Virus record (IMG/VR): IMGVR_UViG_3300025118_000052
Coordinates: 1 to 38,464 of that record
Source: a virus
Reading direction: 5' to 3' (one strand)
Length of the DNA: 38,464 nucleotides
Part shown: positions 1-38,464 of the stretch, piece by piece
Numbering within the stretch: position 1 is the stretch's first letter
Layout of the letters: each line of letters begins with the position of its first letter
Program-made: the position numbers and the translations under genes
The notes under the pieces: model-generated
Told to the model about the DNA's origin: nothing
Databases searched by the model: none
Seen by the model: only the letters and a program-made list of their open reading frames with translations

Positions 1-134
1 AATTCCATTGCTCTAGCTATATCTGATTGTAGTGCAAAATACATACCAGTTATAGTTATAACAAATGTAACTATCATTCCAATAGTTTTAAGATCTAGGG
101 TTACCTTAGTATCTTCCCCTATTTGTTTAGCCAT
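1..134 (-). CDS. Small single-TM membrane protein, partial (runs off left edge)
   Basis: An open frame starts with ATG at 134 and is still open at base 1, so 44 residues are visible. It begins MAKQIGEDTKVTLDLK and then has one clear hydrophobic segment at about residues 17-35 (Thr/Ile/Val/Gly/Phe-rich), followed by a more polar stretch. A single-span membrane protein is the only safe reading; small holin- or spanin-type roles are possible but not shown. The start is well supported: AGGAGG lies 6 bases upstream of the ATG, the clearest Shine-Dalgarno in the window. That SD sits inside the last codons of the lipoprotein gene, with which this gene overlaps by 8 bases, so the two are probably translationally coupled. 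Confidence 0.75.
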   Translation of the reverse strand, partial: MAKQIGEDTKVTLDLKTIGMIVTFVITITGMYFALQSDIARAME

Positions 135-546
135 TTTTTCCTCCTTTAGTTTGATTAGTATTACTTGGTGGTTTTGAAGGTGGTGTAGATAGAATAGGTG
201 AAGACGTATTAGGCCCTGACCCTGAACTAGAGTTAGATTGGTTGCTATTACTATTGCTATTGCTATTACTAGGTCTATATACTGGAGCACTATATCCTTG
301 ATAATAATAATTACCTGTATTATAAAAAGGAGATGGTCTCCAATAATTATAATAATAAGGATAGCTATGGTATATGGTTTGGTATACTCTTGGTCTTAGC
401 GAGTTAACATCTAGCTGAATAGTATCTCCTTTAGATGTAACTGCTAGTACTTTAATTGTGTCTTCTGGTGCTTGTCTGTAACTACCGCAACTAATTATTA
501 GGGCAGTTAGTACAACCACAAATGCAAAATTCTTCCATGATTTCAT
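127..546 (-). CDS. Phage-encoded lipoprotein with Tyr-rich and Asn/Ser-repeat segments
   Basis: This 139-aa protein opens with a lysine-containing n-region, a hydrophobic core and a lipobox I17-I18-S19-C20, so it should be exported, lipidated at C20 and anchored in an envelope membrane. The mature part has a short structured-looking stretch to about residue 50, a Tyr/Pro/Asn-rich segment at about 55-90, and an alternating Ser-Asn run at about 93-102, then a Ser/Pro/Thr-rich tail. The Ser-Asn run comes from a hexanucleotide repeat (241-270). It follows the outer-membrane protein gene with no gap, so the two may act together at the cell surface. Superinfection exclusion, receptor masking and lysis are all possible; the sequence does not decide. 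I do not recognise a family. Confidence 0.85.
   Translation of the reverse strand: MKSWKNFAFVVVLTALIISCGSYRQAPEDTIKVLAVTSKGDTIQLDVNSLRPRVYQTIYHSYPYYYNYWRPSPFYNTGNYYYQGYSAPVYRPSNSNSNSNSNQSNSSSGSGPNTSSPILSTPPSKPPSNTNQTKGGKNG
241..270 (-). repeat. Hexanucleotide microsatellite inside lipoprotein gene
   Basis: On the minus strand the sequence reads about five near-perfect copies of AGYAAY (alternating Ser and Asn codons). It encodes the Ser-Asn run of the lipoprotein. The six-base unit keeps the reading frame when copies are gained or lost, so the length of this linker could vary between isolates. Confidence 0.8.
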
Positions 547-1737
547 TTATTTTAGTGTTATGTTCAGTCCAACTGAACTGTTATATATTTCTGAATCCCA
601 GAATTTAGTATATTCTCCTTCAACAAATACACCAATACTTTTACTTAATTTCCATCCAAACATTATACCGGCATTATAATCACTCCATTGTTCTAATTCT
701 GAATCTTCTATTAATCCGCCTACACCCCAATTATTTCTATTTAAATAATTAAAATCTTCATCGCCTTTTATATAGTGATGATATGGAAGAACCCAGCTCC
801 CATAAGTGTGTAGCCAGAAATTATTTTTATAATGATAATAGTCAAAACCGACGATTGGTGCAACCTCACCGTATGGGTCTAAGGTGTCAAATATTTCATT
901 ATTATATCTGTTCATTAAATCAGGCATCACTCTATCTCTAAAGTCTTTATCTCCATAAGCTACAACATTGCCGTCAGAGTCCATCCAAATCCAATCATAA
1001 ACAGTTGGTAAACCATCCATACTGTATGACGTATAATGATCTGTATAACCATATTCAAATCCTAATGTGTACCAAGGATTTAAAGCGTTTCCATTTTCAT
1101 CAGTTTCGTTCAACCATATTTCTACTGGATTATATCCATAAGATCTTTGATGAGTACGATATATAGCGCCTGCAGATATACTAAATTTCTTCCCAATAGG
1201 TAGTCTAGCTCTTGCTTCTCCAGAAGAGTATTCGAAACCCACATTCCCTTGTGTTCTCTTTTCTACTTTAGCTATATGATACTTACCAGTATGTCTAATA
1301 AAATATCTTTCATTAATAAACTCTTCCCCTCTTTCTCTTTCTTTTTCATAATGAATTAGATATTCTAAACCTTTAACAGCTGCTGTTGGTGCGGATAAAG
1401 CCACATTATTTTCAGTGCCATTATAAAAATTAGCACCCTTAACTTCATAATCAAATCTGGCTAGTTTTCTAATACCAATTCCATATCTATAATCAAAAGG
1501 ATGATAAATTGTATTATCTATAACTTCAGGAACAGCATATAAATTATCAGGATCTGTCCTAATAAAATATGAAGGTCTTTGTGTCTCGTAAGAGTTACTA
1601 GCATTACCAGCTACATAAATAGTGCTGTATTTAAATAATTCTTTATAAACATCTTTAAAAAATTTTCCTTTTTCTTTTTCTTGTCCACTTACATTAAACG
1701 TAATAAGCAAACAAATGGCTAGTAAGAATGATCTCAT
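547..1737 (-). CDS. Secreted outer-membrane beta-barrel-like protein
   Basis: This 396-aa protein has a short signal peptide (R2, then hydrophobic residues 4-16) ending VSGQ, a style common in Bacteroidota, with probable cleavage near residue 18/19. The mature protein is rich in Tyr, Trp, Phe, Gly and Asn, with alternating polar/hydrophobic stretches that look like beta-strands. It ends SSVGLNITLK, resembling the closing strand of an outer-membrane barrel. It therefore probably inserts in the host outer membrane rather than joining the virion. I believe similar proteins occur in uncultured marine phage contigs, but I know of no assigned function. Its start overlaps the stop of the 29-codon ORF (TAATG) and it abuts the lipoprotein gene, forming an envelope cassette at the end of the late operon. 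Confidence 0.85.
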   Translation of the reverse strand: MRSFLLAICLLITFNVSGQEKEKGKFFKDVYKELFKYSTIYVAGNASNSYETQRPSYFIRTDPDNLYAVPEVIDNTIYHPFDYRYGIGIRKLARFDYEVKGANFYNGTENNVALSAPTAAVKGLEYLIHYEKERERGEEFINERYFIRHTGKYHIAKVEKRTQGNVGFEYSSGEARARLPIGKKFSISAGAIYRTHQRSYGYNPVEIWLNETDENGNALNPWYTLGFEYGYTDHYTSYSMDGLPTVYDWIWMDSDGNVVAYGDKDFRDRVMPDLMNRYNNEIFDTLDPYGEVAPIVGFDYYHYKNNFWLHTYGSWVLPYHHYIKGDEDFNYLNRNNWGVGGLIEDSELEQWSDYNAGIMFGWKLSKSIGVFVEGEYTKFWDSEIYNSSVGLNITLK

Positions 1738-1826
1738 TATTTATATTTTTTAAACATTAACTTATACATTAGTTTATTCCATGCTTCTTGTATTTTATCA
1801 ATACATTTGGTTATTTTATCTTTCAT
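1737..1826 (-). CDS. 29-residue basic mini-protein (putative)
   Basis: A short frame starts with ATG at 1826, two bases after the giant gene's stop, and ends with TAA overlapping the next ATG by one base. It fills the gap between the 3022-aa gene and the outer-membrane protein gene exactly. The peptide starts MKDKITKCIDKIQEAWNKL and ends FKKYK. It is strongly basic with an amphipathic helical pattern. The tight start/stop spacing matches the other coupled genes here and argues for real translation, either as a functional peptide or as a leader that re-initiates ribosomes on the outer-membrane gene. No family is recognised. Confidence 0.5.
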   Translation of the reverse strand: MKDKITKCIDKIQEAWNKLMYKLMFKKYK

Positions 1827-1828
1827 AA

Positions 1829-4800
1829 TTATGGATTATTAATTTTAAATAATAAATCAAGATCTGCTTGACTCATAATTTTCTTTTCTTTTTTATTAGT
1901 AGTATCCTCTATACTATCATCGCCAAAATATTTAGCAGTTTTACCATCATCAATACCTAATTGCCATTCTGGCCAGCCACCTAATAAAGATAATCTTTCA
2001 TACCATTGTAATTCTTCATTAAAAGAATCTTGAATATTTTGTAATTTTATTATTAAACGATCTAATGGTACATTAGTAAATCCAGCTGTTAAATTCCCAG
2101 CTGCTAAATATGCAGGGTTGTCCAATGCAAATCCACTACTTTTAATTTCTTTCATATTATATTCTAAAGCCGCAAACCCATTTCTTACTTTACTTACTTT
2201 AGATTTTAAAGGAGGGGAAATACCTAATGTTTCCCAAGCCGCATTGCTATACTTTGATCTTTTCTTTTGGCTTTCATTATATAATTTTAGAGCCGTATTT
2301 TTAATTGTACTAACTCCAGCCCCATATATACCACCACCTCTTAATATTCCATCTACCATACCATTTGCAATTCTTATAGTTTTATCATCAGAAACACCTG
2401 GTTCATCATAAATTTCTGTAAATAAAGCATTTTGCATTGCATTAAATATTAAATTTTGAACAAATGCATAATAAACAATTTTAGATATATTAGTTTTAGC
2501 ATCACCCCTATTATTTACTAAATCCAAATAAGCTCTTTTTTGTAATCGTGCATATTGCATAGGTGTATTGGCAAACGCTAAAACAACTCTTCCCAATGGA
2601 GTCGCTTGTTGCATACTAATTTTATCCATTCGTGCTGATTGCTGATTAAGTTCGGATAATTCTACCCAATCTTCATAAGCTTGACGCTCTGCTACTTTTT
2701 CACTCATTCCTTGTTTTTTATAAGAATTTATTCTATTCCTATAAAATGTTGCACCACCAGTAGCTGTGGCAAATGTATCACCCATTTTGGTTAAAATGAA
2801 CCCTTTTTCTAATATATATCCCAATAATGCGTCTCCTTTATTTTGTTGTCCCTCTAAAGCTTCAACTAACTCTGCCTCTTGTATATTAATTCTAGTTCCT
2901 TTTCTTCTGGCAACAGCCCAGTCAGAATTCATTAATCGATTCCAGTCTTTAACATATTGAGGAAGATTTGCAAATCTAGCTGCAGCTTTGAATGGATTAT
3001 TATCTGTCCAGTTAATATAATTAAAACTAGAAATAGTTTGTAATATGGCAGATCTAGTATTTAAAAACATAATACCAGCGGTAGCATTATTAAGGAAATT
3101 AAGCATTTTAGTTTCTATTCTGCTTTCCTTACCTGTTCTATTACTTCCGCGCTTTATTCTACTTAATATATGCTTTAAACTTTCTACATATTTAGGCCCT
3201 TGTACTGCTTCTAGTTTATTATAAAATTCAGGGGTAAATATATCAGTTACATTATCATTAAACTGTTTCATGTATTGATCTCTTAAATCACCCTTAATTG
3301 TATTATTTATATCTATTAATAAATTACCCGTTTCCCAATATCTTCCAGGCTTATTATAAACACCTTTTTGCATACTAATAATTTGATCTCCGAAAGCTAC
3401 TAATTCGCTATTCTTATTAACATGATCAACTAGCATTTTTTTATCTCTTGCACTAATACCTGGAATGTCAATTCCTAATATATCCCAATTTCTTACTCTA
3501 AGGGCCTGTTCAACTGAATAATCACCAACTTTATTTTTTAATTGATTAACAACATTTGAGGATTGATTTTTCAATTCTTTGAAATCTCGCAGTATACTTA
3601 ACTTAGCTTCAGTAATATTCATTTCAGCTTGGGCGTAAGGATCATATAAAGTTTCCTTAAATAATTTTTGATGTGCATCACCTTGTTTACCTTTACCTGC
3701 AATTCTATCCATTAATAATGGTAAATCACTAGCTGATGCTGGCAACCACCAAGATTCTTTATGTTTAGCACCCACTGTTCTCCCCTTAGTCTGAGAATAA
3801 TCTTTAAATTTTTCTACACCAAATGACTCTTCAATAACTTTATTATATTCATTATTTAGATTTTTAGACATTAAGGCTTGTTGTACTTTTGATTTAACAT
3901 CTATAACACTTAATACATCTTGAACAGCTTTAACATTCTTATAAGCATCATCTGCGAAATAAAAATCATTATATCCTTCACTTGCTTTTTTAAGTATCCA
4001 ATCAGATTTTGCTTTAGGTGCGCCATTTTCTAATCCTACTATATTTTCTAGTGGTATATTTAAACCCATCCCCTTTAAAAATGCATGTATTGCAGGAGAT
4101 GCTGCTTGAGGTCTAGCTGTTAAAATATAAATATCCCCTGTCCCGAATTTTCCTTGACGCTTAACTGCTAAATCAAATAGAGGACCTTTAGTGCCTCCAA
4201 TTACTTTTTCAAATTCTCTAAAATCAAAACTTGCCCCCATACTTTCTAAGTCAGAATATCTCTTAGCGAATTCCGCAGGACTTATTCTCATCTGCGACTC
4301 AGTCATTTTGCCAGGTGCATAGTATGGTAGATTTACTATAACTTTAGATTTAGTTTTAGCCAGTGTATCATCAAAATCAAATACACTTATTCCTTTAGTC
4401 TTCTTTTTAATTTCTCTAGCCAGTTCTAAAGATTTATCTCTATTTTTTAATTGTCCTAAATATTCTCCTGTGCTCAAATCTTTACTATAATTCATACCAG
4501 CATAAGTGGATAATTTTGATGCTTTCTTATTAACTGCATCATAATTTTTAGGATTTTGCATTTGAGTTTTAACTTGAACTCCAATAGCAGTTAAATCTTT
4601 ACCCGGAGTCTTATTAATTATATCCATTGCATATCTTGACCCTGTATCATAAACCATATCTACAAGAGTAGTGGGGTTATAAATATTATTTTCATATAAA
4701 CTTATAGTATTTTTAAGACTTCGTTTACCACCCATAGTTATACTTAATATAGGATCATAATACCATTGAAAAGTTTTACCTGGTGCATCTTTTATTTCAG

Positions 4801-7800
4801 ATGTTCGCGCACTAATTAAACCCTGCATTAAATCTTGAATCCCTCTATCTAACCTTTTATTATATATGTCTAGTTTAATATTACCTTCTAATAATTTTTT
4901 AGTATGACGTATAAATTGTTTATTAGCATTAAACAATTCACGCATGTGTTCTGTATAATAATTTTCTGATTTTTTTGCATACTGTCCTTTTTTGCCTTTT
5001 TTAGGTAGTATATCTAAAAATAAAACTGGTACTAAAGTTTTTAATATCCCACCACTTCTATTAGTTTGAACTTTAAAGAAATCTTGAATACTCTGTAAAA
5101 TTTCCGTATTAGATTTACCTTCATTTTTCATTTCTAATGCGAGAGTTCCAATAGCCACATAGGTATCTTTTAATACATTTAAATTAGATTGCACCGCAGC
5201 ATCAAAATCTATACCTTCCTTTTTAAAAAGATTTTCTATTTCTTGGAATTTAATAGATTGGTCTTTATTAGATTTTAGAATTTTAGCAATCCGAGTATTT
5301 AAAGCTTTACCCCAATTACCAGGCGAATAGGCATTTTTCCAATGTTGTGGAACAGCTTTGTTACTTTGCCACCCAGGACCAAACACCTCGGTCATTAATT
5401 CACTATATTGTCCCCTGCTTAAGCCGTGAGCCTCTAAATTAAACTTTTTACCATTCACTACAAAACCACCACTATGATCCCCAAATCCAAATGTTTTCAT
5501 AAATGTAGCTTGCATATCTTTGGGTAAATTTCCAAAAGCAGGTAATTTTTTTATTAAAGCTCTAGAAAACTCTAATGCAGATTTAGAATGTGCTAGTGAG
5601 GGAATTGTGGTATCAGTAGTTTTTAATTCCTTAGACAAGGCTGTCCAACCCCCGATCTGATCCATATATTCTTTTTTATATCTACTTACAGACATATTTA
5701 ATTCCATAGCTTGTCTCAGGATATATAAATTATCTCTAGCGTTCATGTCCCCCTTAAACATATTCCTTACCTCTTTCAAAATAGATTTGGCAAAACTACT
5801 AAGGACTTTATATTCCTCTTTGCCAACAATATTTCTTAATTCTGTTAAGTTAGTGGGTTTTTGATCTCTAATCTCATTCCAAGCCCTTTGATTTAAAATC
5901 TTGGAATCTTTAGAATATAATTCTCCAGATAAACCATCTCTTAATCTAGCTTTAGCTTCTCTTAGGAATTTATTAATTTCCTTATCAACTCGCTTTTCTA
6001 ATATATTTAAATCGCTTTCTCTTATTTTCTCTAACTTCCCTTGTTCAACTAATTCTAATTCTGTTTGATTTCTTTTAGACCAAACTTCTAATGCTTCACG
6101 CACGTTGGTTTCTAATACAGAAAAATCTGTTAAAGACTCTTGGAGTTTTGTTTTAGATGGGTCGCGTAATATTTGATTAGCTAGTCCACGCATAGCTAAA
6201 TTAATAACACCTTTAATTTTAGCTTGTGAATTTGTATATCCTTTTTGTCCTGGCTTTATATTAAGTCCTAAGAAATCAATAAGTTCTTGAGGAGTACGGG
6301 TTTGCTTTTCTCTTAAATTTAATCCAGCCCCACCAGCGCCTTCGCTCATTTTAGCTCTTGGCCCTTCACCATACATAAAATTAAGTACATTAGTTCCAAC
6401 CCCTAACGATTTTCCGCTAACATTTTGGTTTAAGTCTGGGAAGGAAGCCATTAAAGCTTCAGCATTATCTCTAATATATTTTTCTCTTTGTTCACGAGTA
6501 CGCCCAAATATGTCGTTAACTATACCTTTTGGCCATGTGGTTCTAAATTTTTCATAAGATAATAAATCTAAATCTGCAGCTAAATCAATTTCTTCTTTTA
6601 ATTTATTTTCAAAATTTGTTAAAACTTCATTTTTAATATTAAGCTCTCTAGCTAGAATTAAATCCCCGGCTAACTCTGTTGTAGCAGTTTCTGCTATTAT
6701 ATCTTTAGTTATTCTACCTCCACTTTCCGGTGTTTTACCTTTTTCTGCAGCTAATATATTTCCATATCTTCTAGGCAAGTTTTTCGCAATATATGCACCA
6801 AATGGCACTTGCTTCCCTTTTGAGCTCCCATCTTGTGGAATAGGCTCATAGCTATTAATCATTTCTATTAATTGCTGATTAAATCCTTGTCTCCAATCTT
6901 TTAAAGGAATTTTTAAACCAGCTTCTAATCCAGCAATATTGGGATTATTATAAGCTCTATTGGCTAACATTTCAACTAATCCTTGATTATTTTCTATTAA
7001 AGTATTTTTAATTTCATTAGCTAATTCTATATTTTCTACTTCACTAAGTTTCCATGCGCCCTCGTTTATTATCTTATCTTCTTGAATTTTATTACGCGTA
7101 GCAATATCTTTCAGTTTTTTGCTAACCTCTGAACCTAATTCTTTAGAACTTGTTTTTATGTCTAATATTTTATATTCTCCAGGTTTTGGTTGACCTTCCT
7201 CTAAAATTCTAGTTTCTAATAATGGGTCTTTTAATTGATCTAAGTTTTGAGCTACTCTAATTTTTGACCCGCCACTTCTTCCAAATGTCATCTCATTTGC
7301 TAACCTAGCCATAACTTCAAGAGCCTCAACACTAGATAATTGCGCAATACTTTTTTCAGTATATTTCTTTAAACCAGATCCTTCTAATATATTTAGGAAT
7401 TCATTTTTTTGATTTTTCAAAAAGTTATTTCCAATAGTACTGTAATAGTTAACAGGGTTAGCCATCCACTCTACATAAAAAGCTAATAGTTCTTCGGCTT
7501 TTAATCCTTCATTCATCTCCCATTTACCGGTAGTTTCATTCCATTTACCATAAGCCTCTAAAATTTCTTTATCTATTTTTTCAACGCTTAGCTTATCTTT
7601 AAGAATAGCTTGAATACTCTCTTTTAATTTTGGAGTCCATGAAGCTAATAATTGTGGATTATTTGCTAAACGAGATCTTACGGCCCAATGCACAATCATT
7701 TCATGCGGCACTACACCTTGGTTGAATATCAATTGCCCCCGTGAATTTAAAGCTTTGGGATTTATTTGTAAAAGATTATCTTTAAATTCATAAGCCCCTT

Positions 7801-10800
7801 TATTTCCTGTGCCTAAAGTTTCTACAATTTCTACCGTAGGGGCCTTACTTCCCCCTTCTTTAGCCATTTCATTTAATAGGTCTTGTGTTTTTGTTTTAAA
7901 TTCTGGATTTATATCCCAATCTTTCGTCGTTTCATTGTAGGTTAAAGCTGACATATCACCGAGCCCCTGCTTTTGGGCCTCCATTATTGTAATAGTTTGG
8001 ACTGTTTCTTTTAATGTCTTTATTTTATCCTTAAAATTAAATAGACCCAACTCATCTTCTTTTGCTTTCTTTTCTAACTCTTTTATTTTTTTCTCAATCT
8101 CGCCTATAGCTCGACTATTTTGACGAGATGATCTCCATAGAGTTCTAGTTGCTGCATCCCTTTTTGCAGTTTTGTACATTATTCCTTTCGTTCCATATCC
8201 CCAAAATAGAACACCATTTTTTATTACCCTTTGAGTAACCTCGTCCAAATCCCCATAATGATGATGCCACCATTGATTAAAAGAATCCTGATCAGTTATA
8301 TCAAGAATAATAGGCTCAACAATACCTGTTGCAATTTCAGTCGCGACTACACCACCAAGCGAAGCCTTTATACTTATATCTATCATCGCAGCAGACTTAG
8401 GTCGCAATTTAGAAATGATTTTTAATTTCTGTGTCGCATTACCAAAAATACTAAATGTAGCACCAGATCCTGTATTAAACCCAGCTAATTGAGTTTCAGC
8501 TTCCATTTTAGCAGCTGTCATAACATAGAACATAGCCTTATTAACCCCTGTGGATGTTTTATTTAATCCATTTAAATACATGCGTACGTACCTACTATAT
8601 TTATTTAGATTAGCAAGACCTGCGGCTGTACCTAAGCCACTTTCTATTAAAGCAAAAGATACCGCTAAATCAGCGGCTACTGGTGCAAATCCCCCAACAG
8701 TTTGTCCCCATCCTTCAGCACCCCAAACATTTACCGCCAAAGCCTCTAATTCTTCAGGAGTAATTTTAACTGGAGTTATACCTTCATCACTTCTAACCTC
8801 ATTAATTTCACTTATTAAATCCCTATAGGTATCTAATTTATATCGACTCTTACCTAAGCCTTTACTTCCACCTCCAAAAAATAAATTTTCATCTCTTGCT
8901 ATTTCTCTGTCAGTCTCATCTAACATACCCATAAGACCAAATGATTTAGCTGTATTACTTGCAGTACCCCAAAATCCAGTCTCCCCGCCAAGTTCTATTT
9001 CTTCTTCTTGTTTATTAAGGTCAGGTTGTATATTTATTTTTTCATATAATACCTCTAGCTTATCTTGGTTCGCCATCATCCATTCATTATGTAAAGCAGC
9101 AGTTCTAATATCATCGTCTCCTAATCCTGGAAATACTAAACCATATCCTCCAGATTCACTTTCAGGACCTCTGCCAAACCAAAAACCATCCTCATCCAAA
9201 TATTCAGCTTGCCAGCCAGCTTGATATTCATTAAACCCCTTTTGTTGACGTACTATATTCAAATACTCATTTAAAGTTATGTCTAGTGAATCGCCACTCA
9301 CGTCATATCCTTTTTCCTCTAATAGAGAATATACTAAATAATTGGCATCATAATCATATGCTGTTTTAGGCTGCCCATCGTTTAAATTACTTTTTAGTTT
9401 AGTTAAATCCACAGATAAGAATGTATTACAAGCATCTTGCTGCTCTAATAATCTTTGTTTCTGTAAATTTTTATAATACCCAGCCAGATTAGTTAATTCA
9501 CTAATATTAGTTATTCCATTTTCTTGTTCAATTTCTTCTGTAGCAGCTCGTAATCTTTTCCATTTAACTTCATCGATATCTGCGTCCTCAGGTCTTTCAC
9601 CTTTATAATTATATTGTAATATATCACCCGGAACTTTATCTAATGCTGTTTTATCTTTAAACCACTGGGCTTTATGAGTATTATAAGAATTGTAAAGGGC
9701 TTTTAACTTTTTGGCATCTTTATCAGAAAGATTCTGGGTATTCTCTAATTCCAGAATTTGATTAGAAATTTTTTCTAATTCAAATGTAGTAGTGTTTAAT
9801 TTTTTTATAATGTTAATACGTGGGATTAATTCAGGGTTGTCCTGTGTAAACATAGTATATAACCCTGTATCCATTGCTTGTACTAATCCCATTTCGTCAG
9901 GCAAAGTACCTGCATTAGCCGCGGCATTAAAATTTTCTTGGGCTATTTTATATTTAACTTTAGTTTCTGCCATATCAAAGACTGGGGTCCATGCACTAAA
10001 ATAATCTTGGAAAGTTTCTTCGTCCATGAAAAGACCATTATCTTTCCCTAATTTTTTATTTAATAAATCCCATACTATATCATTAAATCCCTGTTTCTGC
10101 TCAGGGGATAAGGAGGCCTCATCAATATTTGATATATGGTCAAGAATATTTGGATTAATCCCATAACTTTCTGGGCTACTTAAAACATCCAACCATAAAC
10201 CCTCTGCTTTATTTTTTATATTAAATAGCAAATCTGTTCGCTCGGTAAAATTTAATTTCTGACCATTTAATGTAGGATATACTGTCTGCCCAACATCATT
10301 CAAGCCAGCCTTGGTAGTTTTTACTCCTGCTCCAACAGCATCGAGATTCATGCTATAATCCTCTTTTAATTGCTGGTTCTTTACATTAGTATAGTATCTT
10401 TGTTTTAAAAATTCTTGTTGCTCTGCACTAACATCAAGTTTTTCAATATCACCTGGGGATATTTGAGTTAAAATTGACATAAAAGTCTCATAAGCATCAG
10501 GGGAATCTTCTGGGACTGAAGTAAATATACCACCTCCATCGCGATTATATTGAGTATCAAGAACAATATTCTTCCACATTCCGCTTACCTTATCTTTTAC
10601 CATAATAGCATCTAAACCAGGTTGAGACTGTTTAATTTCAATATCATCTCCATAAACCAGCTCCAGCCTCTCTATTAACTCGTCTTCTGGTACATTATCA
10701 AAATTTTCTCGAGAAATATTTTTAAATTCTTTTTTTGGCTGTGTCTCCTGAATTTTAAACCCTTGAGAGGTTATATAATCTTGGAAAGAAACATTTGCAT

Positions 10801-10897
10801 CAATTTCCCCCTCAATCTTAGCTTCAGAGAATATTCTATCCATAGCTTGTTTAGAATATGTATGTCCAGTGCTAGGGTCTAGGTATTCCTGTTCCAT
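1829..10897 (-). CDS. Giant (3022 aa) virion/ejection protein with HAD-phosphatase domain and zincin-like motif
   Basis: This is the largest gene here. The first ~700 residues are charged and helical with no recognised domain. Gly/Ala-rich hydrophobic stretches at about 735-765 and 835-865 could contact membrane, and a coiled coil follows at about 925-965. At 1065-1070 there is HEMIVH, like a zincin motif but with one extra residue, with a Glu pair at 1135-1136 that could be a third ligand. At about 2168-2330 all four HAD motifs are in order: D2174-F-D2176-D-T2178, T2260 in ILTARP, K2295/K2297, and D2316-D2317. The last ~650 residues resemble the helical C-termini of very large phage virion proteins that accompany DNA into the cell. 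Its place after the tail and internal virion genes supports packaging in the particle. HAD activity is predicted from motifs; ejection is inferred. Confidence 0.85.
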   Translation of the reverse strand: MEQEYLDPSTGHTYSKQAMDRIFSEAKIEGEIDANVSFQDYITSQGFKIQETQPKKEFKNISRENFDNVPEDELIERLELVYGDDIEIKQSQPGLDAIMVKDKVSGMWKNIVLDTQYNRDGGGIFTSVPEDSPDAYETFMSILTQISPGDIEKLDVSAEQQEFLKQRYYTNVKNQQLKEDYSMNLDAVGAGVKTTKAGLNDVGQTVYPTLNGQKLNFTERTDLLFNIKNKAEGLWLDVLSSPESYGINPNILDHISNIDEASLSPEQKQGFNDIVWDLLNKKLGKDNGLFMDEETFQDYFSAWTPVFDMAETKVKYKIAQENFNAAANAGTLPDEMGLVQAMDTGLYTMFTQDNPELIPRINIIKKLNTTTFELEKISNQILELENTQNLSDKDAKKLKALYNSYNTHKAQWFKDKTALDKVPGDILQYNYKGERPEDADIDEVKWKRLRAATEEIEQENGITNISELTNLAGYYKNLQKQRLLEQQDACNTFLSVDLTKLKSNLNDGQPKTAYDYDANYLVYSLLEEKGYDVSGDSLDITLNEYLNIVRQQKGFNEYQAGWQAEYLDEDGFWFGRGPESESGGYGLVFPGLGDDDIRTAALHNEWMMANQDKLEVLYEKINIQPDLNKQEEEIELGGETGFWGTASNTAKSFGLMGMLDETDREIARDENLFFGGGSKGLGKSRYKLDTYRDLISEINEVRSDEGITPVKITPEELEALAVNVWGAEGWGQTVGGFAPVAADLAVSFALIESGLGTAAGLANLNKYSRYVRMYLNGLNKTSTGVNKAMFYVMTAAKMEAETQLAGFNTGSGATFSIFGNATQKLKIISKLRPKSAAMIDISIKASLGGVVATEIATGIVEPIILDITDQDSFNQWWHHHYGDLDEVTQRVIKNGVLFWGYGTKGIMYKTAKRDAATRTLWRSSRQNSRAIGEIEKKIKELEKKAKEDELGLFNFKDKIKTLKETVQTITIMEAQKQGLGDMSALTYNETTKDWDINPEFKTKTQDLLNEMAKEGGSKAPTVEIVETLGTGNKGAYEFKDNLLQINPKALNSRGQLIFNQGVVPHEMIVHWAVRSRLANNPQLLASWTPKLKESIQAILKDKLSVEKIDKEILEAYGKWNETTGKWEMNEGLKAEELLAFYVEWMANPVNYYSTIGNNFLKNQKNEFLNILEGSGLKKYTEKSIAQLSSVEALEVMARLANEMTFGRSGGSKIRVAQNLDQLKDPLLETRILEEGQPKPGEYKILDIKTSSKELGSEVSKKLKDIATRNKIQEDKIINEGAWKLSEVENIELANEIKNTLIENNQGLVEMLANRAYNNPNIAGLEAGLKIPLKDWRQGFNQQLIEMINSYEPIPQDGSSKGKQVPFGAYIAKNLPRRYGNILAAEKGKTPESGGRITKDIIAETATTELAGDLILARELNIKNEVLTNFENKLKEEIDLAADLDLLSYEKFRTTWPKGIVNDIFGRTREQREKYIRDNAEALMASFPDLNQNVSGKSLGVGTNVLNFMYGEGPRAKMSEGAGGAGLNLREKQTRTPQELIDFLGLNIKPGQKGYTNSQAKIKGVINLAMRGLANQILRDPSKTKLQESLTDFSVLETNVREALEVWSKRNQTELELVEQGKLEKIRESDLNILEKRVDKEINKFLREAKARLRDGLSGELYSKDSKILNQRAWNEIRDQKPTNLTELRNIVGKEEYKVLSSFAKSILKEVRNMFKGDMNARDNLYILRQAMELNMSVSRYKKEYMDQIGGWTALSKELKTTDTTIPSLAHSKSALEFSRALIKKLPAFGNLPKDMQATFMKTFGFGDHSGGFVVNGKKFNLEAHGLSRGQYSELMTEVFGPGWQSNKAVPQHWKNAYSPGNWGKALNTRIAKILKSNKDQSIKFQEIENLFKKEGIDFDAAVQSNLNVLKDTYVAIGTLALEMKNEGKSNTEILQSIQDFFKVQTNRSGGILKTLVPVLFLDILPKKGKKGQYAKKSENYYTEHMRELFNANKQFIRHTKKLLEGNIKLDIYNKRLDRGIQDLMQGLISARTSEIKDAPGKTFQWYYDPILSITMGGKRSLKNTISLYENNIYNPTTLVDMVYDTGSRYAMDIINKTPGKDLTAIGVQVKTQMQNPKNYDAVNKKASKLSTYAGMNYSKDLSTGEYLGQLKNRDKSLELAREIKKKTKGISVFDFDDTLAKTKSKVIVNLPYYAPGKMTESQMRISPAEFAKRYSDLESMGASFDFREFEKVIGGTKGPLFDLAVKRQGKFGTGDIYILTARPQAASPAIHAFLKGMGLNIPLENIVGLENGAPKAKSDWILKKASEGYNDFYFADDAYKNVKAVQDVLSVIDVKSKVQQALMSKNLNNEYNKVIEESFGVEKFKDYSQTKGRTVGAKHKESWWLPASASDLPLLMDRIAGKGKQGDAHQKLFKETLYDPYAQAEMNITEAKLSILRDFKELKNQSSNVVNQLKNKVGDYSVEQALRVRNWDILGIDIPGISARDKKMLVDHVNKNSELVAFGDQIISMQKGVYNKPGRYWETGNLLIDINNTIKGDLRDQYMKQFNDNVTDIFTPEFYNKLEAVQGPKYVESLKHILSRIKRGSNRTGKESRIETKMLNFLNNATAGIMFLNTRSAILQTISSFNYINWTDNNPFKAAARFANLPQYVKDWNRLMNSDWAVARRKGTRINIQEAELVEALEGQQNKGDALLGYILEKGFILTKMGDTFATATGGATFYRNRINSYKKQGMSEKVAERQAYEDWVELSELNQQSARMDKISMQQATPLGRVVLAFANTPMQYARLQKRAYLDLVNNRGDAKTNISKIVYYAFVQNLIFNAMQNALFTEIYDEPGVSDDKTIRIANGMVDGILRGGGIYGAGVSTIKNTALKLYNESQKKRSKYSNAAWETLGISPPLKSKVSKVRNGFAALEYNMKEIKSSGFALDNPAYLAAGNLTAGFTNVPLDRLIIKLQNIQDSFNEELQWYERLSLLGGWPEWQLGIDDGKTAKYFGDDSIEDTTNKKEKKIMSQADLDLLFKINNP

Positions 10898-10899
10898 AA

Positions 10900-12768
10900 T
10901 TATCTTCTTGGTTCTACGTTAACTCCTATTTTCTTTAATTCTTTTAGAATCTCATTCCATATTTCACTCCCTTTATAATCAGCGGCCAACTCCCCATTGT
11001 ATTTAAGTTCTACCCCAGCGCTTTTTTTATTATAATTAATATACCAACCCTGCTCTTTTAATTTAGATAAAACAGCCTTGCTCAATGTACCACCTTCCTT
11101 GTGAGGATAAACATACATATCAAAACTATGAGAGGAATTATTCTTCTTCGGTGATAATTTTATATTTACTTTATCATCTCCAATTTTAGAATTTGCAAGC
11201 CATTGACTAACACTTAAAGGAGCAGATAAGCCTTCAACTTCATATGTTAAATCGTTTATTTTTGTAATAGTTTTATTAACAGGTAACCCCACCAGGTTTG
11301 TATTGCTAATTACTCCATCATATCCTAATGCAATTTTTTGAGCGCCTGATATAGGTAAAGGCTGGTTTTGTTTTATTGGCGATTTTTCAGGTGGTGGTGT
11401 AATAGAAGTGTCGGGATTTGCTACTTCATTAGCCTTTTGCCATTCCCCTTCGGCATTTGCTGTTGTACCTTTTAAAAATTCCCATGGATTAACAGATATT
11501 TCATAACCCTCTGCCCCCTCAGCTGTAAAACTTCTCCAATCACCGTTATACTTATTTTCAAAAATTTCTTTATAATTAATACCTCCATCTACATAAACAC
11601 CATCTGATAAATACGGTTTACCATCTTTTAATTCTACCATCAATTGCATACTCTCTAATCTAGTTGTAGCTAATGCATCTTCAGTTAGTTTATCACGAGT
11701 AGTATCCCATAGACTACTATCTGCGGTGTTCCAAGGCTTAACTCTATTTACTTCATTTCCCTCATCATCATAATCTATTAACCAATCAATTTCACCATTT
11801 TCATCATAGTGCGGCTGGTAATCTTGGTATATTACATTAGCATAATAGGAATCAAAGTTTGATGAATTCATAATAGATGGTTGCGCTTCAGTTCCGCTCC
11901 ACATAGTAGTTCCTTTATGGACATTTCCAAACCCGACTTGACTAAGTCCGCCATGATTTAGATTTTGTTTTAATAATTCTTTAATTACAAATGTTTCATC
12001 TTTGTTTTTTCCAGTAGGTTTCTTATCATATCCTATAACAGGTACAGGAAAGGTGCGGCTTGAATTAGCGGCTGCTGCATCAAGAGTGCCTTCTAAATCT
12101 ATAGAATTATAAGTGGATTTTCTTCTTATTATTTTATTTAAATTTGTAAAGATTGTTTCATCATCGCCTTGTTCAAATGTTCCAACCCCTATAGTCTCTA
12201 AAAAAGTATTTAAATCTAAATCATAATTCCATGGTAACATATTACCTGTAGGATCTCCATTCCCATCTCTTTCTTCAATTTCACCTTGACCCGAAAGATA
12301 GAGAGTACTACCATCATTCTTCATAGTAACACTACCATTATTCTTTTGCATATGGGATAATAAGGTTTCAAAATTTGGATCATTAAGTTTATCTAGTTCT
12401 CCTGCTCCCCCGTATTTTTCAACTGTTGCCCCTAAAGCAGCTATATAAGGAGCAGCTTTTTTCCAAGTATCCCATAAGTTATTGATATTATCTTGGATTT
12501 TATTGCTCTCGGTAGAGTCCATATCGCCATTAACCCACCTGTTTTGAGCATCACTATATTCATTTATTTTAATTCCCCAAAAATCTTTTACATGATCAGA
12601 AAATTGTGGTGCATTAGCATAGGTTTTCATTGAATCCACCTTCTTATTAAAGCTAGATGCATCTAGTTGGATTTGTTTTTGTAATGCTAATTGTTGCGCA
12701 TTATATCCTCCTCTATTTCTGGGGGCTGGAAAATTAAGTTTATCACTAATACTGGTATAAAAACCCAT
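10900..12768 (-). CDS. Putative internal virion/cargo protein (622 aa)
   Basis: I do not recognise a family. The protein is soluble-looking, without signal peptide or membrane segments. The N-terminal ~130 residues are Gln/Lys/Asp-rich and helical; the middle is Asn/Asp-rich with many short turn-like stretches; a Pro-rich linker lies at about 450-475; and the last ~150 residues look like a separate alpha/beta domain ending in a Lys/Glu-rich helix. The ATG at 12768 follows the 298-aa gene's stop by two bases, and its own stop is two bases from the giant gene's start. Three consecutive genes of this size after the tail genes are where podoviruses encode proteins stored in the head and ejected with the DNA, so cargo protein is the best inference. 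Confidence 0.7.
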   Translation of the reverse strand: MGFYTSISDKLNFPAPRNRGGYNAQQLALQKQIQLDASSFNKKVDSMKTYANAPQFSDHVKDFWGIKINEYSDAQNRWVNGDMDSTESNKIQDNINNLWDTWKKAAPYIAALGATVEKYGGAGELDKLNDPNFETLLSHMQKNNGSVTMKNDGSTLYLSGQGEIEERDGNGDPTGNMLPWNYDLDLNTFLETIGVGTFEQGDDETIFTNLNKIIRRKSTYNSIDLEGTLDAAAANSSRTFPVPVIGYDKKPTGKNKDETFVIKELLKQNLNHGGLSQVGFGNVHKGTTMWSGTEAQPSIMNSSNFDSYYANVIYQDYQPHYDENGEIDWLIDYDDEGNEVNRVKPWNTADSSLWDTTRDKLTEDALATTRLESMQLMVELKDGKPYLSDGVYVDGGINYKEIFENKYNGDWRSFTAEGAEGYEISVNPWEFLKGTTANAEGEWQKANEVANPDTSITPPPEKSPIKQNQPLPISGAQKIALGYDGVISNTNLVGLPVNKTITKINDLTYEVEGLSAPLSVSQWLANSKIGDDKVNIKLSPKKNNSSHSFDMYVYPHKEGGTLSKAVLSKLKEQGWYINYNKKSAGVELKYNGELAADYKGSEIWNEILKELKKIGVNVEPRR

Positions 12769-12770
12769 AA

Positions 12771-13667
12771 CTATATTCTTTTAAATTTAACATCAATTTT
12801 AGAATAATCAACCATGTCATAACCATCTATATGTTTTGCAACTGCTACTTGTGGAATTTCATCCGACATAACTCCTTGGTAAAGCCCCTCGCCGAATATT
12901 TTATTAATATACTCAAATGCATATATTTTCAATCCACTAGGAGAATATCCTATTAATTTTATATTTTGTTTTAATCTACGATCAGAAAAAGCCATAGCCA
13001 TAGTTCCTATTCCATTTATAATATTAGCTGTAGCATCAGCCCCTGCAAGACCTGCAGCTTCTTGCCACAGATTAGCTTGCTGGCGATGGTAAGCTATTTG
13101 ATTATTCCACCTCTCTTCTTGCATTTGTGCTGTGAATGCTTTCCCCGCGGCTCTTGCTTCTTGTATTCTTTGTCCTTCACCAATATTAATTCCTTGTATT
13201 CTCATTTGCTCAGCAGTAACTCTAGCCTGAAGATTAGCTTCACCCTGTGCTCTTAATTTTGTATTTGCAGCTTCTTGTTGTTCTATATTAGCAGATACAC
13301 CTTTTTTACTTTGTAATGCAGCTTGAGCCAGAGCAGTAGCTCCACCAGCTCCTGTGCCTGTAGCTCTTAAAGTGTCTAATGTATTGGCTAAAGCTAAATC
13401 TGCTTCCTCAGCCTGCATTTCAGCTGCTTGAGTGGCTACTTGTAGATTAGCTAGAGGATTATTCATATTATTACTCAAATCAGTTGCCATCCCAGAAAGG
13501 TCCGCATGACCTGTATAAGGATCAACTGGGTCACCCCTACCCTCTATAATAGCATTCATGGCATTTCTAGCCGCATCAGCCTTTTCTTGGGCTCCTTGAT
13601 TCATAAACATAGCGTCCATTCCAGCCATGATTTGCATTCCACCCTGTATAAATCCACCTCCTGTCAT
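12771..13667 (-). CDS. Internal virion-type protein with C-terminal S74 intramolecular chaperone-like domain
   Basis: This 298-aa protein has two parts. Residues 1 to about 220 are Ala/Gln/Met-rich, helical and coiled-coil-like, with a Gly/Met-rich hydrophobic start, similar in style to the T7 gp14 class of internal virion proteins. The last ~72 residues begin FSDRRLKQNI and include YAFEY and GVMSDEIPQVA, the signature of the endosialidase-type intramolecular chaperone (peptidase S74), which trims itself from trimeric fibres. The Ser and Lys of SDRRLK, expected for self-cleavage, are present. The domain is shorter than usual. A fibre role is possible, but the helical body and its place before the cargo genes favour an internal or tail-tip protein. 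Chaperone assignment is strong; the role of the body is inferred. Confidence 0.8.
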   Translation of the reverse strand: MTGGGFIQGGMQIMAGMDAMFMNQGAQEKADAARNAMNAIIEGRGDPVDPYTGHADLSGMATDLSNNMNNPLANLQVATQAAEMQAEEADLALANTLDTLRATGTGAGGATALAQAALQSKKGVSANIEQQEAANTKLRAQGEANLQARVTAEQMRIQGINIGEGQRIQEARAAGKAFTAQMQEERWNNQIAYHRQQANLWQEAAGLAGADATANIINGIGTMAMAFSDRRLKQNIKLIGYSPSGLKIYAFEYINKIFGEGLYQGVMSDEIPQVAVAKHIDGYDMVDYSKIDVKFKRI

Positions 13668-13668
13668 A

Positions 13669-14049
13669 TTAAATGTTTTTAATTAATTTATTTATTGTTT
13701 CCTCTTCTTTCCATCCTAAAGCTTTATAGCTATTGTCTAACATTTCATCTCTTCCTATAACTACTATACTTTTAAATCCTAGTTCTTTTAAACTTTGTTC
13801 AAAAGCTACAATTAATAAATCTAAACAATTATGTAATAATTTTTCATCTTTATTTTTATCATATATTATATCATTTATAAAAGCAAGTTTTGAGTTAGTT
13901 AAGTAAATAAAACCCGCAGCTATAGGTATATTCTCTAAATGTACTAGTAATCCACCAGTGCCATCTTTAGGTAAAAGATCTTTATCTTTATTGACTCCCC
14001 ATTTGATTAGTGTATTCCAATCATCTGGAGATATATTTCTTATATCCAT
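13669..14049 (-). CDS. GNAT-like acetyltransferase (putative)
   Basis: The 126-aa protein has the length and strand/helix order of a GNAT-fold N-acetyltransferase: an N-terminal helix region, a strand containing GGLLVHLENIPIAAGFIY, a strand with FINDIIYD, a long helix, then SIVVIGRDEMLDNSYKALGW, which resembles the C-terminal GNAT segment where a Tyr sits in the helix after the last strand. The usual Q/RxxGxG/A acetyl-CoA loop is not clear; the corresponding stretch is DKNKDEKLLHNC. It may be divergent or non-catalytic. Small GNAT proteins inside structural modules are found in other marine podoviruses. The substrate is unknown; modification of a virion or host protein is a guess. The start follows an (AAATT)n leader with no Shine-Dalgarno. 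Confidence 0.6.
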   Translation of the reverse strand: MDIRNISPDDWNTLIKWGVNKDKDLLPKDGTGGLLVHLENIPIAAGFIYLTNSKLAFINDIIYDKNKDEKLLHNCLDLLIVAFEQSLKELGFKSIVVIGRDEMLDNSYKALGWKEEETINKLIKNI

Positions 14050-14059
14050 TTAATTTAAT

Positions 14060-15466
14060 TTAATTTATTCCTTCATTACTATATTGGCTACCAACAGTAA
14101 ATAATTGTTTTTGGCCTCCTGGATCTGTAGTCCCATCTGTTCTCATAATAACATTAGCATAAAAAGCTTTTATACCAGTTGATGAGGTTCCATCAAATAT
14201 AACCTCCCCTTGTCTAGGGCCAGAATTATTTATTAAAGCAGCCATATATGTATTTTGTTTTCTATCAAATCCTTGATGATATGGAATGTTTGTTACTGGA
14301 TCTGTATATAATCCTTCAAAATAACTAGGTACAAATAAAGACGTGTCATTCCATTCTGTCCAAGTTCCAGTAACATCATCAAATCCTGTTTCATCAGAAT
14401 AAAAGTTTGTTACTTCCCACCCGCTTGATCCTTCATAATTTACTGTTTTAAAAGTTTTCATTCTAGTAGGCTGCGGATTTAATACTAAATGTACTGTAGA
14501 ATCGTAAGAAATTCCATAAAAATTATTTGCTGTGGAATTAGAATAATGTTGCCATATTTGATTATCTTGCCAGCTATAAAATTGTCCTAAACAACTAGTA
14601 ATAAGTTGTGGATTATAACTATAAAATCCAGTCCACCCATTACTTGTTTCATCAAAACTTAATACAGGAACTCTTTGTCCATCATTTATTTCTGTCGTAG
14701 TACGATTTTCAATTTTTAAAGTATAATTTTTATTATACATATCCCATCCCCCCATAATTTCTCCATTTTGGGTAGTAACCTTACTTAAGTTATCTCTAAA
14801 CCAATCAATCATGCCATAATTATTAATTTCGGTAATACCATCCATTGATAACCTTATTACAGCATTTCTATCTCTATCAGTAAAATATTTTCTATATCCA
14901 TATACTGCAAACGAACCAGGATCTTGGCTAATACCAAAATTACCACCATAGGCTTGAAATTGCCCAATGACTTGTTGCCCACTTGTAGTTATAGCTTGAC
15001 CTTCTGCACTATAAATTGCATCTTTATCAATTAGGGCTCTATTAACTTTCTTTTCTTGGAATATTAATAAATTAGTATCTTCTGCGTAAAGTTTCTGAAT
15101 TGTTCCTTCAATAGGATCTAAACTTCTAGTAATTGATTCAGCAATACTAAATTGATTAGTTTGATTAACCCCTGTTCTAGAATTATATATTCCTGAATAA
15201 ATTAATTTATTACCTAAACGTTGTTGGGTAGGTTCGTCTTCTGTTATATAAGCTTTAACTCCATAATCTGTAGGGACATTATTATATCCCCCGCGTACGC
15301 GAGCTTCTTCAAGATACCAGTCATCTTTAATACTAGGTTGATTATATCCTTCTTCAGTTTGAAAACCACCAGGAGCTCTAGGGGTTCCTACAGTGGTTCC
15401 TGGTAAATTATATAATCTCTTCATTATGAAGGAATTAGAATATTGAACTTCTACTGTAAGGGCCAT
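14060..15466 (-). CDS. Tail protein, beta-rich, hub/propeller-associated (468 aa)
   Basis: The protein has many short alternating strands, abundant Tyr, Asn, Gly, Thr and Trp, and repeated polar turns, and has no signal peptide. Segments such as LSMDGITEINNYGMIDWF and the later 'MAALINNSGPRQGEVIF' look like blades of a beta-propeller or a similar tail-wall fold. It lies directly after the 1730-aa tail hub, 30 bases downstream, and before the internal virion genes, a position filled in podoviruses by a nozzle, muzzle or fibre-anchor component. I infer a tail structural role. I cannot tell whether it is a second propeller or a distal tail plug. Confidence 0.7.
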   Translation of the reverse strand: MALTVEVQYSNSFIMKRLYNLPGTTVGTPRAPGGFQTEEGYNQPSIKDDWYLEEARVRGGYNNVPTDYGVKAYITEDEPTQQRLGNKLIYSGIYNSRTGVNQTNQFSIAESITRSLDPIEGTIQKLYAEDTNLLIFQEKKVNRALIDKDAIYSAEGQAITTSGQQVIGQFQAYGGNFGISQDPGSFAVYGYRKYFTDRDRNAVIRLSMDGITEINNYGMIDWFRDNLSKVTTQNGEIMGGWDMYNKNYTLKIENRTTTEINDGQRVPVLSFDETSNGWTGFYSYNPQLITSCLGQFYSWQDNQIWQHYSNSTANNFYGISYDSTVHLVLNPQPTRMKTFKTVNYEGSSGWEVTNFYSDETGFDDVTGTWTEWNDTSLFVPSYFEGLYTDPVTNIPYHQGFDRKQNTYMAALINNSGPRQGEVIFDGTSSTGIKAFYANVIMRTDGTTDPGGQKQLFTVGSQYSNEGIN

Positions 15467-15496
15467 ATTTATATAATTACTTGTTTTTCTTTATTT

Positions 15497-18400
15497 TTAG
15501 TCTATACCAATACAATCAGCACATGGATCATATAATCCACCTGTATCAGGATAATATAAATCCTCCCAGTCAGCGAAAAAAGAAATATTATTAAGAGTTG
15601 CGCCGCCACAACCAGTACCCGTTATAGGTTTACAAATTACTGAATATTCTCCTGCATCACTAAAATGATATACTCTTGGTGTAATAAAATCTGGAAGTGA
15701 TCCGGCTACTGCAGCATATTCTCCAAGAAGAGTGTCTATCGTAACCCCTGGGAGGGTAGGTGACACAAAAGCTCCACTCCCAATAGGTGTTGCTCCTTGC
15801 CATGGACTACTTGGCGTAGGCCTCCATAAGATAGTATAATTAGTTGAATAATTTACATTAACTGGAGTTAGAGTTTTTTCAAAATTAATTGTAATTTTTA
15901 TTCCTGATGTAGGTACTACTTCTGCTGTACTATAGGATGCGGGCCAAGGATTTCCTGGAATAGCGCACCCCAAACCACCACCAGGATTAAAACCAACTGT
16001 TTTAACATTATAGAATTGTGTAGCTTCAATACCAGTAGAAGGAAATACACCCGTAGTTCCAGCTCCAAGAGAAGAGAAGTAATTTTCAGATCCAAAATAA
16101 TAGTGAATAGATTCTGAACATGCCGGGGTTTTCTCTGAGGGATCTCTACCCGCACAAACCGCTTTAGCAGCATGAGCATATCCCACGGTAAATATAATAT
16201 TACAAAGAGCTGATTGCAACCAACCTGTACCACTAACCCCATTTGAATCAGTAGCATCTGTTACTCTTACTGAAATAGTATAATCTCCATATTCTAAGGT
16301 TCCGCTCAAGACTTTTAAAACACCACTTACACTATCTAACTCAAAAACTACATCTGTAGTAGTAAAAGGTACTAATGGAGTAAAGGCAGTATTTTCTAGT
16401 TTAAAATATATATCACTTGTATCATTTCCTCCCGCAGGGAGAGATCCATTTATTGCCTCATAAGTATAAAAAATTTCTTGGGCTGGAGTATAACTACCCG
16501 TTGCAGGATATGTTCCTCCACAATCCGGGCTTGTAATCGAAGGAGCCAGATTGGTTAATTTTAATGTACTACCTGTAATAGTATCATTATATGTTATAGG
16601 AACTGGCGCACCTGATGGGGTCCATGACGTGTTGAATGTTATAGTAAAAACATCCTCAGTAAAAGAGTTCAATCCATACCAAAAATATTCCGCGGCTGCA
16701 GTTTCAATATTAAATTCACCAAGTGGAAGAACATTTAAATTAAATCGATTTGTTACATCATCACCCACCCCATTTGTTATTGTATAATTTGTAACCGTAA
16801 TATCAGCTGTTATTTGAGATCCTGCAGAATCTAAGAAATTAAAATTAGGTGTAATTATTGTTAGAGGCGCAGTGCCTTCATCAAAAAATGAAACCCCTAA
16901 TTCACTAGTTATAACTCCTCCGTAAAGATCATTAACTCTTCTATTTAATGCCACTATATCTCCAGTATCTCCCGTTTCCCAAAATAAAGGTAATTCACTT
17001 ACTACAGGGGCTGTTTCAGATACACTTAAAAATGGTCTCATAGAAGCTACCATAGGAAAATTTGGTCCTCCTGTGCCAGCCGCAGTTGTTACCAGAGCAC
17101 CTAAAGTATATATACCGGCAGCTTGCGGTCCTACTGCATCATTAAGATTCTCCTGATTTTCTTTACTACCTACATTTATTTCTATAGCTAATGGATTTTT
17201 TTCAACTCCAAAAAATGCTTGATTTTTTCCGCCAGCATTTCCCCCAGCACCTCCGTAAGGTAATTGTGGAGGGGATGCTACTACCTGCAAACCTCCGGCA
17301 TCATACTGGTATTGATTATTAAAAGCACCAAAGACTGCATCGCTATTAAAAGGTGAATTAGCAATTTCAAAACCATTTAATCCAATCAAACTAATTTGCA
17401 CCACCGTATCATTTATTCGCCCAGGATAGTATTGGCAATTCCAAGGTTCTCCATCAGAATTCCATATAGGTGCAAGACCAGGGCCAATGTTATAATTATC
17501 TGGATTATTTACTCTACCATATAATTCTACAGAACTATTAAATATTTTATCATTAGGGCCTATCTCTTGTAAATTTCTTGGTACTTTTTGTATATTATCA
17601 CTTAATAATACAGTAAAAGATGTTTCACCTGCATCTTCACCATATTCTAAGGTTCCAGCACCTCCATCATAATTGATAATACTCTCTTTAGGATTAGGAT
17701 ATCCTCTACTAAAACCAGGGAAGTAAACATTATAATAGTCTTGTTCTTGTTGTTTAACTACAAATTTATAAGAATACCACCCTAAAACATTAGGAGGATT
17801 TACAGATACTTGAATAATAGCATCATTAGTGCCACCATCAACTCTTAATAATTGTCCATCAACATATCCATTTCCAGGTTTTATTATTTTTATTCCACTA
17901 ATAGGGCCAGGAGGTCCTCCGCTTACAGTAGTTATTTCTACTTCTAACCCGCTACCAAGCCCAGGTCCTTCACCTGTAAGTCCATTATTATAAGTAGTAG
18001 TTGTTATGCCTAATGGGTAATTAGTCCCCGCTGCAGAAATAGTTATAGAGTCTACAGTTGTATTTTCATATGCTTTTTGAGTTCCAGGTTCACCCGTGGA
18101 AGTATTAGGCAATGTTGGGGTTATACCAGTATTAATTTTCATTCTCATTACATCTCCTAACCATTCATATGTAGTTAATGCTTGTACATCTGAATAAGAT
18201 TTATATGGTGCATAAATCGTGGAACCATTAGTATTTTCTAGTGCATCATTTGTAGATAATATAACTGAAGACTGTCTACCATATTTATCTCCCAAGACCC
18301 ATCCAACTTGGTAATTTCTATTTTGCTTTAATGTACTACTAGGATATTGAGTATAATTATTATATGTTTCATCTGCTAAATTAATAACAGCTCTATTATC

Positions 18401-20689
18401 TACAGTTATTTCATAATTAATATCCGTAGGAGGGGTATATCCTTCTAAATAATTTCCATAAGTTATTCTATTACCTGTTATTTCTTGTCCTAGAGCTTTT
18501 ACTGGTACTTTGTCATATACTCTAGTAGTTTGATCTCCGGGTAGTGTTTTTGTAGGTTTACTTGATTTATAATCAAAATTATAATAATATCTTATATCTT
18601 CATTGGCAGCATTATAAGGCCCTGGAATTATATTAATATCACTCACGGTAATAGCACTTACTGGGCATGTTTCAATTACTTTGACTGTAGTGGCATCCGA
18701 TTCTTTATATAAAATATCTATAGCTTTTACTTTATAATTATCCCTTAAATAATCTAAAGTTTCTTGATCAGTTTTTCCCTGCCCAGACAATAATGGTAAT
18801 GGTATTTTTAATCCTACATTATCGATTCTATTTTCAAACCAACTTACAATAGTAGATTTAAAAGTATCGTCCATGTCAGTTATAGTCGATTGCTGCCCCG
18901 CACCAAACAAACCTAGCTGCTTTGGAATAAAGCATGTTTGTGTAAATGGAGCAATTATAGAATATTCATTATCTTCAAATTTGAATCTATAACTAAATCT
19001 TACAAATATATTTTCTAGTAAATCAGGATCTCCTCCCCAATCAGTTCTAAAGTCGGGGTTATTCCCTATATTTATTTCATCATTAGCAGTCCCAAGTATT
19101 TCTATATCTTTAGTTAGAGTAATACCAAGGGTATAAGGCGCAAGTGCTGGAATATTTTTAATAGCTGCTATCCGAACATTGGCGTCTGATCCTGGTGTTA
19201 TAGTACCGGAATCTAAATTAACAATCGCCCCAGTAGAATCATAAGCCTGAATAGTAGGGCTGGTAACTAAATCACCTACTTGAGGCAAAGGAAAACTATT
19301 ATTACCATCAGCTTGATTATAAAGACATTTAATAGGCTCTCCTGCAATTACAAATGAGGGTACTGCAGGCTGTTTAATAATAGTCCTAAGATAATTTTCA
19401 TTAGCAGGATCTCCTTGATTAGTTTGAGTAGAACGACTAAAAGTTAATTCTCTTTCATATGTAAATGGTGCACCCGCTGGCACATTATAAGGTAGCTCAT
19501 ATAATTGATTATATACTACTAATTGATCATCGTTTAATTCTAAACCATTTGGGTTCACATATGGAAATGTTGGACCTATAGTGGTCACTTTCCAAACTTC
19601 TTGTTGGGCATCTGCTCCAGTCCATATTGTTGTATCTCTAGCTTCAAATCCAGTTACTATATCACCAATTTTGATATTAGGATCCACTGTACTATTCATA
19701 GTTAATACACATCCCCTCGGTTCAGAGCCCACACCTGGTAAATAAGAAGGTTGATTAGTTATAAACCACGCATCCGTAGTAGATTGTAAAACTTGCTCTA
19801 ATATTTTAGGTGCTTCATAAGGATAATATTTTGCTACTGAAATAGAATCTTCATTAGTATAGTAAATAGGATTGGGAATAGGGTCTGGATTAGCTAAATT
19901 AATATTTATTTTTCTAGGTTGATTTCTATTATCTGTCCAAAATAATAAATCTTCAAGTAAATTTATACCATAAATTTTGTTTAAAGTACTAAAATTTAAA
20001 AATCCACCTTCAACTAATAAAGTTAAACTTTGGGCACGTATATCAAAAACATGAATTTTATTACACCACCCAATTGTAAAAGGAGTTGCTGATGGTAAAC
20101 TAGCACCAGCGTCCCAACTTATTTTAATATATCCATCAGTGGGCACAGGTGTTGGTGCTACTATCTCAGTAATATAAGGATCAAAATCTGGTTTTGCTGC
20201 CCCGTTATTGGTAATAGCATCCCCCCATAATGACATACCTATTTCTAGTCCTAATGTTGTTGGGTCTAAAAGAACCCCTGCAACATCATATAATTTAATC
20301 TCAGAGCCAATAGCAGGAAAAGCAGGGTTGGTATATACTTGGACATCTCTAGGTGTTACTCCATTATTAGGAGTAAATTGGCCAGTATTACTAGTGCTAA
20401 ATGTATATATTTTACCATTAGCTTCATCAGTATATTGGCCAATAACTTGTCCAATATAAGTTTTATCGCCTGGAATAATAGTTCCTGGTATGAATGGTAT
20501 TGCAGACCCAAGCATTAAATTACCTAAGGAAGTATTACCTAACATAGTTTCAAATTCCCCTACGTCTGAGCTTTCTGATCTGCTTATTTGTAAATTTAAA
20601 GCATCTCTATACTCGCCATTTGGTATTAATCTATCATCTAAGTCTTTATTCATCTTAGATTTTAGAAAAGCATTTTTAATTTCTGGCAT
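15497..20689 (-). CDS. Large tail hub/nozzle protein (1730 aa)
   Basis: Residues 13-32 read MNKDLDDRLIPNGEYRDALN, a signature I associate with tail hub or nozzle proteins of crAss-like and related marine podoviruses, the functional equivalent of T7 gp12 or P22 gp10. The following ~1000 residues are strand-rich with repeated hydrophobic/Asn/Gly/Pro turns, consistent with a large beta-propeller plus insertions. At about 1380-1500 there is an Ig/cadherin-like region (Pro/Ser/Thr start, then a pattern like 'VSGVLKVLSG...GDYTISVRVTDATD'). The C-terminal ~230 residues contain several Cys, ending CADCIGID. The protein is much longer than T7 gp12, so the C-terminal part probably projects from the tail and may touch the host. 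It follows the two ring proteins, in the order expected for a short tail. Confidence 0.85.
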   Translation of the reverse strand: MPEIKNAFLKSKMNKDLDDRLIPNGEYRDALNLQISRSESSDVGEFETMLGNTSLGNLMLGSAIPFIPGTIIPGDKTYIGQVIGQYTDEANGKIYTFSTSNTGQFTPNNGVTPRDVQVYTNPAFPAIGSEIKLYDVAGVLLDPTTLGLEIGMSLWGDAITNNGAAKPDFDPYITEIVAPTPVPTDGYIKISWDAGASLPSATPFTIGWCNKIHVFDIRAQSLTLLVEGGFLNFSTLNKIYGINLLEDLLFWTDNRNQPRKININLANPDPIPNPIYYTNEDSISVAKYYPYEAPKILEQVLQSTTDAWFITNQPSYLPGVGSEPRGCVLTMNSTVDPNIKIGDIVTGFEARDTTIWTGADAQQEVWKVTTIGPTFPYVNPNGLELNDDQLVVYNQLYELPYNVPAGAPFTYERELTFSRSTQTNQGDPANENYLRTIIKQPAVPSFVIAGEPIKCLYNQADGNNSFPLPQVGDLVTSPTIQAYDSTGAIVNLDSGTITPGSDANVRIAAIKNIPALAPYTLGITLTKDIEILGTANDEINIGNNPDFRTDWGGDPDLLENIFVRFSYRFKFEDNEYSIIAPFTQTCFIPKQLGLFGAGQQSTITDMDDTFKSTIVSWFENRIDNVGLKIPLPLLSGQGKTDQETLDYLRDNYKVKAIDILYKESDATTVKVIETCPVSAITVSDINIIPGPYNAANEDIRYYYNFDYKSSKPTKTLPGDQTTRVYDKVPVKALGQEITGNRITYGNYLEGYTPPTDINYEITVDNRAVINLADETYNNYTQYPSSTLKQNRNYQVGWVLGDKYGRQSSVILSTNDALENTNGSTIYAPYKSYSDVQALTTYEWLGDVMRMKINTGITPTLPNTSTGEPGTQKAYENTTVDSITISAAGTNYPLGITTTTYNNGLTGEGPGLGSGLEVEITTVSGGPPGPISGIKIIKPGNGYVDGQLLRVDGGTNDAIIQVSVNPPNVLGWYSYKFVVKQQEQDYYNVYFPGFSRGYPNPKESIINYDGGAGTLEYGEDAGETSFTVLLSDNIQKVPRNLQEIGPNDKIFNSSVELYGRVNNPDNYNIGPGLAPIWNSDGEPWNCQYYPGRINDTVVQISLIGLNGFEIANSPFNSDAVFGAFNNQYQYDAGGLQVVASPPQLPYGGAGGNAGGKNQAFFGVEKNPLAIEINVGSKENQENLNDAVGPQAAGIYTLGALVTTAAGTGGPNFPMVASMRPFLSVSETAPVVSELPLFWETGDTGDIVALNRRVNDLYGGVITSELGVSFFDEGTAPLTIITPNFNFLDSAGSQITADITVTNYTITNGVGDDVTNRFNLNVLPLGEFNIETAAAEYFWYGLNSFTEDVFTITFNTSWTPSGAPVPITYNDTITGSTLKLTNLAPSITSPDCGGTYPATGSYTPAQEIFYTYEAINGSLPAGGNDTSDIYFKLENTAFTPLVPFTTTDVVFELDSVSGVLKVLSGTLEYGDYTISVRVTDATDSNGVSGTGWLQSALCNIIFTVGYAHAAKAVCAGRDPSEKTPACSESIHYYFGSENYFSSLGAGTTGVFPSTGIEATQFYNVKTVGFNPGGGLGCAIPGNPWPASYSTAEVVPTSGIKITINFEKTLTPVNVNYSTNYTILWRPTPSSPWQGATPIGSGAFVSPTLPGVTIDTLLGEYAAVAGSLPDFITPRVYHFSDAGEYSVICKPITGTGCGGATLNNISFFADWEDLYYPDTGGLYDPCADCIGID

Positions 20690-20693
20690 TTAA

Positions 20694-21908
20694 TTAATGT
20701 TTAATCCATTTAGATTTATTACGCATTACTTGCACAATTTCATTTAACTTAATATTAGATAGTCTAATTTTAGCATTTCTTAATTTAGCACTACGCTCTT
20801 TTTTTAATCTGGCAACTACATATTCTGGTTGATTAATTCTACTACCTAATATTGCGTGAATTATCCATGCATATATGGCATCCTCTGCTAATTTAGGAAT
20901 TTTAATATCTTCATCATAAGCAAGCCCATCAGAAATATAATCTAAAATTATTATTCTTCCATCGATTAGATTACTAGAGAATGCAATTTTACCTTCTCTT
21001 TCATCTAAATTAAACCACCCATTCATTTGAGTAGTTTGTGGGTCTAATCCATATCTTTGTCCTAATTGAGTTAACCATAAGTAAGGATATCCATCAAACC
21101 ATGCATCAGTATTATAAGCAAAGTTAATCCACCAATTACCAGTAATTAATCTAGTATTAGCAGCTCTCCATCTAGCATCAGTTATAGAGGTTCCTTCCAT
21201 CATATTCATATTAGCATCTGATATAGGAATACCGCCTGAATCTTGCAATGGTCTTTGATAAGGTGAAGATGTTAAATTATCTGCAGGATATATGGGGTGC
21301 TTAACACCTAATCCATCTACATAAGATAATCCAACATAATTTACATAATCTGGTGGCAAAGGAATTTGGCCAGAAGGTGGTATAGTTAATTCTTGAGACT
21401 TAATACTTTTTAAAGTATCATAACTAAATTCTTGTAAACCTCTTTTAGCATGGAATATAACTTCATTTCTTCCTACATTAGGAATTAACTTTTGATAACC
21501 AACATAGGCAAACATAAAGTTATTTATTACATCTTCTAAACTTATATAAGCATAACCCCCATAATTTTCCCATAATTGTTCTTCTCTTAGTTTAATCATA
21601 AACACATTACCAGCAACTAATGGATTAGCTAGGGTAATAGTATTGCCTACTACATTTGCGGGAAGCAAAGCATATAAAGGATTAGCCTGTAGAGTATAAG
21701 GAGTAAAAGTAATCCCCCCGTCTACGCTCAAAAACATATCAAAATTATTTAAAGGGAAATTTAATGCGGTAGTATCATTAGTATAATAAATTAAATCCGT
21801 ATTAAAAGTAGCTACAAAAGGACCAGTAGTCGTTATTATAACCCCATCAATTGGATATAATTGTTCTCCAACATAATATTGAGTATTGTTTTCTGTTATA
21901 AGTGCCAT
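20694..21908 (-). CDS. Head-tail ring/adaptor protein (tail stabilisation type), 404 aa
   Basis: The N-terminal ~110 residues form a beta-rich domain. The rest contains a helix-strand pattern beginning 'ISLEDVINNFMFAYVGYQKL', then VIFHAKRGLQEFSYDTLKS and 'LTIPPSGQIPLPPDYVNYVG', features I associate with the P22 gp4 / T7 gp11-like adaptor or ring proteins of crAss-like and marine podoviruses. The C-terminus is basic (KKERSAKLRNAKIRL and ending NKSKWIKH), fitting contact with DNA or portal. Its role would be to extend the portal channel and dock the tail hub. It lies four bases downstream of the 314-aa ring gene and just ahead of the hub gene, as expected for that assembly step. Confidence 0.75.
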   Translation of the reverse strand: MALITENNTQYYVGEQLYPIDGVIITTTGPFVATFNTDLIYYTNDTTALNFPLNNFDMFLSVDGGITFTPYTLQANPLYALLPANVVGNTITLANPLVAGNVFMIKLREEQLWENYGGYAYISLEDVINNFMFAYVGYQKLIPNVGRNEVIFHAKRGLQEFSYDTLKSIKSQELTIPPSGQIPLPPDYVNYVGLSYVDGLGVKHPIYPADNLTSSPYQRPLQDSGGIPISDANMNMMEGTSITDARWRAANTRLITGNWWINFAYNTDAWFDGYPYLWLTQLGQRYGLDPQTTQMNGWFNLDEREGKIAFSSNLIDGRIIILDYISDGLAYDEDIKIPKLAEDAIYAWIIHAILGSRINQPEYVVARLKKERSAKLRNAKIRLSNIKLNEIVQVMRNKSKWIKH

Positions 21909-21912
21909 CTAA

Positions 21913-22857
21913 TTATGATTTTTCATTTTGATCTTCTTGTTGTATTATCCCAGCAGCTAATTGAATTACTGTTGGATCTTCAATTACTATTCCAGCATAA
22001 ACTAATATTCTTAATATTATTTCTGTTTGTTCTGAAACATGTAATTCAAAATCTTGACTACCATTAGCATTATAAATATATTGGCCTTGTCCTCCAGTAG
22101 TATAATTCCATACTACATCTAATGGGGTTCTAATATAAGATACTGTAATACCACTTTGTATAGTTTGAGGATAAACAAAAAGCTCACCTCCTTCATAAAG
22201 ATAAGTAGGAAATACAGCGGTGGGTTTAGCTATTGGTGACAACTCTTGTTTGATTAATTCGTTTCTTTGTATATATTGGGCTTCTTTACTTACCCCATAA
22301 GGATTAGTATAAATAACACTCCCAATTCTATAAAAATCGCTAGGGAACAATTGTATTAATAATGTATCACCAATTAAGGGCGCTACAGCCATATTAAGTA
22401 TATTACTGTTGCTGCTCCATGTATAAGCTGCCGGTACTTGCTCTACATTATTTAAAAATACTTTAACATCAGCATTTTGTGATTGTGCTGTAGTCCAAGC
22501 TGTAACATTAAATACAGTGCTTGCACCGTCAATTGGTGGATTACCTACAAATGTTTGTGAAAAAGCTGGGGTAGTAGAAATACCAGGAAGGGTAAATCTG
22601 TCAGTGTTAAAGGATGCTGGCCCAATAGATTGAAAAGGCTCTAGCATTTGGTCTACATTTTTGACTCGATTACCATATTCGGTATCATTTTGAGGAAGAC
22701 GATATTGTTGATTTAAGTCACTAGCATATCCTTCGAACATAGTTCGCTGTACTTGTGTTCCGAATTTATTAAATTCATCCGGTGTTACATAACCTCTTTG
22801 TTGTTGATTAAGGATTAATAATACTGTTTTATAAACTATATCTACGTTTACCGCCAT
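21913..22857 (-). CDS. Ring/connector protein (314 aa)
   Basis: The N-terminus, 'NVDIVYKTVLLILNQQQRGY' followed by VTPDEFNKFGTQVQ, is a helical start I associate with one of the ring or connector proteins in crAss-like and marine podoviruses. The middle (about 105-170) is a beta-rich insertion resembling the N-terminal domain of the 404-aa neighbour, including a similar 'FYRIGSVIY' / 'LREEQLW' transition after an 'ADVKVFLNNVEQVP'-type strand. The C-terminus returns to helices and ends Gln/Glu-rich. Together the 314- and 404-aa proteins probably stack under the portal. The gene begins 24 bases after an intrinsic terminator, so its level likely depends on read-through or on a promoter I could not identify. 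Confidence 0.75.
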   Translation of the reverse strand: MAVNVDIVYKTVLLILNQQQRGYVTPDEFNKFGTQVQRTMFEGYASDLNQQYRLPQNDTEYGNRVKNVDQMLEPFQSIGPASFNTDRFTLPGISTTPAFSQTFVGNPPIDGASTVFNVTAWTTAQSQNADVKVFLNNVEQVPAAYTWSSNSNILNMAVAPLIGDTLLIQLFPSDFYRIGSVIYTNPYGVSKEAQYIQRNELIKQELSPIAKPTAVFPTYLYEGGELFVYPQTIQSGITVSYIRTPLDVVWNYTTGGQGQYIYNANGSQDFELHVSEQTEIILRILVYAGIVIEDPTVIQLAAGIIQQEDQNEKS

Positions 22858-22873
22858 TTTAATTTCTTTATAA

Positions 22874-22898
22874 TAAAAAAGGCGGCGTGAGGCCGCCC
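22874..22898 (-). terminator. Intrinsic terminator between 258-aa gene and ring gene
   Basis: On the minus strand the sequence is GGCGGC-CTCAC-GCCGCC followed directly by TTTTTT: a six-pair all-GC stem, five-base loop and U-tract. It stands out in an AT-rich background and fits a rho-independent terminator acting on transcripts from the head genes. Partial read-through would lower tail-gene expression relative to head genes. Confidence 0.85.
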
Positions 22899-22912
22899 TT
22901 TTATTGTTATTC

Positions 22913-23689
22913 TTAGATGATCTTTTTCTCGATCGTCTTATAAACTTCTACTCCTTCATCTGTCTTAAACCATGCAGCTAATGCTGAATATGGATTTTCA
23001 TCAAAAGGAATTGTCATTAATTTACGATCATTAGTCCCCCACATAAAGTATCTTTGATCTTGTGATAATTTTACTATGTGTTGTTCTGTTGCTTTAATCG
23101 CAAAGTTTCTTAATTCGACGTTTTCATCTTGTACTAAATTAATAAATAAAGCAGGATTCATTTTAGCCATTCTTAAAATATCTCTTCGAATTTCTTTAGA
23201 AGACATCTTAGCTACTTTAGACCCCATCTCTACTCTTAGTATAGCTTCAGCATGTTCGACTTCAATATCTCTTGCTGCATTTAATGCTACAATTTCCATT
23301 TCTAAATCTACTAAATCATCTTTAGCTTCTGCTACTGCACTATACTCTTCATAATCTTTCCCTTTTCTTGGGTGATATAATGATAGTAATTTTTGTAAAT
23401 TTACTTTTTCTTTTGGTACATATAATGTTCCGTCTTTAAAAACGATATGTTGCAAAGTTACTTCGCCTTTCTGCTCATCTTCAAAAGGTGATGGCTGATT
23501 AGTTGCATATCGTAATGCTCTCTGTTCTTTCTTTACTGGATCAAAATACAAAAGAGGATGTCTTTGTGTATGTCTTCCTGGTATAGTATAAGTTACAGGA
23601 CTATGATAAGTTTTTAAGTAATAAGTTCTATCTTTTACTTCCCAGTTATCAATCTGAGTTTCTTGAGTTTCTTTACTCTTTTTTGCCAT
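22913..23689 (-). CDS. Head-associated structural protein, putative (258 aa)
   Basis: I do not recognise a named family, though similar proteins appear next to the capsid gene in marine podoviruses. The N-terminal ~130 residues look beta-rich (YYLKTYHSPVTYTIPG, then 'ITLQHIVFKDGTLYVPK'-like strands). Residues about 130-190 form a charged helical coiled coil (Ala/Glu/Asp-rich). The C-terminal part includes NPALFINLVQDENVELRNFA and a short domain ending VYKTIEKKII. It has no signal or membrane segment. It is the only gene placed between two intrinsic terminators, one after the capsid gene and one after itself, so its expression seems to be set separately. A head auxiliary, decoration or portal-plug protein is the likely role. 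Confidence 0.75.
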   Translation of the reverse strand: MAKKSKETQETQIDNWEVKDRTYYLKTYHSPVTYTIPGRHTQRHPLLYFDPVKKEQRALRYATNQPSPFEDEQKGEVTLQHIVFKDGTLYVPKEKVNLQKLLSLYHPRKGKDYEEYSAVAEAKDDLVDLEMEIVALNAARDIEVEHAEAILRVEMGSKVAKMSSKEIRRDILRMAKMNPALFINLVQDENVELRNFAIKATEQHIVKLSQDQRYFMWGTNDRKLMTIPFDENPYSALAAWFKTDEGVEVYKTIEKKII

Positions 23690-23710
23690 GATATAATATA
23701 ATTAAATAGT

Positions 23711-23742
23711 TAAAAATAAAGGCACTGGGTGCCGAAGCACCC
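23711..23742 (-). terminator. Intrinsic terminator after major capsid gene, with two alternative hairpins
   Basis: The minus strand reads GGGTGC-TTCG-GCACCC (23742-23727), a six-pair stem with a stable UUCG tetraloop. Overlapping it is GGCAC-CCA-GTGCC (23733-23721), followed directly by TTTATTTTT. The two stems share bases and cannot form together. The second is next to the U-tract, the usual arrangement for termination; the first could form earlier and compete. It lies 18 bases after the capsid stop codon. Confidence 0.8.
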
Positions 23743-23759
23743 TTTACCTTATACAATAA

Positions 23760-25280
23760 TTATGCACTAAATAGTACAAAGTTATTAGCTGCCTGTACAC
23801 AAAGACATCTTTCTGATAAGAAGTTTACTTGCATAACGTCAACGTCAGAAGTGTAAGCACCTCCAACAGATCCAGTTAACCAAGATTTCATTCTTCTATC
23901 ATCAGCTTGAGAAGCTCTATATCTTACGTGTAAGAATGGACGTCTAATGTTAGTACCAAGTACTTGGTCATAAACAGTAGATGTTCCAGCAGGAACTAAT
24001 ACTCCTTCAATATTGCTAGATCCATTAAAATTAGTAGAACCACCTCTTGTAGAAGCATCATTTAGATATTTCCAACTAGTTTTGTAGAAGTCATAAGAAC
24101 CTCTTCTGAAACCAGAGAAACCTAAATTAAGTGCCATTTCTTCCGAGTTTTCGAATACACCATAAGATGTACCACCAGCTCCGTAAGAATTTTGCACAGC
24201 TAACATGTTATCAAAATTCAATTCAGTAGCCCTATCTAAGAAAAGCATATTTTCTTCAATAGCACCCTGAGAATCTAAGTTTTGAAGAATAGCATCAAAA
24301 TCAGCTAAAGCACCAGCAAAACCAGTCATCACGTTACCTCTTTGCTGTATAGCATCGAACATACCTTGAGTACCTAATTGGTTACCTGCCGCGAATCCAG
24401 AGAAACCTGTATTGTCGGCTGGTGGGATTACCCCTACTGCAGCTGCATAGAATCCTCCAGGAGCACCACCTGGTCCAGATGTTGCTGATGAAATTTGGCC
24501 TTCTATAACTGCCATTTCTAAATAATCTTCAAATCTTAATCTAGTTTCACCTTCAGCTTTTAGATACCATAAGAATCCTCCAACTCCATCTTCTGTAGAA
24601 ACCTCAACCCAACCGATTTGAGCTGTATCAGAACCAGATATTGCATATCTATCTCTGATGATAATTGGTTTGTTAGAAAATTGAGTGAAAGCTGGATCTA
24701 CGTTTTCAGTAACTAAACCAGTACCGTCACCGACAGCTGTTGTTAAACCAGATGCTTTTCCATATTCAGAACCGTAAACAAATACTTTAAGTCCTGCAGC
24801 ACCAGCACCAAACGCAGCTTGTAAGCTAGCTTGCTGATATGGATATGCTGTTAAAACCGTACCGACTACATTAGCAACGAATGCCTTCACTGTAGCAGCT
24901 GGGTTTAATGGATCCATAATGACTACTGTCATGTTATGAGTAATAACATTGTTAACACCTGGAACTATTGGTAAGTTAATATCAATAGCGTCTACACCTG
25001 TTAATGTACATGAGTCATAGGAAATGTGTAATCTATTTTGTTCAGACCAGATTACTTGGTCACTTGTCATAGGTAATTCAGCTCCAACCATTCTCAAGAA
25101 GCCTCCTAACGTTCTATTACCATATCTTTCAACTTCAGCTTCATAAACTTCAGGAAGATATTGCTGAGCAAAGTCATTCACCGGAGCAGCTGCTGTATTG
25201 AACTGTAGGTAATTCGTGTTAAGAATTTGTTGAGTTTGAGAAGGGGTGATACTACCAAATTGTGGATTTAATACTCCCAT
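23760..25280 (-). CDS. Major capsid protein
   Basis: The 506-aa protein sits directly after portal and scaffold genes and before the terminator, the normal place for the coat protein. It has no signal peptide, is balanced in charge, and has a helical N-terminal arm (residues about 20-60, with DFAQQYLPEVYEAEVERYGN) followed by beta-rich and Gly/Ala-rich stretches, consistent with an HK97-fold coat with an extended N-arm and an inserted domain. Its length matches the ~500-aa capsid proteins of crAss-like phages. Codon use looks less AT-biased than that of its neighbours, as often seen for the most highly expressed virion gene. It has no Shine-Dalgarno; its leader is AAAAATTAATTTGAA. The assignment rests on context and composition, since I cannot align it. 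Confidence 0.8.
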   Translation of the reverse strand: MGVLNPQFGSITPSQTQQILNTNYLQFNTAAAPVNDFAQQYLPEVYEAEVERYGNRTLGGFLRMVGAELPMTSDQVIWSEQNRLHISYDSCTLTGVDAIDINLPIVPGVNNVITHNMTVVIMDPLNPAATVKAFVANVVGTVLTAYPYQQASLQAAFGAGAAGLKVFVYGSEYGKASGLTTAVGDGTGLVTENVDPAFTQFSNKPIIIRDRYAISGSDTAQIGWVEVSTEDGVGGFLWYLKAEGETRLRFEDYLEMAVIEGQISSATSGPGGAPGGFYAAAVGVIPPADNTGFSGFAAGNQLGTQGMFDAIQQRGNVMTGFAGALADFDAILQNLDSQGAIEENMLFLDRATELNFDNMLAVQNSYGAGGTSYGVFENSEEMALNLGFSGFRRGSYDFYKTSWKYLNDASTRGGSTNFNGSSNIEGVLVPAGTSTVYDQVLGTNIRRPFLHVRYRASQADDRRMKSWLTGSVGGAYTSDVDVMQVNFLSERCLCVQAANNFVLFSA

Positions 25281-25300
25281 TTCAAATTAATTTTTAATTG

Positions 25301-26512
25301 TTAAAATTTACGTGTTTTTATTCTAAGTTTAGAAGAATCATCACCACTAATAACTCTAAATTTTGTTCCGCCAACATCAACATTTGGAGAGGTGTCTCTC
25401 GAAGTATTAACATTTTTAGAAGCTGCACTTATATCTCTAGTCGCATCGGCTTTACCTTGCTCATAGAAATGTTGTGCAATTTGATCAGAATTAGAAGCAG
25501 AATAAATAGCTTTATGATAACCTAAAGGGTCTGTTACATTACCTTCCTTATCCAAGAACTTTTGAGCGAAAGTATTAATGTCGCCTTGATTATTAATCAA
25601 CTCTGTTGGGTTTTTAATTCTATATCTAAATCTTTTGTCTCCGACCTTATATTCAAAACCTTTGAATTCATCAGATAAAAGATTTTTAGTATCATTTAAA
25701 AACCTATCATGTTGTTGTTTGCCTATTTCTTGATTCTCCTTGTATCGATTGAAAAAGTCCATTGCCTTCTGTTGTTCTTGGGTAACGCCGGGTCTCAACT
25801 TGATTTCGTCGTAATATTTAACCTTCAGATCTTCTAGGAAGTTCTTTGCTTTTGCAATCTCTTCTTTTTTAGCAAGATTTTTTTTCTTGATGTCTCGCTC
25901 TTCATCCAACTCACTATCTACTTTAAAGTTTTCTTCCATAATGAAATCAACTTCATCGGTATTTAAATGAGGTTTTGTTTTAGTGTAATACTCTTTTAAT
26001 AATAAATCATCATTAACATTGCTATAATCCGCATTGAGTCTTACATAATCCTCAACATTACCTCCTGTCTCCTCCATAAAGGATACAAGTTTTTCAATAT
26101 TTTCAGGTAATTTTCTTTGAGGTATATTCTCTTTTTTAGGTTTAATAGGTTCAGTTTTAGGTGCCTTTTCCTCTACTTTAAGTTCTTCTAGTACAGGTTT
26201 TGACTCTACCTTTTCTTCTTTGTTTGTTTCGTTTTGTGGGGTAGGTTTTTCAATTGTTGACTCGACGTCTCTGATCTCCACTTTTTGAACATCTTCGGGC
26301 GGTTTATGAGCATCCATATCAATTGACTTCGACTTTTGAATGGCATCTTTAACTTTTTCTACTGGGTCTATGACCTCTGATTTAACTTCTTTTTTAACTT
26401 CTTCTTTTTTAACCGGCGGTTTAGATAAATCTACTTTAGTTATTTCCGGTTCTGCACTAAGTGCTTTTTTAGGCACCTTTACCTTGGTTACCTCTTTTTT
26501 TGTCTTTGACAT
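25301..26512 (-). CDS. Scaffold-like head assembly protein (403 aa)
   Basis: Residues 1 to about 135 are extremely Lys/Glu/Pro/Val-rich and probably disordered. From about 140 there is a conserved-looking segment (ENIEKLVSFMEETGGNVEDY, then LKEYYTKTKPHLNTDEVDFI), then charged coiled coil to about 260, and a C-terminal part ending in a basic tail (SSKLRIKTRKF). High charge, predicted helices, no Cys and a position between portal and capsid all fit a scaffold that nucleates procapsid assembly and is then lost. The basic C-terminus is where scaffolds such as that of P22 contact coat protein. No protease motif is evident. The role is inferred from context and composition. Confidence 0.7.
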   Translation of the reverse strand: MSKTKKEVTKVKVPKKALSAEPEITKVDLSKPPVKKEEVKKEVKSEVIDPVEKVKDAIQKSKSIDMDAHKPPEDVQKVEIRDVESTIEKPTPQNETNKEEKVESKPVLEELKVEEKAPKTEPIKPKKENIPQRKLPENIEKLVSFMEETGGNVEDYVRLNADYSNVNDDLLLKEYYTKTKPHLNTDEVDFIMEENFKVDSELDEERDIKKKNLAKKEEIAKAKNFLEDLKVKYYDEIKLRPGVTQEQQKAMDFFNRYKENQEIGKQQHDRFLNDTKNLLSDEFKGFEYKVGDKRFRYRIKNPTELINNQGDINTFAQKFLDKEGNVTDPLGYHKAIYSASNSDQIAQHFYEQGKADATRDISAASKNVNTSRDTSPNVDVGGTKFRVISGDDSSKLRIKTRKF

Positions 26513-26541
26513 AATAAAATATTATAAAATTAATAAAATAA

Positions 26542-28941
26542 TTATCTAGGCGTAAATTGTTCTAAATTTAATCCTGATAATCCATCATTTGTTGATTCAA
26601 AATTCTTAGGTAATAAATCATTTTGACGTTGTGAAATCATTTCACTTTGTTGCGTAGCCTGAATTTTTGTACGCTTGTCTTTTCTATCTTCAATATACTC
26701 TTCTTTAGCTTTTTCATTATCTCTTTGCATTCCAGCTAATTTCAATTGATACTGGAATTCAATTTCCATTAACTCTTTCTTAATAGCTGCTTCTCGTTCT
26801 AATTTTTGTATTTCTAACTGAGATTCTCCTTGTTTAATTTGAAGTTCTTTTTGTGCTAAAGCCTCTTGCTTTTGAACTTCATACATTGCTGACTGTTCTG
26901 TTGCTTGTGCATTGGCTTGCGCCTGCGCCTGTATATTAGCTTGTTGTGCTTGTTGGTCCTTAGCTTGTTTTTGTTTACGTTTTAATTTAAGTAGTTGATT
27001 AGCTAACTTTAAATTTTTAACTTGTCTAATATCAATAGCATCTTCAATATCAATACTTTGTTGTTGTAAAGCCATTTGAATATTTTGCTCAAGCATTGCT
27101 CTCTCTTCTTCATCTGGTTCTAATTCTAAGTATATACCAAAATCAAATAAATTCAAATTCTTCATTTCTTCCAAAGACCCTAAATTAAATCTATTTACTG
27201 CATTAATTAAGGACTCTGCGGTTAATGCATAATCTAATACATCTGCAATACGTAAGGAAATATTTTCTGCAATTCGCACACTCATATATAACATACTCTG
27301 TAAAATATGACGAGTAGCTACATTGGATGCTGCGGCTGCTAATTTTTGTAATCCCACTAGAGCATATTGATCTGGGTTACTTGCATCTCTAGCTTCATTT
27401 AATCCGGTCACATCTCTTATCATTTGTAAATAATATTGATAAGTACTAATTAAAGATGAAATCTTAGCTTGAGAAGCTGAGGTTTGTAATTCCTGAATAG
27501 GTACCATTCCTCTATTAGGATCCCCATCTTGAGTTTGCGACCTACCAACTATACTACCTGTTTGGAAGTACATGTTTAATGCCTCTTGTGGGTTATAATT
27601 AGTACCATTACCTAAATCCACTTCAGCTAATCCATCAACATCAACAAATACTCCATCTGGAACCATACGTGAAATGACCTGTTGCAGCTTTAAATGAGTT
27701 AATTGAATCATATCAGCAAAACCTGTTACTTTACTTACTAAAGACTCCACACGGCCTCTATAAAGGCGTGGGGCAGTAATAACGTAATTCATTCTACATT
27801 TAGTAGTATCAGCTGCTGGGCGAGTCATATTTTCAGCCATTTTCCATTCTAGCATATTATCTATACCCAATACTTTAACCCCAGAATATAATACTTCAAT
27901 TTTTCTACTTACTTTATCAAACTTGTCGCTAGGAGGAGGGGAGAAGAAATCTGTTTTTTTAAGAGACTTTTCTAACCCTTGGTCAGTTTGTTTTATTTTC
28001 CATACTTGTTCAGAATAAGTTTTATATTCAAAATATAGAAGTTGAATTATATCTGGATCTTCATTCCAATTTCTTAAATAATTTTGTGTGCCCGGAAACT
28101 TTTGGATTTTATCCATTTCCTCTACAGTCAAATGCGGGAATTGTTTAGCTAATTCTGCAATACTAATAGATTTAACTTCACCTACATAATATACATCTTC
28201 AAAATTTGGATCTTCTGTGTAAGAATATACTAAGTTAGCGGGATCTACATAATCAACTGTAATCCCATTAGAGGTATTATAATTAGTTTTGGAACATGCA
28301 ATTCCTAATACTACTAAATCATAAAGTAGTCTTTTCTTAGTTTCATGATATTTATTATTAGCGAGCACGTTTGAAATAGCTTCTTCTTCTGCTATTTCTA
28401 TGCTTTGCTTATAACTCAATTGCATATGTAAACTTAATTCTTCTTTATTTTCTGGTAAATCCTCAGAATTAGGAGATTTAAACATATTCATTCCAGTGTC
28501 TTCTTGAATTTTTTCAATGAAAGCCCTTGCATTCATATCTCTTAATAGAGTTTCTGCATATTGAGTTCTTTTCTTTTGAGATTCAGGATCCTGGGCATAT
28601 GATTTTATTTCATAATTTCTTTGAGACATCCCATTAACAACTATATCTACAAATTTAGATATAATAGGAACTGGCTTCCAGTCTAAATTTAAATATGACA
28701 AATCTCCATTAATGGCTAATTCATCTTTATATTTTTGTACAGGTTGTTCGCCTCGTGCATATAATCTACGTGTATGAAATTGATTAAAATTAACTATAAA
28801 TCTATCGCCTCCTCCACGAGTATTTCTAAACCATTCATTTTCAATAGCTCTTCCCACTAACGCTCCATATTCCAACGATGCCTTTTCTTCATCAGGTACT
28901 ACCTGGCTTGGAAAGCTACTATTATAATTAGTTGTTATCAT
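26542..28941 (-). CDS. Portal protein (799 aa)
   Basis: The gene begins directly at the terminase stop (TAAATG), and its 799-aa product has the length of portals in crAss-like podoviruses (~800 aa). The N-terminal ~130 residues include 'NGDLSYLNLDWKPVPIISKF', a segment I associate with these portals. The core is mixed helix/strand. From about residue 655 to 770 there is a long Gln/Ala/Glu/Lys coiled coil, matching the helical barrel or crown that extends into the head, and the last 30 residues are polar. A dodecameric portal would be the DNA entry/exit channel that docks the terminase and then the ring proteins. Context (TerL before; scaffold and coat after) strongly supports the call. Confidence 0.85.
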   Translation of the reverse strand: MITTNYNSSFPSQVVPDEEKASLEYGALVGRAIENEWFRNTRGGGDRFIVNFNQFHTRRLYARGEQPVQKYKDELAINGDLSYLNLDWKPVPIISKFVDIVVNGMSQRNYEIKSYAQDPESQKKRTQYAETLLRDMNARAFIEKIQEDTGMNMFKSPNSEDLPENKEELSLHMQLSYKQSIEIAEEEAISNVLANNKYHETKKRLLYDLVVLGIACSKTNYNTSNGITVDYVDPANLVYSYTEDPNFEDVYYVGEVKSISIAELAKQFPHLTVEEMDKIQKFPGTQNYLRNWNEDPDIIQLLYFEYKTYSEQVWKIKQTDQGLEKSLKKTDFFSPPPSDKFDKVSRKIEVLYSGVKVLGIDNMLEWKMAENMTRPAADTTKCRMNYVITAPRLYRGRVESLVSKVTGFADMIQLTHLKLQQVISRMVPDGVFVDVDGLAEVDLGNGTNYNPQEALNMYFQTGSIVGRSQTQDGDPNRGMVPIQELQTSASQAKISSLISTYQYYLQMIRDVTGLNEARDASNPDQYALVGLQKLAAAASNVATRHILQSMLYMSVRIAENISLRIADVLDYALTAESLINAVNRFNLGSLEEMKNLNLFDFGIYLELEPDEEERAMLEQNIQMALQQQSIDIEDAIDIRQVKNLKLANQLLKLKRKQKQAKDQQAQQANIQAQAQANAQATEQSAMYEVQKQEALAQKELQIKQGESQLEIQKLEREAAIKKELMEIEFQYQLKLAGMQRDNEKAKEEYIEDRKDKRTKIQATQQSEMISQRQNDLLPKNFESTNDGLSGLNLEQFTPR

Positions 28942-31161
28942 TTATTTTATTAGTTTTGATAAATTTTTTCCTGAGCTATTATCATATTTAGCAAAATTTA
29001 ATACCACTGCTTCTTTTTCAATTTTAGCATAAGGCTTATACCTATGCTGATTACATGCCATTAAGGCTAACCCTGAACTAATAGAAGCATCATGAGAAGT
29101 TCTATTATTTATATTAAATCTTGCCCAATCTTCTAGTGTTCTTTGAAAATACATATCTCCAAAAGATTCACCTAAATTCCCAACAAATGTTTCAATATAA
29201 GTTTCAATAGCTGCGGCATGAGCTTGCTTTATATCTTCACTTGAATTAGGTATACCACCTATTTCTCTTTCTGTGACAGATAGCTTAGTAGCGACTCGGT
29301 CAGGCCTATTAATAGAAAAATGCCTATATCCTCTACGTTTAAAATAATACAAAAGTCTAGGTTTGTTATTTTCCGCTAAGATAGGCATTCCATAGAAGAT
29401 ACATGCCATAAGCACATCTTCAAAAAATATTTCAGCCGTTTGTGGTCTAGCTATATACTCTAAAAAGAAATGATTTGCCGGGACGTCTTCCATAGACCAT
29501 TTTGTTAATCCATGCAGAGACCCGTTAGATCCTCTTTTATCTACTGTTCCTGATATATCATATGGGTCACAACCAAATGCCCCAAGATGTTTATTACCAG
29601 GATGTTTCATTCCCTTTTTTATAATTACGCTATTTTGGAGATTTTTAGGCGGTAACCAAGAAATATAAAATCTTCCTTTAGGATTAGGCATAAATAACAC
29701 TCGGCTATCTCTAACACTATCCTCCCACATAAAATTTCCTCTATTAACTATTTTATTATAACTTATATCTTCATTCCAATCTATTTGTTCATAAATCTTA
29801 GTTAGATTAAATAAAGATTCTTTAGTTTCATCTCTAAATGCATGCTTTTCAGTACGTGGGAATTGACGATAAAATTCATTTAATCCGTCAGCATCATCTT
29901 TTAACCCCTCAACTTCATTTTGCCAGTAGTCAATAACCCCGATTCTAATTTGTCCCCCATGAGGGCCGAAAGCTGGTTTTCTTGGTGTTTCGAAGACAGG
30001 TATGCCATAAGCATCAATGTATCCCTCGTAGTTCCATTCCATAGGTATGAACAAACTATAGAGTCCTGAACTAGTCTGTCCGTTGGCGTTTCTCTTTGTA
30101 ACATCTGAAGCATTATATAATTTTTTAAAGTTATCTCCTCCTTTATCTAAAGCATTTGATGTTGAACCCATCATACACTTACCTATAATTCTACTACCAA
30201 GTCTTAATGTTGTTTTTGTAACCCTCCAGTTATTTAATATATTGTTAGGCCTTTCCCATTTACCTGATTCATCATGTACCAGTAGTTTTAATTTTTCACC
30301 ATCATAACTATTATCTCCGGTATTCTTCCAGTCAATAGTTGTATCTAATCCCTCTAGTAATTCTCCTTTATCTAAAGCAGTTATAGATTTTCTAGTAAAT
30401 TTAGAAGCTGGTACTCTATACGCAAGTTCTGTTTTAGGTCGATCCATACCATCTTGAATCGGTTTAAAAAAGAATGGATAATTAACTGAAATTGGTACAA
30501 CCTTATCTGTAAACATCTTTTTAGCATCAGGCCCAGTCTTAGATAATATTCCATATCTTGAATCACTTGCTAATGTAGCTAAATTTACAACTTCACCTGA
30601 GGCCATAAAAGAAAATCCAGAACGTCTATTTTTTAAATAACACATTCCATAACATCTTATATCAGCTTTACAGGCTTCCCAGAATATAAAAAATAATCTA
30701 TTTGCTTCCCTAAAGTCGGGTGCTCCAACATCAATCTTACTCCATTGTAAATACATATAATGTGTACCGGTAAGATAAGTATCAATGTTTTTATTCTTAA
30801 ACCAAAATCCTTCGTCACGTCTTTTAAATTCTTCATCTATATAATCGTGCCATTGTTCTTTAAAATCCTCTGGATATTCTTTCCATTCAAAGACAGTTTT
30901 AATTCTATTTAAAACTTTAGGATATTCTGTTCTTTCCCAAGTATTATTTTCAAACCTAGTAATTTGTTTTGGGATTTTAGGTAATGCAATTTTTAAATTT
31001 TGTATTTCATAAATTTCCCCAATCTCTCCTGTCTTACTAATAACTATAACGTCATGATCTTCGTTATATCCATATTTCCATTTCTTATAACGATTAAGCC
31101 TTTTAATAACCTTAGGCTTAATATGATCATCTAATATTTTATATAAAGTTTGCGTGTACAT
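28942..31161 (-). CDS. terL: Terminase large subunit (TerL), with atypical P-loop
   Basis: The 739-aa protein has an ATPase half and a nuclease half. Walker B is clear: hydrophobic LLVH then D297-E298. The expected Walker A position reads K177-N-R-R-S-G182-F183-S184. The lysine that normally follows Gly is replaced by Phe, but a Lys and two Args precede it. The nuclease half shows acidic residues in the right order: D532 in GAFGCDPYD, E597 in ILAENNKP, and D643 in SSEDIKQAH, consistent with an RNase H-fold headful or cos nuclease. It should package DNA through the portal encoded immediately downstream. The start overlaps the upstream stop as TAATG; a GGAGG lies 8 bases before it but falls inside that upstream gene. 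Confidence 0.9.
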   Translation of the reverse strand: MYTQTLYKILDDHIKPKVIKRLNRYKKWKYGYNEDHDVIVISKTGEIGEIYEIQNLKIALPKIPKQITRFENNTWERTEYPKVLNRIKTVFEWKEYPEDFKEQWHDYIDEEFKRRDEGFWFKNKNIDTYLTGTHYMYLQWSKIDVGAPDFREANRLFFIFWEACKADIRCYGMCYLKNRRSGFSFMASGEVVNLATLASDSRYGILSKTGPDAKKMFTDKVVPISVNYPFFFKPIQDGMDRPKTELAYRVPASKFTRKSITALDKGELLEGLDTTIDWKNTGDNSYDGEKLKLLVHDESGKWERPNNILNNWRVTKTTLRLGSRIIGKCMMGSTSNALDKGGDNFKKLYNASDVTKRNANGQTSSGLYSLFIPMEWNYEGYIDAYGIPVFETPRKPAFGPHGGQIRIGVIDYWQNEVEGLKDDADGLNEFYRQFPRTEKHAFRDETKESLFNLTKIYEQIDWNEDISYNKIVNRGNFMWEDSVRDSRVLFMPNPKGRFYISWLPPKNLQNSVIIKKGMKHPGNKHLGAFGCDPYDISGTVDKRGSNGSLHGLTKWSMEDVPANHFFLEYIARPQTAEIFFEDVLMACIFYGMPILAENNKPRLLYYFKRRGYRHFSINRPDRVATKLSVTEREIGGIPNSSEDIKQAHAAAIETYIETFVGNLGESFGDMYFQRTLEDWARFNINNRTSHDASISSGLALMACNQHRYKPYAKIEKEAVVLNFAKYDNSSGKNLSKLIK

Positions 31162-31439
31162 TATTTAGACCTCCCTTCTGCGAAACCTTTAAAAGTTTTT
31201 TCTTTTTTGATTTCTTTAGGTTTATCTTCTAATATATTTTTTTCTTCTTCAATACGTTTAAGTATTTCAAAAGCATCAAATATAGCTAGTTTTTTAGTAG
31301 CTGCAGCATTCTTTAATCTGTCTGCGGAAATATCATCGTCTGAATCAACAATGGGTTCTTTAGCAACTTTGATTAATTCTTCAACTGCTTTGTGCCCAGC
31401 TTGGATTATATTCAGCTTCGTTTCCTTTACTTTCGTCAT
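31161..31439 (-). CDS. Small protein before TerL, possible small-terminase or packaging factor
   Basis: I prefer the ATG at 31439 (92 aa, MTKVKETKLN...) over the TTG four codons upstream (31451). The protein is charged and mostly helical. It has an N-terminal helix ('IIQAGHKAVEELIKVAKEP'), an acidic turn with DSDDDISAD, and a second helix 'RLKNAAATKKLAIFDAFEIL' that runs into a Glu/Lys-rich coil and a basic tail. It overlaps the preceding GroES-like gene by 59 bases in another frame and ends one base into TerL. Small helical proteins just before TerL are often the DNA-recognising small terminase subunit, but no helix-turn-helix is obvious, so that function is only a positional inference. Confidence 0.65.
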   Translation of the reverse strand: MTKVKETKLNIIQAGHKAVEELIKVAKEPIVDSDDDISADRLKNAAATKKLAIFDAFEILKRIEEEKNILEDKPKEIKKEKTFKGFAEGRSK

Positions 31440-31989
31440 ATTTAATAACAATATCTTTAGATTTCATACAATATAATAGTTGTCCATCAATAACAAATTC
31501 CCATTCTCTCATAGGATTAAATCCTACAATATCTTCTTTATGGACTCCAAGGTTAGTTAATATATCATTTGAATATTTTAACACCCCTTGTTGTGATTTT
31601 AATATTTCTACTTTATCACCATCAGTTTCCCTTACAGGTGTTACAAAACAATAATCTAAATTTGTAACCCATGTGTCTTTATTTTTATATAAATAAATCT
31701 GGTCTAAAGGACAAAAATATAAATTCTCTGTAAAATAATTCCTACTATTTCTTTCAGTACCGCGCACATCATACCATCTTCTAAATATATTATGATGTAC
31801 TACAACTATATCTCCCTTTTTTATATTAGTACATATACCTGTAGGTGTAGCAATTACTTTGGCCATTCTATTAATATATAGAAATTCTTCTATACTGGTA
31901 TTAACAATTAATTCTGAATCGCCTACTTTTTTCGTGTTATTATATCTACCATTAATAGGAGATATAATAAAATTAAATAACCCTTTCAT
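31381..31989 (-). CDS. GroES-like co-chaperonin-fold protein (putative)
   Basis: This 202-aa protein has features of the GroES/T4 gp31 beta-barrel: a strand with FLYINRMAKVIATP (residues 37-50), then IKKGDIVVVHHNIFRRWYD (56-74), where the KKGD turn and following strand match the GroES pattern 'vkvGDrVlf', and finally 'LLYCMKSKDIVIKY' (171-184), resembling the closing 'eyLimresDIla' strand. Between these is an insertion of about 90 residues, where GroES has a shorter mobile loop and roof. The protein ends EYNPSWAQSS. If the fold is right, it could cap host GroEL to help fold the large capsid or tail proteins, as T4 gp31 does. The gene sits beside packaging genes. I judge the fold likely but unproven. 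Confidence 0.55.
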   Translation of the reverse strand: MKGLFNFIISPINGRYNNTKKVGDSELIVNTSIEEFLYINRMAKVIATPTGICTNIKKGDIVVVHHNIFRRWYDVRGTERNSRNYFTENLYFCPLDQIYLYKNKDTWVTNLDYCFVTPVRETDGDKVEILKSQQGVLKYSNDILTNLGVHKEDIVGFNPMREWEFVIDGQLLYCMKSKDIVIKYDESKGNEAEYNPSWAQSS

Positions 31990-32216
31990 TAATATTCTAA
32001 ATCATACTCAACAGAGATAGCCATATTGGAATTAAATTTTTTCCATGGTAATATTTCCCCATTTTTTTTAATTAGAATATTATAAGACTTATCCTTTTCT
32101 TCATATAATATATGAGAAATTTCATGACCACCATAAACTTGTTGTCCTATAGAATAGTGCATAGCATCATTTTTATAATCTGACCCTATACTGATCTTCC
32201 TTATATTACTCAACAT
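31989..32216 (-). CDS. Small conserved-looking phage protein (75 aa)
   Basis: I cannot name a family, but the pattern MLSNIRKISIGSDYKNDAMH, YSIGQQVYGGHEISHI, and 'WKKFNSNMAISVEYDLEY' looks like a compact beta-rich domain, with an aromatic/acidic C-terminus. It contains no Cys, signal or membrane segment. It overlaps the 82-aa gene by 11 bases and the GroES-like gene by one base (TAATG), so all three are probably translated as a coupled set. A head or packaging-related accessory role is possible from its position alone. Confidence 0.75.
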   Translation of the reverse strand: MLSNIRKISIGSDYKNDAMHYSIGQQVYGGHEISHILYEEKDKSYNILIKKNGEILPWKKFNSNMAISVEYDLEY

Positions 32217-32454
32217 TTTCTTCTATCTTAGTATAGCTGCCATCTTCCAAATTAATATTAATAGCACCATACTTTTTTTCAATTTCTTTTTTAAGTGTTT
32301 CTTGATCTTCATTTACACCAGCTAATTCATGCAGTGCTGCGTGCTTTTGAGATTCTAAAACTCCTACATTGGTTAATAAAGTTCTTATCTTCCTTTGAAA
32401 TTCTAAGATATTTTCGTGTTCTTCTTTTCCTATTTTTTTTACTTCTTCACTCAT
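32206..32454 (-). CDS. Small coiled-coil protein (82 aa)
   Basis: An acidic, almost entirely helical protein: a Glu/Lys N-terminus, a heptad-like segment 'ILEFQRKIRTLLTNVGVLES', a second helix through about residue 60 with LKKEIEKKYGAI, and a short beta-like tail (NINLEDGSYTKIEENVE). It has no Cys or membrane segment. The gene follows the holin-like gene, with a leader made of AAATT/AAATC repeats and no Shine-Dalgarno. A coiled-coil lysis-associated or packaging-accessory role is possible; no family is recognised. Confidence 0.75.
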   Translation of the reverse strand: MSEEVKKIGKEEHENILEFQRKIRTLLTNVGVLESQKHAALHELAGVNEDQETLKKEIEKKYGAININLEDGSYTKIEENVE

Positions 32455-32477
32455 AATTTGATTTGATTTAATTTAAT

Positions 32478-32930
32478 TTATTTTTTGAATATACTTGTTA
32501 CCTTTTCTCCACTTCGTCCACCAAAATAAGCCAAAACAACGGCCATCATTACTTTCTCGAAAGTGTCATTCCATAATGAATTAATTTGAAAAGGAATGCT
32601 TTCTACGCTATCTAAAATACCAGCTAAAGAAAATATAACTATACACCATACTAAAACTAGTGGACGTACATTTTTACTTAACCAAGAATCAGACATTGAG
32701 TCTGCTTCCCATCTTGAAGTAATAGCTTGTATTTCTTTATTCTGTTGTTCGTGTATTAACTGCTGAAGTTTAATTTTATCATCTGCACTTATATCAGATT
32801 TAGTTATAGCTTCTATAGCTTCCTTAGGGGAAGTAAGACCCTGCAATACATTCCCTAATGTAGGATTGATTACAGAGGCTGCCCCAAATAATAATTGTCC
32901 AACGGTGGTATCTTTAAATTTTTTACTCAC
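32478..32930 (-). CDS. Probable holin of the three-TM type (GTA-like)
   Basis: The 150-aa protein contains 'RWEADSMSDSWLSKNVRPLV' (73-92), which closely follows the diagnostic W-x-AD-x-x-SD-x-WLSK-x-x-RP motif of the 3-TM holin family first noted in gene-transfer agents. Two hydrophobic segments are clear, at about 88-108 and 124-140. An N-terminal stretch at about 9-30 (VGQLLFGAASVINPTLGNVL) may be the third or an amphipathic helix. It would open the inner membrane at lysis. The start is GTG at 32930, eight bases inside the end of the previous gene, giving tight coupling. No endolysin gene is recognised in the window, so its partner is elsewhere or unrecognised. Confidence 0.75.
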   Translation of the reverse strand: MSKKFKDTTVGQLLFGAASVINPTLGNVLQGLTSPKEAIEAITKSDISADDKIKLQQLIHEQQNKEIQAITSRWEADSMSDSWLSKNVRPLVLVWCIVIFSLAGILDSVESIPFQINSLWNDTFEKVMMAVVLAYFGGRSGEKVTSIFKK

Positions 32931-34395
32931 AATCCCACTCTAGACATTTACAGTCCTTCTTATCTTTATTTGTTTTTCTATTCTCTTTAGCAGATTTCTT
33001 CTTCTGTTTATTTGATTCTTTCTCGTCTAGTTTCTTTTGTCTTTCATCGGATATTTTTGGTACACACTTACAGTCCGCTTTACTCCATCTTTTATCCTCA
33101 TCACAACCAGCCGCAGGTTTTTTACATCTCTTCTTTACATCACCACCTTTTTCCGTTACAGTATAATCAGCATCACCATCAGTTTTTTTACATGCTCCAT
33201 CTCTCCATGTAAATCCTTCTTTCTTATTACATTCTTCTTTTGTAATTGTTACATCAGTTTCTGATTCTTTGCTTTTAATTGTTGCTTCTATATCCTCTGT
33301 TCCTTTTTCTCCTTTTACACAATCTTTTTTCTCAGCATCCCACACATAACCTGCGCCGTGCTGCTCTACACATGTCTTGTTCTTAGTTTCTCCTAATTCT
33401 TTTTTAGTTTTAGCAACTGCACAGGTTTGACATTCTTTACATTTAGCAGAACTATTTTTTCTTGATCCATCAGCATTACAACAATCTTCAAATCTATGCT
33501 TTTCACATCCTTCAGCTGCTGTTATCTTTTTTCTCTCTTCAGTACCTTCTTCACCTTTCTTTACTAAATCTTGCTCTATTGCTGTTGTTGTAATACCATC
33601 ATCCTCAGTTACCGTTTTTCTATAAGCTTTTTCAGTCATACAATGCCCTTCATGCCAAACCATTGGGGGTTTACAGCTTTCTTTATCATCTTGATTTAAA
33701 GGAGAACCTCCCGCCTGGGCATGTGCCTTTAAATTATTTAATGGAGAAGCTCCACCTTCATTCCAATTTAATGGTGAACCATATCCTTGATTAAATGGAG
33801 AATACTTCATTTTAAATGCTGAAGATTTCATAGAAACCTTTTCATTTGCGTTTAAACTGGCTATTAACGCTTGTCTTTGTCTATCTACATCCTCGTGGCT
33901 AGTACCTTTTATATTTTCCACTCTCTCGGTTTTTATACCCTCTTGAGTACCTTGACCAGCCCAGCCCCAGCCTCTTTCTTTTTTAACTTTTCTTTTCGTT
34001 ACATCGACATTATCACCAGCATCTTCAATGCCTGGCGTTATAGTCTTTTTTCTTTTTGTTACTTCTTTATCATCGTAAGTTCCACCTTCAAATCTTCTAG
34101 TCCCTGCATCAGCACCAGCTATTGCTGTTTTATCATCTATACCTGCTGTCATTGCTTCAGCTGCTGATCTAGCTAGTCTTCTACGTGATTTTCCAGTTTG
34201 CTTCCCCGGAACTTGGGATCCTGTTCGCCCAACAATATCGTATCCGCCCCCTTCTCTTTCGGTAGCTGAAAACCCACCAGTTTCTTTTACAGCTCTTTTA
34301 ATAGCTCTTTTAGTTTGTCTATAATCTTTTCCCCTACCTTTTCTAAATAGGTTTAATCCTTTGTTTAACGGTGATCCGTTCATTTTAAATGCCAT
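32923..34395 (-). CDS. Low-complexity 490-aa protein with SPLN motifs and C-W-C repeats
   Basis: Three regions are visible. Residues 1 to about 190 are Lys/Arg/Gly/Thr-rich and probably disordered, starting MAFKMNGSPLNKG. Residues 192-235 contain four 'SP(L/F)N' motifs (199-202, 207-210, 217-220, 231-234), the first inside a repeat of the N-terminal sequence (AFKMKYSPFNQG). From 241 to the end it is Cys-rich, with repeated Cys...Trp...Cys units (C241/W247/C252, C342/W352/C359, C389/W397/C402, C424/W437/C442, C484/W487/C489) separated by Lys/Glu/Thr linkers. No enzyme family is recognised. Compact disulfide or metal-binding mini-domains on a flexible chain would suit a surface-exposed virion protein or a scaffold-like organiser. 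Confidence 0.8.
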   Translation of the reverse strand: MAFKMNGSPLNKGLNLFRKGRGKDYRQTKRAIKRAVKETGGFSATEREGGGYDIVGRTGSQVPGKQTGKSRRRLARSAAEAMTAGIDDKTAIAGADAGTRRFEGGTYDDKEVTKRKKTITPGIEDAGDNVDVTKRKVKKERGWGWAGQGTQEGIKTERVENIKGTSHEDVDRQRQALIASLNANEKVSMKSSAFKMKYSPFNQGYGSPLNWNEGGASPLNNLKAHAQAGGSPLNQDDKESCKPPMVWHEGHCMTEKAYRKTVTEDDGITTTAIEQDLVKKGEEGTEERKKITAAEGCEKHRFEDCCNADGSRKNSSAKCKECQTCAVAKTKKELGETKNKTCVEQHGAGYVWDAEKKDCVKGEKGTEDIEATIKSKESETDVTITKEECNKKEGFTWRDGACKKTDGDADYTVTEKGGDVKKRCKKPAAGCDEDKRWSKADCKCVPKISDERQKKLDEKESNKQKKKSAKENRKTNKDKKDCKCLEWDCE

Positions 34396-34406
34396 AATTA
34401 AAAATT

Positions 34407-34781
34407 TTATGCGTTATAATAATTTTTGTGATTTTTCTTAAATAATTTATTTATTTTCCAAGCTCTTTTTTCCCAAGGTAGATTCTTAGCTCCTTCTACC
34501 ATATCAGCTCTACCCCATTTTTCCCAAGGTTTTTCTGCATCATCTCGCCAATAGACATATTCGTCATCATACATTAATAAGCCGTTTTTAATATCTTCCA
34601 CATGCTGCCCTTCATGTGCTTCTACTTCAGCTTGTTTAATAGGATCTAATCCTTCTTGGACTAGCACACTCCCATTCATATTTGTCTTACCCATAACCCC
34701 TGGTTCATCAGCTTGTAAATCACGCTCATATACCGGAGTGCTATCGCAGCTATACGGAGGAGGTTTCATTTTATAGCCCAT
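34407..34781 (-). CDS. Putative small zinc metalloprotease (HExxH, minigluzincin-like)
   Basis: The 124-aa protein carries H56-E57-G58-Q59-H60, the zinc-binding and catalytic HExxH motif, on a helix (EVEAHEGQHVEDIKNGLL). About 44 residues later is 'PWEKRAWKIN', with E104 and A107 forming the E-x-x-A pattern typical of the third zinc ligand in gluzincin-type proteins. This is compact enough to be a minimal peptidase domain. The N-terminus starts MGYKMKPPPYSC, which resembles a degenerate form of the MAFxMKYSPL start of neighbouring proteins. Its position among small virion genes suggests processing of head or tail proteins, but a lysis role cannot be excluded. Motif evidence is good; the substrate is unknown. 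Confidence 0.7.
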   Translation of the reverse strand: MGYKMKPPPYSCDSTPVYERDLQADEPGVMGKTNMNGSVLVQEGLDPIKQAEVEAHEGQHVEDIKNGLLMYDDEYVYWRDDAEKPWEKWGRADMVEGAKNLPWEKRAWKINKLFKKNHKNYYNA

Positions 34782-34942
34782 TATACATTGTCATATTTAG
34801 GTTTATAGGGAAATTTTTTATTTAAAAGGTCTTGTCTTTTTTTACAGCCACAGTCTTCTCCAGCTACTTTTTTAACTAAACTTTTTATTCCTGTTGCCCT
34901 AGTAATTTTCTCAATTGAATCTCCTAAGCCTCTAGATCTCAT
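34781..34942 (-). CDS. Small basic protein with a CGC motif (53 aa)
   Basis: ATG at 34942 gives 53 residues, starting MRSRGLGDSIEKITRATGIK and continuing with GEDCGCKKRQDLLNKKFPYK. The stop overlaps the next ATG by one base (TAATG). The arrangement 'LGDxIEKIT+ATGIK ... DCGCxxRxxxLNxxFPY' is one I recognise as recurrent in small phage proteins, often in marine tailed phages, with no known function. The adjacent Cys pair could bind a metal or a neighbouring Cys. It is strongly basic, so contact with DNA or an acidic surface is plausible. Confidence 0.8.
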   Translation of the reverse strand: MRSRGLGDSIEKITRATGIKSLVKKVAGEDCGCKKRQDLLNKKFPYKPKYDNV

Positions 34943-34943
34943 T

Positions 34944-35294
34944 TTATTTATCTCTATGTGATCTTTCTAAGTCGCCTTTATTACCGCCATATGTTTGCAT
35001 ATTTAAGCCTGATCTTTGACCAGTTAAATCATCTTGTACTGGAGTATCAGTAACTTCTCTTTTAGCTTCTCCCCAAAGGTTAGAACTCATATGTTTTCCT
35101 ATTTGACTTTCAGATTCCCACATATTTAAATGTGATGAATATTTAGCTTTGCCATCTCCAGAATAACGAGCTTCATGCATATGATGGGCTACGTCATCGT
35201 AACGTTCAGCCTCTTCGAGTCTTTTTACTTCATCTCTATCCCAAGCAATTCTATGAGCTGCGCCTTCGTTTAATGGTGAATTATTTTTTGCCAT
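34944..35294 (-). CDS. Small protein with N-terminal SPLN motif (116 aa)
   Basis: Begins MAKNNSPLNEGAAHRIAWDR; the SPLN at residues 6-9 is shared with otherwise unrelated neighbours. The rest is polar and Asp/Glu/Arg/His-rich, with helical segments ('DEVKRLEEAERYDDVAHHMH') and a Ser/Gly/Asn-rich C-terminus ending GDLERSHRDK. No Cys, signal or membrane segment is present, and no enzyme motif is seen; the His pairs do not form a recognised metal site. The position between the fibre gene and the CGC protein suggests a virion accessory protein. Confidence 0.75.
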   Translation of the reverse strand: MAKNNSPLNEGAAHRIAWDRDEVKRLEEAERYDDVAHHMHEARYSGDGKAKYSSHLNMWESESQIGKHMSSNLWGEAKREVTDTPVQDDLTGQRSGLNMQTYGGNKGDLERSHRDK

Positions 35295-35324
35295 TGTGTT
35301 TGTGTTTAATTGTTATTGTTTTAT

Positions 35325-36305
35325 TTATAATACTTTTTCGAAATATATTGAGTTTGGTGTATTACCTGTAGTTCCGACAGATGGGAAAGGAGTAACTCCT
35401 CCACCTGTAAAAATCATACCAAATTGCACTGTAGCTCCTGCGGCTAAAGTTATTATCTTTTCTCCGTAGTAAATTTTATCTGTTGAAGATTCTACCGCAG
35501 CTTCAGCAATTACTTCGTAACTTGTTCCATTTATATTTAATCTTCCTTCTGTTACTACATCAGCTGTTTGATCAAACCAGTTAGATATTACTTTTATTCT
35601 CCATGTTCCTGCGCCTGCAGCTCCTAATGTAAATGTAGCTTCTTGACCCGCAGCACCACCTGGTCCAGCATTTGTACATACCCATCCGTAATTAGCTACA
35701 TTACAATCTGTAACATCAATTGTAGGAGTAGGATCATAAGGTAAATTACTAAATACACCATTTGCCCAGTTTGCATAACCTACTGGAGTACCATTTGGCC
35801 ATGTGTATTCTTGCATTACTCTTGCACCAAGTGTTCTACTTATCCCCCCTGTCATATCACTATCCCCGGTTGTTAGCGTCCCCGTGGCAGTTGTTTCTAG
35901 CTTTTTATTGTTGTTAAAATATAAATCAACAGAATCGGCTGTTTTAAATGTTGCCATTACATTGCCACCAATATCATATATTTTAAAATAATTTGCTGCT
36001 CTAACAATTAAATTACCAACACCAACTTCATCTATGTAACTATTAGCCCCATCATGATATATTTCTAAAGCTGATAATGTACCAAAATTCCATTTAAAAT
36101 TATCTGGAACTACAACACCAGCAACGCCAGTCATTGTACCACCAGCAAGTGGTAAATAAGATCCAAATGGTAATAAAGGTTCTAAACTAGTTGCTAGATT
36201 TGCAGGGGTAATTTTTTTATTTACTACACCTTGATATCCTACAATATCATCAAAGTTCGCTATATCGGCTTCGGCTGTAAAAGCGGAAAATTTTATATTT
36301 GCCAT
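35325..36305 (-). CDS. Fibre/decoration structural protein with phage fibre repeats (326 aa)
   Basis: The N-terminal ~60 residues (MANIKFSAFTAEADIANFDD, then YLPLAGGTMTG at about 50-60) match the starts of many phage fibre proteins, where 'LPLxGGTMTG' introduces a trimeric beta region. Residues about 78-140 contain 'IYHDGANSYIDEVGVGNL' followed by an 'AxFKTADSVDLYFNNNKKLE' segment, the repeat widely seen in marine phage fibre and head-fibre proteins. The C-terminal ~160 residues are a Gly/Thr/Ala-rich beta domain with two Cys (in CNVANYGWVC), probably a receptor-binding or trimer-capping domain. There is no S74 chaperone here. A head fibre or tail fibre role is likely; its distance from the tail genes favours head fibre, by inference. 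Confidence 0.8.
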   Translation of the reverse strand: MANIKFSAFTAEADIANFDDIVGYQGVVNKKITPANLATSLEPLLPFGSYLPLAGGTMTGVAGVVVPDNFKWNFGTLSALEIYHDGANSYIDEVGVGNLIVRAANYFKIYDIGGNVMATFKTADSVDLYFNNNKKLETTATGTLTTGDSDMTGGISRTLGARVMQEYTWPNGTPVGYANWANGVFSNLPYDPTPTIDVTDCNVANYGWVCTNAGPGGAAGQEATFTLGAAGAGTWRIKVISNWFDQTADVVTEGRLNINGTSYEVIAEAAVESSTDKIYYGEKIITLAAGATVQFGMIFTGGGVTPFPSVGTTGNTPNSIYFEKVL

Positions 36306-36319
36306 GTTTTATTTTTTAT

Positions 36320-36475
36320 TTATTCTCTAATCATTAGATCAGCTCCATTTTCGGTTTCCATGAAATCTACGCCATTCTCCATTAAAATGAAGTTGGTGAT
36401 TGGGCCTCCCCCTGTACCTGATATATTAGGTATCGCAAGGATTGCATTTGCATTTCCAAAAATTGTAGGTGCCAT
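36320..36475 (-). CDS. Small 51-residue protein with ENG repeat
   Basis: ATG at 36475 overlaps the previous stop (TAATG) and gives 51 residues: MAPTIFGNANAILAIPNISG, a Gly-rich hinge, then ILMENGVDFMETENGADLMI. The C-terminal part is a short internal duplication of (M/T)ENGxDxM, a beta-hairpin-like repeat seen at the ends of other phage structural proteins. It lies between two structural genes with the same dense packing. A small virion or fibre-adaptor protein is plausible; no family is recognised. Confidence 0.7.
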   Translation of the reverse strand: MAPTIFGNANAILAIPNISGTGGGPITNFILMENGVDFMETENGADLMIRE

Positions 36476-36975
36476 TATTGTACTGCTATTATATCAGCCG
36501 CTGTTGTACCAGTAGCCCATACTTTATATACAGCCAATGGTAGCCAAGAGGCATTACCGATGTTTAATAAAGTTACATCATCTCCTTGAATTGTAGTAAC
36601 ACGAATATTTCCTGCTGTTCCTACAAATAATAATAATCCTGTATTAACACTAAATTGAAAATTACCATTCCCTTTATATACTACAAAAGCATTACCTGCA
36701 GCGAATATATTAACGCTGATAGCTAATTCAGTTTCACTTTTTACTTCTGTAATTATAGCATGTGTATTAGTGGTTGTGTTATATATGACATCTCCTTTTT
36801 GTACACCATCTGTTAAGAAGGTTCCAGCCGCCGCTGTCATATCTGGTGGCGGTCCTGCAGATCCTGTAGTAGCAGTACCCGCGCTGATAATTCCTGGTAC
36901 AGGAATATTTATATCATCACTAGGTATTACTGGAATTGCAGATATTGCTTGATTGGCTACGTCGTATGCTCCCAT
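36475..36975 (-). CDS. Small beta-rich structural/decoration protein (166 aa)
   Basis: The N-terminus MGAYDVANQAISAIPVIP is followed by a Gly/Ala/Thr-rich beta region. About residues 45-80 resemble a small beta barrel ('FLTDGVQKGDVIYNTTTN' then AIITEVKSETELAIS). The C-terminal ~55 residues read 'LLLFVGTAGNIRVTTIQGDD' and 'LPLAVYKVWATGTTAADIIA', a pattern I associate with small capsid-decoration or spike-type proteins in marine phages. No Cys, signal or membrane segment. It fits a trimeric decoration protein on the head or a fibre adaptor. Confidence 0.75.
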   Translation of the reverse strand: MGAYDVANQAISAIPVIPSDDINIPVPGIISAGTATTGSAGPPPDMTAAAGTFLTDGVQKGDVIYNTTTNTHAIITEVKSETELAISVNIFAAGNAFVVYKGNGNFQFSVNTGLLLFVGTAGNIRVTTIQGDDVTLLNIGNASWLPLAVYKVWATGTTAADIIAVQ

Positions 36976-36981
36976 AATTTT

Positions 36982-37167
36982 TTAATATTTACCTTTTGCT
37001 ATTTCTGTTATTGGTCCTCTTGTATAAGGTGTCATTGCTTTTGGCAATTGTATACCCCATAAACCATTACTTCGACCTGGACCGTGTGGTCTACTTAGTT
37101 GTGATAAAGGGCCATCCCATATATGTGATTCTCCTGTTATCCCTATTTTTTTACCTCTTTTTTCCAT
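36982..37167 (-). CDS. Small basic protein, unknown (61 aa)
   Basis: MEKRGKKIGITGESHIWDGP is followed by a Gly/Pro/Arg/His-rich middle (LSRPHGPGRSNGLWGIQLPK) and a short basic end (GPITEIAKGKY). It has little predictable structure and no Cys or membrane segment. The start codon follows an A/T-rich leader. It lies between two likely structural genes with short gaps on both sides, supporting a real gene. No function is assigned. Confidence 0.6.
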   Translation of the reverse strand: MEKRGKKIGITGESHIWDGPLSQLSRPHGPGRSNGLWGIQLPKAMTPYTRGPITEIAKGKY

Positions 37168-37186
37168 AATTATTTAAGTTTATGTA

Positions 37187-37951
37187 TTATCCTAATGTTC
37201 CTTCGTTATAAAAATTAAATTGCTCTCCCATACCACCAGCTTGGTTTCCATACGCATAATCATTTCCCCTGCTATCTCGGAAGCTTCGTCCCATGATCGA
37301 TGTATCGCGGTTATTCAGGTCTTGCCTGTTGATAAACCATCCCCCTCTTTGGCCCCCTCTTTGGTTATCGGCATAATCATAATTTCTATTTCCCCATAAT
37401 CCTTCTGCAGCATTAGCTCTAATTTCGTCTCCTTGAGTACTCCCCGCATAGTTCCATGCAGTATCTCCTTCTTCTATTCCCCTATCAGCCCATCTCTGCA
37501 TTCCTTCTTGCCAGTCATTACCTTTAGCAGCTGCGTACATCGCGCGCGCACTTTGTATACGAGCATCTCTACCAGCCATTCCGCCATTTTTTTGTTGATA
37601 TTCTCCTATCTCATATCCTCCTCTATTTGTTCCATCAGCACCTAGTCGCTTAGTAGATGTTCGTATATTAGTATTACTAGCACCTCTCATTGGTCGTAAA
37701 CTTGATGCCATATTTGCATTCTCTATAAAATTTTGATTAGTGCTATAAGGCGTATCCCCAGTTTGGAAAGTTCCATCTGTAATACCAGGAATATACTCAT
37801 CCTGAATACCATCAGGATTTTCAATTCCTTGTCCAGTATCAGTACCAAGAGCTGTATTAGGTGGAGCACTATTGGCTGGCGGTTGCGTAGTATTTGCTTG
37901 GGCTCCTGTTGGGGTTAGTACATTATTAATGTCAGGTAAGTTTGCTGCCAT
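37187..37951 (-). CDS. Low-complexity Gly/Asn/Gln/Arg-rich protein (254 aa)
   Basis: Residues 1 to about 75 are Pro/Thr/Asn/Gly-rich, like a disordered linker. The rest is rich in Gly, Asn, Arg, Tyr and Asp with repeated short units (NRGGYEIGEY, RGGQRGGWFINRQD, RDSRGNDYAYGNQAGG) and one helix-like part at about 130-165 ('ARIQSARAMYAAAKGNDWQE'). No Cys, signal, membrane segment or enzyme motif. Composition of this kind suits a flexible virion or head-interior protein. The position beside SPLN proteins and the fibre gene supports a structural role, but nothing more specific can be said. Confidence 0.7.
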   Translation of the reverse strand: MAANLPDINNVLTPTGAQANTTQPPANSAPPNTALGTDTGQGIENPDGIQDEYIPGITDGTFQTGDTPYSTNQNFIENANMASSLRPMRGASNTNIRTSTKRLGADGTNRGGYEIGEYQQKNGGMAGRDARIQSARAMYAAAKGNDWQEGMQRWADRGIEEGDTAWNYAGSTQGDEIRANAAEGLWGNRNYDYADNQRGGQRGGWFINRQDLNNRDTSIMGRSFRDSRGNDYAYGNQAGGMGEQFNFYNEGTLG

Positions 37952-37960
37952 AATTTTTTA

Positions 37961-38191
37961 TTAATTTATATGGATTGCTGCTAATTTAGCTTTTGCAGCA
38001 TCCCTAGTTTTAAATCTTCCTCCTTCAGTCCATACTCCACCTTTTTTATTATTAAGAATATAAAATGGTTCTGAACCTGATCCTTCGCGAATACATCCTT
38101 CCTTTGTTTCTGCACATCCTTTACCATAATTAAGTGGAGATTTTCCTCCTCCTACTTGACTTAATGGTGAATATTTCATATTAAATGCCAT
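37961..38191 (-). CDS. Small SPLN-motif protein with phage 'NNKKGGVW' domain (76 aa)
   Basis: Starts MAFNMKYSPLSQVGGGKSPL, giving SPLS at 8-11 and SPLN at 18-21. The rest is a compact domain with C26 and C33 (CAETKEGC), the strand FYILNNKKGGVW, and a helix FKTRDAAKAKLAAIH. The pattern 'w.I.nnKtGklW....y.t.e.A..al.AyHa' recurs in small proteins of diverse phages with no known function. Its N-terminus is nearly the same as an internal segment of the 490-aa protein (AFKMKYSPFNQG), pointing to a shared interaction motif. Confidence 0.75.
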   Translation of the reverse strand: MAFNMKYSPLSQVGGGKSPLNYGKGCAETKEGCIREGSGSEPFYILNNKKGGVWTEGGRFKTRDAAKAKLAAIHIN

Positions 38192-38219
38192 AATTTATTT
38201 ATTTAGTTATGATTAATTT

Positions 38220-38464
38220 TTAGTCATCTACGCATGTGAATCCTTCTCTGTGTTGTCCTTTAGGGCAGCCGGGTGAACCAGGATTTTGCGACAACTGCAT
38301 TGTCTTAAAATAAGAACTTGGCGTTCTACCAAATATCCCTACTTTTTGACTACTTGTAGAATTTGTAGAACTTGTATTAACATTAAAATTAGGAGTAGTA
38401 TTAGGCTTCTTAACACAACTATTCCCAACCCAATGATGGGATATCTTCGCATCACAGTCTGCTT
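38220..38464 (-). CDS. Cys-rich protein, C-terminal part only (runs off right edge)
   Basis: A frame open at the window's right edge gives 81 residues and a TAA stop at 38220-38222; its start lies outside. It contains CDAKISHHWVGNSC (Cys, Trp after 7, Cys after 4), a Thr/Ser/Asn-rich linker, and a C-terminal segment ending GCPKGQHREGFTCVDD. The first segment matches the C-x(n)-W-x(n)-C units of the 490-aa protein at 32923-34395, so the two are probably related in part. Small disulfide or metal-binding repeats are the likely basis. No function is assigned. Confidence 0.7.
   Translation of the reverse strand, partial: ADCDAKISHHWVGNSCVKKPNTTPNFNVNTSSTNSTSSQKVGIFGRTPSSYFKTMQLSQNPGSPGCPKGQHREGFTCVDD

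Follow-up and report, generated by a model that had tools for sequence, protein, structure and literature searches.

A short peptide tag built around SPLN recurs on otherwise unrelated late proteins of this phage and its relatives and, judging from comparisons of their sequences, is probably a virion-interior targeting tag, a packing label for cargo that would be injected alongside the ejection proteins. The window, the whole 38,464-nucleotide stretch that was analysed, carries nine copies of SP[LF][NS] in its 30 genes (12,546 aa), eight of them within three neighbouring genes, whereas 2,000 composition-preserving shuffles averaged 0.50 and never exceeded 5. The first-pass annotation had counted at least eight copies in these three genes, and that count is borne out. 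The 76-aa protein has two (residues 8 and 18), the 116-aa protein one (residue 6) and the 490-aa protein five (residues 8, 199, 207, 217 and 231); the ninth, at residue 1112 of a 1730-aa tail protein, is chance-like. The longer context AFxMKYSPxxQ described for some copies is likewise present, twice exactly (MAFNMKYSPLSQ and AFKMKYSPFNQ) and once nearly so (MAFKMNGSPLNK), and an internal KSPIKQN at residue 463 of the 622-aa protein in the ejB position is a copy outside the pattern first noted. The pattern is genuine and extends beyond what was first noted; chance or low complexity as its source is ruled out by the shuffles and by the opposite-strand control described below. A fibre-like gene (326-aa protein) flanks the tagged cluster, and the coordinates of the main features are given in Table 1.

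Table 1. Tagged genes, their neighbours and the putative ejection genes of the window
Feature	Position	Strand	Details
76-aa tagged protein	37961..38191	-	tag MAFNMKYSPLSQVGGGKSPLN, aa 1-21 (38129-38191)
76-aa protein, cores	SPLS 38159-38170; SPLN 38129-38140	-	
116-aa tagged protein	34944..35294; SPLN 35268-35279	-	begins MAKNNSPLN
53-aa untagged neighbour	34781..34942	-	phrog_32048
124-aa HExxH protein	34407..34781	-	half-tag MGYKMKPPPY 34752-34781; HEGQH 34602-34616
490-aa tagged protein	32923..34395; SPLN 34363-34374	-	N-terminal MAFKMNGSPLN; homologues in L194-L196
490-aa protein, internal tag block	33691..33819	-	AFKMKYSPFNQ..GSPLN..SPLN..SPLNQ
490-aa protein, internal copies	33790-33801, 33766-33777, 33736-33747, 33694-33705	-	
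Terminase large subunit	28942..31161	-	phrog_6681; anchor of comparative survey
ejA, 298-aa putative ejection/internal virion protein	12771..13667	-	phrog_6121 virion structural protein
ejB position, 622-aa putative ejection protein	10900..12768	-	SPIKQ 11368-11382
ejC, 3022-aa giant putative internal virion protein	1829..10897	-	no N-terminal tag

In relatives, SPLN lies within a longer N-terminal tag of roughly M-x-[FY]-K-[MK]-[KN]-x(0-2)-S-P-[LFI]-[KNT]-[QK], about 10-20 residues long and in many proteins located at residues 5-12. The 85 tagged proteins found in 18 genomes fell into 71 sequence families once their first 30 residues were removed, and almost no tagged body matched Pfam, NCBIfam or PADLOC. 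N-terminal SPx cores were concentrated on the late strand, which carries the terminase gene (57 vs 3.5 expected); the N-terminal tag occurred in none of 384 opposite-strand genes, and the region from the terminase gene to +20 kb held a single N-terminal SPx core (0.7 expected). Without the 11 genes that the scan pattern had selected, tagged proteins still stood at 73 versus 1 in favour of the late strand. A docking site on the capsid had been among the roles first suggested; the motif was not seen on the capsid genes themselves, and tags were located in a stretch 2-13 kb upstream of the terminase gene and in one further late cluster. None was carried by the portal, scaffold, capsid or tail proteins, and structural and opposite-strand proteins had the motif at or below chance levels, so that it is far from equally frequent everywhere. 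The tagged bodies were lysine-rich and basic (K 0.156 vs 0.094, p 1e-12), as would be expected of DNA-associated internal head proteins.

The tag was conserved while the proteins behind it changed. In the 76-aa protein, L194-L196 keep the tag with a different body at the same locus; in the 116-aa protein, MAKNNSPL is invariant and the body differs in L195 and L196. Both tags persist in L192-L196, so the motif is not absent from close relatives of these genes. For the 490-aa protein, the internal repeats are retained throughout L192-L196, with all four copies of the internal block invariant though the relatives are only 37-52% identical overall; the N-terminal copy is missing in L194. Exchange of bodies behind a constant 5' end is also what one would see if the tag were a shared gene start, either functionless or regulatory, that recombination had spread, such as a hot-spot leader or translation-start module. 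That explanation is already largely refuted, and we regard it as very improbable: the tags of one genome vary at synonymous sites, including the six-fold serine codons (AGC vs TCN), as does the DNA upstream of them, the internal repeats form the conserved part of a diverged 490-aa protein, and ejection-type proteins elsewhere in the genome are tagged as well. A DNA-level leader is ruled out by the codon variety together with the internal repeats. Since the tags of a single genome differ in their codons, selection acts at the protein level. The non-homologous bodies, their exchange, the protein-level selection and the confinement of the tag to the late strand give good support to the original proposal of an address tag on unrelated proteins.

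The link to the virion interior comes from three genes, ejA, ejB and ejC, which follow the tail genes in a block of conserved synteny and which we take as putative ejection proteins with an internal location, an assignment that draws on gene order, remote homology and annotation as structural. The ejA profile matched Gundel_1 gp072 (5.9e-9), which in turn matched phi18:3 gp120 (1.1e-17), a protein whose annotation is based on experimental MS/MS, and ejC matched the Gundel_1 gp074 'structural protein'; the AF2 model of ejA (pLDDT 66) fell short of the quality needed for a structure search. Homologues of ejA in relatives begin with the tag MAQGLYKKSPLK, in eight of 10 further loci (expected 0.07) and in only two of the 18 genomes of the first set; the locus search used a single ejA sequence, the ejA alignment being too diverse. 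In the same 10 loci, ejB and ejC were each tagged in two, with other structural proteins at chance, and some ejC homologues begin MSKIKSPLKQN or MKSTPLKQA. Two genomes (G049 and G057) bear tags on ejA and several accessory proteins alike. Moreover, a profile of the ejB N-terminus matched four small accessory proteins (E 1.9e-6, 4.9e-5, 2.6e-4 and 4e-3), with matches starting at or just after an SPFKQN/SALKQN-type motif, and matched no opposite-strand protein with E < 1, while a tagged 553-aa protein (N-terminal SPLKQ) matched phrog_342, 'internal virion protein with endolysin domain'. Counting against a virion role, ejA and ejC of the window are untagged and its ejB has only the internal SPIKQN. 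The suggestion of a packaging signal gains indirect support from relatives whose putative ejection proteins begin with the tag, and from the ejB N-terminus common to small tagged proteins.

These same proteins bear on two other readings. Linear motifs commonly bind intracellular factors, and the tag could bind a host or phage factor such as RNA polymerase, the nucleoid, the membrane or a chaperonin, acting in the late-infected cell and not in the virion; the lysine-rich bodies could bind nucleic acid, and several relatives have GroEL- and GroES-like genes immediately upstream. We consider this unlikely, as it leaves unexplained why the same tag starts ejection-type proteins and why the ejB N-terminus is shared. 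Attachment to the particle exterior, as head decoration or on the tail or fibres, would suit the fibre-like gene beside the cluster, but it seems highly unlikely given that the structural tag carriers are putative internal ejection proteins, that tail and capsid proteins are tagless, and that DNA contact suits the lysine-rich bodies better.

The 124-aa protein of the cluster carries an HExxH motif, and its first residues, MGYKMKPPPY, had been read as a degenerate tag, which agrees with the F-K-[ML]-type start of 48 of its 53 homologues. H56, E57 and H60 were invariant in 16 homologues, and an AF2 model (pLDDT 88, first 10 residues of low confidence) placed the motif on a helix at residues 47-65. 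No Pfam family matched the protein at E 1 or lower, and the best fold match of the model was the PprI/IrrE-like PprI, a weak one (E 0.28, probability 0.89, TMq 0.32). The gene occurred in 20 of 21 genomes, the exception having 4.4 kb of upstream sequence and zero tags. It was also present at 22 of the 24 loci picked by their terminase, and missing from all six named relatives, which were tagless as well. Such co-occurrence, with the invariant HExxH and the zincin-like model, would suit a tag whose chief role is to be cleaved or recognised by this metalloprotein, with tagged proteins processed during maturation, a role that could add to targeting. As the main function it appears doubtful, and rather unlikely: the gene is not dependent on tags, since about ten loci that bear HExxH show no further strict one (Fisher p = 0.09), the many tags at residues 5-12 leave little for the enzyme to remove, and the fold match is weak.

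The tagged phages form a clade of uncultured marine Bacteroidota phages; every tagged phage found was uncultured. Judging from relatives, their hosts are probably marine Flavobacteriia. All 40 matches to the tag pattern lay in records with the phrog_6681 terminase, a figure that serves only as evidence of clade restriction, since every further record checked in that collection also has this terminase and the collection may be terminase-selected. A bacterial origin was rejected, as the pattern matched four times among 84,980 species genomes and only once inside a listed open frame, in a protein that by eye is integrase-like. A tblastn search of cultured phages with concatenated tag peptides, a weak type of query, gave no match, and none of the papers searched contains the string MAFKMK. 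Elemovirus, Callevirus phi38:1, Baltivirus phi18:3, Gundelvirus and Maribacter phage Panino share the terminase family and a similar structural module, and their ejA homologues are annotated as structural (on an MS/MS basis in phi18:3), but they fall outside the tagged clade and have neither tag nor HExxH gene in the stretches examined.

The closest known parallel is the capsid targeting sequence (CTS) of T4 IPI-III and Alt, a short N-terminal sequence on diverse small basic proteins that the prohead takes up and that are then injected; behind it the bodies vary widely, and some act against host defences (PMC3012670, PMC9026906). Here too, otherwise unrelated proteins have one short N-terminal sequence in common, and the tag may work as the CTS does, a likeness of principle. 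The tagged phages differ in belonging to another, podovirus-like lineage with the phrog_6681 terminase, and in placing the tag also on putative ejection proteins, sometimes internally or in tandem. No S77 protease (PF03420) was matched in 13 records, in a search without a positive control, nor was an S78 protease (PF04586), for which controls were positive; [LI]xE sites lay within 30 aa of the tag in 12 of 54 cases (10 expected). In the giant phages SPN3US and phiKZ, ejection proteins are inferred to be directed into the prohead by their N-terminal segments (PMC5694885), but those propeptides are mostly longer than 100 residues and are removed by a gp21-like protease. In phiCrAss001, a Bacteroidota podovirus, gp45-gp50 are cargo in capsid and tail thought to be ejected ahead of the DNA; the likeness is one of description, and the parts of the account consulted do not describe a shared packaging tag (PMC10172136).

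On the preferred reading, the tag would be a short, disordered, mostly N-terminal [FY]-K-[MK]-x-S-P-[LFI]-[KNT]-[QK], internally repeated in some proteins, that marks late-expressed proteins for the phage head alongside the ejection proteins, to be carried and delivered to the next host. Comparison among relatives shows that many small, lysine-rich proteins of the late strand, without homology to one another, have one tag in common with several proteins presumed internal to the virion, and that this tag persists as bodies are exchanged. It would dock on a common procapsid partner, for which the scaffold or the ejection-protein core bound to the portal are the likeliest candidates, and the ejected proteins would then act as host-takeover or anti-defence factors; more speculatively, the HExxH protein, itself half-tagged, may trim or mature the cargo.

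Taken further, and held more tentatively, this uncultured Bacteroidota phage clade might have a packing code of its own, separate from the T4 CTS, in which a tag of about ten residues like that of ejection proteins can be acquired by late proteins, each phage loads into its head and injects as many as ten or so exchangeable proteins, and a tagged zinc metalloprotein matures them. If the preferred reading is right, this would be a further case of the T4 capsid-targeting principle, with a traceable source in ejection-protein N-termini, and would offer a candidate tag for loading proteins into Bacteroidota phage particles. A single sequence pattern would flag, from genomes alone, which unknown small genes ride in the particle and enter the host early, and dozens of families lacking an assigned function, 71 in only 18 genomes, would become candidate injected host-takeover or anti-defence factors.

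The motif SP[LF][NS] was found nine times across the 30 genes of the window (mean 0.50, maximum 5 in 2,000 per-protein shuffles), and eight of the nine copies lay in the three neighbouring genes, for the 76-, 116- and 490-aa proteins, in which the first-pass annotation had reported it to be concentrated. Chance could account for the ninth, which lies in the 1730-aa tail protein. The motif is part of a longer, mostly N-terminal tag, roughly [FY]-K-[MK]-x-S-P-[LFI]-[KNT]-[QK], and the annotation's view that the 124-aa HExxH protein starts with a degenerate form was borne out, MGYKMK being a genuine half-tag. An internal KSPIKQN also occurs in the 622-aa protein, which lies far downstream.

The complete 38,464-base IMG/VR record, with nearly all genes on the minus strand, encodes a terminase (phrog_6681), portal (phrog_6547) and holin (phrog_3427) of a podovirus-like phage. 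Its terminase is 30-61% identical to those of Flavobacterium elemo phages, Cellulophaga phi38:1 and phi18:3, Maribacter Panino and Tenacibaculum Gundel_1, and because of these relatives the host is probably a member of the Bacteroidota. A branch with 97/97 support in the terminase tree placed every tagged genome on one side and six named relatives outside, the exact position of the latter being unsure given their long branches; in the stretches examined, these six carried neither tag nor HExxH gene.

Among 80 loci picked by terminase and 40 from a blind search with a DNA pattern encoding MAFKMKx(1-5)SP[LF], starts such as MAFKMKGFSPFT, MAFKMKGWSPLNQ, MSSPFQKQFSSKSPLN and MGYTQGNNPLSRKTSPLN were seen on many different proteins. 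Twenty records, possibly incomplete fragments with our own simple gene calls, were read from tiles, and 18 non-redundant genomes, window included, were analysed; phrog_6681 occurred in 59/59 viral_contigs records searched, short ones included, so the collection may be terminase-selected. Within the first 30 residues of terminase-strand proteins, SP[LFM][NKTSQH] occurred 57 times versus 3.5 expected (at most 10 in any of 200 shuffles) and F[KN][ML][KN] 51 times versus 2.0, with 0 and 1 occurrences, respectively, in 384 opposite-strand genes; from the terminase to +20 kb, N-terminal tags were no more frequent than chance. The scan pattern used to choose records fits 11 of the 85 tagged genes, and 73 of the other 74 are on the late strand. 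Without their first 30 residues, the 85 proteins fall into 71 families.

By its sequence behaviour, the tag is a modular feature of the protein. One genome encodes the same peptide with different codons (GGC TTT AGC CCA TTT ACA versus GGT TTT TCT CCG TTT ACT) and different upstream DNA. Among the window's close relatives (L192-L196), the first 21 residues of the 76-aa protein are nearly invariant and MAKNNSPL of the 116-aa protein is likewise kept, while the remainders are exchanged; in L194, MKKSPLS starts the gene at the position of the window's untagged 254-aa protein. Overall identity of the 490-aa protein is only 37-52%, yet all four of its internal SPFN/SPLN copies are invariant; the L194 homologue no longer has the N-terminal one.

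Tagged bodies are lysine-rich (0.156 versus 0.094) and basic. A 553-aa example with an SLT domain matches 'internal virion protein with endolysin domain'. An apparent DUF5872-like body (WFKEEWxTPSG..ENTFRPTKK) was seen on tagged 75-85-aa proteins (table), and two tagged proteins match PF19197. In several relatives the tagged cluster has GroEL-/GroES-like genes directly upstream; these are annotated in elemo and were recognised by sequence inspection in the others.

Features with coordinates or peptides in the window, comparison loci (L) and surveyed genomes (G)
Feature	Record	Position	Peptide
ejB-position protein, untagged cultured phage	L125	34854-36503	AYKELTPIKE
ejB-position protein, untagged cultured phage	L127	10643-12178	AYKQLQPIKP
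ejB-position protein, untagged cultured phage	L123	35047-36399	YAQVQPIQG
MCP N-arm	G013	5851 from terminase	NKVPSPTKA
MCP N-arm	G012		NSVPNPIKQ
GroEL-/GroES-like genes	L192	1-1293	
GroEL-/GroES-like genes	L218, L219	~-14 to -12.5 kb from terminase	
GroEL-/GroES-like genes	L123	12040-13853	
53-aa protein (phrog_32048)	window	34781-34942	GLGDSIEKITRATGIKSLVKKVAGEDCGCKKRQDLLNKKFPYKP
DUF5872-like body	L166	9370-9594	
DUF5872-like body	L160	4325-4579	

A syntenic block comprises terminase, portal, scaffold-like, MCP, three head/connector genes, the 1730-aa tail gene and three putative ejection proteins, ejA (298 aa), ejB, whose sequence diverges so fast that it is defined chiefly by its location, and ejC (3022 aa). 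Because none of the window's own ejection proteins carries the tag N-terminally, the evidence for a virion link comes from relatives. In the first genome set, 2/18 ejA, 2/17 ejB and 1/16 ejC were tagged; in ten additional loci encoding an ejA homologue, tag starts were found on eight ejA (MAQGLYKKSPLKVLTGG and similar; 0.07 expected), two ejB (MENSPIKQNNALIKGAG) and two ejC proteins (MKSTPLKQASA). Terminase, portal, scaffold-like, MCP, connector and tail proteins carried it at chance level only. In two genomes where ejA is tagged and the sequence extends far enough upstream (G049, G057), about five accessory proteins per genome were tagged near the N-terminus. A 60-aa ejB N-terminal profile matched four small accessory proteins, from the motif or just after (in one genome, SPFKQNQALISGAGDAA in the accessory protein versus SPIKQNASLIQGAGTAA in ejB); opposite-strand proteins gave no hit at E < 1. 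The ejA profile matched Gundel_1 gp072 (5.9e-9) and phi38:1 gp099 (2.9e-4); gp072 in turn matched phi18:3 gp120 (1.1e-17), which GenBank lists with gp121 and gp123 as virion proteins on experimental MS/MS evidence, and ejC matched Gundel_1 gp074, annotated 'structural protein'. Peptides near the N-terminus of ejB-position proteins in untagged cultured phages (table) may represent a weak form ancestral to the tag. Some MCP N-arms are loosely tag-like; mimicry of a capsid-protein arm by the tag is conceivable.

The HExxH gene was present in 20/21 records and 22/24 terminase-picked loci, and a tendency to occur together with other tags is suggested but not significant with the strict pattern (12/1/10/7, p = 0.09), the single tag-without-HExxH case looking like a chance match. 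H56, E57 and H60 were invariant in 16 homologues down to ~31% identity. The predicted structure (pLDDT 88) was confident except for ten N-terminal residues, and its best solved match, a weak one, was the HExxH metalloprotein PprI/IrrE. The highly conserved 53-aa protein is encoded next to the HExxH gene.

The closest working analogue of the tag is the T4 capsid-targeting sequence: the ten N-terminal residues of IPIII are enough for packaging, and the proteins packaged in this way are varied (PMC9026906, PMC3012670). No gp21-type protease was found in the 13 records searched, and LxE sites after the tag were about as frequent as expected, so no family membership is claimed. Comparison across genomes shows one exchangeable tag common to many late-strand proteins and several presumed ejection-block proteins; for the small proteins, the apparent link to the virion interior is wholly comparative in its support. 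Within the procapsid the tag would dock on a partner that the ejection proteins also use, and the tagged proteins, speculatively matured by the HExxH protein, would therefore be loaded into the particle and then injected.
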